Assembly (NCBI RefSeq): GCF_008033235.1
Contig: NZ_CP042432.1
Location: 2,046,001-2,110,000 of the forward strand
DNA length: 64,000 bases
Origin: Anseongella ginsenosidimutans
GTDB lineage: Bacteria > Bacteroidota > Bacteroidia > Sphingobacteriales > Sphingobacteriaceae
Reading direction: 5' to 3'
Part shown: positions 1-64,000 of the stretch, one piece after another
Layout of the letters: each line of letters opens with the position of its first letter
Position numbering within the stretch: the first letter of the stretch is position 1
The notes under the pieces: generated by a model
Told to the model about the DNA's origin: nothing
Seen by the model: the letters and a program-made list of their open reading frames with translations, nothing else
The model's database searches: none
Translations under genes and position numbers: made by a program

Positions 1-423
1 AATAAGCTGGATACCACGCTAAGCGTGTATTCGCTGATGCGCCAGGACCCGGAGCTGTCGGTATTCGTCAACGCTTGCGGGCGGGCGGGCCTGGGTGCGG
101 AGCTGAACCTCACCGGCTTTTTTTCCTATACGATACTGGCTCCGACCAACGATGCCATCGTGGCGGCGGGCCTGCATCCCGAACTACTCAGCGGGGATGA
201 GTTGAAGGCTTTTGTGAACGCCTACATTATTCCTAACCGCTATGTTTTTTCTGACGGCACCTTCCAGGGCCAGCTTCCCGATAAGAACGGCGACCTGGTC
301 CGGGTAGCCGGGGAATGGGGCAGTTTCAGTATCACCGGAGCTTCGGGAAATACGGTAATGCCCTCGGAAGCCAACCTGCAAGGCTGTAACGGGGTGATTC
401 ACAAGATTGCCGATGTCTTATAA
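1..423 (+). CDS. FAS1 (fasciclin) domain protein, C-terminal part only
   Basis: The reading frame is open from base 1 without a start, so the gene begins before the window; 140 codons are visible and end in TAA. The visible part is a fasciclin (FAS1) domain: an FxxTILAPTNDA-type block near residues 38-48, and the closing block CNGVIHKIADVL that normally ends a FAS1 domain. FAS1 domains are extracellular adhesion or glycan-contact modules. It lies directly upstream of a SusC gene with overlap of possible starts, and a second FAS1 lipoprotein follows the SusD gene, so it probably belongs to the same surface nutrient-capture complex. Signal peptide and any other domains lie outside the window. 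The family is secure; its binding target is not known. Confidence 0.85.
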   Translation, partial: NKLDTTLSVYSLMRQDPELSVFVNACGRAGLGAELNLTGFFSYTILAPTNDAIVAAGLHPELLSGDELKAFVNAYIIPNRYVFSDGTFQGQLPDKNGDLVRVAGEWGSFSITGASGNTVMPSEANLQGCNGVIHKIADVL

Positions 424-442
424 AATGATTAATTGTTTACGC

Positions 443-3400
443 ATGAAATTTTTCAAAACAGGTATTTTTATCGCGTTCATCATGTGTTGCGGCGCTGGTG
501 CCTGGGGACAGCAAACCGTCCTGCAGGGCGGTGTGTATTTCGCCACGAAAAACAACCCGCTTCCCGGCGTATCGGTGATGCTGGTCAATCGCAACGGGCT
601 TGTACTCAGTGGGGTCAATACCGATGAAAACGGGCAGTTCCGGATCCCTCACGATCCTGATGCCGAAACAATCACTTTCTCCATGATCGGTTTCAAGACC
701 CAGGAACTTCCGCTCAGCGGGACGACTGAATTCGAGGTCTTTCTCCTGGAGGATCTGGCCGAACTGGAAGGCGTGGAAGTGGTCGCTGAGAAAGACCCCG
801 ACGTAGACCTTGGTTTTCTTTCGATCGATAAAAGCGAGATGAGCAGCGCGGTGTCTTCGATTGATATGGAAGGCCTGGACAAGGTGCCGGTAACGTCAGT
901 AGATCAGCTGATCCAGGGCGCCGCGCCGGGACTTCAGGTGGTGGCCGCCAGCGGCGACCCGGGGGCAGCCGCCTCCATCCGGATCCGGGGTGTTTCGAGT
1001 ATTTCAGGCATCAATGACCCCCTCTGGGTAATCGATGGACGCGAAGTGATCGGCAGCAATTACAAGGTGGAAAGTATTACCGATTTCGGTTTCAGCCCCA
1101 TCGGTGACCTGGACCCGGCCGACATTGAGTCAATCGACATTCTGAAGGATGCCTCGGCAACGGCGTTGTATGGCTCGCGGGGCGCTAACGGCGTGATCGT
1201 GATCCGTACTAAACGGGGAAGGAAAGGAAAACCTCAGCTGACCTTCAATTCCAAGCTGACCATGACCGAAGTGCCGCGCACTATCCCCATGCTCTCCGGC
1301 GATGACCAGCGGATCTATTACCTTGAAAAGTGGACCAACGGCCAGGATAACGGAACGGCCCTTCCCCAGCTTCGGGGCGATTTAAGCCGTGAAGATGCAT
1401 GGATCTTCAATAACAATACCGATTGGGTGGATGTCATCAACCGGGATGGTTTTTACCAGCAATATAATACGGCCCTGAGCGGGGGCGGTGACCGGGTGAG
1501 CTACTACTGGGGACTGGGATACACCAACCAGTACGGCACCACTTTAGGGACCGGTTACGATCGGTTCAATACCCGTTTCAACCTGAACTACCAGGTTTCT
1601 GATAAGCTGAAGGTATCGGCGGACCTTTCTTATACCAATTCCCTCACCGATAAGCGCGGACAGGACCATCCGGTCGATAATGAAAACGTCAACCCCATTC
1701 GTTTGTCGCGGGAAACCCCGGCCTATTTCCCGGTGTATTCCAGGAATGGCCTCAACTATTTCGTTGACCAGAACGCGGCGGTTTCCAGCCATTCCCGGTA
1801 TAATCCGCTTGCAATTATTGACTATTCCAGCTATCTGACAAAGGCCAACCGGTTCATGGCCTCTACTTCCATTGATTATAAGATCTTAGATAATCTTGAA
1901 TTCCGGACGCAGGTGGCGGCTGACTTCCGCGAGTCGGCTGACGAATACTTTCTGCCGGGATATGCGACCGATGCTATTCCCGGGGAAGACCTTTACAACA
2001 CCGGCCGGCAAACCGATGGTTACCAGCTGCTGATCAATAATAATAACCGGCTTACCTGGAATCCCGTACAGGAAGACAACCACCGCCTGACGGTGACCGG
2101 GGTGCTGAACCTGAACATTGACCGGAATAACTCAACGGCCCTTTCCTATTACAACGGCGCTTCCCCGGAACTTCGGTCGGCCGACGCTTCCGCAGTGATT
2201 TCCAGTGCGACCGGCATCTTCGGGGCAAGAAAATACATGGGCATGTTCATCCAGGGGCACTATGTCTTTAAGGACCGGTACTTTTTGACCGTTACCGGCA
2301 AGACAGAGGGCGATTCGCGTTACGGCAGCGACAATCCCTATTCGCTTTTCCCGGCCATCGGCGCCGGTTGGGAACTCTCGAAAGAGCCCTTCATGGAATC
2401 AGCCGCATGGGTGAATTCGATCAAGCCGCGTTTCACTTTCGGGATTACGGGGAACCTGCCGGATGTGCTGAACCTGTACGATGTCGCTTATTCGACCGGT
2501 ATCGGTTACATGGGAGAAACCTATATCTATCCTTCCAAGTTTGCTTACGATAATATCAGCGAGGAGCGAACCACCGAATATAACCTGGGCATAGACTGGG
2601 CCTTGTTCAACAACCGTATCACCGGCCAGTTCGACTACTATAACCGGCGTACCAGGGACCTGCTATTGAGGGAGCTACTGTCTTCGACCCTGGGTTATTC
2701 CTCCCAATATGTCAATTTCGGTACCGTGGAGAACTCGGGTGTTGAATTTGGTATTACGGCGGTTATCCTGGAGGGAAGGGACAAAGGCTTCCGCTGGAAG
2801 ACATTCTTTAATATTGCCAGGAACCGGAATAAGTTGCTCAGCCTGCCGGACAATTTCGACGCAGATGCTTTTAGTTCCACCCGGGACGGCTTTTCTTCGA
2901 AACTGCGGGCGGGTGATGTGATCGGCGGCTTTTACGGATACCGGGCGCTTGGCGTCTATTCCACCGATGCCGATGCGGTACTGCTCGACCCGGACGGGAA
3001 TATTATCTACGAGGCCGATGGCATCACGCCCAAGTATATGCGTTACGGTTCCAGTACAGGCCACCAATTCCAGGGCGGAGATATGATCTACGACGATATC
3101 AATGGCGACGGGATTATCAATGAACTGGACCAGGTGCAGATTGGCGATGCCAACCCCGTATTCTTTGGCGGCTGGAACAACACCTTCAACTACCGGAACT
3201 GGATACTTAGCGTCAATTTCCAGTACCAGTATGGCAACGATGTGATCAACGGTACCCGCTATACCATGGAACGGATGCAGTACTCTCATAACCAGTCGCG
3301 GTCGATTCTCGGCCGCTGGCGCAAACAAGGCGATATTGCCGATATACCGAGGGCGCAATCGGATGGCGCCTGGAACCGGATCGCTTCTTCGCGCTGGGTA

Positions 3401-3655
3401 GAAGACGCTTCCTACCTTCGGCTGAAGACCGTTTCGCTCACCTATAACGTGGAGCGGGAAGCGATCAGCCGGCTGAACATCGGTTTACGGCAGCTCAGCA
3501 TTTTTGTGACGGCTTACAACCTGTCCACCTGGACCGACTACCTGGGGCTGGATCCCGAAGTACCCATTACCGGCGGCGTTACCCTGTACGGTATTGACAG
3601 CAGCACCACCGCGCCCGCGCGCCAGTTCACCTTCGGATTAAGGGCTAGTTTTTAA
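443..3655 (+). CDS. SusC/RagA-family TonB-dependent outer-membrane transporter
   Basis: Outer-membrane beta-barrel that imports ligands delivered by its SusD partner, energised by TonB. From the ATG at 443 the protein has 1070 residues and a clean signal peptide (MKFFKTGIFIAF..., cleavage near AWGQQ). An earlier ATG at 425 would add six residues; starts at 407 would overlap the preceding gene. Order: CarboxypepD_reg-like domain (about 24-110), plug with the SusC hallmark DPADIESIDILKDASATALYGSRGANGVI, then a 22-strand-type barrel ending in an aromatic residue (ASF). The TonB box region reads LEGVEVVAE rather than the usual LDEVVVIGYG, a mild variation. The SusD gene starts 10 bases after the stop. 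Substrate is unknown; the operon's terminal sialidase-like gene suggests a sialylated glycan. Confidence 0.95.
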   Translation: MKFFKTGIFIAFIMCCGAGAWGQQTVLQGGVYFATKNNPLPGVSVMLVNRNGLVLSGVNTDENGQFRIPHDPDAETITFSMIGFKTQELPLSGTTEFEVFLLEDLAELEGVEVVAEKDPDVDLGFLSIDKSEMSSAVSSIDMEGLDKVPVTSVDQLIQGAAPGLQVVAASGDPGAAASIRIRGVSSISGINDPLWVIDGREVIGSNYKVESITDFGFSPIGDLDPADIESIDILKDASATALYGSRGANGVIVIRTKRGRKGKPQLTFNSKLTMTEVPRTIPMLSGDDQRIYYLEKWTNGQDNGTALPQLRGDLSREDAWIFNNNTDWVDVINRDGFYQQYNTALSGGGDRVSYYWGLGYTNQYGTTLGTGYDRFNTRFNLNYQVSDKLKVSADLSYTNSLTDKRGQDHPVDNENVNPIRLSRETPAYFPVYSRNGLNYFVDQNAAVSSHSRYNPLAIIDYSSYLTKANRFMASTSIDYKILDNLEFRTQVAADFRESADEYFLPGYATDAIPGEDLYNTGRQTDGYQLLINNNNRLTWNPVQEDNHRLTVTGVLNLNIDRNNSTALSYYNGASPELRSADASAVISSATGIFGARKYMGMFIQGHYVFKDRYFLTVTGKTEGDSRYGSDNPYSLFPAIGAGWELSKEPFMESAAWVNSIKPRFTFGITGNLPDVLNLYDVAYSTGIGYMGETYIYPSKFAYDNISEERTTEYNLGIDWALFNNRITGQFDYYNRRTRDLLLRELLSSTLGYSSQYVNFGTVENSGVEFGITAVILEGRDKGFRWKTFFNIARNRNKLLSLPDNFDADAFSSTRDGFSSKLRAGDVIGGFYGYRALGVYSTDADAVLLDPDGNIIYEADGITPKYMRYGSSTGHQFQGGDMIYDDINGDGIINELDQVQIGDANPVFFGGWNNTFNYRNWILSVNFQYQYGNDVINGTRYTMERMQYSHNQSRSILGRWRKQGDIADIPRAQSDGAWNRIASSRWVEDASYLRLKTVSLTYNVEREAISRLNIGLRQLSIFVTAYNLSTWTDYLGLDPEVPITGGVTLYGIDSSTTAPARQFTFGLRASF

Positions 3656-3665
3656 TCAATAAAAA

Positions 3666-5198
3666 ATGATGGTCAAGATACGATATAGCTTGCTGGGACT
3701 CATCTTTCTGATGTCCTCCTGCGACAAATTCCTGGAAGTGGAAACACCGGATAACCTGGTAAAAGATGAATTCTGGCAGGACGAAGGGCAGGTACATTCC
3801 TCGCTGATGGGACTGTACACTTCGCTGAACAGCTGCCTGGATGTTTACCAGAGCTGGGGTGATATCCGTTCCTCGCTTTATGCGCCCGGAGCCGGCGATG
3901 ACTTTAACAGTAACCGGGCCGAATTCTTGCGGCACGATATTTATCCCGATAACGGGCTGGTGTCCTGGTCGCCGGTGTACCGTTCCATTACCTGGATCAA
4001 CTCGTTTATCAAGAACGCGCCTGGCGCGCTGGAGCTGGACGAGAACCTGACCCAGGCGGAGCTGTCTTCTATGATGGGCGAAGCCCGGGCGCTGCGCGCG
4101 CTGAATTATTTTTACCTGGTGCGCGCCTTCCGGGAAGTGCCGCTGATCACCGAACCCTATGAATCAGACTCGCAGACCTTCAATACGGCGGCGGCAAGTG
4201 AAGACGAGGCACTCGACTTTATTGAGGAGGACCTGGCGTTTGCGCTTGAGAATGCCCCGGAAACGTTTGAGAATGTGAATGAACGGTACGGCCGTATTAC
4301 CAAAAACGCGGTACGGGCCCTGTGGGCGGACGTGAAACTATGGAGGAATCAGTACCAGGCCTGCCTGGACCTTTGCCTGCAGTTGGATGCGCAATACGCC
4401 GGTTCAATGGTACGTCCGCTGGACTGGTACAGTATCTTTAACCCGGGAAACTCCACCGAAAGCATCTTTGAATTGCAATACATGCTGGAAGGGCCAAATT
4501 CGCCGCTTTATAACTGGTTTGCCCATGTAAATACCTCGGGCAATGATCGCCGGTACCTGGCTAATGCCACCAATATCGCGCTGAACGCGACCGAAGTGCT
4601 TTACCCGCCCGTATTACCCGAATACGCAACGTCCGATACCATCCGGCTGAAGAATTACGCCATGCTTAGCGCTTCACTGGTTACGAACGGCTATGGCCTC
4701 GGCGCCGAAGTCTATAAGTTCCTTGGCGAAGCCCCTTATCAGCGGGCCTACCGTTCCAGCGCCAACCGGAACGCCAACTATATTTTTTACCGTTACCGGG
4801 AGGTCCTGTTTATGAAAGCGGAAGCCTATGCCATGCTGGGACGTTACGCAGAGGCTGAGGCCGCCATTAATGTGGTGAGGGAGCATTGTGACATTCCTCC
4901 ACTTGGCATCGGCGAAGGCGGCGAAGGGACCGAATTCTTCAGCAGGCTGCTCATGGAGCGGGAGTTTGAGCTGGGTTTTGAAGGGAAAGAATGGTTTGCG
5001 GCCGTCCGGATCAGCCGGCGCCAGGGCTATTCGAATATCCTGATTGAGAAAGCGGCCAACGGACATTCCATGAATGTTAGCTATCCGGTGATCCGCGCCC
5101 GCCTGCTGGATCAGGAAAGCTGGTTTTTGCCTTACCATGAAACCGAGCTGGAAAATAATCTTCAGCTCGAACAGAAGGACTATTACCAAAACAAATAA
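3666..5198 (+). CDS. SusD/RagB-family glycan-binding surface lipoprotein
   Basis: Surface lipoprotein that covers the SusC barrel and binds the oligosaccharide. The signal peptide ends in the lipobox LMSSC (Cys19), followed by DKFLEVETPDN, the usual SusD N-terminus. The SusD TPR core is seen in the EARALRALNYFYLVRAFREVPLI segment (about residues 138-160), and the C-terminal part carries LFMKAEAYAMLGRYAEAEAAINVVR and a final EEF/EWFAAVR-like block. 510 residues is a normal length. A start at the second ATG (3669) is equally possible. It is the partner of the SusC gene 10 bases upstream and is followed after 3 bases by a FAS1 lipoprotein gene. Confidence 0.95.
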   Translation: MMVKIRYSLLGLIFLMSSCDKFLEVETPDNLVKDEFWQDEGQVHSSLMGLYTSLNSCLDVYQSWGDIRSSLYAPGAGDDFNSNRAEFLRHDIYPDNGLVSWSPVYRSITWINSFIKNAPGALELDENLTQAELSSMMGEARALRALNYFYLVRAFREVPLITEPYESDSQTFNTAAASEDEALDFIEEDLAFALENAPETFENVNERYGRITKNAVRALWADVKLWRNQYQACLDLCLQLDAQYAGSMVRPLDWYSIFNPGNSTESIFELQYMLEGPNSPLYNWFAHVNTSGNDRRYLANATNIALNATEVLYPPVLPEYATSDTIRLKNYAMLSASLVTNGYGLGAEVYKFLGEAPYQRAYRSSANRNANYIFYRYREVLFMKAEAYAMLGRYAEAEAAINVVREHCDIPPLGIGEGGEGTEFFSRLLMEREFELGFEGKEWFAAVRISRRQGYSNILIEKAANGHSMNVSYPVIRARLLDQESWFLPYHETELENNLQLEQKDYYQNK

Positions 5199-5201
5199 GA
5201 C

Positions 5202-6650
5202 ATGCACACCATGCGACTCAACACCAGCCTTCTCCTGCTGCTGATACTGGCAGGCCTGACCGGATGCGAGAACAAACTGTCCGATGCCCGGTTCGACGAG
5301 ACGGAAGACCTTCAGATCATGGACTACATCGAGACCCGTGAAGATCTCAGCATTTTCCGTGAACTGGTGGAATATACCGGGCAGCGAAACCTCCTGCGAA
5401 CGGCCGGTACCTATACGGTATTCATTCCCGATAACGCGGCCTTCGGGCGGCTGTTCGCGCGCCTGTCGGAAGGCGGGAACACCGTGGACGCCATTTCGGA
5501 TATGGAACCGGCATATTGGCTCAGCTATTTTAAGTACCACCTGCTCGACCGGAAGGTCAATACCAACGCCTTTACTCCCGGGCCGCTGCCCGCCGCCACG
5601 GCGTTGGACGGCAAGTACGTGATCGCCGATATCCGTGATTCCTATGCCGCCATACGGCTCAATAATGCCGCCACGATCATTCAATACAATATTGAACTAA
5701 CCAATGGCTATGTAAACATCATTGATGATGTGCTGATGCCCCCTATTACCACGATTTACGAGCAGCTGAAGGCCACTGGCAAGTACGAGATCATGCTCGG
5801 GATATTCGAGGAAACCGGACTGGACGTTTACCTGAAAGACAGTCTGCTGACCCTTTTCATTGAAAGTGACAAGGTGCTGGAGGCATACGGTTTTAACAGG
5901 GATTCCATCGAAAACCTGAAAGACTGGGCGTCTTATCACATCATCCCGGATTCGGGATATTTCCTGAATCAGCTGACCAAACAGCGTTACTTTCCGCTTT
6001 ACACGGAAGAGTCTCTGAGCTTTCAGGAAGATGAATTCGGCCAGTATTACATGAATGAAGATTACCGCTTCGACCAGTCGGCCGAATACGGCATCGACCG
6101 CGTGGGCTACAACGGTATTTATCATAGTATGGACACTATCGTCAGCATCGTGGAAGCGCCGCCCAGCACCATCCGGATGAACTTGTATCCGCCGGGAAGC
6201 CCTTACGGAGAACAAAACGTATTTGCAAAGCTGCCGGCCCGGATCCTGCTGAATACCGGGACCAAAAGTTACCATCAGAACCAGGAAGGCAAGATCGTGC
6301 AGTTTGACGCGCAGCAGATCGGCGATTCGTTCTACCTGACCTTCCCGGATGTGCCGGCGGGAGACTACCGGGTCCGCCTGATGCATCGCGGGGGAGGAAC
6401 GCGCGGCACTTACCTGACCATTTATAATAACCAGATCATTGATGACGAGATTGTACTTCGTACTCCGGACGGAACATTTGAGGAATGGGATTACCTGAAA
6501 TACAACTATTGCGGTGAACTAACCGTGGAATCGCGCTCGGACGTCACCATTACGTTTGCATTCAAGGATTTCGGTTCCAACAAGAAGCCGAGCTATTGCT
6601 GCGATGTGTTGATGGACATGATAGAATTGATCCCCATAACGGAAGAATAA
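5202..6650 (+). CDS. Lipoprotein with two FAS1 domains and a C-terminal beta-sandwich-like domain
   Basis: Predicted surface lipoprotein (LILAGLTGC, Cys22) of 482 residues. The first FAS1 domain spans roughly residues 40-185 (TYTVFIPDNAAFGRL and GYVNIIDDVLMPP blocks) and the second, more diverged, 185-325 (LLTLFIESDKVLEAYG and YNGIYHSMDTIVSIVEAP). Residues about 330-482 (IRMNLYPPG ... DVLMDMIELIPI) form a region rich in beta-strand-like segments that looks like a carbohydrate-binding-type sandwich; this is inference. FAS1 modules mediate adhesion. It is sandwiched between two SusCD pairs with gaps of 3 and 4 bases, so it is surely co-transcribed and may be an accessory subunit of one of them. 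Confidence 0.85.
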   Translation: MHTMRLNTSLLLLLILAGLTGCENKLSDARFDETEDLQIMDYIETREDLSIFRELVEYTGQRNLLRTAGTYTVFIPDNAAFGRLFARLSEGGNTVDAISDMEPAYWLSYFKYHLLDRKVNTNAFTPGPLPAATALDGKYVIADIRDSYAAIRLNNAATIIQYNIELTNGYVNIIDDVLMPPITTIYEQLKATGKYEIMLGIFEETGLDVYLKDSLLTLFIESDKVLEAYGFNRDSIENLKDWASYHIIPDSGYFLNQLTKQRYFPLYTEESLSFQEDEFGQYYMNEDYRFDQSAEYGIDRVGYNGIYHSMDTIVSIVEAPPSTIRMNLYPPGSPYGEQNVFAKLPARILLNTGTKSYHQNQEGKIVQFDAQQIGDSFYLTFPDVPAGDYRVRLMHRGGGTRGTYLTIYNNQIIDDEIVLRTPDGTFEEWDYLKYNYCGELTVESRSDVTITFAFKDFGSNKKPSYCCDVLMDMIELIPITEE

Positions 6651-6654
6651 ATAC

Positions 6655-9465
6655 ATGAAAATGAATTTGAAACTGATCGTACCTGCGGGAATTTGCATAG
6701 CCCTCTGCAGTGCCTGGGAAAGCCGCCTCCTGGCGCAGGATGTGCCGGAGGCAGGCCAGATCGGCCAGCAAACCAAAGAAGCCGCGGACGACTCCCTGAA
6801 ACTTATACAGCAGGAACTGGCCGGGGGAGGCGACGCTGTTACGTTTGGCGAGCTGCTTAGCGGACAGGCCGGCATCCGGGCCGTAGAAAGCGGGAGCGCA
6901 GGCGCCGCGCCGCTGCTGATGATCCGGGGTGTTAACTCCATTAACCTGCACGCCCAGCCATATATCTATGTGGACGGCGTTCCGGTCCGGTATAACAGCG
7001 CCCTGGATCCTTTCCTATCCATGCTGCGGCCCACCCGTTTTGCCTATGTAAACCCGCACGATATCAGTGATATTACGATCGCGAGGCGCGGCGAGGCCTT
7101 GTCCGGGATCGGGGGCCGGGGCGGAGCGGGCGCCGTTTATATTACCACCGACCGCGGGGAATTCGGCGGGACGCATGTTGATTTCAGCGCCAGCCATGGC
7201 TGGCTGAACGCTGATTATTCGGTACCCCGCATGGGAGGCGCCGGTTTCCGCGATTACCTGCGTTCGTACATGGCCGAAAACGGAGTGCCGGAAAGTGAGC
7301 TGAGTACCTCTCCGCTGTTCAATTCTACACTTCCGCAATATAATAGCAATACCGACTGGCTTGGCCTGATTTCGCGTAATGCCAGTTTCGATGATTACCA
7401 TGTGAAGCTCAAGGGTGGCGACGCAGACGCGAACTACATGTTCAGTATCGGCTATACCGGCAAGCAGGAAACCCTGAAGGGTTCGGGGCTGGAACGCATC
7501 AGCATGCGCTTCAACCTGGATTATAAACTTTCTCAAAAATTCGAGATATCCAACAACCTTTCTTACGGAAACACAACGCTGAATTACCTGGAGGAAGGTC
7601 CCGACTGGGGTATTCATCCCCTGTTCGTAGCGGCCAGTAAGGCGCCCTTCTTTCATCCCATGTCACACGACCCCACGGGGGCACAAACCCGTTCGCTGGC
7701 CGGCGTGGATGAACTGGGGAAAAGCAATCCCCTGGCGCTCGTAAATTCCATGAAGAATAATAACGAAGAAAACCGGGTGGACGGGTTGGTGACTGCCAAA
7801 TGGACCGTTTCTCCCGAGCTGATGCTGAATACATCGCTGGCCGTAAATTATTATAATATTAAGGAAAAGCAATACCGTCCTTCGCTGGGCATTGTCAACG
7901 ACCTGCACCGGCTTCGTCAGAATTCCAAACGCAATTCCAGCGAACTGATGTTTCGCTCCAATAGCTGGGTGGAAAAATCCGGGAAATGGGGCGCCGTGAA
8001 CAATTTTAACGCCCGGGCTGGTTTCCTGGTAGAGACCTACGAAGAAAAATCAGTATTCGCCCGAAAGGTCAACGCCGGAACCGACGACTATGAAACACTG
8101 GAACAGGGCACGGTTGACAGCGCATCCGGCGTGAAATACGAATCGAACCTGCTGGCTTTTTACCTGCGCGGCGAAGTGGATCTGCTGGAGCGGGTACATG
8201 TGTCCGCCAATGTGAACCTGGAAGCTTCCTCCAATTTCGGCCCGGAAAGCCGCTGGATGGTGTACCCGGGAGTGACCGCTACCGGCGACCTGCTGGACCG
8301 GGATCAAACACACCAGGTATCGCTTCGCGCGGAATGGGGCCGCAGCGGCAACAATGACCTGCGGGGATACTACTATAAAAGCCTGTATTATCCCGCCAAT
8401 TATTTTGGTTTCGGTGGCGTTTACCTCGGGAACGTAGCCAACCCCGGCATTCGCCCGGAAATGACCGATACCTACGATGCCGGTATCAGGGCCGCGCTGT
8501 TCAATGACCGTGTGACCCTGGACGCAGGTTACTACTATAAAAATACAAGCAACCTGATCACCTATAAGGCCGTGCCGATTGAGATCGGACTGGATCCGCA
8601 ATTAGAGAACAATGGCGAGGTGGTGTCTCAGGGGATTGAAATTTCCCTGGACGCCCGTATCGTGGAGAAGGAAGGTATTACCTGGAACGTATACGGGAAT
8701 GTTTCCACGCTGAAAAATGAAATAACAGCGCTGGAGAACGGGGATATTGTCCGCAGCCTGGGCGGCATCAGCGGAATTGCCCGGGAAGGTGAAGCCCTGG
8801 GATCGTTCTATGGCTATAAGGTGCTGGGCGTATTCCGTTCAGCGGCGGAAGTAAACCTTAGCAAGGCCGACGGTACTGCCTATAAGCCCGGCGACTATAT
8901 TATTGAGGACATAAACGGCGACTCAAAGATCAATGAAATGGACCAGCAGGTGATCGGGTCGGCACTGCCTGACCTGTTTGGAAGCCTTGGTACCGTTTTA
9001 CAGTACAGGCGCCTGTCGCTGAATGCCCTGGTCGCCTTTTCATCCGGCAACGAGATATACAATAGCCTCAACCAGCAGATGCACCTGATGAAAGATTACT
9101 CCAACCAGTCGCCCGATGTAGCAGGACGGTGGATATCAGAAAGCCAGTCCGGCGCCGGATGGAGCCGTGCGGCCCTGGACGATCCCTCTTCCAACGGCAC
9201 CGCCTCCGATCTTTGGGTCGAAGACGGCAGTTACCTGAAACTCCGGAGGGTGACCCTGAGTTATGAGGTGCCTGTACAGCGCAGCCTGCGTTTCCTGGAG
9301 GGATTACAACTGTATGTTACCGGTGAGAACCTGCTGACGTTTACCGGTTACAGCGGAATGGACCCCGAAGTGGCCGGCTCCTTTGATCCTTTGCTGCGGG
9401 GAATTGATTTCGGCGCGTCGCCCATGCCGCAGTCTTTCCTGCTGGGCCTGAAAGCGTCGTTTTGA
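6655..9465 (+). CDS. Atypical SusC-like TonB-dependent receptor without CTLD domain and TonB box
   Basis: 936 residues, 100-150 shorter than the other SusC proteins here. After a signal peptide (cleavage near LLAQD) there is only a short linker of about 35 residues before the plug (FGELLSGQAGI ... MIRGVNSINLHAQPYIYVDGVPV), so the CarboxypepD_reg-like domain is missing. I see no EVVVxGYG-like TonB box in the linker. The plug motif is also loose (NPHDISDITIARRGEALSGIGGRGGAGAVYITT instead of the usual ILKDASATAIYGSRGANGV). The barrel is full, with the calcium-like DINGDSKINEMD loop and a terminal KASF. It starts 4 bases after the FAS1 gene and is followed by its own SusD. It may be a transporter with altered TonB coupling or a passive binding barrel. 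Confidence 0.9.
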   Translation: MKMNLKLIVPAGICIALCSAWESRLLAQDVPEAGQIGQQTKEAADDSLKLIQQELAGGGDAVTFGELLSGQAGIRAVESGSAGAAPLLMIRGVNSINLHAQPYIYVDGVPVRYNSALDPFLSMLRPTRFAYVNPHDISDITIARRGEALSGIGGRGGAGAVYITTDRGEFGGTHVDFSASHGWLNADYSVPRMGGAGFRDYLRSYMAENGVPESELSTSPLFNSTLPQYNSNTDWLGLISRNASFDDYHVKLKGGDADANYMFSIGYTGKQETLKGSGLERISMRFNLDYKLSQKFEISNNLSYGNTTLNYLEEGPDWGIHPLFVAASKAPFFHPMSHDPTGAQTRSLAGVDELGKSNPLALVNSMKNNNEENRVDGLVTAKWTVSPELMLNTSLAVNYYNIKEKQYRPSLGIVNDLHRLRQNSKRNSSELMFRSNSWVEKSGKWGAVNNFNARAGFLVETYEEKSVFARKVNAGTDDYETLEQGTVDSASGVKYESNLLAFYLRGEVDLLERVHVSANVNLEASSNFGPESRWMVYPGVTATGDLLDRDQTHQVSLRAEWGRSGNNDLRGYYYKSLYYPANYFGFGGVYLGNVANPGIRPEMTDTYDAGIRAALFNDRVTLDAGYYYKNTSNLITYKAVPIEIGLDPQLENNGEVVSQGIEISLDARIVEKEGITWNVYGNVSTLKNEITALENGDIVRSLGGISGIAREGEALGSFYGYKVLGVFRSAAEVNLSKADGTAYKPGDYIIEDINGDSKINEMDQQVIGSALPDLFGSLGTVLQYRRLSLNALVAFSSGNEIYNSLNQQMHLMKDYSNQSPDVAGRWISESQSGAGWSRAALDDPSSNGTASDLWVEDGSYLKLRRVTLSYEVPVQRSLRFLEGLQLYVTGENLLTFTGYSGMDPEVAGSFDPLLRGIDFGASPMPQSFLLGLKASF

Positions 9466-9487
9466 TGGAATTTGAAATTATGAACAG

Positions 9488-11017
9488 ATGAAAAGATTTA
9501 CGATAGTAACCGCAAGCCTGAGCCTGCTCCTGCTGCTTTCTTCCTGCGAGAATTTCTTTGATGTGAGACCCGGAAATGCCATTGAGGAAGACGATTTTTT
9601 CCAGAATCGCGAAGACCTTAACGCCTCGGCGGTTGGCATGTATGAAGCCCTTTCGGGCGAAGTACATAAGTTCCTGCTTTGGGGCGATGCCCGCGCCGAT
9701 ATGGTGACAACTGGGCAGGATGACCCCGACCCCTACATAAATGAATTCGTCCTCAATAATGTGAGTGCCAGCAACCCGTATACCGATTATTCCGGCCTGT
9801 ACCGGACCATCGCGCGCTGCAACCGGCAGCTGGAAAAGGTATATGAGGTGGCCGCCCTGGACGATAAAATGCTGGAGCGTGATGCCGGGGCTTATTACGG
9901 CGAAGCATTGCTGTTGCGGGCGCTTTGTTATTACATGTTGGTACGCACCTATGATCAGTTTCCACTGATCACATCCGACTATTCCGAGGATATCCGTTTT
10001 GTGAATGAACAGGGCGATACCGTTTCGCGTAGTACCATCGCTTTGTCTGCCGACGAGATCCGCGGCTTGTATAATATGCCCTCCGGCAAGCAGGAGGTAT
10101 GGCAGCTGATCTACAACGATGTACTGACGGTATTAGGGATCCTCCCGCTGAATTACCAGTGGAACAGGAACAATCTTCCCGCCCAGGAACGTTATGGAAG
10201 GGTATCCCAGCCCCTGGCTAGTACGCTGGCGGCAGAAGTGGCGCTCTGGCTGGGCGAATACCGGTCTGCATCGGCGTTTGCCAATTCACCCATCCTTAAC
10301 CATCAGCACTCCCTGGGGTCCTCGGGAACCTGGCCGAACCAGTTTACGTCGTCGTATGCCAGCGCTCACTCTTTGTTCCTGCTGGGGTACAAGTACAGCA
10401 ATAGCTTCGAGACTAACCGCCTGCAGGAGTTTACGTCTTCCTTGCGGGCTGACGGCGGAAAATATTACCTGAAGCCCGTTTCGCATGTCGTGGATTCGAT
10501 CTTCTCTCACGAGGACGAAAATGCCGATATCCGGACACAATTCAGTTACAAGGCCATCGGAGCCGATACGGTTATCTGGAAGTACATTGGCCTTGATAAT
10601 GTCTCTTCACGGCGTCCGCCTTATGAAAGCAGCGCAAGCTGGCAGGTTTACCGCAGCGCTGATGCGTATATGCTGAAAGCCCTCGCCAGTCTGATGCTGA
10701 ATGATTATGCTACGGCCTTTAATTTCGTGAACATGATCCGCGAGGCGCGCGGGCTGGAAGAACTGCTTCCGGAAGAGACCGATTATACCAATAAGGAATT
10801 AATGATGAACATGATCTTCCGGGAACGGGCCCGCGAATTTGCCTTCGAGGGCAAACGCTGGTACGATCTCATGCTTTGGACGGAGTTGTCCGGCCGCAAT
10901 ATGCTGGCCGAAAAGGTGGCTGAAAAGTATCCCGAAAGCCAGCGGGCTGAGCGAAAAGCCTACCTGGAACAGGAGTCGAACTGGTATCTTCCGATTGATG
11001 CCCGTTTGTGGCAATAG
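9488..11017 (+). CDS. SusD/RagB-family surface lipoprotein
   Basis: 509 residues with the lipobox LLLSSC (Cys20) and the following ENFFDVRPGNAIEEDDFFQNREDL segment typical of SusD. The conserved TPR helix appears as YYGEALLLRALCYYMLVRTYDQFPLIT (about residues 137-163), and the C-terminal repeats as YMLKALASLMLNDYATAFNFVNMIREARGL and FRERAREFAFEGKRWYDLMLW. It should cap the atypical SusC encoded 22 bases upstream. Its insert between residues 175 and 300 is long in polar residues and may hold the ligand site. Co-transcribed with the sialidase-like lipoprotein gene 18 bases downstream. Confidence 0.94.
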   Translation: MKRFTIVTASLSLLLLLSSCENFFDVRPGNAIEEDDFFQNREDLNASAVGMYEALSGEVHKFLLWGDARADMVTTGQDDPDPYINEFVLNNVSASNPYTDYSGLYRTIARCNRQLEKVYEVAALDDKMLERDAGAYYGEALLLRALCYYMLVRTYDQFPLITSDYSEDIRFVNEQGDTVSRSTIALSADEIRGLYNMPSGKQEVWQLIYNDVLTVLGILPLNYQWNRNNLPAQERYGRVSQPLASTLAAEVALWLGEYRSASAFANSPILNHQHSLGSSGTWPNQFTSSYASAHSLFLLGYKYSNSFETNRLQEFTSSLRADGGKYYLKPVSHVVDSIFSHEDENADIRTQFSYKAIGADTVIWKYIGLDNVSSRRPPYESSASWQVYRSADAYMLKALASLMLNDYATAFNFVNMIREARGLEELLPEETDYTNKELMMNMIFRERAREFAFEGKRWYDLMLWTELSGRNMLAEKVAEKYPESQRAERKAYLEQESNWYLPIDARLWQ

Positions 11018-11035
11018 GATGCAAAAATAACAGAA

Positions 11036-12982
11036 ATGAGAAAGATGACCGCTAAAATACGAGTGTTACGATCACTAGTGACTGCAGCACCAGGCACGGC
11101 CCGATTGCTTGCCGGCGCGCTGCTGAGTGTTGCGCTGCTGACCAGCTGCTACGAGGAAGAGCATTTTGATTTTCCCGGGCCTTTTGAGATAGATCAGCGC
11201 ATTCCAGATACGCTGCCCTTCCCCTTTGATGAAACGAGGCAGGCCGGCGAATGGCTGATGAAAGAGGGGGTGCCCGACTACAGAAAAATCCTGTTCAAAG
11301 GTTATACGGACTATTATCCGGCCGGCGATACCACTTCCTGGAGTTTGTTCCCGGATGGCATGCACATGATCCCCCACCGGAATTACTATCCCATTACTGA
11401 CGATGACCATTTCGGCGGTAATCCCAATAGTTACCAGGATAACTGGGTCTATTCAAAGTATTTTGTACCCATCGGTCCCGGTAAGAGTTTTTACATGTAT
11501 GCTAAAATAACCGTTGGTACTTTTAGCGGGACTGCGATGGGCCTGGCGCTGGGAAGAAGCTGGGAAACGAAGGAAAATTTCGTTTTCGGAATGGACGGTT
11601 TTTCATCCATTGCACCTACGTTTTTCCTTGACTTCTATGGAACCACGGTAGGAGTTGATCCGAACGACGGTTGGCCGACAGTGAATGAAGTTATCGTTCC
11701 GGGCATACCCGCCGAAGTCGAAGTGGTGATCCATGACGGCCGGTTCTATACGCTTATTAACGGTACCCTGTGCTTTACGTTCAAGTTCCCGCAGGGGCAA
11801 ACCTATTATTATACACCGGCCATCAGGCCCTGGCGAAATTTTGTGAATGTTCACGATATGTACATAGAAAGCAATGACATGTACACCGTGGATTATGCGA
11901 TGCATGAACACGAACAGGGATACACGCGCATTCAGACTCCCGCCCTGGCTAGCGCCGGTGATAATCAACTGTTGTTATTCGCCGAAGGGCGCTCCAACCC
12001 GCGTACGGCGGAAGAGCGGGTGGTGCAAAATACCTATCCGGCCGGAGATTGTGATATTCTGATGCGGCGTTCCACAGATGGCGGAGTCACCTGGGAGGAT
12101 CAGATCACGGTCATCGCCGGGCAGGGGAGCGGAGAAAGCTACTGCTTCCCGCAAACGGTTAGCACGGCCGGCGGAAAAATCATTCTGCATTACAGCGCCC
12201 TTTCCGGAACAGTCATTGGTGATGATGAATATGAATACGACCCTGCCAGCCAGGAGATCTACCAGGTTGAATCGACTGACGGCGGCAACAGCTGGTCGGC
12301 GCCGAAGACCATTACTTCCGCGCTGGTGGACGGTACCGGATATGTGCGTAATGGCCCCTCGCATGGGATTGCATTAACTTCAGGAACGTATGCCGGAAGG
12401 CTTTTGATGCCACTAACCGTCGGCGACGATGCCGTGCGTGTCGCTCTGTCGGACGATGAAGGCGCTTCCTGGCGCCTAAGCCAGGTGGTTGAGGGTGATG
12501 GACTGCAATATGGTTCAGTAGTTGAACTGGAAGACGGGCGCCTGATGATGATGACGGGCCATAATAACAGCAGTCCCAGAAGCAGAATGGTTTCTTACAG
12601 CAGTGACGGCGGAGAAAGCTGGAGCCCGGCTGAAGCAATCGATGCTGATCTGGAAACGGGAAGCTTCGGCCATCTTTATCCCGGCCTCCTGGTCAAGGGA
12701 TCCGATCAGACAATTTACACAGTGAATGCCACCGGCCGGCAAAAAGACGGTGAAACGTACAATGGCCCTACTTATGGGATAAACCCCTTGCTTTTCAGCA
12801 GTACTGATGCTGGTGTTACCTTTCAACAGGTGGGGCCGTTGTTCGAAAAGCCGGCTTACGAGGGTTATGTTACTCCCACGGGCTTTATGGATGCGATTGT
12901 CCTTGGGGACGGTACGCTGGTTATTGTTGGGGAGGGCGGGGTTGAAAGTCCGCAGGAAGGGGTTGTTGTTTATCGTAAATGA
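11036..12982 (+). CDS. Sialidase-type (BNR/GH33-like) lipoprotein with N-terminal beta-sandwich
   Basis: Predicted lipoprotein with an unusually long n-region before the lipobox ALLTSC (Cys38). Residues about 60-290 form a beta-rich region (SFYMYAKITVG ... GLALGRSWETKENFVFGMDG) that looks like a concanavalin/LamG-type binding module. Residues about 295-648 are a sialidase propeller: a GYTRIQTPALA motif in place of the usual YRIP, FAEGRSN, and at least four Asp boxes (RRSTDGGVTWED, ESTDGGNSWSAP, LSDDEGASWRL, YSSDGGESWSP). GH33 enzymes remove terminal sialic acid from glycans. This is the last gene of the first operon; a hairpin starts at its stop codon. Sialidase fold is firm; the true substrate is inferred. 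Confidence 0.85.
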   Translation: MRKMTAKIRVLRSLVTAAPGTARLLAGALLSVALLTSCYEEEHFDFPGPFEIDQRIPDTLPFPFDETRQAGEWLMKEGVPDYRKILFKGYTDYYPAGDTTSWSLFPDGMHMIPHRNYYPITDDDHFGGNPNSYQDNWVYSKYFVPIGPGKSFYMYAKITVGTFSGTAMGLALGRSWETKENFVFGMDGFSSIAPTFFLDFYGTTVGVDPNDGWPTVNEVIVPGIPAEVEVVIHDGRFYTLINGTLCFTFKFPQGQTYYYTPAIRPWRNFVNVHDMYIESNDMYTVDYAMHEHEQGYTRIQTPALASAGDNQLLLFAEGRSNPRTAEERVVQNTYPAGDCDILMRRSTDGGVTWEDQITVIAGQGSGESYCFPQTVSTAGGKIILHYSALSGTVIGDDEYEYDPASQEIYQVESTDGGNSWSAPKTITSALVDGTGYVRNGPSHGIALTSGTYAGRLLMPLTVGDDAVRVALSDDEGASWRLSQVVEGDGLQYGSVVELEDGRLMMMTGHNNSSPRSRMVSYSSDGGESWSPAEAIDADLETGSFGHLYPGLLVKGSDQTIYTVNATGRQKDGETYNGPTYGINPLLFSSTDAGVTFQQVGPLFEKPAYEGYVTPTGFMDAIVLGDGTLVIVGEGGVESPQEGVVVYRK

Positions 12983-13006
12983 TAACCCGGCGGTTTTCCG
13001 GGTTAT
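12982..13006 (+). terminator. Hairpin at the end of the first operon
   Basis: A perfect 9-bp inverted repeat, ATAACCCGG (12982-12990) and CCGGGTTAT (12998-13006), with a 7-nt loop. It begins on the last base of the sialidase-like gene's stop codon. There is no long T run directly after it, so it may work as a weak or Rho-assisted terminator or as a 3' end stabiliser. It separates the first operon from the repeat-rich gap and the next promoter. Confidence 0.6.
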
Positions 13007-13165
13007 GGTTCAAAGTTCTAAGTTCACAGTTTAAAGTTTTTAGTTAAAGTTCAAAGTTCAAAGTTCAAAGTTCAAAGTTCAAAGTTTATATTTTATAGTC
13101 TTCAGTTTATAGTTTAAAGTTTATAGTTTTCAGTTTTTAGTTTATAGTTTTTAAGGTTTAAGGTT
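13007..13165. repeat. AT-rich heptamer repeat tract (AAAGTTC and variants)
   Basis: The gap between operons holds a simple-sequence tract. Five perfect copies of the heptamer AAAGTTC run from 13046 to 13080 and a sixth ends in T (13081-13087). On both sides the tract decays into variants such as AGTTTATAGTTTTCAGTTTTTAG up to about 13165. No reading frame crosses it credibly. A shorter relative of the tract lies at 18122-18177, so the SusCD pair between them is flanked by the same repeat family. Confidence 0.85.
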
Positions 13166-13215
13166 TTTGGATGGGGCGAGTGGGGAAAAATGTGCAAAAG
13201 CTGGGTGGTTGGGGG

Positions 13216-13247
13216 TTTGTGGTTTTGGGGTGGAAAAACTATCTTTG
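13216..13247 (+). promoter_or_regulatory. Bacteroidota-type promoter of the sialic acid locus
   Basis: A -33 element TTTG (13216-13219) and a -7 element TATCTTTG (13240-13247) are separated by 20 bases. This agrees with the known Bacteroidota sigma-ABfr consensus TTTG-N19-21-TAnnTTTG. The expected transcription start is near 13254, about 42 bases before the ATG of the SusC gene. It rules out a start far upstream at 13167 in the same frame, which would lie ahead of the promoter. Confidence 0.75.
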
Positions 13248-13250
13248 TTT

Positions 13251-13275
13251 ATATGTGCTACATTAGTGCTAAATA
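13251..13275 (+). promoter_or_regulatory. 25-nt element shared with the sulfatase gene at 22029
   Basis: The sequence is ATATGT, one variable base, CTACATTAG, two variable bases, CTAAATA. It matches the element at 22005-22029 in 22 of 25 positions. In both places it begins exactly 3 bases after a TTTG that ends a -7-like element, so it covers the transcription start and early leader. It contains two CTA-cored half-sites 11 bp apart (TGCTA at 13256 and 13267). It could be an operator or a leader RNA signal. Confidence 0.6.
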
Positions 13276-13295
13276 ACCCAAAACAAAGCAGTTTT

Positions 13296-16200
13296 ATGAG
13301 AAAGCGATTTATTTGGATGTGGATGCTGGGCTGTTTATTGGCCGCGGCCCGGCTTAACGCCCAGGATGCCGGGGACTTCCAGGTCTCCGGGACGGTGACT
13401 TCGGCCCAATCGGGCGAAACGTTGCCAGGTGTGAGTGTGGTGTACAAAGGTACTGGCATTGGTACTTCAACAGATACGGAGGGGAAGTACGCCTTCCGGA
13501 TCCCCGATGGTGAAGGAGTACTGGTGATCACTTACGTGGGTTTCGAGACCCTGGAAGTGCCCGTAAACGAACGATCTGAAATTGACATTGTCCTGGAGCC
13601 GGACGTGGCCGCCCTGGACGAAGTGGTGGTGATCGGTTACGGCGAACAGTCGCGGGCGACGCTTACCAACGCCGTCTCTAAGATTGATGTGGAGGAACTG
13701 GAGAATACGCCTTCCATTAATCCGGTTCAGGCCTTGCAGGGGAAAGCTGCCGGTCTTGATATCCGCGTTACCACGGGGATGCCGGGTTCCGGGGCGGATG
13801 TAATTATTCGCGGGGGAACCTCCCTTTCTTCTGATCCGGACGACAATGCTCCCCTGGTAATTATTGACGGGGTTTACCGGACGCTGGCGGATGTGAATCC
13901 CGCCGATATCGAATCCATTCAGGTGCTGAAGGATGCCGCCTCTACGGCTATTTACGGTGCGCAGGGAGCCAATGGTATCATTCTCATAACTACGAAATCG
14001 GGTGGCGCTAATGAAAAAGGGCAGATCACCGTTGATTATTCCCACCAGGTCGAACAGATGTCAAATCAGTATCCCTGGTCTTCGGCGAGGGATTATATCT
14101 GGGCCTCGCGCATAGCGGCCAATGCGGAGCTGGATCATAATACTAAGAACAGGCTCACAGGCGGCGCCTATCCGTATTCTACCGGCGCCATTAACGGAAG
14201 CCTTCACGGGGAAGGATACGGCAATTCGGTTTCCACGGTTGAATTTACCGATGATCTACGGGCCGCCGAGGGCGACGATTATGTGAACAACCTGATCAAT
14301 AACCGCGGCTATGAGACCATGACTGACCCGGTCACCGGCAGGGAATTGATTTTCAAGGATAATAACTACCAGGATGTCATGTTCCGGACCGCCGCCACGA
14401 ATGATCTTAACGTGGGTTTCCAGAAGGGCGGTAAACAATACAGTATTTATACAAGCCTGGGTTTTGCGGATGCTAACGGAATGATGCTCGGCACGTATTA
14501 TAAGCGGCTGAGCTATGTGATCAACGGGGAGTTCTGGCCGCGCGAAAATATTAAAGTGTCAGCCGGGCTCAATTACCAGTATGCCGATTATGCCGGCCCG
14601 CAGGATTATAGTAATACCATGCGCCGGTCATCCAAATTGCCGCATACCACCCGTTTGTATTATGACGACGGTACCCCCGCCATCGGGGAATCGGCCGGGT
14701 CGCCCAGGAATATTCTTCATGAATTGTACTATGAGGATTTCGGGACCAAGCGGAACCGTACCACGATGCGCCTGGGGATGGATTGGGAACTGATCGACGG
14801 CCTTTCCTTCAAGCCTTCGGCTTCCGTTTACCAGGTCAATTCACAGTCCACAGGTTTTGAACGGTACCATGAATATAATACCAGGAGGGAAATGTATGCC
14901 GATCATGAGCTGAGTACGCAGTACATGGTAGACGGTATCCTTACCTATGATAAAAATTACGGAGACCACAGCCTGGGGCTGCTGGCCGGTACCAATTATA
15001 CATTTGACAGGCGTTTCCTGCTGCAGGGCGACGGCGAGAATGCCCCTACCGATCACATCCCCACTTTGAATGCGTCGGCAACGGAATTTGAAAGGGTTAC
15101 TTCCGAACAGCTGGAAGATGCCCTGCTTTCCTATTTCGGCCGGGTGAATTACGATTTCCGGAAGAAGTACCTGTTCAGCGCCAGTCTGCGATATGACGGG
15201 TCATCCCGCTTCGCTGAAGATAAGAAATGGGGATTATTCCCTGCATTCTCCCTCGGATGGAATGTTCACCGGGAAGATTTCTGGAACTGGGAACTGATGA
15301 ATCGCCTGAAGGTGAGGGGTTCCTGGGGCCAGGCAGGAAACAATAATCTCTCTATTTCAGACACGCAGGGCGAATACGCGATCGGGTATAATTATGCCGG
15401 ACAATCCGGCCTGCTCAATACCGTGCTTGCCAACAGGGGATTGCTTTGGGAAACCACGACATCTTTTGACGTTGGCCTGGATATCGGCCTTTTCAATGAC
15501 CGGGTTACCTTACTCGCCGATTATTACAACAAGATAACCGATGACCGCCTGGTAAGTATTCCCCTGGCAAGTCAGACAGGATTCAGCTCTATCGTGGCCA
15601 ACTACGGGAAAATAAGAAACCGGGGGCTGGAACTGGAACTGGGCGCGGCAATTCTGCAAAACAGCGCGTTTAAATGGAACACAAGCCTTACCTTCAGTTT
15701 TAACCGCCTGATCGTAATGGAACTGCCTGAAAACGGAAACGAAAAGAACCGCGTCAATGGCGGTTTAATATATGATAAGGCCCTGGGCGATTACATTATG
15801 GTAGGAGGGCTGGCGGAAGGCGAGCGCATCGGCGGGGTTTGGGCTTATAATATGCTCGGCGTTTACGCTACCGACGAAGACGCGGCGAATGCGCCTTATG
15901 ATACCAAAGTTGCGGGCGCCTGGCTGAACGTACCTGATGGCGAGCAGCAAAAAGTGGGCGGGGATGCCATTTGGGAAGACCTTGACGGTAACGGTATTAT
16001 TGATGACCGGGACGTGATTTTCATGGGATATACCAGCCCGGATAAATTCGGCGGAATGGTCAACAGCTTTTCCTGGAAAGGCTTTTCCGCAAGACTGGTA
16101 GTAGATTATGCGCTGGGCCATGTGATCAATAATTCCTGGCGTGCAAGGGCCAATGGAAATGCCCGGAACCGCGTTATGACGCTCACCGATGTCACCAGCG

Positions 16201-16586
16201 GGGAAATGTGGTGGAATCAGGGCGATCAGGCAAAGTATCCGCGCTATAACGCGGCATCCGACTGGGACAATGGTAAACGTAACCATGTACGGCAGATTGA
16301 TTCCTATGATGGCGTAGGGGTGGATGTGGGCTATAATACCGATAACTCCCTCTATTTCAGCAAAGGCGATTTCCTGGCTTTCCGGGAAGTATCGTTCAGC
16401 TACCGGTTACCGTCGGAACTTGTTGCCAAAAGGGGCATAAACGGGATCACGTTAACGGCAGGAGCGTACAATCTGGGTTACCTGACTGCTTTTGACGGGC
16501 TTTCTCCCGAGCAGTACAATGGTATTGAAGAAGGCGGCTATCCGCGGCCCCTGCAGTTTCGCTTCGGCATAGATGTTAATTTCTAA
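13296..16586 (+). CDS. SusC/RagA-family TonB-dependent transporter of the sialic acid locus
   Basis: 1096 residues from the ATG at 13296, which sits about 42 bases after the predicted transcription start and gives a good signal peptide (MRKRFIWMWMLGCLLAAARLNAQ). Domains: CarboxypepD_reg-like (about 30-110; SGTVTSAQSGETLPGVSVVYKGT), TonB box LDEVVVIGYG (near residue 110), plug with NPADIESIQVLKDAASTAIYGAQGANGII, and a barrel ending in VNF. It is the first gene of a SusCD pair leading the sialic acid/sulfated glycan operon, and should import sialylated or sulfated oligosaccharides released at the surface. The exact ligand cannot be read from the sequence. Confidence 0.95.
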   Translation: MRKRFIWMWMLGCLLAAARLNAQDAGDFQVSGTVTSAQSGETLPGVSVVYKGTGIGTSTDTEGKYAFRIPDGEGVLVITYVGFETLEVPVNERSEIDIVLEPDVAALDEVVVIGYGEQSRATLTNAVSKIDVEELENTPSINPVQALQGKAAGLDIRVTTGMPGSGADVIIRGGTSLSSDPDDNAPLVIIDGVYRTLADVNPADIESIQVLKDAASTAIYGAQGANGIILITTKSGGANEKGQITVDYSHQVEQMSNQYPWSSARDYIWASRIAANAELDHNTKNRLTGGAYPYSTGAINGSLHGEGYGNSVSTVEFTDDLRAAEGDDYVNNLINNRGYETMTDPVTGRELIFKDNNYQDVMFRTAATNDLNVGFQKGGKQYSIYTSLGFADANGMMLGTYYKRLSYVINGEFWPRENIKVSAGLNYQYADYAGPQDYSNTMRRSSKLPHTTRLYYDDGTPAIGESAGSPRNILHELYYEDFGTKRNRTTMRLGMDWELIDGLSFKPSASVYQVNSQSTGFERYHEYNTRREMYADHELSTQYMVDGILTYDKNYGDHSLGLLAGTNYTFDRRFLLQGDGENAPTDHIPTLNASATEFERVTSEQLEDALLSYFGRVNYDFRKKYLFSASLRYDGSSRFAEDKKWGLFPAFSLGWNVHREDFWNWELMNRLKVRGSWGQAGNNNLSISDTQGEYAIGYNYAGQSGLLNTVLANRGLLWETTTSFDVGLDIGLFNDRVTLLADYYNKITDDRLVSIPLASQTGFSSIVANYGKIRNRGLELELGAAILQNSAFKWNTSLTFSFNRLIVMELPENGNEKNRVNGGLIYDKALGDYIMVGGLAEGERIGGVWAYNMLGVYATDEDAANAPYDTKVAGAWLNVPDGEQQKVGGDAIWEDLDGNGIIDDRDVIFMGYTSPDKFGGMVNSFSWKGFSARLVVDYALGHVINNSWRARANGNARNRVMTLTDVTSGEMWWNQGDQAKYPRYNAASDWDNGKRNHVRQIDSYDGVGVDVGYNTDNSLYFSKGDFLAFREVSFSYRLPSELVAKRGINGITLTAGAYNLGYLTAFDGLSPEQYNGIEEGGYPRPLQFRFGIDVNF

Positions 16587-16603
16587 TCTAAAAGCGCTTC
16601 AAG

Positions 16604-18115
16604 ATGAAAACCTATTATAAATTATTCTGCATGCTGATGCTGACCGGCGCTTTGACCGGTTGCGCCGATAAACTGGACCTTGTTCCGGTTTCGGATATCA
16701 CTTCTTCCGGTTTCTGGAATACCGAAGATGACTGCAAAGCTTATTTAACAGGAATTTACGATCAGTTAAGAGATAACTACGGGCATGACGACGATGGCAC
16801 CACCTATAACACCACCTTGTATTTCGAAGATCGCTCTGATTCCTTTCAACCGGGCGATATCGGCCCGGTAACAGAAGCCTGGAGCCAAAGCCTTACTGCT
16901 TCCAATGCGCCTGACTGGAACGGCTGGTACAACCTGATCTATCATTGCAACCTCCTTTTGACGGAGATAGAAGGCATCTCCTTCAGGGAAGAGGCGGAAA
17001 AGAACCAAATAAAGGCGGAGGCACACTTTCTACGGGCATTTGCCTACTTTTCCCTGGCCAGAATATGGGGCGAGGTTCCCCTGGAGCTGGAACCCATCCT
17101 GGGGCCCGATGTTGAATTAAAAGCACGCGCCCCGCTGGAGGAAGTATTTGGGCAGATCAACCAGGATATTGAGCAATCGCTTGGTTTATTCCCCGAAAGC
17201 GGCTTTAGCGATAAGAACCGGGGCAGCCGCCCTGCCGCGCTGGCTTTAAAGGCCGATGTGAAAATGTGGACAGGAAAAGTCCTGGGAGGCGGAAGTGCTG
17301 ATTTTGAAGCTGCCATCCAGGCCATTGATGAAATAGCTGCAGCCGGCGCCACCCTGCTGGACGGACCGGATAAACTGGCTAATTACCGGGACCTGCTCTC
17401 TTCGGGCAACAAGAAGAATGAGGAGATCGTTTTTTCCATTTTCTTCGATTACCAGGAAACCAATTACCGGGGCGATCTTTACCAGATGTACGCTACCACG
17501 CTTGCTTCCTGGGGAATCAATGTACAGGGGGCTGATAACTACGATGAATTGCCGGTAACCGAGGCCAACCGGGCGCGGGCCGTATATGCGCCAAGTGAAA
17601 AGCTAAGAAATATGCTGGAAGAATACCCGGCTGACGTACGGGATGAGATCGTGATCATTGATGCAATTGATGGCGGCGACACTATTCTTACCTGTTTTAA
17701 TAAATTCCGTGGCAGCGTTTACGATGACCGCTATTTTGACGATGACATCATCGTTTACCGCTGGGGCGGCCTGCTGCTGCTGAAAGCGGAAGCATTGGCT
17801 GCCTTGAACAGGCCGGCCGAAGCTGTGACGGAATTGAACAAGATCCGTAGCCGTGCCGGGGCTCCTGCTTATTCAGGGGCAATGACGAAAGCCGCCGTGG
17901 AGAAGGCAGTGCTGGACGAGCGCTGGAGGGAGCTGGTTGCCGAGCTGAAACGCTGGCCGGACCTGGTCCGCTTCCATCATGGCGGAACCATCAATATTTA
18001 TGAAGAAGTTCCGAATCTGAACGGGAAAAGCGGGTACCCGCTGTATTTCCCGGTGCATCAGTCTGTATTGGATAATAATGAACTGATCACACAAACGGAT
18101 GGGTATATTGATTAG
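16604..18115 (+). CDS. SusD/RagB-family surface lipoprotein of the sialic acid locus
   Basis: 503 residues; lipobox GALTGC (Cys20) followed by ADKLDLVPVSDITSSGFW, the usual SusD start. The TPR helix IKAEAHFLRAFAYFSLARIWGEVPL and the C-terminal LLLLKAEALAALNRPAEAVTELNKIRSRAGAP and VLDERWRELVAELKRWPDLVRF blocks are clear. The protein should form the lid of the SusC transporter encoded 17 bases upstream. After its stop come AT-rich repeats and then the sialate O-acetylesterase gene, 67 bases on, with no obvious new promoter. Confidence 0.94.
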   Translation: MKTYYKLFCMLMLTGALTGCADKLDLVPVSDITSSGFWNTEDDCKAYLTGIYDQLRDNYGHDDDGTTYNTTLYFEDRSDSFQPGDIGPVTEAWSQSLTASNAPDWNGWYNLIYHCNLLLTEIEGISFREEAEKNQIKAEAHFLRAFAYFSLARIWGEVPLELEPILGPDVELKARAPLEEVFGQINQDIEQSLGLFPESGFSDKNRGSRPAALALKADVKMWTGKVLGGGSADFEAAIQAIDEIAAAGATLLDGPDKLANYRDLLSSGNKKNEEIVFSIFFDYQETNYRGDLYQMYATTLASWGINVQGADNYDELPVTEANRARAVYAPSEKLRNMLEEYPADVRDEIVIIDAIDGGDTILTCFNKFRGSVYDDRYFDDDIIVYRWGGLLLLKAEALAALNRPAEAVTELNKIRSRAGAPAYSGAMTKAAVEKAVLDERWRELVAELKRWPDLVRFHHGGTINIYEEVPNLNGKSGYPLYFPVHQSVLDNNELITQTDGYID

Positions 18116-18121
18116 TTAATG

Positions 18122-18177
18122 GGTCAAAGTTTTTTAGTTTACAGTTTTTAGTTTAAAGTTTTTAGTTTTTAGGGAAG
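18122..18177. repeat. Short AT-rich AGTTT-type repeat tract
   Basis: The gap between the SusD and esterase genes is made of imperfect AGTTTTTAGTTTACAG-like units. The composition and unit are the same as in the decayed part of the heptamer tract at 13081-13165. No promoter elements are clear here. The two tracts bracket the 13296-18115 SusCD pair. Confidence 0.65.
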
Positions 18178-18182
18178 ATATT

Positions 18183-19619
18183 ATGAAGAATTTGAGGACG
18201 CTGCTACTTGCTGGTTTGCTGCTGTTTTCCGGCGGGGCCCGGGCGGAAATTACCCTGCCCGCCATTATCGGGAACAATATGGTGCTTCAGCGGCAATCCG
18301 ATGTGAAGCTTTGGGGCAAAGCAAACGCGAACGCGCAGGTTAGCGTGATGACCTCCTGGGATGAAAAGCAGTATTCCACGAAAGCGGATGCGGCGGGGAA
18401 CTGGAAGCTGACCGTGCAAACCCCTGCTGCCGGTGGCCCATACGAGATAAACTTTCGTGAAAACGGGCGCGACGGAGGGCAAAAAGGCGCTTCGATAACG
18501 CTTAGCAATATACTGATTGGCGAAGTATGGGTGTGTTCGGGGCAATCCAACATGGAGATGCCCCTGAAGGGTTACCGGAACCAGCCAATACTGAATGCCA
18601 ACGAGATCCTGACAACGGCCGGCGAACCCATGATCAGGCTTTTCCACCTGGAGCGGGCGGCTTCGGCCACGGAACTCTTTGACTGTAAAGGGGCCTGGGA
18701 GGTTTCTTCCGCCGGATCAGCCGTGTCCTTCAGCGCGGTAGGTTTTCAATTTGCCAAAAAGCTCCAGGCAATACTGGGTGTTCCGGTAGGCGTTATTCAG
18801 ACCGCCTGGGGCGGCACGCCCATAGAAGCATGGACCGATAAAGAAAGCCTTTCTGCCGTTCCCGGGATTGAGATCCCTTTTCCGTCCGACAGCGTGGAGG
18901 CCGGACGGCTGGTATCCACCTGCCTGTATAACGGAATGATCGCGCCCATTGCCGGATTCGGTATAAAAGGTTTTCTCTGGTACCAGGGAGAAGCCAACCG
19001 TGCCCGTCCCGGGCAGTACGCACAGTTAATGGAGGCGATGGTCACGGGATGGCGAAAAAAATGGGGAAATGACAGCCTGCCTTTTTATTACGCCCAAATA
19101 GCGCCTTATGATTATCCGACCCATGCGGCTACGGTTCCTTACCTGAGGGAAGCCCAGCTGAAAGCCATGGAGCTGATCCCTTTTTCAGGAATGGCCGTAA
19201 GCATGGACGTGGGAAGCAGCGAGACCATTCATCCGCCGGATAAAACAACGATTGCTGAACGGCTGCTCTATTGGGCGCTCGCCAAAACTTATGATATGGA
19301 AGGCATTGCTTGTGAAGGCCCCGTATATAAGTCCATGAAAATTGACGGAAATAAGGTACTGCTTTCTTTTGAAAACGCTCCTTCAGGATTTGTCGTGAAA
19401 AGCCAAGGCTTCTCTTGCTTTGAAATAGCAGGCGCCGACAAAACCTTTTATCCTGCTACGGCAGAGATATCCAAAGGAGGGATCCTTGTGCAAAGCGATA
19501 AGGTTGATAAGCCGGTGGCGGTCAGGTATGCCTTTAAAGATTGGGTAGAAGGGGATTTGTATAATACGGCCGGTTTACCGGCATCGTCTTTCCGCACAGA
19601 CGACTGGCCGGCGGAATAA
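18183..19619 (+). CDS. Sialate O-acetylesterase
   Basis: SGNH-type esterase that removes O-acetyl groups from sialic acids so that sialidases and lyases can act. 478 residues with a signal peptide (MKNLRTLLLAGLLLFSGGARA). The N-terminal part (about 22-112) is a small beta domain (ITLPAIIGNNMVLQR) typical of this family. The catalytic serine is in the GQSNM motif (Ser122), a second conserved block is FLWYQGEANR, and the likely catalytic His lies in SSETIHPPDK. It sits between the SusD and a sulfatase gene of the same direction, so it acts in the periplasm or at the outer membrane on imported or surface glycans. Family call is strong; acetylxylan or other acetyl-ester activity is less likely because two sialidase-type genes and a NanA homologue are nearby. 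Confidence 0.92.
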   Translation: MKNLRTLLLAGLLLFSGGARAEITLPAIIGNNMVLQRQSDVKLWGKANANAQVSVMTSWDEKQYSTKADAAGNWKLTVQTPAAGGPYEINFRENGRDGGQKGASITLSNILIGEVWVCSGQSNMEMPLKGYRNQPILNANEILTTAGEPMIRLFHLERAASATELFDCKGAWEVSSAGSAVSFSAVGFQFAKKLQAILGVPVGVIQTAWGGTPIEAWTDKESLSAVPGIEIPFPSDSVEAGRLVSTCLYNGMIAPIAGFGIKGFLWYQGEANRARPGQYAQLMEAMVTGWRKKWGNDSLPFYYAQIAPYDYPTHAATVPYLREAQLKAMELIPFSGMAVSMDVGSSETIHPPDKTTIAERLLYWALAKTYDMEGIACEGPVYKSMKIDGNKVLLSFENAPSGFVVKSQGFSCFEIAGADKTFYPATAEISKGGILVQSDKVDKPVAVRYAFKDWVEGDLYNTAGLPASSFRTDDWPAE

Positions 19620-19629
19620 ATTTATAGGC

Positions 19630-21036
19630 TTGAAAGGGTATTTAACAACTTATTTATTGACCATAGGCGTGATGGCACTGCCTGTATATTTGTTTGCACA
19701 GCCTGCCGCCCCGCCTAGCCGGCCTAATATTGTTTTTATCCTTGCCGACGATCTGGGCTGGTCCGATATCGGATGTTATGGCAATCCGTCCATATCCACG
19801 CCAAACCTCAACAAGCTTGCCCGGGAAGGGATGCTGTTTTCCGATGCTTACGCACCTGCGCCTATCTGCTCGCCCTCCAGGGCCGCGTTTCTGACGGGAA
19901 AATCACCAGCCAGGCTGCATTTTGAGTTTGTGAGCAAACCCGACGGCAGCAAAGCGCCCGCAGGCACACGCTTGCAGCAACCCGCCTACCCCCGGGATCT
20001 GCCGCTGGAAGAAATTACGCTGGCAGAAGCCATTGACAGTACGTATGCAACCGGCTTTTTCGGTAAATGGCATCTTACGCAGGAAAATGACCGTTACCTG
20101 GGCTGGGGCGATACGTTCGGCCCTTTACAGCAGGGCTTTGACAAAGGATCGGAAGGGCTGGGGAGTCATCCTTATGCTTACAGTAAAGAAGAAAAGAAGA
20201 CATTTGGTAATTTCCAACGTGGGGAATATCCTGAAGATGCGCTGACCGGCGAGGCGGTTGCCTTTCTAAAATCCGTCAAAGGCCGGCCTTTCCTGCTCTA
20301 TTATTCAATGTACTACGTGCATACGCCGGTTCAAACGCGCTGCCGGTGGCTGTATGATAAATATAAAAAGCTGCAGGGAGCAGCTGCGACGGAAAAAAGT
20401 ATCCATTATGCGGCCTTTGTGGAAACCATGGACGGGTATGTGGGCCAATTGCTGGAGGCGCTGGAAGAAACAGGCCAGGCAGAAAATACGGTAGTGATTT
20501 TCACCTCGGATAACGGAGGCCATCCTTCTTTTACCGCCCGGGGGAAGCTGAAAGGCAGTAAATGGAACCTTTATGAAGGTGGAGTCCGGGTACCTATGAT
20601 CGTTCGCTGGCCCGGCGTAGTGAAGCCGGGGTCGATATGCCGTATTCCGGTGACGGGCGTGGATGTATTCCCGACGATTTGCAGTATTACAGGCGCTAAA
20701 ACCGATCCGCCAAGGGCACGGGACGGAGCGGACATTACTCCCTTGCTTCGGGACCCTTCCGGCGCGGGTTGGAAAAGGGAAATGCTTTACTGGCATTTTC
20801 CGTATTATCATCCCGACTTTGTCAATACCAAACCCCAGTCTTCCATTCGGGAAGGCCGCTATAAACTCCTCTATTTTTATGAAGAAGGACGAACCGAATT
20901 ATACGACCTCTCAAGAGATCCGGGCGAAGGCCGGGACCTTAGTTTGGCCATGCCGGGTAAAGCGGCACGGATGAAGGATAGTTTATTTGATGAGTTGCAA
21001 AAGGTAAAAGCAAGATTCCCCCTGGTAAGAAATTAA
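19630..21036 (+). CDS. Type I sulfatase (arylsulfatase family)
   Basis: Formylglycine-dependent sulfatase of 468 residues that hydrolyses sulfate esters. The TTG at 19630 is chosen because it opens a proper signal peptide (MKGYLTTYLLTIGVMALPVYLFAQ). Metal-binding ADD (residues 39-41), the formylglycine motif CSPSR with Cys80, and GKWHL, HTP and FTSDNGGHPS blocks are all visible. Being CSPSR it could be matured either by FGE or by an anaerobic maturase; neither gene is in the window. It lies 10 bases after the esterase gene and 1 base before an aldolase gene, so it is part of the sialic acid locus and probably removes sulfate from host-type or other sialylated glycans. Sulfate position specificity is unknown. 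Confidence 0.92.
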   Translation: MKGYLTTYLLTIGVMALPVYLFAQPAAPPSRPNIVFILADDLGWSDIGCYGNPSISTPNLNKLAREGMLFSDAYAPAPICSPSRAAFLTGKSPARLHFEFVSKPDGSKAPAGTRLQQPAYPRDLPLEEITLAEAIDSTYATGFFGKWHLTQENDRYLGWGDTFGPLQQGFDKGSEGLGSHPYAYSKEEKKTFGNFQRGEYPEDALTGEAVAFLKSVKGRPFLLYYSMYYVHTPVQTRCRWLYDKYKKLQGAAATEKSIHYAAFVETMDGYVGQLLEALEETGQAENTVVIFTSDNGGHPSFTARGKLKGSKWNLYEGGVRVPMIVRWPGVVKPGSICRIPVTGVDVFPTICSITGAKTDPPRARDGADITPLLRDPSGAGWKREMLYWHFPYYHPDFVNTKPQSSIREGRYKLLYFYEEGRTELYDLSRDPGEGRDLSLAMPGKAARMKDSLFDELQKVKARFPLVRN

Positions 21037-21037
21037 T

Positions 21038-21982
21038 ATGAAGCCATTAAGCGCCAAAGAGATCTACGGAAACTGGGCGACCCTCTTATTACCCGTTAAT
21101 GCGGATAACAGCATTGATTATCCCGCGCTTGAAGCGGAGATTGACCTGCTGATCTTTATGAATGTAAACGGAATTTATTCCAATGGCACAGCCGGTGAGT
21201 TTTACAACCAGACGGAAGCGGAATTTGACCGCGTGAGCGGCATCCTGGCAGATAAATGCAATGCGGCCGGAATGCCCTTTCAGATCGGTTGTTCGCATAT
21301 GAGCCCGCTCTTGTCGCTGGAACGCCTGCGGCGAGCCGTTTCGTTGAAGCCCTCGGCCATCCAGGTGATCCTTCCCGACTGGTTTCCGCCCGGCATGTCC
21401 GAAATTATTGATTACCTGGAGGTGATGGCAGCGGCCGCAGGACCCGTCGGTTTGGTGCTTTACAATCCTCCGCATGCCAAGAAACAACTTTGTCCGGAAG
21501 ATTTTGGCTGTATCCTGGAAGCAGGTATTCCCCTGGCCGGCTGTAAGGTGGCCGGCGGGGATAAGGAATGGTACCGGACCATGAAGGAACTCGTTCCCGG
21601 CCTTTCCTTATTCGTGCCGGGCCATCATCTGGCAACGGGCTACACGCTGGGAGCAGCGGGCGCCTATTCCAATGTGGCCTGTCTTCATCCCGGGATAGCG
21701 CAGCAATGGTACCAGCAGATGAAAACCGATATAGACAAAGCCCTGGAGTTGGAAAAGCGGATACAGCAGTTTATGAACGAATGCATAGTTCCCTATATCC
21801 GGGAACAGGCTTATTCAAACCAGGCGGTGGATAAATTCATGGCCGCCCTTGGAGGCTGGACGCCTATCACACCGCGGCTGCGCTGGCCATATAAGTGGAT
21901 ACCTGAAGCGGAGGTAGCAGCTGCCAGGGAACACGGGAAACGGCTGCTTCCGGAATTTTTCAGAACGCATGCCCATGTTTAA
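21038..21982 (+). CDS. DapA/NanA-family class I aldolase (dihydrodipicolinate synthase superfamily)
   Basis: 314-residue cytosolic TIM-barrel enzyme that uses a Schiff-base lysine to cleave or form 2-oxo acids. Lys170 (AGCKVAGG) and the proton-relay Tyr142 (LYNPP) are present; the carboxylate-binding loop reads SNGTAGEFYN (48-57). YNPP rather than YHIP differs from the second copy at 24869, which looks like a real sialic acid lyase, so this one may act on a different 2-keto sugar acid. No signal peptide. It overlaps in sequence with the earliest possible starts of the next sulfatase gene, but that gene's likely ATG (22029) is 46 bases further on. Confidence 0.85.
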   Translation: MKPLSAKEIYGNWATLLLPVNADNSIDYPALEAEIDLLIFMNVNGIYSNGTAGEFYNQTEAEFDRVSGILADKCNAAGMPFQIGCSHMSPLLSLERLRRAVSLKPSAIQVILPDWFPPGMSEIIDYLEVMAAAAGPVGLVLYNPPHAKKQLCPEDFGCILEAGIPLAGCKVAGGDKEWYRTMKELVPGLSLFVPGHHLATGYTLGAAGAYSNVACLHPGIAQQWYQQMKTDIDKALELEKRIQQFMNECIVPYIREQAYSNQAVDKFMAALGGWTPITPRLRWPYKWIPEAEVAAAREHGKRLLPEFFRTHAHV

Positions 21983-22004
21983 AGGATATTTTAGATATTT
22001 GCAT

Positions 22005-22029
22005 ATATGTTCTACATTAGGACTAAATA
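22005..22029 (+). promoter_or_regulatory. 25-nt element shared with the SusC promoter at 13251
   Basis: Blocks ATATGT, CTACATTAG and CTAAATA are identical to those at 13251-13275 with the same spacing; only three positions differ. Three bases upstream is GATATTTG (21994-22001), one base off the -7 consensus TAnnTTTG; no convincing -33 TTTG is present. The element's last base is the first base of the sulfatase ATG. This suggests an internal, co-regulated promoter inside the locus. Confidence 0.55.
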
Positions 22030-23552
22030 TGAATTACCTGGCATCTCAGATTTTCCATTTAAAATTTGCCGCCCTTGTGATCTTGGGCCTGCTCCCGCTT
22101 TCTTATTTTCCCCAGGGAGGGCCGGGCGTCGCAGAAGCCCTGCCGCAAACAAAGCACGTTACGGGAAAGCCTAATATCTTATGGATCTGTGCCGACCAGC
22201 AGCGCTGGAATACCATAAATGCCTTAGGGAACGAATATGTCCGCACGCCGAATCTCGATCGCCTGGTAAAGGAAGGAACGGCTTTTAATTATGCGCATTG
22301 CACCGCACCAATCTGTACCCCCAGCCGGGCCAGTTTTTTGACGGGCATGTATTCTTCTACTCTGCACGCTACCAAAAACGGAGCAGCCTACTGGCCGGAA
22401 ACCGCGCCGCTGGTCACTAAGATGCTGAAAGACGCAGGATATGATTGCGGGTTGGCGGGGAAGTTTCATTTGTCCAGCGCCCAGGTCAATAACCCGGAAA
22501 AAAGGCCTGAGGATGACGGGTACAGGATGTTCAGTTATAGTCATTCCCCGCATCAGGGTGGCGATCAAAACCAATACCTTGTATGGCTGAAGAAACAGGG
22601 CTACGAATTCGAAGACCTGAAGAAGCTTCCGGGCGAAAAACAGGCGGCACTGGACCAAACTACCTGGTGTACCAACGAAGCCATTGACTTTATTGAACAG
22701 GATCGCCGGGAACCCTGGCTCATGAGTTTGAATATTTATGCTCCGCACGGGCCCAATGATCCGCCGGCCCATATTTTGGAGCGTTTTGACGTGGAGTCCC
22801 TGCCCGGGCCGGTCTTCAGGGAGTCGGACCTGGAGCAGAAAAGCGTCTTCAATGACGTCATGTTCCAGTCAAAACCCAGGCATCCTGACAGCATTAATGC
22901 GAGGCTGCGGCAAGCCAGGTACTGGGCAGAGATTGAGCTGATTGATGAGAATATCGGCCGCCTGCTGGAAACGCTTGAAAAAACCGGGCAGCTTGGAAAT
23001 ACCCTGATCATCTTTACATCCGATCATGGAGACATGCTTGGCGATCACGGCCTGGTTAACAAGGGCTGCCGTTTTTACGAGGGATTGGTGCGTGTTCCGC
23101 TGATCTTCTGGTGGCCGGGCCAACTCAAACAGAACCAGCAAAGCGATGCCCTGGTGTCGCTGATCGATATTGCTCCCACCTTGCTGGAGATCGCCGGCGA
23201 GGAAGTTCCGGAGCATATGCAGGGCAGAAGCCTGCTTCCTATTTTGAAGGGCGAGGCAAACCCGGATCATTTCCGGGAGTTTGTGCGATGTGAATTCTAC
23301 AGCACAATTGGCGATGTAAAAGGGCGCAAGGCAAGCTATGCGACGATGATAAGGACTAAGGAATACAAGCTGGTGAATTATCACGGCCATTCAAGCGGCG
23401 AATTATTTGATCTGGGAAAAGATCCGGATGAATTCGAGAATCGCTGGGATGATCCGGATTATCAAAAGATCAAGATGGAGCTAATGAAAAAAAGCTTCGA
23501 TGAAACGGTATTTGCAATTGACACCGGGCCTGAGAAGATCGGCAGATACTAG
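22029..23552 (+). CDS. Type I sulfatase, second copy
   Basis: 507 residues from the ATG at 22029; an earlier in-frame ATG at 21969 would overlap the aldolase gene and run through the promoter-like element, so I prefer 22029. N-terminal hydrophobic signal segment (MNYLASQIFHLKFAALVILGLLPL). Metal-binding CADQQRW replaces the usual ADD, and the formylglycine motif is CTPSR (Cys96). Further blocks: GLAGKFHLS, NIYAPHGPNDPP, FTSDHGDMLGDHGLVNKG. The DQQR variant and DHGDMLGDHG block mark a different sulfatase subfamily from the gene at 19630. It likely removes a second kind of sulfate in the same glycan. The sialidase gene follows 81 bases later. Confidence 0.9.
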   Translation: MNYLASQIFHLKFAALVILGLLPLSYFPQGGPGVAEALPQTKHVTGKPNILWICADQQRWNTINALGNEYVRTPNLDRLVKEGTAFNYAHCTAPICTPSRASFLTGMYSSTLHATKNGAAYWPETAPLVTKMLKDAGYDCGLAGKFHLSSAQVNNPEKRPEDDGYRMFSYSHSPHQGGDQNQYLVWLKKQGYEFEDLKKLPGEKQAALDQTTWCTNEAIDFIEQDRREPWLMSLNIYAPHGPNDPPAHILERFDVESLPGPVFRESDLEQKSVFNDVMFQSKPRHPDSINARLRQARYWAEIELIDENIGRLLETLEKTGQLGNTLIIFTSDHGDMLGDHGLVNKGCRFYEGLVRVPLIFWWPGQLKQNQQSDALVSLIDIAPTLLEIAGEEVPEHMQGRSLLPILKGEANPDHFREFVRCEFYSTIGDVKGRKASYATMIRTKEYKLVNYHGHSSGELFDLGKDPDEFENRWDDPDYQKIKMELMKKSFDETVFAIDTGPEKIGRY

Positions 23553-23633
23553 CGCTGTGTTAAGTGAACTGGCAGCACTAAGCCTTCGCCCTCCAAGATC
23601 ACGGTTGACGTGGCCCGGATTTTTTGCTAAAAA

Positions 23634-24839
23634 ATGAAACGACAAATGAATAAAACGAAGAACGTATTTGCGCTCTGCTTTTTGGCCGGCGCAGCTTATT
23701 TAACGCCGGCGCCGGAAGCTCTGGCACAGGCTGGCCGGGCGGCCTCACAGGAAACCGCTGATCAAATGGAACTCTTCAGCTCGGGAGAAGATGATTACGA
23801 TACCTACCGTATTCCTGCCATCGTAACAAGTACGGAGGGAACGCTTTTAGCCTTCTGCGAAGGCCGGAAGGACCACGGAGGGGATGCGGGCAATATTGAT
23901 ATTATTCTGAAACGCTCTGAAGACGGCGGGGCAACCTGGAGCGAACAGCAGGTCATCTGGGATGACGGCGCCAATACCTGCGGGAATCCATGCCCCGTAG
24001 TGGATGAAGAAACCGGCGATATTTTTATACTAATGACCCATAATCTGGGGACTGACCATGAGGCGGATATCATTAAGGGCACATCGGAGTCAACCCGCAC
24101 CGTATGGGTGGCTAAAAGCAGCGATGATGGCCGTACATGGACCACTCCCGCTGATATTACCGCTACTACCAAGAAGAAGGAATGGGGTTGGTACGCCACC
24201 GGTCCCGGCGTGGGCATCCAGATAAAGCACGGCCCCAGGAAAGGCCGCCTGGTGATTCCCTCCGACCACAGTTACGATGATCCCAACGGAAATGTAAGGG
24301 GCGGGCCCTATGAATACGGTTCTCATGCTATTTACAGCGATGATCATGGGAAAACATGGCAGCTGGGTGAGGCCATCCGGCCGAAAGTGAACGAATGCCA
24401 GATAGTGGAACTTGCTGATGGGAACGGAACCCTGTTAATGGACATGCGTTCCTACTTTAATCGCGCATGCCGCACACATGCCATCAGTTATGACGGCGGC
24501 AGCACCTGGACCTCCCCCAAAGATGCACCGGAACTGGTAGAGCCGGTATGCCAGGCAAGCATTCTCCGTTATTCCTGGCCCGGGCGAAAAAGCGAAAGCG
24601 TGCTATTATTCCTGAATCCCGCAAGTACTTCAAAACGCCATAACATGACCATTCGGGCAAGTTATGATGAAGGGAAAACCTGGCCGGTCATAAAAACCCT
24701 GTTTACCGGCCCTTCGGCCTACTCCAGCCTTGGAAAGCTTCCGGATGGTACCATTTTGGCCTTGTATGAGGCGGGAAAGAAGCGGCCTTACGAAAGCATT
24801 ATTTTCCAGAAACTGGACCCGGACGAGCTACTTAAATAA
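23634..24839 (+). CDS. nanH: Exo-alpha-sialidase, GH33
   Basis: 401 residues with a signal peptide (cleavage near ALAQA). A classical GH33 propeller: YRIPAIV (arginine triad, first Arg near residue 61), FCEGRKDHGGDAG (catalytic Asp region), and five Asp boxes (KRSEDGGATWSE, KSSDDGRTWTT, YSDDHGKTWQL, ISYDGGSTWTS, RASYDEGKTWPV). The enzyme releases terminal sialic acid, most likely in the periplasm or at the surface. A second in-frame ATG at 23646 is possible. It is followed 29 bases later by the sialic acid lyase gene, which gives the context needed for the specific call. Confidence 0.93.
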   Translation: MKRQMNKTKNVFALCFLAGAAYLTPAPEALAQAGRAASQETADQMELFSSGEDDYDTYRIPAIVTSTEGTLLAFCEGRKDHGGDAGNIDIILKRSEDGGATWSEQQVIWDDGANTCGNPCPVVDEETGDIFILMTHNLGTDHEADIIKGTSESTRTVWVAKSSDDGRTWTTPADITATTKKKEWGWYATGPGVGIQIKHGPRKGRLVIPSDHSYDDPNGNVRGGPYEYGSHAIYSDDHGKTWQLGEAIRPKVNECQIVELADGNGTLLMDMRSYFNRACRTHAISYDGGSTWTSPKDAPELVEPVCQASILRYSWPGRKSESVLLFLNPASTSKRHNMTIRASYDEGKTWPVIKTLFTGPSAYSSLGKLPDGTILALYEAGKKRPYESIIFQKLDPDELLK

Positions 24840-24868
24840 GAACAAAATAATTTAATCATAAAAAGAAA

Positions 24869-25798
24869 ATGACAAAGAAGATCAGCGGGCTACTTGCCGC
24901 CCCGTTCACCCCCATGCATCCTGACGGTGCAATCAATACGAGTAAAATTCCTGCAATGGTGGATTTACTGGTGAATAACGGAATTACAGGAATATTTATC
25001 TGCGGGAGTACCGGGGAAGGCCCCTCGCTGACGGTTAGCGAACGAAAAGAATTGGCAGAAGCCTTTGTAGATGCCGCCGGGAAGCGCCTGAAGGTATTTG
25101 TACACGTAGGCCATAACAGTTTAGCCGATGCCCGGGACCTGGCCGCCCACGCGCAGCAGACAGGCGCCGATTTTATTTCAGCCACTCCGCCTGCCTATTT
25201 TAAGATATCTTCAACGGATATGCTGGTGCAAAGCCTGGCAATGATTGCCTCCGGGGCGCCCGAATTGCCCTTATACTATTATCATATCCCATCTTTGACA
25301 GGGGTGGGTTTGGATATGGTTGATTTTCTCGAACAGGCAGGACAGGCAATTCCCACACTGGCGGGGATCAAATACACGGCGCCTTTTGTCTATGAGTTTC
25401 AGTCCTGCATGAACTATGCCGGTAAAAAGTATGACGTGCTTTACGGCAGCGATGAAATGCTCCTTTCAGCGCTTGCCACCGGATCGAAGGGATTTATCGG
25501 GAGTACCTATAATTTTATTGCACCTTTATACCGTGAACTGATCAATTCTTTCAATTCGGGGAAACTCGAAGCGGCACAGGCCCTGCAGCTAACATCAGTG
25601 GATATTGTAAGGGTCATCAATAAATATGGAGGGCTTCGCGCTCAGAAAACGATGATGAAATTAATAGGAATGGATTGTGGCCCTGTTCGGCTGCCGCTCC
25701 GCCCGATGGACGCACAGGAAACGATGGAGATGGAAAAGGACCTGCAGCAGGCCACCTTTTTCGATTGGGCCAGCAAGCTGGATGCGCAGCCACATTGA
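24869..25798 (+). CDS. nanA: N-acetylneuraminate lyase
   Basis: Cytosolic class I aldolase that splits N-acetylneuraminate into N-acetylmannosamine and pyruvate. 309 residues; Schiff-base Lys168 (LAGIKYTAP) and Tyr138 in YYYHIPSLTG lie almost exactly where E. coli NanA has Lys165 and Tyr137 (YNIP). The pyruvate-binding loop is GSTGEGPSL (46-54). Its neighbours are a GH33 sialidase upstream and a NanM-SSS fusion transporter 41 bases downstream, which fits a sialic acid catabolic operon. NanE/NagA/NagB-type genes for later steps are not in the window. Confidence 0.92.
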   Translation: MTKKISGLLAAPFTPMHPDGAINTSKIPAMVDLLVNNGITGIFICGSTGEGPSLTVSERKELAEAFVDAAGKRLKVFVHVGHNSLADARDLAAHAQQTGADFISATPPAYFKISSTDMLVQSLAMIASGAPELPLYYYHIPSLTGVGLDMVDFLEQAGQAIPTLAGIKYTAPFVYEFQSCMNYAGKKYDVLYGSDEMLLSALATGSKGFIGSTYNFIAPLYRELINSFNSGKLEAAQALQLTSVDIVRVINKYGGLRAQKTMMKLIGMDCGPVRLPLRPMDAQETMEMEKDLQQATFFDWASKLDAQPH

Positions 25799-25839
25799 AC
25801 AATTGATAAAAATTACGATATAATCTGAAAATACAACGA

Positions 25840-28419
25840 ATGCAACGCTTTACCAACCGGACAATTCCTTTTCTATTTATGCTGATGACTTTTTTATTCC
25901 CCGCCAAATCCTTACTGGCGGGAGACGGGAAGCCTCAGCAGCTTTTCAGCTGGGATCAGCTCCCTTCCATCCCCGATTCCGTGGGTTTGGCAGGGCCTTT
26001 CGGCGGAATTGCCAATGGCGCCCTGCTCATTGCCGGCGGCGCTAATTTCCCGGCAGGTATGCCCTGGGACGGAGGAGTAAAAGCGTGGCATGATGCGGTT
26101 TACGTACTGGAGTCGCCTACCAGTGAATGGGAATTGGCCGGCAGGCTTCCGCATCCGCTGGCATACGGGGTTTCCGTGAGTACTTCCCGCGGACTCCTTT
26201 GTATAGGCGGCGGCGATTCCGCGCGGCATTATAGCGATGTGTTCCTGCTGAAATGGGAAAACGGGAACCTCGAAACGGTTGAAATGCCGGCGCTTCCCGA
26301 GCCAATGGCATTTGGAAGCGGGGTGCAGATAGGCAGTAAGGTATATGTAGCCGGCGGCTTGTCTGCGCCCGGCGCCCCGGAGCCGATGAAAACCTTTTGG
26401 GTGCTTGACATGGCTGCTTCGGCCGGGAATATGGAATGGAAGCAGCTGGAATCATGGCCGGGAACCGCGAGGATGCTTTCCGTTGCCGGAACGCAGGAAG
26501 ATGATTTTTTTCTTATCAGCGGGGCCAATCTGGTGCCGGATGCAAGCGGCGGGCCCGTTCGGGAATTTTTGAAGGACGCTTATCGCTACGATACGGAAAC
26601 AGGCACCTGGACGAGGATCGCGGATCTTCCGCGTGCGGCCGTGGCCGCGGCGAATCCTGCCGTAAACCTTGGACAGGCGCATCTGCTGGTTTTCGGCGGA
26701 GATGACGGCAGTCTTTTCTTCCGCCAGCAGGAGTTAAAGGATGATCACCCGGGCTTTAGCAGCGATATTCTGGCCTATCACACGGTAACCGATACCTGGG
26801 TGGCCATGGGGGAAATAGAAGCCGGCATTCCGCCGGTTACTACTGTTACCGCGCGCTGGAACGGGCAGATCATTATTCCAAGCGGGGAAATACGCCCGGG
26901 TGTACGCAGCCCCTCCGTGCTGGCAGCAACGCCCCTGGAAAAGAGGGCCGGTTTCGCTTTACTGGATATCTCCATTTTAGTCGTTTATTTTATAATCCTT
27001 ATTGGTATAGGCATTTATTACGCCAGCCGGGAACGAAGCACCAATGATTATTTCCTTGGAGGGAACCGTATTCCCTGGTGGGCCGCCGGCCTGAGTATTT
27101 TCGGTACCCAGCTCAGCGCTATTACTTTTTTATCCATCCCGGCAAAGACCTATGAGAGCGATTGGGTGTTTTTTTTCGTGAATATGACGATTGTCGCTGT
27201 GGCGCCCATTATCATTTACCGGTACTTGCCCTTTTTTCATAAGCTGAAGATCACCAGCGCCTACGAGTACCTGGAGAAGCGCTTCAGCCTTCCGGTACGC
27301 CTGATCGGGGGCTTGTCTTTTTTGCTCTTTCAGTTCGGACGCATGGGTATCGTGATCTTTTTGCCTTCCCTGGCCCTGAATGCGGTTATGGATATCAATA
27401 TTTTCCTTTGTATCGTGCTTATCGGGGGGCTTTCCATGATCTACACCTTCCTGGGCGGAATAGAAGCTGATATCTGGAATGACGTTTTCCAGGTCGTGCT
27501 GCTCCTTGGCGGGGCTTTGCTGAGCCTGGTCCTGATCGCCACCCAGGTAGATGGGGGCATAAGCACCATTGTTTCCACCGGTATGGAAGCCGGTAAGTTC
27601 AAGATGGCCAATTTTAGCTGGGATATCACTACCGACGCGCTTTGGGTAGTAATAATAGGCAGCTTCTTTGGTAATATGGTGTCCTATACATCCGATCAGG
27701 CTGTTGTGCAACGGTATTTAACCACCGAAACACCGGAAAAGGCGGCAAAATCCATCTGGACCAACGCTATTCTCACTATTCCGGCCACAGTCATTTTCTT
27801 CAGCGTGGGTACGGCCCTTTGGGTATTCTATAAGACTAAACCGGAACTGCTTGATCCCATGAGCCAGTCGGACGATATTTTCCCCTGGTTTATTGCTCAG
27901 CAGCTGCCCCCGGGGGTTTCCGGGCTAGTGATCGCCGGCGTATTCGCAGCAGCGATGTCCACGCTTGATTCCAGTATGAATTCCATGTCGGCGGTGATCA
28001 CTACTGATTTTTATAAGCGGCTGAAACCAGGCGCCACCGACAAACAACACTTAAAAGTGGCCCGGTATGTTACTCTTGCCCTGGGCCTGGTGGGGATTAC
28101 CGCGGCCATTTACATGGCCATGCTCGACAGCGCTTCCATGTGGGACCAGTACTTAAAGGTGGTGGGCCTCTTCGGGGGCGGACTGGCAGGTATGTTCCTG
28201 GCCGGAGTATTCACCCGGCGTATTCACGCAGCAGGGATCCTTACCGGTTTCTTTACAAGCGCAATTGTTTTACTGCTTGTGCAGACTTACACGGACATCC
28301 ATTTCTTCCTCTATGCGGCCATAGGGATGCTGACCTGCTTCGCGGTAGGATGGCTGGTAAGCATGATCGTCCCAGGAAAAATAGCCGATGAACAGTATAC
28401 TTACCGCTCCCTGAAATAA
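25840..28419 (+). CDS. Kelch mutarotase (NanM-like) fused to SSS-family sodium:sialic acid symporter
   Basis: 859 residues. After a signal segment (MQRFTNRTIPFLFMLMTFLF) residues about 30-370 form a kelch propeller of the cyclically permuted mutarotase family (repeats such as LLIAGGANFPAGMPWDGGVKAW, LLCIGGGDSARHYSD, KVYVAGGLSAPG, LLVFGGDDGS). From about 378 on the protein is an SSS symporter: LLDISILVVYFIILIGIGIYY, the DYFLGGNRIPWWAAGLSIFGTQLSAITFL block, and a GVFAAAMSTLDSSMNSMSAVITTDFY helix. NanM converts alpha- to beta-sialic acid; the symporter imports it with sodium. Physical fusion puts the mutarotase on the outer (periplasmic) face of the channel. The last gene of the sialic acid locus, 41 bases after nanA. 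Confidence 0.9.
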   Translation: MQRFTNRTIPFLFMLMTFLFPAKSLLAGDGKPQQLFSWDQLPSIPDSVGLAGPFGGIANGALLIAGGANFPAGMPWDGGVKAWHDAVYVLESPTSEWELAGRLPHPLAYGVSVSTSRGLLCIGGGDSARHYSDVFLLKWENGNLETVEMPALPEPMAFGSGVQIGSKVYVAGGLSAPGAPEPMKTFWVLDMAASAGNMEWKQLESWPGTARMLSVAGTQEDDFFLISGANLVPDASGGPVREFLKDAYRYDTETGTWTRIADLPRAAVAAANPAVNLGQAHLLVFGGDDGSLFFRQQELKDDHPGFSSDILAYHTVTDTWVAMGEIEAGIPPVTTVTARWNGQIIIPSGEIRPGVRSPSVLAATPLEKRAGFALLDISILVVYFIILIGIGIYYASRERSTNDYFLGGNRIPWWAAGLSIFGTQLSAITFLSIPAKTYESDWVFFFVNMTIVAVAPIIIYRYLPFFHKLKITSAYEYLEKRFSLPVRLIGGLSFLLFQFGRMGIVIFLPSLALNAVMDINIFLCIVLIGGLSMIYTFLGGIEADIWNDVFQVVLLLGGALLSLVLIATQVDGGISTIVSTGMEAGKFKMANFSWDITTDALWVVIIGSFFGNMVSYTSDQAVVQRYLTTETPEKAAKSIWTNAILTIPATVIFFSVGTALWVFYKTKPELLDPMSQSDDIFPWFIAQQLPPGVSGLVIAGVFAAAMSTLDSSMNSMSAVITTDFYKRLKPGATDKQHLKVARYVTLALGLVGITAAIYMAMLDSASMWDQYLKVVGLFGGGLAGMFLAGVFTRRIHAAGILTGFFTSAIVLLLVQTYTDIHFFLYAAIGMLTCFAVGWLVSMIVPGKIADEQYTYRSLK

Positions 28420-28459
28420 CAGGTTCCGAAAGGGTTCGTCCGTGCGGCGTCCCTTCCAT

Positions 28460-28520
28460 CCGGTTTAAAATCATTTGGTGCTAAATTTGTATATTTTGGC
28501 GTGAAATGATTTTAAACCGG
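28460..28520 (+). promoter_or_regulatory. Promoter of corA enclosed in a 17-bp perfect inverted repeat
   Basis: CCGGTTTAAAATCATTT (28460-28476) and its exact reverse complement (28504-28520) flank a 27-base spacer. The spacer holds TAAATTTG (28482-28489), a perfect match to the Bacteroidota -7 box; no TTTG lies at the right distance upstream. The ATG of corA is 5 bases after the right arm. This is an operator pair, a leader hairpin that would mask the start, or both. Confidence 0.65.
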
Positions 28521-28525
28521 TTATC

Positions 28526-29425
28526 ATGGTAGAGATTTTCAGCGAAAAACAAAATGGCTTCACCTGGTTGGATGTAACCAACCCCACCCAGGAGGAATTA
28601 ATGGAGATCGCCGGGGAACACGCCATCCCGCGTAGTTCCGTAAAGGACAGCCTGGAACCGGAACACCTGCCGAAATTCGAGCAGATCGAGGATAAAATAT
28701 TTATTATTATCCGGGTGCTGGACCAGGAAGCCAGGACAAAGGCGGGCAGTATTCAGCAAGCCAGCCGGAAGATCGCTATTTTTTACGATAAGGGCTTGCT
28801 CATTACCATTCACCGTTCGGAACAGCCCCTGCTCAGGGACCTGAAGACAAAATACGTCGATACGGGCAAGGTGCAGAAGGAAAACGAGATACTGCTGCAC
28901 ATCGTTTATCAGGCATTGAAAACCTATGAGGAACCGGCCACCCGGTTCGCCGAAGAAATGGACGTCTATGAATCAGCAATCTTCCTGCGTAAAAAGGTGC
29001 CGGATATACTCAAAAGTGTTTATAAGGTAAAGCGCAGGGCTTCCGTTTGTTTTCGCATCATTACCCTGATGGACGATGTAGTACGCAGGCTGAACGAGCT
29101 GTACAAAAAACATTATCTGGCCCAGGACCTGCTTGATCTGCAGCTTCGTCTCAGTATCCTTTATAATGAGATCGTGGACGAATCCAACCACCTGCTCAAT
29201 ATTTATATTTCCTTCACTTCCCAGCGCACGGGCGAGGTTATGCGCGTTTTGACCATCTTTTCGGTGTTTTTCATGCCCCTGACGTTCATTGTAGGCATTT
29301 ACGGGATGAACTTTGACTTTATGCCAGAATTGCGCTGGCATTACGGTTATTATTTTACGCTGGCGGCGATGCTCCTGATCACTGCGGTTATCTATTTTTG
29401 GTTTAAGAGGAAGCGATGGCTTTAA
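28526..29425 (+). CDS. corA: CorA-family divalent cation (Mg2+/Co2+) channel
   Basis: 299-residue inner-membrane channel protein. The large N-terminal cytosolic domain carries long helices (about 100-235) and the C-terminus two membrane segments, the first followed by the family signature GMN in FIVGIYGMNFDFMPEL (near residue 265), which forms the pore mouth; the short positively charged tail KRKRW ends in the cytosol. Length and order fit CorA, though Zn2+ or Co2+ transport cannot be excluded. The next gene starts 10 bases before this stop, so translation of the two is coupled. It is not an obvious part of a glycan locus. Confidence 0.93.
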   Translation: MVEIFSEKQNGFTWLDVTNPTQEELMEIAGEHAIPRSSVKDSLEPEHLPKFEQIEDKIFIIIRVLDQEARTKAGSIQQASRKIAIFYDKGLLITIHRSEQPLLRDLKTKYVDTGKVQKENEILLHIVYQALKTYEEPATRFAEEMDVYESAIFLRKKVPDILKSVYKVKRRASVCFRIITLMDDVVRRLNELYKKHYLAQDLLDLQLRLSILYNEIVDESNHLLNIYISFTSQRTGEVMRVLTIFSVFFMPLTFIVGIYGMNFDFMPELRWHYGYYFTLAAMLLITAVIYFWFKRKRWL

Positions 29426-32295
29426 GAAGGATATGGACCTGCTTAATATTTGTTCTTTCGCTGTTTATTGGTTGGTGCGGCCGGGCGGCGGCCGATCCGG
29501 CTACCCCTTTCATTACTAATTATTCGAAGCGGGAGTACAAAGCGGCGAACCAGAACTGGTCGGCGGCGCAGGCGCCCAATGGGATCATGTACTTTGCCAA
29601 TTCAGAAGGCTTGCTGGAGTTCGACGGGTCGGAATGGACCCTGATGGAGCTGCCGGACGAAACCATTGTACGATCCGTAGCCATCGACCCAAACGGAAGG
29701 ATCTATACCGGCTCCTACCAGGAATTCGGTTACTGGGAAGCGAATTCAAGGGGAGGCTTCAGTTATACCTCCCTGAGTAATTTGCTGGGTGATTATAAAT
29801 TCAGTAATGAGGAGATCTGGAAGATCATTATTGACGGGGAGCGGGTGTATTTCCAGGCCTTTTCAAACAAAATGTTCCTTTACGAAGACGGAACGGTTAA
29901 GGACCTGGAGACACCCGATGTGACGCTGTTCTCCTTCAGCGTGAATGACCAGATCATTGTGCAGGGTCTGAACAAAGGGCTTTACCTCCTGGAGAACGGA
30001 GAATTCAGCTTTTGGAAAGGAAGTGAACTTTTCGCGGGTGTGCCGGTACTGACTATCCTGCCTTTCAGTAAAGACCGTCTTATCATCGGTACCGCCACGC
30101 AGGGCCTGTACCTCTATGACGGAACGACTTTCCTTCCCTGGAATACCGAAGCCAGCGAATTTTTGAAGGATTATCAGTTGAATAACGGGATTGCCGGCGC
30201 TTCTGGCTTTGTTTTCGGCACTATCCAGAACGGGGTGATACTCATGGATCAAAACGGAAAGATCATCCGTCACCTGAACCGTGAGAACGGCCTCCAGAAC
30301 AATACCGTATTAAGCCTTTACGAGGACAGGCAGCACAATCTCTGGCTGGGGCTGGACAATGGCATTGACTACGTGGAACTGAGCGAGCAGTTTTATTTTT
30401 ACCAGGATGGCCCGGGCTTACTGGGTTCGGTATATGACGCAGCACAGTTCAGGGACTGGCTTTACCTTGGAACTAATCATGGCTTGTTCCGCCGCCCTGT
30501 TGATCCGGCAAGCAACCAGGCTTTCAGTTTTGTGCCTGGTTCCCATGGGCAAGCCTGGAGCCTGGACGTCGTAGACGGGCAGCTGCTTTGCGGGCATAAC
30601 GAAGGCACTTTCCGCATTGGCCCGGAACAGGGTGCCCCCGAAAAAATTTCCCCGGTTACCGGAGGGTGGCTGCTGCGCGAAGTGCCGGGGGAACCGGGCT
30701 TCATGATCCAGGGCACCTACACAGGGCTGGCCGTGTTTCGCAAGGTTGGGGGTAACTGGGAATTCAGCCATCGCGTCCGGGGATTTACCCAGCCCGTCCG
30801 GTATATCGAATTTGACCACCAGGGCACTATCTGGGCAAGCAGGGCTTATGAAGGCGTTTACCGGATAGGCCTTAGCGAAGACCTCCGGGAGGCCCGGAAG
30901 ATCGATTATTTCGACAAAAAAGCCGGTTTTCCTTCCAGTTTTAATATTAATGTATTTAAAATTGGCAGCCAACTGGTATTTGCCACCGGGAAAAGCGTAT
31001 ATACGTATGATGAATTGAAAGGGGCGATTGTCCCCTTCCGGCGGCTGAACGAAGGATTGGGCATCCTTCAGCAAGCTCACCGCATTCTTCCGGCCGGGCA
31101 GAATAAGTACTGGTTTATCAGTACGGAGGCGATTGCGCTGGTTACTCTTGAAGATTACCAGGTACAGCAGCTGCTTCGCGTGCCTTTTTCCAGGTTTTTA
31201 CCCCAGATGGTTTCGGAGTACCAGAATATCGTATTGCTGAATGACAGTACGTATTTGTTTTGCCTCGACGACGGCTTTGCCGCTTTAAGGGACAGCGCGC
31301 TTAAGCAGCTTGAAAAGAAAGTGCCGCCGGGCCTTTTTATCCGGAGGGTGGTTCAGTTATCGGATAGCAACAGGCTTCTTCCCTTCGATGGAAAGGAGAC
31401 GCCCCGGGTAAAATATAACAAAAGCAATATCAAGATCCGCTTTGCTTCGCCATCTTATGGTTATTCCGAGAAGCGCTTCCAGGTGCGGCTCGATGGCTTT
31501 GATGAGGGATGGTCCGGCGTCTCTTCCCTGAATTACAAGGAATATACAAATTTACCGGCCGGGACTTATACATTTATGGTTCGCCTGGCGGAAGACCCGG
31601 GGCCGGGAACACTTCAGGATACCTTCACGTTTAAAGTGCTGCCGCCCTGGTATGCCTCCTGGTGGGCTTATCTCTGCTATTTGCTGGCGGCGGCAGTGGC
31701 CGTCATCTATTTCCGGAGAAGATACCGGAAAAAAATACAGCGAAAACATGAAGTGGCCATGGAGCGCCTACGGCATGAAAAGGAAGAACAGTTGAAGGAA
31801 GAACGGCTCCTTAACCAACAGCGGCTGGTAGAGCTGGAAAATGAGAAACTGCAGTCGGAGATCGCGGCGAAAAGCAATGAACTTGCTAATTCCACGATGG
31901 CCATTATCAAGAAAAATGAAGTCCTGATCGCTGTTAAAGAAGCGCTTTCCCGCCTGAAAAAGCAAAAAGATAACGGTCTTCCTTCCGGCGCCTTTAATAA
32001 GCTGTACCGGGTAATCGATAATAATATCAGTAATGATGATGACTGGCGTATTTTTGAACAGAGCTTCAACCGGGCTCATGAAGATTTCTTCCGGGAATTG
32101 AAAAACCGCCACCCCGACCTTACGCCCAATGACCTGCGTTTATGCGCCTACCTTAAAATGAATATTTCTTCCAAGGAGATTGCTCCCCTCCTGAATATTT
32201 CCGTACGCGGGGTGGAGATCAGGCGTTACCGTCTGAGGAAGAAGCTGGATCTGGAGCATGATGATAATTTGGTGGAATATATGATGGGGTTGTAA
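29416..32295 (+). CDS. Membrane sensor-regulator: two-component-type propeller, Y_Y_Y, TM, LuxR HTH
   Basis: 959 residues. A signal/anchor segment is followed by seven-bladed-propeller repeats of the type found in hybrid two-component systems (about 35-640; for example NTVLSLYEDRQHNLWLGLDNGIDYVEL), then a Y_Y_Y domain (about 670-745; ending LPAGTYTFMVRL), one membrane helix (WWAYLCYLLAAAVAVIYF), a basic coiled coil (about 775-850) and a LuxR-like HTH tail (LTPNDLRLCAYLKMNISSKEIAPLLNISVRGVEIRRYRLRKKL). There is no histidine kinase or receiver, so the periplasmic ligand signal must pass directly to the DNA-binding tail. It overlaps corA by 10 bases and precedes the 32825 SusCD locus, which it may control. 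Ligand unknown. Confidence 0.9.
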   Translation: MALRRIWTCLIFVLSLFIGWCGRAAADPATPFITNYSKREYKAANQNWSAAQAPNGIMYFANSEGLLEFDGSEWTLMELPDETIVRSVAIDPNGRIYTGSYQEFGYWEANSRGGFSYTSLSNLLGDYKFSNEEIWKIIIDGERVYFQAFSNKMFLYEDGTVKDLETPDVTLFSFSVNDQIIVQGLNKGLYLLENGEFSFWKGSELFAGVPVLTILPFSKDRLIIGTATQGLYLYDGTTFLPWNTEASEFLKDYQLNNGIAGASGFVFGTIQNGVILMDQNGKIIRHLNRENGLQNNTVLSLYEDRQHNLWLGLDNGIDYVELSEQFYFYQDGPGLLGSVYDAAQFRDWLYLGTNHGLFRRPVDPASNQAFSFVPGSHGQAWSLDVVDGQLLCGHNEGTFRIGPEQGAPEKISPVTGGWLLREVPGEPGFMIQGTYTGLAVFRKVGGNWEFSHRVRGFTQPVRYIEFDHQGTIWASRAYEGVYRIGLSEDLREARKIDYFDKKAGFPSSFNINVFKIGSQLVFATGKSVYTYDELKGAIVPFRRLNEGLGILQQAHRILPAGQNKYWFISTEAIALVTLEDYQVQQLLRVPFSRFLPQMVSEYQNIVLLNDSTYLFCLDDGFAALRDSALKQLEKKVPPGLFIRRVVQLSDSNRLLPFDGKETPRVKYNKSNIKIRFASPSYGYSEKRFQVRLDGFDEGWSGVSSLNYKEYTNLPAGTYTFMVRLAEDPGPGTLQDTFTFKVLPPWYASWWAYLCYLLAAAVAVIYFRRRYRKKIQRKHEVAMERLRHEKEEQLKEERLLNQQRLVELENEKLQSEIAAKSNELANSTMAIIKKNEVLIAVKEALSRLKKQKDNGLPSGAFNKLYRVIDNNISNDDDWRIFEQSFNRAHEDFFRELKNRHPDLTPNDLRLCAYLKMNISSKEIAPLLNISVRGVEIRRYRLRKKLDLEHDDNLVEYMMGL

Positions 32296-32425
32296 AATGG
32301 CCTTCGGAGGGGCGGTTTCGCGGGGGGTGCATTCGCTCAGGCTGATTGTTTTGGCGCGCGCGCCAAAACAATCAAACATCGCTCATGCACCCCCGCGCGA
32401 AACCTTGTCCGCCGGACATTTTACA
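32291..32425. repeat. 135-bp imperfect palindrome with a 32-bp perfect core
   Basis: The core 32343-32374 is a perfect palindrome whose left half is TGATTGTTTTGGCGCG. Outside it GGTTTCGCGGGGGGTGCAT (left, from 32314) pairs with ATGCACCCCCGCGCGAAACC (right, to 32404) with one bulge, and the ends TGTAAAATG (32291-32299) and CATTTTACA (32417-32425) pair perfectly. The left end contains the stop codon of the regulator gene. It could work as a terminator or be a mobile palindromic element of the REP/MITE kind. No coding sequence is seen. Confidence 0.8.
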
Positions 32426-32432
32426 ACTGTTT

Positions 32433-32640
32433 GAGGTTGGGGTTTAGTTGGATTGATGGGGGTGGCTCGCTTCGCATCGCTGGCGGGGTAGGGGTTTGGT
32501 TGGTTGATGGGGGGCTCGCTTCGCATCGTTGGGGGTTGGGTTTGGTTGGTTGATGGGGGTGGCTCGCTTCGCATCGCTGGCGGGGTAGGGTTTGGTTGGT
32601 TGATGGGGGGTGGATCGCTTCTCATCGCTGATTGGGTGAT
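32433..32640. repeat. Four-copy tandem repeat of about 50 bp
   Basis: A unit of 48-51 bp with the core GGCTCGCTTCGCATCG is repeated at 32464, 32513, 32561 and 32612 (the last as GGATCGCTTCTCATCG). Between cores lies GGCGGGGTAGGG then TTTGGTTGGTTGATGGGG. It is G-rich on this strand with several runs of four or more G. Units are adjacent, without unique spacers, so it is not a CRISPR array. Reading frames across it are low complexity and not believed. Confidence 0.85.
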
Positions 32641-32824
32641 AGGGATGCGTATACTTTTAGTTGGCTTGTTTTTAGGGGGTTGGGGTTGGGGTGATGTGTT
32701 GTTGATGTAGTGAATGTGGGGGGTTGGTGCGGGGGTGTTGAGGTAAAGATGAGGGGGAGAATTCGGGATTGGGAAGGAGTAAGGGGTAAATTGGTCCTGA
32801 AACATTTTCAAAACCGATGTGATT
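32641..32824. other. G-rich gap upstream of the second saccharide locus
   Basis: This stretch continues the G/T-rich composition, with GGGGGTTGGGGTTGGGG at about 32675-32691, a potential G-quadruplex strand. I could not find a clear TTTG-N20-TAnnTTTG promoter, although one is expected before the SusC gene at 32825. No gene is seen. Confidence 0.5.
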
Positions 32825-35824
32825 ATGAGAAATGTACTTACTGTTTTGGCATTTTTATGCTTTTTTACCCAGTATGGTTACGGGCAGGAAAGAACGGTTA
32901 GCGGGCGGGTTGTGGGGGCTGCGGACAGCCTTCCGGTGCCGGGCGTGTCTGTTACGGTGCAAGGGAGCAGCATAGGTACCGCTACCGATCTGGAAGGGAA
33001 TTATACGATCAGCGTTCCGGGTAATGAGGCGGTGCTGCTGTTTAGCTTCCTGGGGATGACTACCGTTCAGGAAACCGTCGGTGACCGCTCCGTTATAAAT
33101 GTAGTTTTGGCGCCGGCTGCCAGCCAGCTGGATGAAGTGGTGGTAATAGGATACGGTACCGCTGTCAAGCGGGATCTTACGGGTTCCATTGTCTCTATTG
33201 ACGGGAGTGAGGTGGCGGACAAGCCGGCGACCAACCCGGTGGCTTCGCTGCAGGGGAAGGTGGCCGGGGTGCATATTACCAATTCCGGTAGGCCGGGAGC
33301 GGAGCCTGATATACGGATCCGGGGAACAAATACCATTCATGGCATAAAACCTTTATACGTGGTGGACGGTATATTGAACGATAACATCGATTACCTTAAC
33401 CCGTCGGATATTGAATCCATTGAAATACTAAAGGATCCCTCTTCCCTGGCGATTTTCGGGGTCCGGGGCGCCAACGGCGTTATTGCCATTACCACAAAGC
33501 AGGCAAAAGCCGGCGAGCTGAATTTTAATTTTAACAGTACAGTAGGTTTTAAGCAGGTTTCGGATCCGATGGATATGACGGATGCCGCGGGCTTTAAGAT
33601 GTTATATGATGAACAGCTGGTAAATGACGGAGCTACCCCCTATAATTATGAGAAATGGACGGCGAATACCGACTGGCAGGATGAGATCTTCCAGAAAGGA
33701 ATACTGAATTACAATCATCTGAGCGTAAGCGGCGCAACGGAAAAGAATAAATTCTATATGGGGTTGGGCTACACGACGGAGCAGGGAATGATCAAACATG
33801 AACAATTGAACAAGATCACCTTGTCCCTGAATGATGAACTCCAGCTTAACGAAAATTTGAGAGTGGGCATCAACTTTAACGGGTACCGATCGGAACTTCC
33901 GCAAAACCGCGAGGTGGATGCGGCTATCCGCGCTGCGCCCATCGCCCCGGTTTTCCACGAGGAGAGCGGGCTCTATCATACGTTGCCTGATTTTCAGCGG
34001 GCGCAGATCTGGAATCCCATGGTAAATGTGGAGCTGCGGAAAAATACGCTGATCAGCCGGCAGTACCGCGCCGTTGGAAGCGTGTTTGCCGAAGTCGATT
34101 TCCTGGAAGACTTCACCTTCCGGGCCGCCTTCCTGGCCGACTATGGTTTTAATCAGAGCCGGTCCTACAGCCCCTTGATAAATGTGTACAACCCGGATAT
34201 CGCCGGCGACGGTATCGATCACCTGGTGGAAACCACTTCGGTAAACCAGAGCCAGGATATTTATACAAAGGTGCAGTCAGATTGGCTGCTGACCTATAAG
34301 AACAGCTTTAACGATCATAATCTTACGGCAATGGCCGGCTGGACTTCTTATTATAATTCCTTTGAAGGAACCAGCGGCCACAGGACCCAGGGTGACGGCC
34401 GGCCTATTCCCAATGAGCCTCGTTTCTGGTACGTGGATATTGGCGACAGCGATACCCAAACTGGGACCGGTTCAGCCTGGGAAAGAGCGAACCTCTCTTT
34501 TCTGTCCAGGGTGCTGTATAATTACAAGTATAAATATTTGCTGAACCTTTCCTACCGCCGGGATGGCAGTTCCGGCTTTCTTCCGGAGAATCCGAAACGC
34601 TGGCAGAATTTTGCCTCTGTAGGGGCTGCCTGGGTAGTCAGCGAAGAAGATTTCATGAAGTCGCAAAGCACGGTTAATCTCCTGAAACTGAAAGGTTCCT
34701 GGGGACTGCTTGGGAACCAGAATACAGGCGATCAATACCGTTACCCGGCTTATCCCTTGCTGGTTCCTGGGAATTCAGCGGTCTTCGGAGATGACGTGGT
34801 TCCTGCTTACGAACCGGACTATATTGCCGATCCCAACCTGCATTGGGAAAGCGTATATGCCTGGGAAGCGGGCTTTGAATTGAATGCCTTTAAAAACAGG
34901 TTGTATGTGGAGGCGGTATGGTATGATAAAAAGACAGAGGATATCCTGGTGACCGTGCCCGGCACCCTGGGTTCGCGGCCGGGCTTGTCAAATGTGGGCA
35001 GTATTTCTAATCATGGGCTGGAATTGGCAGCCTCCTGGAACCAGGAACTTGGCGAAGATCTCTCCCTTTCTGTCAGCGGTAACTTTACGACCGTCGACAA
35101 CGAAGTGCTTGACCTGGTAAGCGAAGGCTATGAGATCTTCAACGGCATCTCCCGGACCGCCATCGGTTACCCTATCGGGTACTTTTACGGATATATCTCC
35201 GACGGCATTTATCAAACCGATACGGAAATCCGTCAGTCGCCCACGAACCAGATCAACGAGGTGAAGCCCGGAGACATAAAGTACCGCGATGTGAACGGGG
35301 ATGGCAATATCACCCAGGATGACCGCACCCTGATCGGGAATCCTACCCCTGATTTCACCTATGGCATCGCCCTCAGCCTCAACTACCGGGGCTTCGATGT
35401 GTCTGCCGACTTTACCGGTGTTTACGGCAACGAACTCTTCCGGGACTGGAACCGCGGGTCTTTCTCGCAATTCAATTTCCAGGAGCATATGCTGGATCGC
35501 TGGCACGGCGCGGGAACATCGAACTGGGAGCCGCTGATCAGTTCAAGATCCAACAATCGCCTGGTTTCTACCTATTATATTGAAGACGGCAGTTTCTTCC
35601 GCGTTCGTAACATTCAGCTGGGATACAATCTGAACAGGCAAACGCTTGAAAAACTGGGGCTGAAAGCGCTGCGCATATACCTGAACGCACAGAACCCCTG
35701 GACTTTCACGAATAGTACCGGCTATACGCCTGAAATAGGAGGAAGCTCGACTTCATTCGGAATCGATAACGGAACCTATCCCGTGCCGGCGATTTATACA
35801 TTGGGTGTGAACCTGAATTTCTAA
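32825..35824 (+). CDS. SusC/RagA-family TonB-dependent transporter
   Basis: 999 residues from the ATG at 32825; the GTG at 32819 is less likely. Signal peptide MRNVLTVLAFLCFFTQYGYGQ. CarboxypepD_reg-like domain (about 24-105; SGRVVGAADSLPVPGVSVTVQGS), TonB box LDEVVVIGYG (near residue 105), plug with NPSDIESIEILKDPSSLAIFGVRGANGVI, then the barrel with a DVNGDGNITQDD loop and a terminal NLNF. It leads a five-gene locus (SusC, SusD, LamG lipoprotein, GH144-like, GH43-like). The GH144-like gene suggests beta-1,2-glucan or a related glucan as the imported substrate. Confidence 0.95.
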   Translation: MRNVLTVLAFLCFFTQYGYGQERTVSGRVVGAADSLPVPGVSVTVQGSSIGTATDLEGNYTISVPGNEAVLLFSFLGMTTVQETVGDRSVINVVLAPAASQLDEVVVIGYGTAVKRDLTGSIVSIDGSEVADKPATNPVASLQGKVAGVHITNSGRPGAEPDIRIRGTNTIHGIKPLYVVDGILNDNIDYLNPSDIESIEILKDPSSLAIFGVRGANGVIAITTKQAKAGELNFNFNSTVGFKQVSDPMDMTDAAGFKMLYDEQLVNDGATPYNYEKWTANTDWQDEIFQKGILNYNHLSVSGATEKNKFYMGLGYTTEQGMIKHEQLNKITLSLNDELQLNENLRVGINFNGYRSELPQNREVDAAIRAAPIAPVFHEESGLYHTLPDFQRAQIWNPMVNVELRKNTLISRQYRAVGSVFAEVDFLEDFTFRAAFLADYGFNQSRSYSPLINVYNPDIAGDGIDHLVETTSVNQSQDIYTKVQSDWLLTYKNSFNDHNLTAMAGWTSYYNSFEGTSGHRTQGDGRPIPNEPRFWYVDIGDSDTQTGTGSAWERANLSFLSRVLYNYKYKYLLNLSYRRDGSSGFLPENPKRWQNFASVGAAWVVSEEDFMKSQSTVNLLKLKGSWGLLGNQNTGDQYRYPAYPLLVPGNSAVFGDDVVPAYEPDYIADPNLHWESVYAWEAGFELNAFKNRLYVEAVWYDKKTEDILVTVPGTLGSRPGLSNVGSISNHGLELAASWNQELGEDLSLSVSGNFTTVDNEVLDLVSEGYEIFNGISRTAIGYPIGYFYGYISDGIYQTDTEIRQSPTNQINEVKPGDIKYRDVNGDGNITQDDRTLIGNPTPDFTYGIALSLNYRGFDVSADFTGVYGNELFRDWNRGSFSQFNFQEHMLDRWHGAGTSNWEPLISSRSNNRLVSTYYIEDGSFFRVRNIQLGYNLNRQTLEKLGLKALRIYLNAQNPWTFTNSTGYTPEIGGSSTSFGIDNGTYPVPAIYTLGVNLNF

Positions 35825-35842
35825 TGTAATTGAGAAAAGGTC

Positions 35843-37336
35843 ATGAAAACAAGATACCAAAAGATTTTATGGGTGCTTCCGGTAATACTGGCAGCACTAT
35901 CCCTGGCCGGATGTAAAAAGGACTGGCTGGAAAGAATGCCCCAGGGACGCTATACGGAAGACGATATTCCCGCGGGTTCGCTGGAAGGGCAGGTGTTCGG
36001 CGCCTATGCCGCCCTGCGGAATGACGGGATTTCGGGGCTTTCCTACGTTGCTGTGCATAATATCCGTTCTGACGATGCTGTCAAGGGAAGTTCGGTGAGC
36101 GACGGCGTGGATGCCGAAAATTTTTTCGATAACTTCCAGTATACGACTGATTTCTGGCTGCTGAATACGTATTGGACCGACCATTATAACCTGATTTCCC
36201 TGGCGAATAATGTAATAGCAGCCGCAGACACCGTGGAGCTTGATTCGGCTACCAGTATCAATGCAGGGGAGGCCAAGTTCCTGCGCGCATTCGCCTATTT
36301 CAACCTGGTGCGTGCATTTGGTGAAGTGCCCTTAATAGATTTCCGGATCATTGAGCCTGAAGACGCCATCGTTCCCAAATCTTCGGTAGCCGAGATCTAT
36401 GCCCTGATTGATGCGGACCTGGAGGAAGCAACCGGCGTTCTTCCCCTGGACTGGCCGGAATATCCCGGGCGGATCACCCGTGGCGCGGCCCTTGCACTGC
36501 AGGCCAAGACATTTCTTTTCCGGGGTCAGTGGGCGGCCGCGCTGGCCTCGGCGGAAGGAGTAATGAACACCGGCATGTATGATCTGAGCATGCCTTACGA
36601 TGAAATATTCAGGGAAGAGGCCGAGAATAGCAGCGAGTCGGTTTTCGAGATACAGGCGCTTTATGAACAGGGGCAGACAGAGTTCGGGATTAACTATGCT
36701 ACCCGCCAGGGTGTGCGCGGCGCGGGCGAATGGAACCTGGGATGGGGCTGGAACACGCCCACTGAATCGCTGGCAGAGGCATTTGAGGCCGGCGACCCCC
36801 GGAAGGATGTCACCTTGCTCTATTCCGGACAGCTGAATGAGCCTTACGGCGAAACCGTGCCTCCTGCAACACCCAATGTTCCGCGTCCCTACTGGAATAA
36901 AAAGGTATATACCAATCCGGCTATCCGGGATGCTACCGCGAGCCAGGGCGGGCAATGGTTCAATATGCGGGTGATCCGGTATGCCGATGTGATATTGATG
37001 GCCGCCGAGGCTGCCAATGAACTTGGGAACACAGCCAAAGCCCTTGAATACATGGAAATGGTCAGGGCAAGGGCAAGGGGCGGAAGTGATTCCGTACTCC
37101 CGCCGGTGATCACTACCAATCCGGAAGAGCTGCGCGAGGCGATCCGGCATGAGCGCCGCGTGGAACTGGGAATGGAGGACGAGCGCTTCTTTGACCTGGT
37201 GCGCTGGGGAATTGTGCAGCAAGTAATGCATGCTGCCGGGAAAACCGGTTATCAGCCGCGTCACGAGTACCTGCCCATTCCGCAGCCGGAGATTGATAAA
37301 TCGGGGGGCGTCTTAAAGCAGAACCCGAACTATTAG
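35843..37336 (+). CDS. SusD/RagB-family surface lipoprotein
   Basis: 497 residues; lipobox SLAGC (Cys24) then KKDWLERMPQGRYTEDD, as usual in SusD. TPR helices NAGEAKFLRAFAYFNLVRAFGEVPLID (about 134-160) and VILMAAEAANELGNTAKALEYMEMVRARAR, and the closing ERRVELGMEDERFFDLVRWG and YLPIPQPEIDKSGGVLKQNPNY segments are all clear. The last segment is typical of a full-length SusD. It caps the SusC transporter encoded 18 bases upstream. Confidence 0.95.
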   Translation: MKTRYQKILWVLPVILAALSLAGCKKDWLERMPQGRYTEDDIPAGSLEGQVFGAYAALRNDGISGLSYVAVHNIRSDDAVKGSSVSDGVDAENFFDNFQYTTDFWLLNTYWTDHYNLISLANNVIAAADTVELDSATSINAGEAKFLRAFAYFNLVRAFGEVPLIDFRIIEPEDAIVPKSSVAEIYALIDADLEEATGVLPLDWPEYPGRITRGAALALQAKTFLFRGQWAAALASAEGVMNTGMYDLSMPYDEIFREEAENSSESVFEIQALYEQGQTEFGINYATRQGVRGAGEWNLGWGWNTPTESLAEAFEAGDPRKDVTLLYSGQLNEPYGETVPPATPNVPRPYWNKKVYTNPAIRDATASQGGQWFNMRVIRYADVILMAAEAANELGNTAKALEYMEMVRARARGGSDSVLPPVITTNPEELREAIRHERRVELGMEDERFFDLVRWGIVQQVMHAAGKTGYQPRHEYLPIPQPEIDKSGGVLKQNPNY

Positions 37337-37353
37337 CAGAAAGGAACAAGACA

Positions 37354-38187
37354 ATGGGAAAATATATGTTAAAAACAGCTGCAATTATACTGATGGCAGG
37401 TTTAGGGGGCCTTGGCTTTACGTCTTGCCAGAAAATGGAACGCCCGGAACTGGTCCTCATACCGGACGACACGGCAAGGCTGAACGGGCCTTTGCAGCTT
37501 TACCTCGGATTCGAGGATTCGCCCCTGGACAGCATCCACTTTGACGAAGGTACTGCTACCGGGATCAGTTACGTGGAAGGTGTTCACGGCAAAGCCTATC
37601 AGGGATCAGCAACCGGGCAGATACAATTTGCTTCTGCCGGAAAGCTCGCGGAAATGAGCAGCTTCACGGTGGCTTTCTGGCTGAACACGGAAAAGCATGA
37701 AGGAGGAGCGCAATGTATTTTTATGCTTCCCAATACGGAGGACTTCTGGGGAAATATGTTTGCAACCATTGAAGGCAACGGGAACCCCGACGATAATTCC
37801 ATGCAGTTGAAATTTAATTTCGGCCCCTGGGTTGACTTTAGCGGGAGCAACGGCATGGAACGGTTGCCGGACATGTATGGAAAATGGCGGCATCTGGCGT
37901 TCACTTATGATGAGAATACTTCGGTATTTTCAGCTTACCTGGACGGCCAAGCTATTCCCCTGCCCGCAGCGGTTGCCAATCCTGAAGCGAACGGAGAGCC
38001 ACTTGGGCCGCTTGCGTTCCAGAATGTTTCAAAATTTGTAATCGGCGCGTATCAGCAGCATATTGGCATACAAAACGATCCGGAGGCCTGGATGCTGCGG
38101 TACACCGGCATGCTCGATCAGTTCAGGGTATACACGAAAGCGCTGACCGCTGAAGAAGTAAACACGTTATTTGCCAGCAAGAAATGA
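37354..38187 (+). CDS. LamG/concanavalin-like surface lipoprotein
   Basis: 277 residues with lipobox GFTSC (Cys25). Residues about 47-275 form a LamG-like jelly roll: LYLGFEDSPLDS, GKAYQGSATGQIQFA, MSSFTVAFWLNTE, KWRHLAFTYDENTSVFSAYLDGQAI, and the closing MLDQFRVYTKALTAEEVNTLFAS. The last block is diagnostic for LamG-like domains. In Bacteroidota loci, a lipoprotein in this place after SusD usually plays the SusE/SGBP role of binding glycan at the surface. It overlaps the following GH144-like gene by 4 bases (ATGA), so expression is coupled. Confidence 0.85.
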   Translation: MGKYMLKTAAIILMAGLGGLGFTSCQKMERPELVLIPDDTARLNGPLQLYLGFEDSPLDSIHFDEGTATGISYVEGVHGKAYQGSATGQIQFASAGKLAEMSSFTVAFWLNTEKHEGGAQCIFMLPNTEDFWGNMFATIEGNGNPDDNSMQLKFNFGPWVDFSGSNGMERLPDMYGKWRHLAFTYDENTSVFSAYLDGQAIPLPAAVANPEANGEPLGPLAFQNVSKFVIGAYQQHIGIQNDPEAWMLRYTGMLDQFRVYTKALTAEEVNTLFASKK

Positions 38188-39533
38188 AGAGTAGCTTTTT
38201 AATTATTTTACTGGTCCTGTCCGGGTTTATTGCCTGCAATACTCCCGGAAATGACAGCAAGCCGGAGGAACCCGGAAAAACAGACAGCTTAACCGCTGAA
38301 CAACTGCTGGACAGCGTTCAGTACCGCACCTTCCAGTACTTCTGGGATGGGGCCGAACCGGTATCGGGAATGGCGCGCGAGCGTTATCATGTGGACGGGG
38401 TATACCCGCAGAACGATAAGAACGTCGTTACCTCGGGCGGCTCCGGTTTCGGAATAATGGCTATCCTGGTGGGCATTGAAAGAGGGTTCATCAGCCGGGA
38501 GGAAGGCCTCCGCCGTTTTGAAAAAATTGCCGGTTTTCTGGAAAATGCCGACAGCTTTCATGGTGTATTTCCGCATTGGTGGAACGGCGAAACCGGGAAG
38601 GTAAAATCTTTCAGCTCAAAGGATGATGGGGGCGACCTGGTAGAAACCGCTTTCCTGATGCAGGGCTTGTTGTGTGTACGCCAGTACTTTGCCGATGGCA
38701 ATGAAGAAGAAAAAGCGCTTGCCGACAGAATGGACCGGTTATGGAAAAACGTCGAATGGGACTGGCATACCAAAGGGGGAGAAGATGTGCTTTACTGGCA
38801 TTGGTCCCCCAGTCATGGCTGGGAGATGAACTTCCCTATTGAGGGCTACAATGAATGCATGATCACCTATATACTGGCGGCTTCCTCACCAACTCATGGT
38901 GTGCCGGCGGAAGCCTATCACGACGGATGGGCCCGCAGCGGCGGTATTAACACAGATGTGACCACTTACGGACATCATCTTTCCCTGAAGCACAATGGCG
39001 CTGAAAAATACGGCGGCCCCTTATTCTGGGCTCATTATTCCTACCTGGGCCTGGATCCCAGGAACCTGGAAGACCGCTATGCCAATTATTGGGAAGAGAA
39101 CCGTAACCACGCGCTTATCAACTATGAGTATTGCGTGGACAATCCAAAGGATTTTGCAGGCTATGGCGAACAGTGCTGGGGATTGACAGCCAGTTATTCC
39201 GTCGAGGGCTATGCCGGTCACAGCCCCTCCCGCGATCTTGGCGTCATTTCGCCTACAGCCGCGCTTTCCTCCTTCCCTTATACGCCTGAAAAGTCCATGG
39301 CCGCCCTGGAGCATTTCTATTACAATCTTGGCGATAAGATCTGGGGTAAATACGGGTTTTATGACGCGTTTAGTCAAACTGAAAATTGGTACCCGCAGCG
39401 CTACCTGGCCATTGACCAGGGGCCTGTTGTGGTCATGATAGAAAACCACCGTTCCGGTTTGTTGTGGGAGCTTTTTATGTCCTGTCCCGAAATAAAGCAG
39501 GGGCTGAAGAAGCTCGGTTTTTCCGGTTTTTGA
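38184..39533 (+). CDS. GH144-like glucoamylase-fold lipoprotein (putative endo-beta-1,2-glucanase)
   Basis: 449 residues, lipobox GFIAC (Cys18). The body is the (alpha/alpha)6 glucoamylase-type domain (about 40-445) now classified as GH144: RTFQYFWDGAEPVSGMARER, TSGGSGFGIMAILVGIERGFISREEGLRR, GGDLVETAFLMQGLLCVRQYF, EGYNECMITYILAASSPTHG, and PFWAHYSYLGLDPR-like and GWGLTASY-type segments near the end. The founding GH144 enzyme is an endo-beta-1,2-glucanase from Chitinophaga pinensis. The call to family is firm; the substrate is inferred, as GH144 relatives are not all tested and no GH3 beta-glucosidase is seen here. Confidence 0.85.
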   Translation: MKSSFLIILLVLSGFIACNTPGNDSKPEEPGKTDSLTAEQLLDSVQYRTFQYFWDGAEPVSGMARERYHVDGVYPQNDKNVVTSGGSGFGIMAILVGIERGFISREEGLRRFEKIAGFLENADSFHGVFPHWWNGETGKVKSFSSKDDGGDLVETAFLMQGLLCVRQYFADGNEEEKALADRMDRLWKNVEWDWHTKGGEDVLYWHWSPSHGWEMNFPIEGYNECMITYILAASSPTHGVPAEAYHDGWARSGGINTDVTTYGHHLSLKHNGAEKYGGPLFWAHYSYLGLDPRNLEDRYANYWEENRNHALINYEYCVDNPKDFAGYGEQCWGLTASYSVEGYAGHSPSRDLGVISPTAALSSFPYTPEKSMAALEHFYYNLGDKIWGKYGFYDAFSQTENWYPQRYLAIDQGPVVVMIENHRSGLLWELFMSCPEIKQGLKKLGFSGF

Positions 39534-39551
39534 AGTTTTTAGCTATTTAAC

Positions 39552-39593
39552 ACGGGGATCCGGCTCCCGTTTAAGCGGCTTTCACGGAACGGG
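39552..39593 (+). promoter_or_regulatory. Two mutually exclusive hairpins in the gap before the GH43-like gene
   Basis: CCCGTT (39566-39571) can pair either with ACGGG upstream (39552-39556) or with AACGGG downstream (39588-39593). The two pairings cannot coexist. This may be an attenuator-like or post-transcriptional signal, but the stems are only 5-6 bp and may be chance. Confidence 0.3.
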
Positions 39594-39618
39594 AACTGGC
39601 TTGGTTCAATTAAGAAAA

Positions 39619-41355
39619 ATGAACAGGAAGCTTTATATACTGATCCTGCTGCTGGGTTTCGGCATTTGCCGGGGGCATAGCGCATACGGGCAGTCGGCTC
39701 AAATGAAAACCTATTGCAACCCCTTAAACCTGGATTATACCTACATGATCTATAACGCCAATAATGATCTTTCTTATCGTTCAGGCGCCGATCCGGCGGT
39801 GGTTGAATTCAGGAATGAGTATTATATGTTCGTTACGCGTTCAATGGGCTACTGGCATTCCAAAGACCTTTATAACTGGACATTTATTACACCGGGAAAA
39901 TGGTATTTCCAGGGCTCCAACGCACCGGCCGCCTTTAACTATAAAGATTCTGTATTGTACATGGCAGGCGATCCTTCCGGCTCCATGAGTATTCTTTATA
40001 CAGACAATCCCGCGGCGGGAAACTGGAAAGCCGTGCCGGCTATTTTGAACAACCTGCAGGATCCCGCCCTGTTCATCGATGATGACGGGCAGGCATATAT
40101 CTTTTGGGGATCATCCAATAAGTTTCCGATCCGGGGAAGGAAGCTGAATAAGGATCTCCGCTTTCGCCCCCATGAAGAAGTGACCGAACTGTTCAACCTC
40201 GATGAAGAAAAACATGGCTGGGAGCGTTTCGGCGAGAATCATTCGGATACCGTCCTTGAAGGGTATATTGAGGGGGCCTGGATCACCAGGCATAAGGATA
40301 CCTACTACCTGCAGTATGCTGCGCCCGGAACCGAATGGAACGTCTACGGAGACGGCGTTTATACCAGCGATTCTCCGCTGGGCCCGTATATCTATGCCCC
40401 GAACAATCCGGTTTCCTACAAACCCGGCGGCTTTGCCAACGGGGCGGGGCATGGGAGTACAGTCCTGGGGCCGCAGGGGAATTACTGGCATTTCGCTACC
40501 TCGGCGGTTGCCGTAAATATCGGCTGGGAAAGGCGCATCAGCATGTTCCCCAGCTATTTTGATGAAGACGGACTGATGCATGTAAATACTTCTTTCGGGG
40601 ATTATCCTCATTTTGCGCCTTCAATTCCCGGGAAAGCGGGAGAATTCAGCGGCTGGATGCTGCTTTCTTATAAAAAGCCGGTAAAAGCATTTTCTTCACT
40701 GGAAAACTATGCACCCGGGAATATAGTTGACGAAAATGTGAAAACCTTCTGGGTCGCGAAGGAAAACAATGACCGGCAATGGATAGAAATAGACCTGCTT
40801 CACCCGGCAACCGTACATGCTATACAGGTAAATTACAATGATTATCAGTCGGCTATGTATGGAAGAGTACCCGGCCTCTATCACAGGTACCTCATCGAAG
40901 GTTCCCCGGACGGCAAAAAATGGCAGGTACTGGTTGACAGGAAAAACAGCTTTGAAGACGTCCCCAATGATTATGTCGAACTCGCCCGGCCCCGGACCGT
41001 TCGGTACATCCGCTATAAAAACATCCATATTCCAACCCCTCACCTTTCCATTTCCGATCTGCGCGTGTTCGGCCTGGGTAATGGAAAGATTCCGGGGAAG
41101 GTACAGGGTTTAAGCGCGGACCGCCGTCCGGACCGGCGTGATGCACTCATTACCTGGGAAAAACAGGCTGGCTGCCAGGGATATAATGTGCGCTGGGGAA
41201 TTGCCCCGGATAAATTATATAATTCCTGGCTGGTTTACGGGAGCAATTCCCTGGAACTGAAAAGCCTGTCCGTTAACCAGGAGTATTATTTTACCGTAGA
41301 AGCTTTCAACGAAAACGGCGTCGGGAAAAGCGCTGAAATCGTAAAGGCCGAATAA
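39619..41355 (+). CDS. GH43-like glycosidase with F5/8 type C and fibronectin III domains
   Basis: 578 residues from the ATG at 39619, which opens a signal peptide (MNRKLYILILLLGFGICRGHSAYG); a TTG at 39601 would add six residues. Five-bladed GH43-type propeller (about 30-350) with the three carboxylates in place: Asp58 (GADPAVV, general base), Asp148 (LQDPALF), Glu218 (YIEGAW, general acid). F5/8 type C (discoidin) domain about 360-480 (VDENVKTFWVAKENNDRQWIEID ... RTVRYIRYKN) and an FN3 domain about 485-578. GH43 enzymes cleave arabinose, xylose or galactose linkages, so its role next to a GH144-like enzyme is unclear. It is the last gene of this locus. Confidence 0.88.
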   Translation: MNRKLYILILLLGFGICRGHSAYGQSAQMKTYCNPLNLDYTYMIYNANNDLSYRSGADPAVVEFRNEYYMFVTRSMGYWHSKDLYNWTFITPGKWYFQGSNAPAAFNYKDSVLYMAGDPSGSMSILYTDNPAAGNWKAVPAILNNLQDPALFIDDDGQAYIFWGSSNKFPIRGRKLNKDLRFRPHEEVTELFNLDEEKHGWERFGENHSDTVLEGYIEGAWITRHKDTYYLQYAAPGTEWNVYGDGVYTSDSPLGPYIYAPNNPVSYKPGGFANGAGHGSTVLGPQGNYWHFATSAVAVNIGWERRISMFPSYFDEDGLMHVNTSFGDYPHFAPSIPGKAGEFSGWMLLSYKKPVKAFSSLENYAPGNIVDENVKTFWVAKENNDRQWIEIDLLHPATVHAIQVNYNDYQSAMYGRVPGLYHRYLIEGSPDGKKWQVLVDRKNSFEDVPNDYVELARPRTVRYIRYKNIHIPTPHLSISDLRVFGLGNGKIPGKVQGLSADRRPDRRDALITWEKQAGCQGYNVRWGIAPDKLYNSWLVYGSNSLELKSLSVNQEYYFTVEAFNENGVGKSAEIVKAE

Positions 41356-41366
41356 TACCGCCATTC

Positions 41367-41392
41367 ATGTCATGCCCGTTATGTCATGCCCG
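41367..41392. repeat. 12-bp direct repeat
   Basis: ATGTCATGCCCG occurs at 41367-41378 and again at 41381-41392, just after the GH43-like gene. No function is seen. Confidence 0.6.
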
Positions 41393-41533
41393 GCCTGGCA
41401 GATAAGCAAGGTTTCTGGCATTAAAGCAAGCTCTTGAAAAACTGGCCGTTAACTTCCTGTAACGCTTTTGTTAACCCCCTGGCCCTGAAACTGGCATAGT
41501 TTTCGTCAGAGAAGGGCATTATTAAAAAAAGCA

Positions 41534-42136
41534 ATGAAAATGAAAAAAACACTGTTAATAGGCGCCCTGTTCCTGGCAGGAATGGGCGGCACGTATGCAC
41601 AGGTAAATTACGGGGTAAAGGCTGGCGTTAATTTCGCTAACCTGAATTTTTCCGAAGACGTAGAGGATCTGGATCCCAGTACGCTCACGGGATTTCAGGC
41701 CGGTATATTTGCTAATGCCGAACTGGCCGAGAACTTTTCGGTACAACCGGAACTGCTGTATTCTGCCCAGGGATCCGTGCTTGCTGAGGAAGGTGACAAT
41801 TCCTATAAATATAAACTCAGCTACCTGAGCCTCCCGGTAATGGCAAGGTACCAGTTCTGGGAAGGTTTTCGCCTGGAAGTAGGTCCCCAGCTGGGTTTGC
41901 TTTTGTCTGCAAAAAGTGTGCTTGATACGGACGGCGGTGAAGCAGAGGAAGATGTCAAGGACCAAACCAAGAGCATCGATTTTGGGCTGGCCGGCGGAGC
42001 AAGCTATCAGCTTCCCATGGGCATCGGCGTTTTTGCCAGGTATTACACCGGCCTGACAGATATCAGTGACGGCAACGAAACCGATATGACTACCAAAAAT
42101 AACGTAGCCAGCGCAGGCCTGACCTATACGTTTTAA
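41534..42136 (+). CDS. Outer-membrane beta-barrel protein, PorT/OmpW-like
   Basis: 200 residues, signal peptide (MKMKKTLLIGALFLAGMGGTYAQ) and a small barrel. VNYGVKAGVNFANL near the N-terminus, alternating polar/aromatic strands (LSYLSLPVMARYQF, FRLEVGPQLGLLLSAKS, VFARYYTGLTDISD), and the terminal aromatic TYTF are typical of the porin-family/PorT-like proteins of Bacteroidota. These are often of unknown function, some membrane-integrity or stress related. It stands alone with two hairpin terminators behind it. Confidence 0.85.
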   Translation: MKMKKTLLIGALFLAGMGGTYAQVNYGVKAGVNFANLNFSEDVEDLDPSTLTGFQAGIFANAELAENFSVQPELLYSAQGSVLAEEGDNSYKYKLSYLSLPVMARYQFWEGFRLEVGPQLGLLLSAKSVLDTDGGEAEEDVKDQTKSIDFGLAGGASYQLPMGIGVFARYYTGLTDISDGNETDMTTKNNVASAGLTYTF

Positions 42137-42160
42137 CGACCATCTTCGGGAAGAAGTTAA

Positions 42161-42184
42161 AAAAACAGGGACAGCCCTGTTTTT
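42161..42184 (+). terminator. Intrinsic terminator after the outer-membrane barrel gene
   Basis: A perfect 10-bp stem, AAAAACAGGG (42161-42170) and CCCTGTTTTT (42175-42184), with a 4-base loop and T run at the 3' arm. The flanking A and T runs make it work in both directions. Confidence 0.85.
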
Positions 42185-42194
42185 CGTACTAAAA

Positions 42195-42223
42195 GAAACC
42201 CTGCCCATCCGCGGCGGGGTTTC
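42195..42223 (+). terminator. Second tandem terminator
   Basis: GAAACCCTGCC (42195-42205) and GGCGGGGTTTC (42213-42223) form an 11-bp stem with one G-T pair and a 7-base loop, followed by TTGTTTT. It lies 10 bases behind the first terminator. The remaining bases up to 42443 carry no recognisable gene. Confidence 0.75.
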
Positions 42224-42443
42224 TTGTTTTCCGACCTTTTTCAACATTCTCAACTTTAAAAAACGCCTTTTTCCGGCCTTTTTCGCGCTGTGCGAAATCT
42301 GAGGGCTGCAAACCGGGCAAGTTACCCAATTTGGTTTTACTAATTTTTTTAGGATAACGGATGGGTTTGTTATTTTTACCGCAGCAACCATACCTTATGT
42401 ATATAACCTGTGAAGAAACCATCAATAACTTAAAACTGTACTC

Positions 42444-43026
42444 ATGGGGCATTTGCCTGGAAGAGCCGGACGAAAGCAAAACGGGGGGACTCAGCTTATT
42501 TACGCTTTCAATACCTATAAACTGCTGGAGCAGGATGACGCGGAGCTGGAACGGAGTAAAAACCCCTTTGCTACCGTACTGCTAATTGCCAAGACTGCGT
42601 TGTCCGGGAAAAAGCTGGATGACAAAGCGCTTTACAAAATGAAAATAAAGCTGTTGAAAAACCTCGCAGGTCAACAGCTACCGAAGAAAAAGATTGAAGC
42701 GATAATGCTGTTTCTGACGCATTATATTCGTTTTGAGGATAAGGAGATGAACAGAAGCTTTGAACAATATAAAGACCCAATTAACCAAAAGGAGAAAAAC
42801 AATGGGAATGAAAGAAGCAGTATGTGAAATGTATCGGCTGAATGGCTTGGATGAAGGCCTTGAAAAAGGAATTAGAAAAGGTCGTTTGGAAGCGAGGAGT
42901 GAAGTTGTCAGGAACTTGATCTCGCAGATGGACCTTGATGACCAGCAGGCTGCAAAGCTGGCCGGAGTTTCTGATTCTTTTGTCAAAAAAGTGCGCCGTA
43001 AGCTTAAACAGGAATCCCTTTGCTGA
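42444..43026 (+). pseudogene. Rpn-family (PD-(D/E)XK) nuclease/transposase-like gene, 5'-truncated and frameshifted
   Basis: Two frames carry two consecutive pieces of one protein. The first (42444-42827) has YAFNTYKLLEQDDAELERSKNPFATVLLIAKTAL and FLTHYIRFEDKEMNRSFEQ, the middle part of Rpn-type proteins of Bacteroidota. The second (from about 42763) continues NNIKTQLTKRRKTMGMKEAVCEMYRLNG and ends in SDSFVKKVRRKL, the family's C-terminal tail. The join needs a one-base shift near 42765. The N-terminal nuclease domain is missing. Rpn proteins promote RecA-independent recombination. A programmed frameshift is possible but, with the 5' end also gone, decay is more likely. Confidence 0.75.
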
Positions 43027-43068
43027 TTCACGTGTAGCAAACAACTGTTATGGGGCATGTCTGCGGCT

Positions 43069-43119
43069 AAGTATAGCCAAGTTTTAATTTGGAATAGTTA
43101 TAAATAAGGGCTATACTTG
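43069..43119 (+). promoter_or_regulatory. feoAB promoter with overlapping inverted repeat
   Basis: A -33 TTTG (43088-43091), 20 bases, and a -7 TATACTTG (43112-43119, one base off TAnnTTTG) form a promoter 23-30 bases before the feoA ATG. A perfect 10-bp inverted repeat, AAGTATAGCC (43069-43078) and GGCTATACTT (43109-43118), flanks the -33 element and overlaps the -7 box. An iron-responsive repressor (Fur- or DtxR-type) would be an expected user, but the sequence is not a classical Fur box. Confidence 0.6.
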
Positions 43120-43148
43120 CAGTTCGGAGCAAAATCCAAGACTCGGGT

Positions 43149-43373
43149 ATGAACTTATCGGAATTGCAGAAAGGTCAAACCGGAACCATATCGTCCTTTT
43201 CGGATGAAGAAATGTCGGTTAAGTTGATGGAAATGGGATGCCTGCCGGGAGAACCTGTGCGGGTGGATTACATTGCAGCATTTGGAGATCCCATGGCAGT
43301 TACCGTGGCAGGTTACCAATTGAGCATGCGTAAGAGTGAAGCAGCAACTATCATTTTAACGGCTATAGATTGA
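43149..43373 (+). CDS. feoA: Ferrous iron transport accessory protein FeoA
   Basis: 74-residue cytosolic SH3-like protein that regulates FeoB. MNLSELQKGQTGTISSFSDEE and VKLMEMGCLPGEPVRVDY are the usual FeoA blocks; AFGDPMAVTVAGYQLSMRKSEAATI closes the barrel. The next gene, feoB, begins on a TTG that overlaps its stop codon, so the two are translated together. Confidence 0.93.
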   Translation: MNLSELQKGQTGTISSFSDEEMSVKLMEMGCLPGEPVRVDYIAAFGDPMAVTVAGYQLSMRKSEAATIILTAID

Positions 43374-45484
43374 AAACCTTACTTAGGGTTGCCCTGATTG
43401 GCAATCCCAATACCGGAAAATCCACTGTTTTTAATGATCTTACCGGCCTTAATCAGAAGGTAGGCAATTTTCCCGGCGTCACCATTGATAAGAAAACAGG
43501 GCATTGCACACTTTCCGATACACATGTAGCGGAGGTAATTGATCTTCCGGGCATATACAGTCTATACCCCAAGGCAAAGGACGAAAAGATTGCCTTTGAA
43601 GTACTGGCGGATAAGAAAAACAAACTCTACCCGGACGCCGTCGTGGTAGTGGCTGATGCGTCTAACCTGAAGCGCAACTTGCTGCTTTTTACCCAGGTGG
43701 CTGACCTGAAGATCCCGGTTGTCCTGGCCCTGAACATGATTGATGTAGCGGAGAAGGCAGGGCTAAAGATTGATGTGGACAAGCTGGCCGGCAAACTGGG
43801 CGTACCGGTGGTGCCCTTGAACGCACGGAATAAGCGGGGTATTCCCGAATTGAAGGAAACGATCGCCCGCATTACTCCCGTTCCAACCCAGAATAATACC
43901 ATTAATGTTGAGGAGCTGGAACCGGCATTTCTTGGAGAACTGCAGGAGACGCTTAATATCGGTCATCCCTATGAAGCGCTGCAGGTGGCTAACCAATACA
44001 AGAACCTGCTGTACCTGAATGAAGGGAGCGGTCCTGCCATCGAAAAGCTTATTAAAAAACATGATTTTCAGCCGGGCCGGGTACAGCTCGCCGAAACGGC
44101 TGCCAGGTATAACTATATTGACAGCCTGTTGAAGGAGTGTGTCCGGCAGGAGGTTCCGGCGGCGATAGAGACCTTTACCAGCCGGATTGATAAGATATTA
44201 ACTCATAAGGTCTTTGGCCTGCTCATATTCGTACTGATACTTTTTATCCTTTTTCAGTCCATCTTTTCTTTGGCGGAATATCCCATGTCGCTTATCGAAG
44301 AAGGATTTGCATGGCTTAGCGGCTGGCTGGTTTCCGTTCTTCCCGCTGGCGTGCTTACGGACCTCCTCGTGGACGGGATCGTTGCCGGACTGGGCGGTGT
44401 GGTCATTTTCGTTCCACAGATCATTATTCTTTTCGCTTTCATTGCTATCCTGGAAGACACCGGCTATATGGCCCGCGTTATCTTCCTCATGGACAGGATC
44501 ATGCGAAAGGTGGGCCTTAACGGAAGATCAGTAGTGCCGTTAATCAGCGGTATAGCCTGTGCGGTGCCGGCCATTATGGCAACCAGAAGCATCGAGAACT
44601 GGAAGGACCGCCTGATAACGATCCTGGTTACGCCATTAATGAGCTGTGCAGCCCGTCTGCCGGTATATGTGTTGCTTATCTCCCTGGTCGTGCCCAACGA
44701 ACGGTTATGGGGTGTGTTCAATTTCCAGGGACTTGCCCTGCTATTCATGTACCTGTTGGGGCTGGTAGCGGCTATCGGCGTTGCCTACATAATGAAATTC
44801 ATTATCGGAATGCGCGAACGGTCTTATTTGCTTATGGAAATGCCTATTTACCGCATGCCCCGCTGGTCAAATGTGGGCCTGGTCATGTACGAACGCGCCC
44901 TGGCTTTTGTGGTCCAGGCCGGAAAGGTGATCATCGCCGTTTCCATTATTCTGTGGGTACTGGCTACCTATGGCCCAAGTGACAAGATGCAGGCGGTAGA
45001 GGCTAAATATGCATCGGCTGAAATGCAGGCGGAATTTACTCCGGAAGAAATTGAACATCACATTAGTTCCGAAAAACTTGAGAATTCGTATGCCGGCATA
45101 CTTGGGAAAACCATTGAACCCGTAATAGAGCCCCTTGGATTTGACTGGAAAATAGGAATTGCCCTGATCACGTCCTTTGCTGCGCGGGAAGTATTCGTGG
45201 GAACAATGGCCACTATTTACAGCGTGGAAGCAGACGACAGTCATATGGATTCCGTGCGGGAAAAAATGCTTCAGGCAAGGAACGCCCAAACAGGGCTTCC
45301 AGTATTCACTCTGGCAACCGCGTTTTCATTAATGGTATTTTACGCCTTTGCGATGCAGTGCATGAGTACCCTGGCTATCGTACAGCGGGAAACCAAAAGC
45401 TGGAAATGGCCGGTGATCCAGTTAGTCTATATGACCGGGATGGCTTATCTCGGCAGCCTCATTACCTACCAGCTGTTGAGTTAA
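43370..45484 (+). CDS. feoB: Ferrous iron transporter FeoB
   Basis: 704-residue inner-membrane Fe2+ transporter with an N-terminal G-protein domain. Walker A/G1 GNPNTGKS (10-17), G3 DLPG (around 62-65) and G4 NMID (around 122-125) are present, followed by a helical GDI-like spacer and two gate domains with many membrane helices (IFVPQIIILFAFIAILEDTGYMARVIFLMDR; SGIACAVPAIMATRSIENWKDRL; CAARLPVY). Translation starts at the TTG at 43370, overlapping feoA by four bases. It serves iron uptake under low-oxygen or acidic conditions. Confidence 0.96.
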   Translation: MKTLLRVALIGNPNTGKSTVFNDLTGLNQKVGNFPGVTIDKKTGHCTLSDTHVAEVIDLPGIYSLYPKAKDEKIAFEVLADKKNKLYPDAVVVVADASNLKRNLLLFTQVADLKIPVVLALNMIDVAEKAGLKIDVDKLAGKLGVPVVPLNARNKRGIPELKETIARITPVPTQNNTINVEELEPAFLGELQETLNIGHPYEALQVANQYKNLLYLNEGSGPAIEKLIKKHDFQPGRVQLAETAARYNYIDSLLKECVRQEVPAAIETFTSRIDKILTHKVFGLLIFVLILFILFQSIFSLAEYPMSLIEEGFAWLSGWLVSVLPAGVLTDLLVDGIVAGLGGVVIFVPQIIILFAFIAILEDTGYMARVIFLMDRIMRKVGLNGRSVVPLISGIACAVPAIMATRSIENWKDRLITILVTPLMSCAARLPVYVLLISLVVPNERLWGVFNFQGLALLFMYLLGLVAAIGVAYIMKFIIGMRERSYLLMEMPIYRMPRWSNVGLVMYERALAFVVQAGKVIIAVSIILWVLATYGPSDKMQAVEAKYASAEMQAEFTPEEIEHHISSEKLENSYAGILGKTIEPVIEPLGFDWKIGIALITSFAAREVFVGTMATIYSVEADDSHMDSVREKMLQARNAQTGLPVFTLATAFSLMVFYAFAMQCMSTLAIVQRETKSWKWPVIQLVYMTGMAYLGSLITYQLLS

Positions 45485-45522
45485 ATCCGGGATACTGCCG
45501 GTAAGGTACAGATCGTTTGTGC

Positions 45523-46134
45523 ATGGACAATATCAGCAAGCTTTCCACCTATATTCCTGAAAAGGCTGCACCGGTAATTGCCAGCTGGATTGACGTATAT
45601 AAAGCGCAGCTAAAGATTACCCGCCGCCGCAGTACGAAACTCGGCGACTACCGCCACCCCTATAATGGCCATCCCCATCGCATTTCCGTCAATCACGATC
45701 TGAATCCCTATGCTTTCCTGGTCACCCTTGTCCATGAGTTTGCACACCTGGTTACCTGGAATCACCATGGAAACAACGTCCAGTCGCATGGAAAGGAATG
45801 GAAGGGCTTCTTCCGCCGGATGATGCAGCCTTTCTTAGCCGCCGATATTTTCCCCGAAGATATCCGGGCAGCCCTTGCCCGTTACCTCGAAAACCCGGCA
45901 GCAGCCAGCTGTACCGACCTGACCCTCCTTCGAACCTTACGGAAACACGACTCGAAACCCGCCGGGACCCTGGCCGTGGAACAGCTCCCCGAAGGCGCGC
46001 TGTTCGTTCTCAATGGGACCCGCACCTTCCGGAAAGGCCCCCGCCTGCGCAAACGCTATCGCTGCACCGAAGTCAAAACCGGTCGCATCTATTTATTCAA
46101 TCCGCTGGCGGAAGTGACCTTGACGGAAAAGTGA
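45523..46134 (+). CDS. SprT-like domain zinc metalloprotein
   Basis: 203 residues from the ATG at 45523. An SprT-like domain fills residues about 15-110, with zinc-binding HEFAH (LVTLVHEFAHLVTW) and a downstream SHGKEWKGFFRRMM block, the usual third ligand region. SprT-like proteins are predicted metallopeptidases; eukaryotic relatives (SPRTN) digest DNA-protein crosslinks, but the bacterial role is poorly known. The C-terminal 90 residues (KRYRCTEVKTGRIYLFNPLAEV) resemble a short beta domain without the classical zinc-ribbon cysteines. It follows feoB by 38 bases. Confidence 0.85.
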   Translation: MDNISKLSTYIPEKAAPVIASWIDVYKAQLKITRRRSTKLGDYRHPYNGHPHRISVNHDLNPYAFLVTLVHEFAHLVTWNHHGNNVQSHGKEWKGFFRRMMQPFLAADIFPEDIRAALARYLENPAAASCTDLTLLRTLRKHDSKPAGTLAVEQLPEGALFVLNGTRTFRKGPRLRKRYRCTEVKTGRIYLFNPLAEVTLTEK

Positions 46135-46161
46135 GTTGCGCAAACTCATACGATAAAATAG

Positions 46162-46539
46162 ATGCAAAAAACGCCAGTTATGTTAAATCCGATAAAAAAT
46201 AAAGATGAGTACGAGGATGCACTTGCTCAAACATATAGTTTGATGCAAAAGGATATTCGTTCCGACTCTAAAGAGTCCGATGAACTGGAGGTTTTGTCTA
46301 TTCTGATAAAAGAGTACGAAAACAAGTGGTACCCCGTTCCCAGGGCCAATCCGCTGGAGGCAATAAAATTCCGAATGGATCAAATGAATTTGTCGGAATC
46401 GGAGTTATCGTCAATTCTGGGATACCGTTCCAGGAAATCTGAAATTTTGTCCGGTAAGCGAAAGCTAAGCTTGGCGATGATTCGAAAATTGACGGAGACG
46501 CTACGTATTCCCGCGGAAGTATTAATTCAAGCGTATTAA
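46162..46539 (+). CDS. HigA-type antitoxin / XRE-family regulator without a visible toxin
   Basis: 125 residues. Residues about 8-65 have the HigA N-terminal form (MLNPIKNKDEYEDALAQTYSLMQ ... DELEVLSILIKEYENKWYPVPRANPLEAIKFRM) and residues 70-125 a XRE-type HTH (SESELSSILGYRSRKSEILSGKRKLSLAMIRKLTETLRIPAEVLIQ). HigA normally pairs with a HigB mRNA interferase whose gene usually precedes it. Upstream here is the SprT-like gene and no HigB; nor is one seen downstream. It may have lost its toxin or serve as a regulator. An ATG at 46180 is an alternative start. Confidence 0.85.
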   Translation: MQKTPVMLNPIKNKDEYEDALAQTYSLMQKDIRSDSKESDELEVLSILIKEYENKWYPVPRANPLEAIKFRMDQMNLSESELSSILGYRSRKSEILSGKRKLSLAMIRKLTETLRIPAEVLIQAY

Positions 46540-46585
46540 TTCAACAGTTAATAGCCACTCAATTTAGTATTAGTGCTTGTACTTC

Positions 46586-46786
46586 CTATTCCTCCAGGGA
46601 ATCCAGGATTAATTGCTGCGATTTTTCTAAACCTGCTGCATATTGCTCGTCCAGGTCTTCGTGTTTCAATGAATGGCTAATTTTTTGAAGCACATCTGTA
46701 ATTACCGATGATATTTTTCCAGCGTTCATCGCCAGCTGTGCTTCGTGATCGTCTTCTGGTAAATTAAATTCGATAGTTGCTTTCAT
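46586..46786 (-). CDS. Small acidic protein of unknown function
   Basis: 66 residues (MKATIEFNLPEDDHEAQLAMNAGKISSVITDVLQKISHSLKHEDLDEQ...). No recognised catalytic domain. The start MKATIEFNLPEDDHEA is similar to a widespread small-protein family often found near phage and mobile genes. It begins 2 bases after the stop of the retropepsin-like gene in the same direction, so the two are co-transcribed. It is a believable gene because of the tight spacing and conserved N-terminal style, but function is unknown. Confidence 0.65.
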   Translation of the reverse strand: MKATIEFNLPEDDHEAQLAMNAGKISSVITDVLQKISHSLKHEDLDEQYAAGLEKSQQLILDSLEE

Positions 46787-46788
46787 AA

Positions 46789-48246
46789 CTAATAATAGTA
46801 AGTGAGTTCCGTGAAGTCCGCGGGTTGGTAGTCTTTTTTGAGTACATGATCGGCCGGTTTCCGGGGAAGGAACATGTATTCCAGTCTGTCAGGAGCAAAT
46901 TCGAAGAAGGCGCCGGTAGCAATATACGGGAAGCCCAGGGGGATGCCGGTAAGGTTCCAAACGGTGTCGGGAAAGGACCTGAAACGATATTCACGTCGTA
47001 ATTTAACGGAGAGAATACTGTCCCCTCGTTTCACTTTTATTTCAGCATGAGGCAGCGTTTTATTAAAGTTTTCGATGATGATCTCGTGGAAAGAAGGGAT
47101 TAATTTAAAGGCTGGAAATCTTGTCAATGGCCCTTTCCGGAGGATTTCCCTCCTATAAAAAGAGGGCTCTCCGTTGATAAAGGAGGACCTGTTGATAGCT
47201 AATACTGTATCGTTAACGCGGAGGTCTTTTACCTGCTCCATCCTGGCAATCCGGCTAATGCGGGGAATGGAGTCTTTTGATAATTGCAGGCCCATGCTGT
47301 TCACGTTCAGCGCAATTTGGCTTAAATAATCATACGTCTTGCGCTGTTTGTTTCCAAGATAAAGTTTCCGGCCGGGATAATCCAGGATCACATAATCAAA
47401 ACGCATCAGGAAGTCCATTCCCACTGTGGCCGTAGGAAGGCTTGTAAATTGAATGATCTCATTTGTAAGCGTATGATTACCCGCCTGCAGTGTGGCTTCT
47501 ACGTACCAGGTAGAGTCCATTTTCGGGACATAGTTGGCCGCCAGGAAAAGATTATTTTTGTTGACGCTGGTGACACCTCGCCAGAAAACCGCCATTTTTT
47601 TCAGCTGAGGCATGGAATTGAAAGCGCGGCTGTTAATACACGTAAAATAATCGCTTCCAGTATCGATCATCAGGTCAATATCCACATTATTGATCCGTAA
47701 GGTGATAACGGGGCAACTGCTTTGTAGCACAAAGGGAATGCCATCAGCAGTATTTACCCCAAAACTTTTACTGCTTTTTGCGGCGTATATTTTCCTTTCG
47801 TTGAAATCAATTTTCCAGGCGAGCCTTCTCAGGATATTTCCGCCTATTATCCCATCATACTTTATGTCCCGCTGCTTATACCTGCTTAAAGCTGAAAACG
47901 TTGTTCTTCCTACACGAAACGTGTCCAGCGCGACCCGGTTTGCCGGATAAGAGTCTCCAAAGACATCTTTAAACGGGTCTGCGCTTATCACCTCTTTTAC
48001 AGGAATAGGCATATCAAGGAGCGTAGTATGAGCGCCGCTGTCAAAAATGAAGTGATAAACCTTGCCGGCTATTTCAACCGCTACCAGCGGCGTGCTGCTG
48101 GAATCATAGCTTAACGCCAGCGTATCAATTTCCCGGTCCGGCGGGAAAATCATGGTCGGATCAGGCTTGGTATTACAAGCGCCCAGAAACAAAACGAGTG
48201 GAATACAAAAAAGGAAAACAAACTGATGAGCGTAGAATTTCTTCAT
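46789..48246 (-). CDS. Retropepsin-like aspartic protease-family lipoprotein with PDZ-like tail
   Basis: 485 residues, lipobox LFLGAC (Cys24). Two aspartic protease active-site motifs are on one chain, FIFDSGAHTTLLD (Asp69) and LMIDTGSDYFTC (Asp195), each in a retropepsin-like half (about 50-160 and 175-300). The C-terminal part (about 325-420; VKDLRVNDTVLAINRSS) resembles a PDZ domain. Proteins of this build are common in Bacteroidota and are predicted periplasmic peptidases; activity is unproven. No partner in the glycan loci; the downstream small protein shares the transcript. Confidence 0.82.
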   Translation of the reverse strand: MKKFYAHQFVFLFCIPLVLFLGACNTKPDPTMIFPPDREIDTLALSYDSSSTPLVAVEIAGKVYHFIFDSGAHTTLLDMPIPVKEVISADPFKDVFGDSYPANRVALDTFRVGRTTFSALSRYKQRDIKYDGIIGGNILRRLAWKIDFNERKIYAAKSSKSFGVNTADGIPFVLQSSCPVITLRINNVDIDLMIDTGSDYFTCINSRAFNSMPQLKKMAVFWRGVTSVNKNNLFLAANYVPKMDSTWYVEATLQAGNHTLTNEIIQFTSLPTATVGMDFLMRFDYVILDYPGRKLYLGNKQRKTYDYLSQIALNVNSMGLQLSKDSIPRISRIARMEQVKDLRVNDTVLAINRSSFINGEPSFYRREILRKGPLTRFPAFKLIPSFHEIIIENFNKTLPHAEIKVKRGDSILSVKLRREYRFRSFPDTVWNLTGIPLGFPYIATGAFFEFAPDRLEYMFLPRKPADHVLKKDYQPADFTELTYYY

Positions 48247-48339
48247 AGATCCGTGTTTAGGTTCAACTACCGGCTATATCCCTAATATACAATATAATTG
48301 TAAATATAATAGCAAAACGCAGGGCTCTTACCACCTGCC

Positions 48340-49668
48340 TTACTGTTTTCCGAAGGCAGCTTCAATTTCTTCCAGCGTTTTACCTTTGGTTTCCGGTACA
48401 TAGCGCCAGAGGAAGAGGAAGTAAATAAAGCATATCCCGGCGAACAGCAGAAAGGTCTGTACGGGGGCCAGTACTTCTATCAGGACGGGGAAGGCATAAG
48501 CCAGGGCAAAGCAGGCGGTCCACAGGGCAAAGGTGGCTACGGACACGGCCATGCCGCGAACGCCATTGGGGAATATCTCGGAGATCAGCACCCAGGTAAC
48601 CGGGGCCAGGGTGGTGGCGTAGGTGGCAATAAAGGCGAGTACGACCAGGGTGAGCCAGTAGCCTTCAAACAGGTTGAAATGGAAACAGGCGGCGATCAGG
48701 AGCAGGAATAATGCCATGAGCGAGGAACCGGCCAGCATCATCTTCTTCCGGCCGGCTTTGTCAACCAGCTGCATTGCCAGCAGGGTAAACAGGAGATTAA
48801 TTATTCCAATGAGGATCTGCTGAAATAGCTGGTCGTTGACCTGCATGCCGGCTTGTTCGAAGATGACGGGTGCGTAAAAGAAGACTGCGTTAGCGCCGGA
48901 AATTTGCTGGAAGACAGCGATCCCGATGCCAAGAAACACAATAAAGCGGATACCTTCTTTAATCAGGTCGGCAAACCGGGCTTTTACAAGCGTTTGGAAA
49001 AGACTGCTCCGGACAGCTTGAACTTCCTGCTCTATGGCAGCAGGCCCGAGCAATTTTGCCAGGACATTCCGGGCCTGGCCTTCCTTGCCATGCGCAAGCA
49101 GCCAGCGGGGGCTTTCCGGGACAAGGAAAACAAAGAAAAAGAATAATACAGACGGAAGGGCGCCCGAGGCAAACATCCAGCGCCAGTTATTGTCCCAGCC
49201 GGCCAGAAAATAGTTGGACAAGTAGGCCAGCAAAATGCCAATGACAATGGCCAGCTGATTGATCGAGACCATTTTTCCTCTTATTGCCGGGGGGCTTACT
49301 TCGGCAATATACAGGGGAGAGAGCATGGATGCAGCACCCACGCCGAAACCGGCCACGATGCGCCATAATACCAGTTCCCCTTCACTTGCCGCCAGACCCA
49401 TCATTAAAGAAGAAAGGGCAAAAATCAGCGCGGAAAGGATCAGGGGCTTTTTTCGCCCAAAGCGGTCAGTGAGCCAGCCGGTGGCCAGCGCGCCGAACAT
49501 GCAGCCCACGTAAAGGCTGCTCCCCACCCAGCCAAGGCCGGCGGCATCCAGGTTAAAATGGGGCTGGATAAACGGGATTGTCCCGGAAAAAATAGCGATG
49601 TCAAATCCGAAAAGCAGGCCTCCGAAGGCGGCCACCAGGCTGATCAGCCAGATATAGGTTTGGTTCAT
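48340..49668 (-). CDS. Sugar porter family MFS transporter
   Basis: 442 residues from the ATG at 49668 (an upstream in-frame start would add 15 residues). Twelve membrane segments and the sugar porter signatures are visible: GGLLFGFDIAIFSG (about 18-31), DRFGRKKPLIL loop, IAEVSPPAIRGKMVSINQLAIVIG, FFVFLVPESPRWLLAHGK, DKAGRKKMML, and a closing VPETKGKTLEEIE. These import monosaccharides by proton symport or facilitated diffusion. It lies behind the araC-type gene on the same strand, with its own operator-like direct repeat overlapping the araC stop codon. It probably imports the sugar released by the GH2-GH30 locus. Confidence 0.93.
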   Translation of the reverse strand: MNQTYIWLISLVAAFGGLLFGFDIAIFSGTIPFIQPHFNLDAAGLGWVGSSLYVGCMFGALATGWLTDRFGRKKPLILSALIFALSSLMMGLAASEGELVLWRIVAGFGVGAASMLSPLYIAEVSPPAIRGKMVSINQLAIVIGILLAYLSNYFLAGWDNNWRWMFASGALPSVLFFFFVFLVPESPRWLLAHGKEGQARNVLAKLLGPAAIEQEVQAVRSSLFQTLVKARFADLIKEGIRFIVFLGIGIAVFQQISGANAVFFYAPVIFEQAGMQVNDQLFQQILIGIINLLFTLLAMQLVDKAGRKKMMLAGSSLMALFLLLIAACFHFNLFEGYWLTLVVLAFIATYATTLAPVTWVLISEIFPNGVRGMAVSVATFALWTACFALAYAFPVLIEVLAPVQTFLLFAGICFIYFLFLWRYVPETKGKTLEEIEAAFGKQ

Positions 49669-49719
49669 GCTGTTTTTAATTTGTGACCGTGAGGCTAAAT
49701 TACCGGATAGCAAGTACTT

Positions 49720-49755
49720 GAAAATGGAGGATTCCCGCGAAAAGATGGATTATTT
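49720..49755 (-). promoter_or_regulatory. AraC-type direct repeat operator upstream of the MFS gene
   Basis: Read on the minus strand: AAATAATCCAT, 12 variable bases, ATCCTCCATTTTC. The same two blocks with the same 12-base gap lie at 50807-50842 upstream of the DUF5107 gene. The ATAATCCAT and ATCCTCCAT halves are direct repeats offset by 21 bp, the known spacing of AraC half-sites. A -7-like TAATTTAG follows 17 bases after the element, and the MFS ATG follows 51 bases after it. The element overlaps the araC gene's stop codon. Confidence 0.75.
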
Positions 49756-50665
49756 ACCGGCCCTGGCGCTTCCCGGGCCGTTCGTCATTCAATTGCCAGC
49801 GCAGCCGGTACTCTTTTGGCGATACGCCCATGTTTTCCTTGAATATCCTTGAAAAATAATAGGGGTCTTCAATGCCGGTGGCAACGGCCACTTCGTAAAT
49901 ACGCAGGTCCGTAAAATGCAGCAGCTGGCAGGCTTTCTGCATTTTCAGGTGATTAAAATATTCGATGGGCGAAAACCCTGTTTTCTTGTGGAAGAGACCC
50001 GAAAAATGCGAGATCGACAAATGTACATGATCGGCTATTTGTTTTAGGGTGAGCGCCTCCCCGATGTGCTGTTTCAGAAAAAGAATGGAGGAATCAATGG
50101 CGTCGGGCTGTTCCCTGGGAGCAGTAAGGTTAAATTTGTCGTTATAGATAAAGGCGGTAAGGAAGCCGGAGAAATTAAGCGCAACATATTCCAGGTTATC
50201 TTTACTGTAACCCAATTGCAACACCTGGTAAATATTCCTGAACAGATTAATATAGGAGTCATTGTACTGCACGGCATTTCGCTGCCTGAGCATGCGGCGG
50301 TACAGTAGTTCGCTTAAATGATCAGCCAGCTTTCCCTTGAAATGCGCCCAGTAAATGGTCCAGGGCTGCTCTTCTGAAGCCCAGTAAACATGCTCCCGGC
50401 CCTGGGGGACGATCAGGTATTCATTCGGGTTGATCTGAAACTCTTTTTTTCCGAGGGAGCAATGGCCGCAGCCGCTCACGCAATAGATCAGGATATGCTC
50501 CTCGGCCCCTTCCGGCCGTTCCCTGTAATGGAATTTTGCCCGCGGGTAATAACCAATATCGGTAATATGAAGATCCTGGATCACGGGCAGGGCTTCTGAT
50601 TGGCGTACGACGTTTTTAGGAAGCACAATGGCCTCCTGCCCTTCAAATCCTTCTTTCTTTTTCAT
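49754..50665 (-). CDS. AraC-family transcriptional activator
   Basis: 303 residues. An N-terminal cupin-type sensing domain (about 20-170; HYRERPEGAEEHILIYCVSGCGHC, YLIVPQGREHVYWASEEQPWTIYWAHFKG) and a C-terminal double HTH (about 195-300; AIDSSILFLKQHIGEALTLKQIADHVHLSISHFSGLFHKKTGFSPIEYFNHLKMQKACQLL). The sensor type binds sugars in AraC, RhaS and MelR. Its neighbours are a sugar MFS gene (same strand, downstream) and a glycosidase operon (opposite strand, upstream). Two matching direct-repeat sites in its flanks (49720-49755 and 50807-50842) fit a local regulator that activates both. Confidence 0.92.
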   Translation of the reverse strand: MKKKEGFEGQEAIVLPKNVVRQSEALPVIQDLHITDIGYYPRAKFHYRERPEGAEEHILIYCVSGCGHCSLGKKEFQINPNEYLIVPQGREHVYWASEEQPWTIYWAHFKGKLADHLSELLYRRMLRQRNAVQYNDSYINLFRNIYQVLQLGYSKDNLEYVALNFSGFLTAFIYNDKFNLTAPREQPDAIDSSILFLKQHIGEALTLKQIADHVHLSISHFSGLFHKKTGFSPIEYFNHLKMQKACQLLHFTDLRIYEVAVATGIEDPYYFSRIFKENMGVSPKEYRLRWQLNDERPGKRQGR

Positions 50666-50806
50666 TTTCGGGCTGCATTACTATAAACTTTGCATTGCGC
50701 GAGACAAAATAACTGCGGTTACCATCCTTTACAGTTTACGCAGTTGGTGGTTTAGGAAAGGGCGTTTTTACACCCGGGTTTGCAGGAAACCCTTGTAAAA
50801 ATAGGA

Positions 50807-50842
50807 AAATAATCCATGATAAAACAAGGATCCTCCATTTTC
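50807..50842 (+). promoter_or_regulatory. AraC-type direct repeat operator upstream of the DUF5107/GH2-GH30 operon
   Basis: AAATAATCCAT (50807-50817), 12 variable bases, ATCCTCCATTTTC (50830-50842). The two half-sites ATAATCCAT and ATCCTCCAT are 21 bp apart. The element's TTTT end takes the place of a -33 box, and TAACTTCG (one base off TAnnTTTG) follows 18 bases later, as expected of an activator site overlapping the -33. The likely ATG is 45 bases downstream. A short GGGTTT/AAACCC hairpin (50776-50792) lies just upstream. Confidence 0.75.
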
Positions 50843-50887
50843 CCGGGCGCGTACAGGAATTAACTTCGGTTATTGAAATCAAAACGC

Positions 50888-53800
50888 ATGAACGAAGCAG
50901 TCAGGATCTGGGAAGAACAGGTTCTCATACCTACCTATGGTACCGGGGAGCCGGAAAAGAACCCGATGTTCCTGGAAAAAAGGGTATACCAGGGAAGCAG
51001 CGGAGTTGTTTATCCCCATCCCGTCATTGAAAAAATTAAGGACGAAAGGGAAGACAGGGAATATACCGGCGTTTTCCTGGAGAATGAATACCTGAAAATA
51101 ATGATCCTGCCGGAGCTGGGAGGGCGAATTCAAATGGCCTATGATAAGGTCCGTGAACGTCATTTCGTATATTACAACCAGGTGATCAAGCCTGCCCTCG
51201 TAGGGCTGACCGGCCCCTGGATTTCGGGCGGAATTGAGTTTAACTGGCCCCAGCATCACCGCCCGAGTACATTTCTTCCGGTTGATCATACGCTCGCCGA
51301 AAATAAAGACGGCAGTAAGACCGTGTGGCTGAATGAGATAGAGATCATGTTCAGAACCAGGGGCATGGCCGGATTTACGCTTTATCCCGGCAAGGCCTAC
51401 CTGGAGATCAGCGGCCGGCTGTATAACCGGACCCACTTTCCGCAGACTTTTCTGTGGTGGGCCAACCCTGCGGTAAAAGTGAACGAACACTACCAATCGG
51501 TATTCCCGCCCGACGTGCATGCCGTATTTGATCATGGAAAACGGGATGTTTCTTCCTTTCCCATCGCAAAAGGTACCTATTACAAGGTGAATTATGCGCC
51601 CGGCACCGATATTTCGCGGTACAGTACCATCCCGGTGCCCACATCTTATATGGCCATCCGGTCCAGATACGATTTTATGGGCGGCTATGAGAACGATACC
51701 CAGGCCGGGATCCTTCACGTAGCTAATCATCATATCAGCCCAGGCAAAAAGCAATGGACCTGGGGGAACGGCGATTTCGGGCGTGCCTGGGACCGAAACC
51801 TCACGGACGAGGACGGCCCCTATATTGAACTGATGACCGGGGTTTTCACCGATAACCAGCCCGACTTCAGCTGGCTTCAGCCGAACGAAGAGAAAACGTT
51901 TTCACAATATTTCTTACCCTATAGCAAGGCCGGGATGGTGAAGAACGCTACGAAAGAGGCCCTGGTAAACCTGGAGGAAGAAAACGGGCGGCTGCGCATC
52001 AGGGTATATGTTACCGCTGCTTATCCCGGCGCCCTGATCCGCCTGTTTCAACAGAAACAGGAAGTGTTCAGTACCAGGTTCGACCTGTCTCCTGCGCAGG
52101 ATTTTGACCAGCAAATTGCCCTGCCGCCGGAATTTTCGGTGAAAAAACTCAGCGGCGAAGACCACTCAGTATCTGTGAAAGTTTCCGGCGAAGATGAAAT
52201 GGCGACTGACAACGGGAGCGAATTTTCGGCGGCTGCCCTTGAAGAAAAGCCTGTCGGAATGCTTTTCCTCGGATCATTGCGAATCGAAGTCAGGGATGCA
52301 GGCAATAATCTCCTGGTAGCCTGGCAGCCGGAAAGCGAAGGGGAGAAGGAAATTCCCCCGCCCGCTACCGCAGCCCCCTTGCCGGAAGCCCTGGCCACGA
52401 ACGAGGAATTATACCTGAACGGGCTGCACCTGGAGCAGTACCGGCATGCCACTTTTGATCCCACCGATTATTACCGGGAAGCATTGAAAAGAGATCCCGG
52501 GGACGCGCGAAATAACAATGCTCTCGGGCTTTGGTACCTCCGCCGGGGGAAGTTTGCTGCCGCAGCGCCTTATTTTAGCAACGCGGTGAGCCGGGTGACC
52601 CTGCGCAATCCCAATCCATACGACGGGGAGCCGTATTTTAACCTTGGCTGTTCATTGAAATTTCAGTCAAAGTACCAGGAAGCCTGCGATGCTTTTTACA
52701 AAGCAAGCTGGAATGCAGCCTGGCAGGACAGCGCATTCTTTGAGCTGGCCCGTATAGACTGTATGCAGGGGCAGTACCAGGAAGCGCTCCGGCTGATTGA
52801 TCTGGCGCTTTCAAGAAATATACACAACCCCCAGATGCGGCACCTGAAAGCCGCTTTACTCCGGAAGGCCGGCAGGCGGGAAACGGCGAAGGATTGGCTG
52901 GATGAAACCCTTTCAGGCGATCCTTTCAACTATGGCTGCCGCTTTGAACGGTATCTGCTGTTGCTTGAGCTTGGAAAGCCGGAAGAGGCGGAAAGGGAAC
53001 TCGGGCAAATGAAAACCTTGATGCGAAACCAGTCCACTACCTATATAGAGTATTCACTCGATTACGTACATGCCGGACTTTACAGGGAAGCCGGTTCGCT
53101 GCTGCTCCAGCAGGCGGAGGGCGCCTTGCCCGATCCGATGGTCTGCTATTACCTGGGCTGGTATGCAGTAAAAGCGCAGGAAGAAGAAGCTGCAAAAAAG
53201 CACTTCCTGTCGGCTTCCCGTTGCCCGGCAGGTTACAGCTTTCCCAACAGGGTGGAAGACATCCTGGCGCTGCAAAGCGCGCTTCAGTTCAACCCGGATG
53301 ATGCCAAAGCCTGTTATTACCTGGGCAATCTCTGGTATGACAAGCGGCAGTACCGCGAAGCCATTTCCTGCTGGGAAAAATCGGCTGAAATTGACGCCGG
53401 GTTTCCTACCGTACATCGAAATTTGTCGCTGGCCTATCATAACAAGCAGAAAGATAAAAAAAAGGCACTTGCTTCATTGGAAAGAGCCTTTGCCCTTAAT
53501 CCGAAGGATGCCCGCGTGCTGATGGAGCTTGACCAGCTTTATAAACTGGATAATCAGCCGCTTCAAAAAAGGCTCGGACTATTGGAGCAGCATCCTGAAG
53601 AGGTTCGTCAAAGGGATGATTTGTATCTTGAAAAAGTGACTTTGCTGAACCAGTCCGGGAAATTCGAAGAAGCCAGGCAGCAGCTTGCAGCACGCCGCTT
53701 CCACCCCTGGGAAGGCGGGGAGGGAAAAGTGGTAGGCCAGTACCTGATATGCCATATCGAACTGGCCAAGCAGGCCCTGACGGAAAATGATCCCGGCCGG

Positions 53801-54376
53801 GCGCTGGCCTTGCTTTCAGCTACGGAAAAGTACCCCGAAAACCTTGGCGAAGGAAAACTTTATAATACGCCTGAAAATGACATTTATTTTCTTCGCGGGC
53901 TGGCGCATGAGAAGGCCGGGCGGCCAGAGGAAGCGGCGCTGAACTACCGCCTGGCAACAAAAGGCAGCAGCGAACCCGTTCAGGCTATTTTTTATAATGA
54001 TCCGCAGCCCGATAAAATATTGTATCAGGGACTTGCCTGGCATAAACTGGGCGAACCTGAAAAAGCAAAGAAGGTTTTCGAAGGATTGCTGGCTTTCGGA
54101 ACGGCGCATATGAATGATCACATCAGGATTGACTATTTTGCTGTGTCGCTGCCTGACCTGCTGGTGTTCGATCAGGATCTGGACCTGCGGAACCGTGTTC
54201 ACTGTCATTATATGATGGGGTTGGGTTATCTTGGCCTGAATGAAGAGGTGAAATGCCGGGAAATGCTGGAAAAGACGCTGGAAATGAACAAATATCACCA
54301 GGGGGCAGCTGTTCACCTAAAAATGAGCGGCTTTTTAACGGAATCCGCGCCGGTTTTTAAAGAAAAAAATAATTAA
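50888..54376 (+). CDS. DUF5107 domain protein with C-terminal TPR array
   Basis: 1162 residues from the ATG at 50888; the TTG at 50873 would add 5. No signal peptide, so probably cytosolic. The N-terminal part (about 1-335) is a DUF5107 domain: FLENEYLKIMILPELGGRIQMAYDK, GPWISGGIEFNWPQHHRPSTFLPVDH, FLWWANPAVKVNEHYQSVFPPD; it looks like a galactose-mutarotase-type fold. From about residue 490 come many TPR units (ARNNNALGLWYLRRGKFAAAAPYFSNAV; PYFNLGCSLKFQSKYQEACDAFYKASW; ACYYLGNLWYDKRQYREAISCWEKSA). The function is not known. It heads the operon with a GH2-GH30 enzyme two bases downstream, and sits behind the AraC-type site. Confidence 0.85.
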   Translation: MNEAVRIWEEQVLIPTYGTGEPEKNPMFLEKRVYQGSSGVVYPHPVIEKIKDEREDREYTGVFLENEYLKIMILPELGGRIQMAYDKVRERHFVYYNQVIKPALVGLTGPWISGGIEFNWPQHHRPSTFLPVDHTLAENKDGSKTVWLNEIEIMFRTRGMAGFTLYPGKAYLEISGRLYNRTHFPQTFLWWANPAVKVNEHYQSVFPPDVHAVFDHGKRDVSSFPIAKGTYYKVNYAPGTDISRYSTIPVPTSYMAIRSRYDFMGGYENDTQAGILHVANHHISPGKKQWTWGNGDFGRAWDRNLTDEDGPYIELMTGVFTDNQPDFSWLQPNEEKTFSQYFLPYSKAGMVKNATKEALVNLEEENGRLRIRVYVTAAYPGALIRLFQQKQEVFSTRFDLSPAQDFDQQIALPPEFSVKKLSGEDHSVSVKVSGEDEMATDNGSEFSAAALEEKPVGMLFLGSLRIEVRDAGNNLLVAWQPESEGEKEIPPPATAAPLPEALATNEELYLNGLHLEQYRHATFDPTDYYREALKRDPGDARNNNALGLWYLRRGKFAAAAPYFSNAVSRVTLRNPNPYDGEPYFNLGCSLKFQSKYQEACDAFYKASWNAAWQDSAFFELARIDCMQGQYQEALRLIDLALSRNIHNPQMRHLKAALLRKAGRRETAKDWLDETLSGDPFNYGCRFERYLLLLELGKPEEAERELGQMKTLMRNQSTTYIEYSLDYVHAGLYREAGSLLLQQAEGALPDPMVCYYLGWYAVKAQEEEAAKKHFLSASRCPAGYSFPNRVEDILALQSALQFNPDDAKACYYLGNLWYDKRQYREAISCWEKSAEIDAGFPTVHRNLSLAYHNKQKDKKKALASLERAFALNPKDARVLMELDQLYKLDNQPLQKRLGLLEQHPEEVRQRDDLYLEKVTLLNQSGKFEEARQQLAARRFHPWEGGEGKVVGQYLICHIELAKQALTENDPGRALALLSATEKYPENLGEGKLYNTPENDIYFLRGLAHEKAGRPEEAALNYRLATKGSSEPVQAIFYNDPQPDKILYQGLAWHKLGEPEKAKKVFEGLLAFGTAHMNDHIRIDYFAVSLPDLLVFDQDLDLRNRVHCHYMMGLGYLGLNEEVKCREMLEKTLEMNKYHQGAAVHLKMSGFLTESAPVFKEKNN

Positions 54377-54378
54377 GC

Positions 54379-57300
54379 ATGGACAGCCGCATTCATTTGT
54401 TGATTTGTACCCTTTTTTGCCTGCTGACGATGCCTGACCAGACAGCTGCCGGCGACTGGCCGGTTCCACCAGGCAAGGATGATGGTGAAACGTGGCTTGC
54501 CGCCGGCGACCCGCCCCGCCTTTCCATCGGCGGTGAATGGGAATATCGACTGGACCCTGAAAACAAGGGCCTGGAGGAAAAATGGTATGTGCAGCGCTTT
54601 CGGGCCGAAGGCAGCTTGCAGCTCCCTGGCACCCTGGATGACGCCGGTATTGGCCGCAAGCCCGAACTTACCGCGGATACGATCAGCAGGGAGGTCATGC
54701 TTCACCTGACGCGGAAACATCAATATGAGGGAGTGGCCTGGTATCGCCGGGAAGTGATCGTGCCGGAAAGCTGGGAGGGAAAAGAAACCAGCTTATTTCT
54801 TGAGCGCGCCCTTTGGAAAACTACTCTCTGGATCGACGGAAAAGAGGCAGGTTCCCGGGAAAGCCTCAATACGCCCCATGAATATGACCTGGGGAAATTG
54901 CTTTCCCCGGGAAGGCATGTGCTTGTCCTGAGAATCGATAACAGCAAGCAATACGATATCAGTTACAAGAATATGGCCCACGCCTATACCAATGAAACCC
55001 AGATCATGTGGAACGGTGTGATTGGCGATATGTACCTGGCCGCGGTTCCGGATGCGGCTATTTCTTCGGTGCAGGTGTTTCCTGACGTGGAAGCCCGGAC
55101 AGCAACCGCCGTCCTGAAGCTGGAAAGCCGGTTCGCGGAAGCGGTTAAAAGCAGCCTCCGGCTGACGGTATTTTCAGGTGAAAGGATTATTCAACAAAGA
55201 AAGATCGCATTAAACCTGTCTCCGGGACAATCCACGCATCGTACAACACTGCTGCTTGGGCCGGACGCCGAATTATGGGATGAATTCAATCCCCATCTTT
55301 ATACGCTCCGCGCGGAACTTGGCGCTACCGCTCCCGGATCCCGGCCGGACCACCCCGGGCGCGCGGAACACCCGGCCGCCGAGATTGCAAAGGCCGCCGC
55401 AACATTCGGTTTGCGGGAATTTCATACGGATAAGGAACAGCTTTTCCTGAACGGGCGCCGCCTCTTTCTCCGGGGTACCCTTGAATGTAGCATTTTTCCG
55501 CTTACGGGCTATCCGCCTGCCGGTAAAAAAGGCTGGGAAAAAGTATTCACCGCGGCCCGCTCCTACGGGCTTAACCACCTTCGTTTCCATTCCTGGTGCC
55601 CTCCTGAGGCCGCCTTCGAAGTAGCCGATTCCATGGGCTTCTACCTGCAGGCCGAACTTCCGCTATGGGCCAAGGATTTTGGAGAAGATACCGCCACCGT
55701 ACGTTTTATCCGCGAAGAAGCCGAGCGTATGATCGCTGCCTACGGGAACCATCCTTCCTTCTGCTTCTGGTCGCTGGGGAATGAACTTCAGGGAGATTTT
55801 GACCTTATGGAATCGCTGCTGGTGGAACTGAAAGAACGAGACCCCCGCCGCTTATATACGACCACCACCTTTACCTTCCAGGGAGGGCATGGCGACTGGC
55901 CGGAAACTCAGGACGATTTTTTCGTGACGCAATGGACCAAAAAGGGCTGGGTGCGGGGACAAGGGATCTTCAATACGCGCTACCCGGATTTTAACACAGA
56001 TTATTCGGTTGCTATTGAGGGTATTTCCGTTCCTGTGATCACACACGAGATTGGCCAGTATTCGGTTTATCCAAATCTTGATGAAATAAAAAAATACACC
56101 GGGGTGCTGGAGCCGCTGAATTTTATAGCAGTCCGGAATGATCTCCGCCGCAAAGGCCTGCTCAAATACGCAGATGAATTTACTCTTGCCAGCGGTAAGT
56201 TATCGGTTTTATTATACAAGGAAGAAATAGAACGCGCGCTTAAAACCAGGGGGCTCAGCGGTTTCCAGTTGCTGGACCTGCATGACTTTCCCGGCCAGGG
56301 AACGGCGCTTGTAGGCATCCTGGACGCTTTCTGGGATAGCAAGGGCCTCGTTGACGCGGAAGTCTTCCGGCAGTTCTGTTCACCTGTGGTGCCCCTGCTC
56401 CGGTTTCCGAAAGCCGTCTACACCAACGACGAATATTTTGAAGCTGCGGCGGAGTTGTCGAATTACAGTGCGGAAGACCTTGAAAACCTGCGTGCAGAAT
56501 GGAAAGTTACCGGGAGGGAAGGTGCAATTATCGCAACGGGTAAATTCGAGGCAGCCACCATTCCTGCGGGGTCGCTGGCTTCGCTCGGAACCATACGTAC
56601 GCCGCTGGCCGGGCTCAGGGAAGCTGCCAAATTGAACGTAACCATTACTATTCCCGGTACGGACTATAGAAATGAATGGCCCATTTGGGTATATCCCGCT
56701 TCTCTTTCCGATAGAACAAAACCGGGAGACTTATCCGAGGTGGTCTTTACCCGTTCGGCCACTGAAGCGCTGAAGTTACTCGCCGAAGGCAGGAAGGTGC
56801 TGCTGAACCCGGATACTTCGCAGCTGAAAGGCGTGGACGGCCGCTTCACCCAGGTATTCTGGAGTCCGGTGCATTTTCCAAATCAGCCGGGGACAATGGG
56901 TTTGCTTTGCGATCCGGAACATCCCGCGCTGGCGGATTTTCCCACTGACTTTCATACCAACTGGCAATGGTGGGACCTGGTCATGCACTCCAAAAGCATG
57001 GTCATTGATTCTCTTCCGCCTGCTGAGCCGCTGGTACGCGTAATCGATAATTTTTTCAAAAACCGGAAAATGGCCCTGGTGCTGGAGGCAAAAGTAGGGA
57101 AAGGCCGGCTGGTGATTTGTTCCGCAGACATCAGCAGCGACCTTGAAAACCGGCCAGCCGCCCGGCAATTGCGATACAGCCTGCTGACTTACATGAAGGG
57201 CGGCTCGTTCCGGCCGGAAACCGTACTCGAAAAGGAAGACGTCCGCTCCTTAGTTAAGAGTGAGGCAACCAGCCTTATTTTGAAACTTGATGAGACCCGC

Positions 57301-58752
57301 CAAACCATTCATAGTTTCGGGGCATCGGACTGCTGGACGGCAAAATTTATCGGAACCTGGGCCGATGAAGAAAAGAAAAACCGCATCGCCGACCTGCTCT
57401 TTAGCATGGATACCCTGGACAGTGGCAGTCCCGAAGGGATTGGCCTTTCCCTTTGGCGGTTCAATATCGGAGCGGGAAGTTTTGAACAGGGTGTTGCTTC
57501 AGGTATCCGGACCGATTGGCGGCGGGAAGAAAGTTTTTTAAACCCGGACGGCTCTTATGACTGGGAGAAACAGCAAGGGCAGCAATGGTTCCTGGAAGCC
57601 GCCCGCGAGCGTGGGGTAAAATACTCCCTTGGCTTTTCCATTGCTCCCCCGGTATCGATGGCGCAAAACGGAAAGGCATTCAGCCCGGGCGGGAATTCTT
57701 TAAATCTCCAAACCGGAAAGCTGGATGATCTCGCGGCTTTCCTTGCGAAAGTAGCCGGACATTTTCGCTTCGATTATTTAAGCCCTGTGAACGAACCCCA
57801 ATGGGACTGGGCCGCCAAAGGTAATGGAGCCAGCCAGGAGGGCAGCCCGGCGAAGAACAGTGAAATAAGCCGGCTGGTGAAATTGTTATCGAAGGAAATA
57901 GCCTCCGCCGGAGGGAAGACCGAAGTCGTTGTGGGCGAAGCGGGCCAGTGGAATTACCTCTACGAAAGAAACAAGGACGGGCGTGGTGACCAGGTACGGG
58001 AATTCTTTTCTCCCGCGTCGCCCAATTATATCGGAGGCTTGCCCAATGTCCTGAACGTGATCTCAGGGCACAGTTACTGGACCACTTGCCCGGATTCGAC
58101 GCTGACCGGGGTACGACAGCAGGTGGCACAGGCAGTGGCTTCGGTTGAGCCGGCGCCGGCCGTATGGCAAACCGAATTCGGCATACTGGGAAATATCTGC
58201 GATCAGTACAGCGGTTCACCAAGAAATACCAGCATTGATTACGGGCTGTACGTGGCAAAAGTTATTCACCACGACCTTACGGTGGCGGAAGTTTCCTCCT
58301 GGCAGTGGTGGCTGGCGATGAGTCCTTACGATTACAGCGATGCTCTTGTATATATCAACGATCCGCAGGGAACTATAAACCCGGACAATGCAAAGGAAGA
58401 CGGGAGGGTACTTGAGTCAAAACAATTATGGGCCATGGGTAATTTTTCAAGATTTATCCGCCCGGGCATGCAGCGGGTGGAAGCTTCTCTTTCTGAACAG
58501 CCTTCTTCCGGCGCGGCAGCAGGCAGCTTAATGGTTTCCGCCTATAAAGATACTTCCGCGAGAAAGCTGGTGATCGTTATTATCAATGAAGGCACGTCTG
58601 AAAGGAAGCTTAGCCGGCCGGAAACGCTCCGGTCCGGCGCGCTCCGGGTATTCACCACTGATGCCAGGCGGAACCTGGAAAAATCGGTGATTACCGGCGA
58701 TCATTTTACCGTAGGTCCGCGTTCGGTGACCACCCTCTTAGCAACATATTGA
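54379..58752 (+). CDS. Giant bifunctional glycosidase: GH2-type half fused to GH30-type half
   Basis: 1457 residues with a signal peptide (MDSRIHLLICTLFCLLTMPDQTAAG). Residues about 45-640 are GH2: jelly roll sugar-binding domain, immunoglobulin-like domain, then TIM barrel with acid/base Glu469 (SLGNELQG) and nucleophile Glu557 (THEIGQY). About 640-960 is a beta and ThuA/amidotransferase-like region seen at the ends of some GH2 enzymes. About 970-1457 is GH30 (IHSFGASDCWTAKFIG), with LSLWRFNIGAGS, acid/base Glu1139 (SPVNEPQWDW) and nucleophile Glu1266 (WQTEFG), most like the beta-1,6-galactanase branch. All four catalytic carboxylates are present, so both halves look active. It overlaps the following SGNH gene by one base. 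Confidence 0.88.
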   Translation: MDSRIHLLICTLFCLLTMPDQTAAGDWPVPPGKDDGETWLAAGDPPRLSIGGEWEYRLDPENKGLEEKWYVQRFRAEGSLQLPGTLDDAGIGRKPELTADTISREVMLHLTRKHQYEGVAWYRREVIVPESWEGKETSLFLERALWKTTLWIDGKEAGSRESLNTPHEYDLGKLLSPGRHVLVLRIDNSKQYDISYKNMAHAYTNETQIMWNGVIGDMYLAAVPDAAISSVQVFPDVEARTATAVLKLESRFAEAVKSSLRLTVFSGERIIQQRKIALNLSPGQSTHRTTLLLGPDAELWDEFNPHLYTLRAELGATAPGSRPDHPGRAEHPAAEIAKAAATFGLREFHTDKEQLFLNGRRLFLRGTLECSIFPLTGYPPAGKKGWEKVFTAARSYGLNHLRFHSWCPPEAAFEVADSMGFYLQAELPLWAKDFGEDTATVRFIREEAERMIAAYGNHPSFCFWSLGNELQGDFDLMESLLVELKERDPRRLYTTTTFTFQGGHGDWPETQDDFFVTQWTKKGWVRGQGIFNTRYPDFNTDYSVAIEGISVPVITHEIGQYSVYPNLDEIKKYTGVLEPLNFIAVRNDLRRKGLLKYADEFTLASGKLSVLLYKEEIERALKTRGLSGFQLLDLHDFPGQGTALVGILDAFWDSKGLVDAEVFRQFCSPVVPLLRFPKAVYTNDEYFEAAAELSNYSAEDLENLRAEWKVTGREGAIIATGKFEAATIPAGSLASLGTIRTPLAGLREAAKLNVTITIPGTDYRNEWPIWVYPASLSDRTKPGDLSEVVFTRSATEALKLLAEGRKVLLNPDTSQLKGVDGRFTQVFWSPVHFPNQPGTMGLLCDPEHPALADFPTDFHTNWQWWDLVMHSKSMVIDSLPPAEPLVRVIDNFFKNRKMALVLEAKVGKGRLVICSADISSDLENRPAARQLRYSLLTYMKGGSFRPETVLEKEDVRSLVKSEATSLILKLDETRQTIHSFGASDCWTAKFIGTWADEEKKNRIADLLFSMDTLDSGSPEGIGLSLWRFNIGAGSFEQGVASGIRTDWRREESFLNPDGSYDWEKQQGQQWFLEAARERGVKYSLGFSIAPPVSMAQNGKAFSPGGNSLNLQTGKLDDLAAFLAKVAGHFRFDYLSPVNEPQWDWAAKGNGASQEGSPAKNSEISRLVKLLSKEIASAGGKTEVVVGEAGQWNYLYERNKDGRGDQVREFFSPASPNYIGGLPNVLNVISGHSYWTTCPDSTLTGVRQQVAQAVASVEPAPAVWQTEFGILGNICDQYSGSPRNTSIDYGLYVAKVIHHDLTVAEVSSWQWWLAMSPYDYSDALVYINDPQGTINPDNAKEDGRVLESKQLWAMGNFSRFIRPGMQRVEASLSEQPSSGAAAGSLMVSAYKDTSARKLVIVIINEGTSERKLSRPETLRSGALRVFTTDARRNLEKSVITGDHFTVGPRSVTTLLATY

Positions 58753-59519
58753 TGTATATGAATAAGATAAGCCCCCTGGTTTTGGTTTTATTGCTGGCCG
58801 GCCTTTCTGCCGGCGGGCAGCTTCAGGCAGTTTCCCCGGAGGTTATTCCCGGTTCGGGCATACACCCGGATTCCGCCGCCGGTGCTGGCAGTTACCTGGA
58901 TTCCGTTAAAGCTGAATTACAAAAGCAATGGCCCCATAACCGGACCATTAATCTTGTTTTTCACGGGCATTCCGTGCCATCCGGCTACTTCAAAACACCG
59001 GAGGTCAGGACCTTTGACGCTTATCCTTACCTGGTGTTGAAAGAGCTGAAATCCCTTTATCCAAATGCGGTGATCAATGTAATTGTCACCGCTATCGGCG
59101 GAGAAAACTCAGTACAGGGGGCAAAAAGGTTCCGGGACGAAGTGCTTTCGCACCGGCCGGATGTGCTGTTCATTGATTACGCCCTGAACGACCGGGGGCC
59201 CGGAATTGAAAAGAGCAGGGCCGCCTGGGAGGAAATGATAGCCCGGGCTTTGGAAAACGATGTAAAAGTTATCCTGCTGACGCCTTCTCCCGATTTGCGG
59301 GTGGACATCGGTCAGGCGGGGAATGAGCTGGAAAAGTTTACCGGCATGATCCGGGAGCTGGCGAAAAAGCATCGCGTCGGACTGGCGGATAGTTACGGGC
59401 AATTCAGGCGTGCTGCGCTTGCGGGAAAGGACCTGGAGGAATTTATGTCCCAGGTGAACCACCCTAATAGGAAAGGGCATGAACTTATTGCGGCGGAGAT
59501 CATGGAATATTTTAAATAA
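58752..59519 (+). CDS. SGNH/GDSL-family hydrolase, secreted
   Basis: 255 residues; the start at the ATG 58752 overlaps the previous stop codon (TGATG). Signal peptide MYMNKISPLVLVLLLAGLSAGG. The block I serine is in VFHGHSVPSGYF (GHS instead of GDS), the Gly block in TAIGGENS, block III Asn in DYALNDRG, and the catalytic His in VNHPNRKGHEL. SGNH enzymes in glycan loci are typically carbohydrate esterases that remove acetyl or other acyl groups. Its place between GH2-GH30 and SusC genes supports that role here, but the ester it cuts is unknown. Confidence 0.85.
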   Translation: MYMNKISPLVLVLLLAGLSAGGQLQAVSPEVIPGSGIHPDSAAGAGSYLDSVKAELQKQWPHNRTINLVFHGHSVPSGYFKTPEVRTFDAYPYLVLKELKSLYPNAVINVIVTAIGGENSVQGAKRFRDEVLSHRPDVLFIDYALNDRGPGIEKSRAAWEEMIARALENDVKVILLTPSPDLRVDIGQAGNELEKFTGMIRELAKKHRVGLADSYGQFRRAALAGKDLEEFMSQVNHPNRKGHELIAAEIMEYFK

Positions 59520-59570
59520 AAGGACTGCGTCACCGGCGGCGAAGCCCGGGACGAAAAAAACCACAGTACA

Positions 59571-62500
59571 ATGAAAAAGCAATTAATGAAGGTACGGAAA
59601 GCGGCAGGTATGGCATGCCTGCTGCTGGTACTCCTGGTGCAGGCGGCCTTCGGGCAGGTATTGCCAGCCGTCAGCGGAACGGTGGCGGACAGCAGCGGGG
59701 CGCCGCTGCCCGGTGTGAGCGTATTGGTCAAGGGCACGCAAAACGGCGCTTCTACCAATGCCGATGGTAGCTTTTCCCTTCAGAACGTGGCAGGGGGTGC
59801 CACCCTGGTGTTTTCTTTTATCGGTTACCAGGCGCAGGAGGTCCCGGTCAACGGCCGGGAAGTGATCAATGTCACGCTGCAGCAGGACCTGCAGGCGCTT
59901 GATGAAGTAGTGGTGGTGGGTTACGGAACGGTAAAGAAGAGCGACCTTACCGGGGCGGTAGCTTCCGTAAAAGCGGAAGAACTGGCTACCGAAGGTCTGA
60001 ATACTGTCGCCAAGGCGCTGCAGGGTAAAGTGGCCGGGGTAACGATCGAATCAGCAGGAGGCGATCCCGGAATGGGAACCCGTATTATGATCCGCGGCGT
60101 GGGTTCCCTGAATAATAATAATCCTTTGTACCTGGTTGACGGCGTGCCTGTCCCGGACATCAATAATATATCGCCGAATGATATTGCTTCCATCGAAGTG
60201 CTGAAGGACGCTTCCGCCGCCGCCATTTACGGCTCCCGGGCAGCGAACGGCGTGGTGCTGATCACGACCAAGTCGGGCGAGGCGGGAAAAACGCAGGTCA
60301 TATTCAATGCCAATGCCGGGGTACAGCGGCTGGCGAAGAAAATAGATGTGCTGAATGCGCAGGAATGGGCCAGCGTAAGCAATGCGGCACACGATGCGGC
60401 GGGGCTTCCGCGCCTGGAGATTGCCGAAGATCCGGCCCTGCTGGAAAGCGGCCTTGACTGGCAGGACGAGGTCTATCGCACGGCGCCGGTACAGAATTAT
60501 GAGCTTAGCATTACCGGGGGAAATAAAGGCAGCCAGTACAGCGTGTCGGGCGGCTATTTCAACCAACGGGGCTTAGTGAAGGTGACCGGTTATGAGCGGC
60601 TGAACCTTCGCGTGAAATCGGAAACCACCAAGGGCCGTTTTCGATTTGGGGAAACCTTACTGCTTTCGCAGGAAAGCTGGACAAAGATGCCCGGCGGATG
60701 GGGCGGGCAGGGCGGCAACCCGGTAGGCTCCGCTGTTAAAATGATCCCGGTGTTCGATATTTACGATACTACCGCCGTGGGCGGCTTCGCAGGGGCCTAC
60801 GGCCCGGTACTGAACGTGGCCAACCCCCTTGCACAGCTTCACCTGGAAGATATCAGGAACCGCTCAACCGACATTGTCCTCAATTTTTTCGGGGAAGTGG
60901 AACTGCTGCCCGGGCTGAGTTATAAGCTGAACCTTGGTTATAATAATACTCACGGCTACGATTATGATTACGAGCGCCGTTACCAGGTGGGAACGCTGTT
61001 CACCCACCAGACCAATGACCTGAGCGAGGACCGCAGTCACCGCCGCTTGCTCATGCTGGAGAATACCTTGAATTTTACCCGGGAATTCGGAAAGCACAGC
61101 CTGCAGGCCCTCGCCGGTTATACCATGCAGCAAAACCGCCTGAGAACCCTGTGGGGATCTGCCATTGACCTCCCTGACGGCATCAAAGTCCTGGACGCGG
61201 CGGCAAGCAATCCGGCCACCGGCGGGAACCTTTACGAAAGCGCCCTGCTTTCGATGCTGGGCCGTGTGGTATATTCCTACGACAGCCGCTACCTGCTGAC
61301 CGCCAGTTTCCGGAGGGATGGTTCTTCCCGCTTCGGCGATGAAAACCGCTATGGGAATTTCCCTTCGATTGCCCTGGGCTGGAATATTTCCAATGAAACG
61401 TTCTTCGATTCTTTCAGCCAGGCGATCAACCGGCTGAAACTCCGGGGAAGTTACGGGGTGCTGGGAAACCAGGAGATCGGGGATTACCTGTATAGCGCCG
61501 CCATTGCTTCCAATATTAATTATGTCACGGGCGCCGATCAGCATAAGTGGTTCGGAGCCATACAAACGGCATTTGCCGACCCTGATATCAAATGGGAAAA
61601 TTCAAGCACCTTCAATATTGGGGTGGACCTTGGCGCCTGGCAGGATAAACTGACCTTCACCGCTGATTATTTCATCAAGAGGTCTACCGACGTATTACTG
61701 AACGTGCCTATTCCCGGTTCCACGGGTGCGGTAGGCAACCCGGTGGTCAATGCCGGAATCATTGAAAATCGCGGCCTGGAAGCTTCCCTGGGTTATTCGG
61801 GCGGAAAAGGCGACTTCAATTACGATGTTTACGGAACCATTTCAGCAATCAATAATGAAGTGGAGCGCCTGGGCACGGGCACTCAGCAGATCTTCGGAGG
61901 GCAGCCCACCCATCACGGCTCTTCCACCACCCTTACACAGGCCGGAGGCGAAGTGGGGGCTTTTTACCTGGTAAAAACGGATGGTATCTTTAATTCCGAA
62001 GAAGAGGTGCAGGCGCACAGCAAGAACGGGACCCTGATCCAGCCGAATGCTTCCCCCGGGGATATCCGCTTCGTGGATGCAAACGGTGACGGCAGTATTT
62101 CCGATGAAGACAGGGTGCATGCCGGAAGCGCTTTTCCTGATTTTACCTACGGGCTGGGCTTTAACGCCCAATGGAGGAATTTTGACCTGGGCCTCTTCTT
62201 CCAGGGAACGCAGGGGAACATGATCTATAACGGCTTCCGCCAGGACATAGACGGCATGAACCTGGAAATTAATTACTCGAAGGCAACCCTGAATGCCTGG
62301 ACACCGGAAAACCATACGGATTTTCCCCGTGCAGTGATCAACGATCCTAATTATAATACCCGGACGTCCGACCGTTTCCTGGAAGACGGTTCTTATCTCC
62401 GCCTGAAGTCCCTGCAGCTGGGGTACCTTTTCCCGGCGCAGGCGCTGGAACGGATCGGGGCCGGATCCCTGCGGGTTTACCTGAGCTTTGATAATTTATT

Positions 62501-62636
62501 TACGATTACCGGCTACGACGGCTATAACCCGGACCTGGGCAGAACAGGTTCCATATTGAACAGGGGAGTGGATTACGGCCATGTGGCGTATCCGCTGGCC
62601 CGCACGGCCAACCTGGGTGTTCAACTGCAGTTTTAA
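59571..62636 (+). CDS. SusC/RagA-family TonB-dependent transporter
   Basis: 1021 residues. Signal peptide [29 protein letters not shown]. CarboxypepD_reg-like domain (about 35-110; [32 protein letters not shown]), TonB box [10 protein letters not shown] (near residue 110), plug with [33 protein letters not shown], then the barrel ending in LQLQF. It belongs to the GH2-GH30 operon (52 bases after the SGNH gene), though a separate start is possible. The imported oligosaccharide is expected to be the substrate of the GH2-GH30 enzyme. Confidence 0.95.
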   Translation: [1021 protein letters not shown]

Positions 62637-62657
62637 TCAACCGGTCATCTAAACGAA

Positions 62658-64000
62658 ATGAAAATGAAAAAGATACTGATCACGCTGGTAGCCGGCCTGC
62701 TGCTGACTGCCTGCACGGAAGGCCTTTTAGACCTGAAAAATCCTAATCTGCTCACCACCGATACTTACTGGGAAACAAAAGACGATGTGATGAGTGCGTT
62801 CGCCGCCACCTATAGCCTGCTCCGGGATGTGAACGGAGGCTACTGGGGCGTTCGCGGCGTGGAACTGACCAACGGAAGGGGGGATGATTTCTTTATCCGG
62901 AACGACGTAAAGGACCTCTACCAGTTTTCCACCTTCACCAACGCGCCAGATAACGGAGTAGTGACCAATATATTCAATAACTGCTACCGGGGCATTTTCC
63001 GGTGCAACCAGATCCTTGAAAACATCGCGGAAATACCGATGAGCGAAGAAGAAAGGGCGCAGCTGATCGCGGAGGCGAAATTCCTGCGGGGGCTAAATTA
63101 TTTCCACCTGGTCATTAATTTCGGGGACGTGCCTGTCCGCCTGCAAACTCCGCAAAGCCAGGAAGAATACTATGCTGCCAAATCACCTGCAGAAGAAGTA
63201 TGGCAGCAGGTATTCCAGGACTTCAGCGAAGCTAAAGCCGGGCTGCCGCTGGAATATCCTGCGGAATGGACCGGCCGGGCTACCCGTGGAGCCGCGCTGG
63301 GTTATCTTGGGAAAGCCTATCTCTATCACGAGGACTGGGACAAGGCCGAAGCAGCCTTTAGCGAACTGATGCAGGCGCCTTACCAGTATGACTTGACGGC
63401 GGACTATGCGGATAATTTTACTGCGGAAAGGGAGAATAACGAAGAATCCGTCTTTGAGATACAGGTTCAGGACGTGGGCGGCACTAACCCCTGGGATGTA
63501 GGCAGCTCAAATGAAGCCCTTGGTGTGACTACGGCGCAGGAATTCGCGCCCGCGGAAGTGGCCGGCTGGTTCGAAGCTTATCCTACCGATAAAATATTCA
63601 ACGCTTTCCAGGAAGAAAAAACACCGGGCGGCGATTTCGACAAGCGCATGTATGTGACCCTGGTTTGGGACTACCCCGGCGCCATGTACTACAACCGGCC
63701 TTTTTCGGAATTCAAATCGGAATTCGGCTTTCAATCCCGGTTCCGGAAGTACCAGAACTGGCAAAATGACAATGAAGGGCGCTTTATTTCTAATATTAAC
63801 GAGCGGGCGCTTCGCTTTGCCGACATATTACTGATGTATGCCGAAGCGGTGACCATGCAGGGCAAGCCCCAGGAGGCCTACGAGCCGGTCAATCGCATCC
63901 GCCAACGCGCAGGGCTGTCCGTATTGCCTGCCGGCTTCGGAGAAGCGCAGATGATGGCCGAAATACAGCAGCAGCGCATGCTGGAATTCTGCCGGGAAGG
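62658..64000 (+). CDS. SusD/RagB-family surface lipoprotein, 3' end beyond the window
   Basis: The frame is open from the ATG at 62658 to the last base, 447 codons. Lipobox LLLTAC (Cys19) then TEGLLDLKNPNLLTTDTYWETKDD. TPR helix LIAEAKFLRGLNYFHLVINFGDVPVRL (about 138-164), and ADILLMYAEAVTMQGKPQEAYEPVNRIRQRAGLSVLP near the end, as in all SusD proteins; the last visible residues (QQQRMLEFCREG) are the start of the final RRXEF block, so perhaps 50-60 residues are missing. It pairs with the SusC gene 21 bases upstream. Confidence 0.94.
   Translation, partial: MKMKKILITLVAGLLLTACTEGLLDLKNPNLLTTDTYWETKDDVMSAFAATYSLLRDVNGGYWGVRGVELTNGRGDDFFIRNDVKDLYQFSTFTNAPDNGVVTNIFNNCYRGIFRCNQILENIAEIPMSEEERAQLIAEAKFLRGLNYFHLVINFGDVPVRLQTPQSQEEYYAAKSPAEEVWQQVFQDFSEAKAGLPLEYPAEWTGRATRGAALGYLGKAYLYHEDWDKAEAAFSELMQAPYQYDLTADYADNFTAERENNEESVFEIQVQDVGGTNPWDVGSSNEALGVTTAQEFAPAEVAGWFEAYPTDKIFNAFQEEKTPGGDFDKRMYVTLVWDYPGAMYYNRPFSEFKSEFGFQSRFRKYQNWQNDNEGRFISNINERALRFADILLMYAEAVTMQGKPQEAYEPVNRIRQRAGLSVLPAGFGEAQMMAEIQQQRMLEFCRE

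Follow-up and report, generated by a model that had tools for sequence, protein, structure and literature searches.

A one-component AraC-type regulator very probably acts as a sugar-responsive activator on 21-bp direct repeats and switches on four gene sets in Anseongella ginsenosidimutans. As predicted from the sequence, the genes switched on jointly would be those of a sugar importer, a DUF5107-GH2/GH30-GDSL-SusCD cluster, a second SusCD set and, probably, a distant PSD1 protein. The regulator gene lies in the window, by which we mean the whole 64,000-bp stretch of DNA that was analysed. The coordinates of the features are given in Table 1.

Table 1. Features of the predicted regulon (window positions unless stated otherwise)
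Feature	Position	Strand	Basis
Sugar porter family MFS transporter	48340..49668	-	PF00083; TIGR00879 over cut-off
MFS-gene -7 element TAATTTAG	49695..49702	-	21 bp past second TCCAT; 5/6 to TAnnTTTG
MFS-gene operator AAATAATCCAT-N12-ATCCTCCATTTTC, half-sites 21 bp apart	49720..49755	-	pattern match, sister-species site
AraC-family regulator, 303 aa, AraC_binding cupin + double helix-turn-helix	49754..50665	-	PF02311, PF12833, PF00165
Operator of DUF5107/GH2-GH30/SusC genes	50807..50842	+	pattern match
DUF5107-gene -7 element TAACTTCG	50861..50868	+	22 bp past second TCCAT; 5/6 to TAnnTTTG
DUF5107 + TPR protein, 1162 aa	50888..54376	+	PF17128
GH2 (BT4151-like) + GH30 fusion	54379..58752	+	family matches
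GDSL esterase/lipase-like protein	58758..59519	+	family matches
SusC-like TonB-dependent receptor (SusC1)	59571..62636	+	family matches
SusD-like protein (SusD1)	62658..64000, continues beyond window end (L011:659-2167)	+	
PSD1/PSCyt1 protein	L012:6026-10300 (genome C1:2852025-2856299)		

The operator pattern has exactly two matches in the window, one on each strand. An earlier note, made from the sequence letters, had described them as 24 fixed bases around a 12-base gap with unrelated gap letters, and both a pattern scan and a comparison of the two copies bore this out. The half-sites ATAATCCAT and ATCCTCCAT are direct repeats offset by 21 bp, as the note had stated. The gene map and the family matches agree with its claim that the copies flank an AraC-family gene, in opposite orientations. 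The -7-like boxes were found at the distance it gave, 17-18 bases past the full motif (21 and 22 bp past the second TCCAT), and the start codons within the 45-51 bases it named (ATG 49668 on the minus strand at 51, ATG 50888 on the plus strand at 45). Both boxes match five of the six positions of TAnnTTTG, the -7 element of the Bacteroidota housekeeping promoter, a consensus taken from the available part of PMC9723704. No copy of the pattern occurred in 100 dinucleotide shuffles of the window, and a scan at up to three mismatches returned just the two perfect copies. The minus-strand copy overlaps the araC stop codon, of which it takes in the final two bases. In an ungapped comparison of 60 bp on each side of both copies, only a few similar bases were found beyond the motif. 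Since the flanks and gaps are unalike and fail to align, a duplicated promoter is unlikely as the origin of the matched sites, and we ruled it out.

The N-terminal domain of the regulator is an AraC-type ligand-binding/dimerisation cupin (PF02311, 44.3 bits against a cut-off of 21.1), and both helix-turn-helix models, PF00165 and PF12833, exceed their cut-offs. Its best NCBIfam model is that of E. coli AraC. With 107.6 bits it falls below the cut-off of 208 of this equivalog model, and we rejected the protein as an orthologue of the arabinose regulator; no arabinose genes were found among the eight window proteins that were family-tested. A hybrid two-component PUL regulator was also rejected, as the 303-aa protein consists of cupin and helix-turn-helix alone, with no fusion to a sensor, histidine kinase or receiver. 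On the other side of the second operator, the genes for the DUF5107/TPR protein, the GH2-GH30 fusion, the GDSL protein, SusC and SusD follow each other in that order on one strand. The GH2 part scored 850.3 bits with the BT4151 exo-beta-1,4-galactosidase model (under the cut-off of 1500), and the MFS transporter 381.5 bits with the XylE model (under the cut-off of 608). A GH2 near the BT4151 model, a GH30 and a XylE-like porter suggest a galactose-containing or related plant glycan, which is our guess for the substrate. The DUF5107 domain is highly conserved, with a mean column identity of 68% in an alignment of 21 sequences, the window's included. A PDB search at E <= 1 gave a single sequence relative of the protein, the Parabacteroides distasonis TPR protein 5cd6. 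Foldseek with the AlphaFold model of the domain returned mutarotase-like and glycosidase folds; the model is poor (mean pLDDT 51.2), so these matches are no more than a hint that the domain may resemble a galactose-mutarotase-like fold. Upstream of the locus, a GH43 gene with F5/8-type and fn3 domains lies at 39601-41355, and no operator at up to three mismatches was found near it. A small ORF at 46162-46539 resembles a HigA-type antitoxin by eye.

The single-contig 4.32-Mb genome was scanned with ATAATCCAT-N12-ATCCTCCAT, and the reversed pattern served as the control. At up to three mismatches there were 10 matches, compared with one for the reversed pattern: three perfect, one with one mismatch, one with two and five with three. 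The perfect matches are the two in the window and C1:2112359 (window position 66359); the one-mismatch site is at C1:2856374. A looser pattern gave seven matches (reversed, two) and added one site to the earlier ten. In the four best of these 11 matches, TAnnTTTG is present at five or more of six positions, 21-22 bp past the second TCCAT; the other seven reach at most 3/6 at offsets of 20-23. The many unrelated copies that the earlier note had named as a sign against its reading did not turn up, as just four of the 11 genome matches pair the motif with the spaced -7 box. The third site is upstream of SusC2 and SusD2, which are followed by DUF4959- and DUF4998-type genes, a gene set 2.4 kb beyond the window end. 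The fourth, distant site is upstream of the PSD1/PSCyt1 gene, with DUF1501 sequences after PSD1. These sites support the predicted joint control of the MFS gene and the DUF5107/GH2-GH30 operon by the regulator they flank. They also indicate that the regulon is larger than the two targets of the earlier note: the second SusC/SusD set is part of it, and the PSD1 gene probably is.

The motif was then compared across 58 loci encoding AraC homologues, taken from named genomes. Within 400 bp of the ends of the homologues, 38 sites with up to four mismatches were found in 46,154 bp, compared with 21 in the other 1,017,465 bp of these loci. With the pattern reversed, the counts were 0 near and 20 far. 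A near site was present in 36 of the 58 loci and absent, at this threshold and distance, in 22; these locus counts are not independent, because many of the loci come from one genus. In six of the 22 (L054, L055, L062, L082, L084 and L086), an exact TCCAT-N16-TCCAT stands in front of some other gene in the locus. In a post hoc re-reading of 20 of the 22 (L054 and L084 excluded), weaker versions, followed at 22 bp by a TAnnTTTG-like box, were seen in L055, L057, L083, L088 and L095, and most of the others had no convincing site.

The spacing of the half-sites was examined with TCCAT-Nk-TCCAT, k running from 2 to 40. Near AraC, there were 12 exact matches at k=16 and 0-2 at each other k; with one mismatch there were 36 at k=16 (runner-up k, 18). 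Across the 58 loci, exact TCCAT-N16-TCCAT occurs 42 times, 20 of them in coding sequence. The 22 intergenic copies stand before DUF5107 (6), MFS (5), SusC (4), GH2-GH30-like (2) and unlabelled genes (4), and one had no gene assigned; the loci with the pair upstream of DUF5107 are L053, L054, L067, L068, L097 and L102. A second N16 peak, of 29 matches away from AraC, was discarded as mostly an artefact, with 16 of them in one conserved Chitinophaga PSD1 coding stretch. The operator site adjoins homologues of the regulator across several Bacteroidota families. The half-sites are conserved in relatives, a check that the earlier note had proposed, both beside the AraC homologues and before the relatives' target genes. 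On these comparisons, the paired sites are real and deeply conserved.

The distance from operator to promoter was determined in 53 pooled sites (38 near the regulator, 11 further intergenic ones and four of the own genome), in whose selection the -7 box was not a criterion. Six gammaproteobacterial sites were set aside. All 47 Bacteroidota sites, which are not independent since 18 come from a single Chitinophaga gene pair, have TAnnTTTG at 5/6 or better within offsets of 17-25. The exact offset past the second half-site is 22 bp in 39 sites and 21 bp in eight. When the tails were base-shuffled, a mean of 4.06 and a maximum of 10 had the box. The pooled columns give a 17-bp half-site near AYCRTAARATAATCCAT and, 21 bp downstream, its repeat in a weaker form. 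The k=16 peak and the fixed -7 distance point to half-sites in tandem, spaced by about 21 bp, ahead of the target promoters.

Next, we considered the targets in relatives. In the same-genus relative G001, a MAG of 230 contigs, the regulator is 89% identical. The SusC2 orthologue (82%) has the 30-mer identical letter for letter, and DUF5107 has a site with one mismatch. The MFS orthologue (86%) is on another contig and carries a site with two mismatches and a 5/6 box. The regulator contig of G001 extends about 28 kb on the regulator's far side, indicating that regulator and MFS gene are not neighbours in that genome. The MFS site is kept on a separate contig, which speaks against the MFS operator being a by-product of the araC 3' end. 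A binning error in the MAG might also account for the separation. The MFS/araC/DUF5107 locus apparently underwent rearrangement within the genus. The sister species has its MFS gene (L163, compared with window 43370-49713) beside a feoB-like gene, named by eye from the protein start; araC and DUF5107 are absent from that locus and lie on another contig.

Among 200 genomes, DUF5107 (E <= 1e-150) was found in 27, of which 26 also hold the regulator; the regulator (E <= 1e-50) was found in 42. We searched 26 regions of about 6 kb upstream of DUF5107, from 25 relatives other than the own genome and G001, for the joint motif TCCAT-N16-TCCAT-N21/22-TAnnTTTG (16 positions scored), with 24 decoy spacings as the control. 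The motif was present in 12 of the 26 regions at up to one mismatch (decoys: mean 0.0, maximum 0) and in 17 at up to two (mean 0.4, maximum 3). At up to three, the contrast was weaker, with 19 regions and a decoy mean of 3.2 (maximum 9). Nine regions, G115 among them, had no joint motif at up to two mismatches. The 17 positions include six at 50-63 bp before DUF5107, four at 48-56 bp before an MFS gene preceding DUF5107, two at 159 and 362 bp before MFS, and one over the called start of MFS; for the other four, the next labelled gene comes after 0.8-2.5 kb (three positions) or 4.5 kb (one). Plain counting of the motif in the 200 relatives was abandoned as too noisy a test: at up to two mismatches 102 genomes matched, the reversed controls matched too, and some matches were simple TCCATTA-type repeats (G121, G150 and G187). 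As an illustration, seven sites picked by eye among the matches listed all have a box of at least 5/6 at 21-22 bp.

We also surveyed the 200 genomes for PSD1, which gave 20 matches in 19 genomes, the own genome included. In the upstream DNA retrieved for the other 19 matches, eight of which are 61-64% identical, no site with up to three mismatches was found; the G001 contig C198 stops inside the PSD1 gene. All 18 Chitinophaga loci with PSD1 right after AraC carry an intervening site (up to four mismatches), and these sites agree with the unlinked PSD1 site of the own genome. PSD1 is thus probably under the same control in the own genome and in Chitinophaga, and not in general, since a widely conserved target was unsupported outside these two. 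DUF1501 by PSD1 was seen in L063, the one Chitinophaga locus checked for it.

We propose the following mechanism. The protein would be a one-component activator, probably responsive to a sugar, and would bind as a dimer to half-sites in tandem that read [AT][TC]C[AG]-N-[AC]A[AG]AT-N-ATC[CT]AT. With the repeat at 21 bp, both monomers would sit on the same helix face. The half-site nearer the promoter ends 21-22 bp before the TAnnTTTG box, at about the point where a -33 element would start. As this half-site abuts the -33 region, the bound protein would be able to reach RNA polymerase in the manner of AraC at araI2, by class II activation. By known family behaviour, a ligand in the cupin would lead to recruitment of RNA polymerase. 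We infer that this regulator binds the sites and activates, that the genes downstream are co-transcribed, and that the ligand is a sugar, perhaps of the galactose type; activation as the direction of control is read from the geometry of the sites.

It is unlikely that the sites, being true operators, are bound by another of the genome's AraC-type helix-turn-helix proteins, whether one-component or hybrid two-component. The genome holds 26 further AraC-type matches, and the available text of PMC3878776 describes Bacteroides PUL hybrid two-component regulators that likewise use direct repeats, on average 21 bp apart. However, the site adjoins homologues of this very regulator in several Bacteroidota families, and the next best own-genome match to the regulator reaches merely E = 1.9e-16. 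In addition, G115, which has DUF5107 without the regulator (E <= 1e-50), lacks a good site ahead of its MFS-DUF5107 pair; this argument is weak, as eight other regions, from regulator-bearing genomes, also miss.

Repression, with occupancy by the -33 region blocking RNA polymerase until a sugar releases the protein, appears quite improbable. AraC-type proteins can act as repressors, and the proximal half-site does abut the -33 region, but AraC-type activators usually have their tandem repeats laid out in this way, in a fixed register immediately ahead of the promoter. That the match reflects a recent promoter duplication, or chance, without function, is hardly credible. The two copies are only 1 kb apart, yet their gaps and flanks are unrelated, further unlinked copies exist in the genome, and the conservation, the fixed spacing, the sister-species MFS site and the DUF5107 upstream test all contradict it. 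Activation by the flanked regulator is the preferred reading.

The araI half-sites of E. coli AraC are offset by 21 bp, and araI2 overlaps the -35 element. The regulator described here resembles AraC at araI1-araI2 in its cupin and double helix-turn-helix, its best NCBIfam model and its tandem half-sites. It differs in that the pooled consensus at the box A position is not TAGC and in that the promoter is of the Bacteroidota -7 type. Box B of AraC, as given in the available part of PMC4514859, shares TCCAT with the half-site. For Bacteroides, Bacillales and Enterococcus, comparative prediction has likewise given one-component AraC-family regulators with 21-bp periodic direct repeats; their targets are rhamnose genes, unlike here, and their motifs are called unique per group (PMC3870299, available excerpts). 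The hybrid PUL regulators share the AraC-type helix-turn-helix, the direct repeats and the PUL targets, whereas they are sensor kinase fusions and the protein here is a one-component cupin protein. CgrA of Zobellia, likewise in the Bacteroidota, is a one-component AraC-family positive regulator of a carrageenan-degrading cluster, and the substrate also induces a SusCD pair that is unlinked (PMC5698469). The enzymes are different from those here, and the available text of that paper gives no operator motif. XylRA (PMC12125979) and AraR (PMC4666351), as far as their available texts describe them, are regulators other than this one.

Six gammaproteobacterial loci (Marinobacterium, Hahella), whose AraC homologues are 30-35% identical, have ATAGTCCAT-N12-AT[TG]ATCAAT close to the regulator gene, a sequence that differs from the window motif at four positions. 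We take these homologues to be MmsR-like. In L099 and L106, the two loci with family-tested neighbours, the motif precedes an aldehyde dehydrogenase gene by 56-61 bp, the L099 product of which exceeds the cut-off of the methylmalonate-semialdehyde dehydrogenase model; unlike here, this is catabolism of another kind. The name MmsR draws on the available part of PMC5431877, and no MmsR operator sequence was found in the available parts of that paper, PMC8151288 and PMC8041468. At L101:9695-9744, by an Omnitrophota homologue whose surroundings include a glycyl radical enzyme gene, ATAATCCAT is followed by TTGTCCAT, with a TCCAT offset of 20 bp.

A broader reading, possible but doubtful, is that one regulator-operator pair, with its half-site and 21-bp spacing, has been kept across Bacteroidota, and perhaps gammaproteobacteria and Omnitrophota, while the controlled genes were exchanged (MFS/DUF5107, PSD1/DUF1501, SusCD or an mmsA-type catabolic operon). 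If this were true, the ligand would be a small metabolite that these systems have in common, and one unrecognised sugar pathway would include both PSD1/PSCyt and DUF5107, which may be mutarotase-like. The mechanism proposed for the window's regulator is known AraC-type control, and the regulon appears to be new; no prior description of it was found in one open-licence library, as far as its available text goes. With the operator and the promoter register defined, a testable regulon is provided for a regulator group of several Bacteroidota families. DUF5107 and PSD1, both families whose function is unknown, would thereby be tied to sugar import under one switch.
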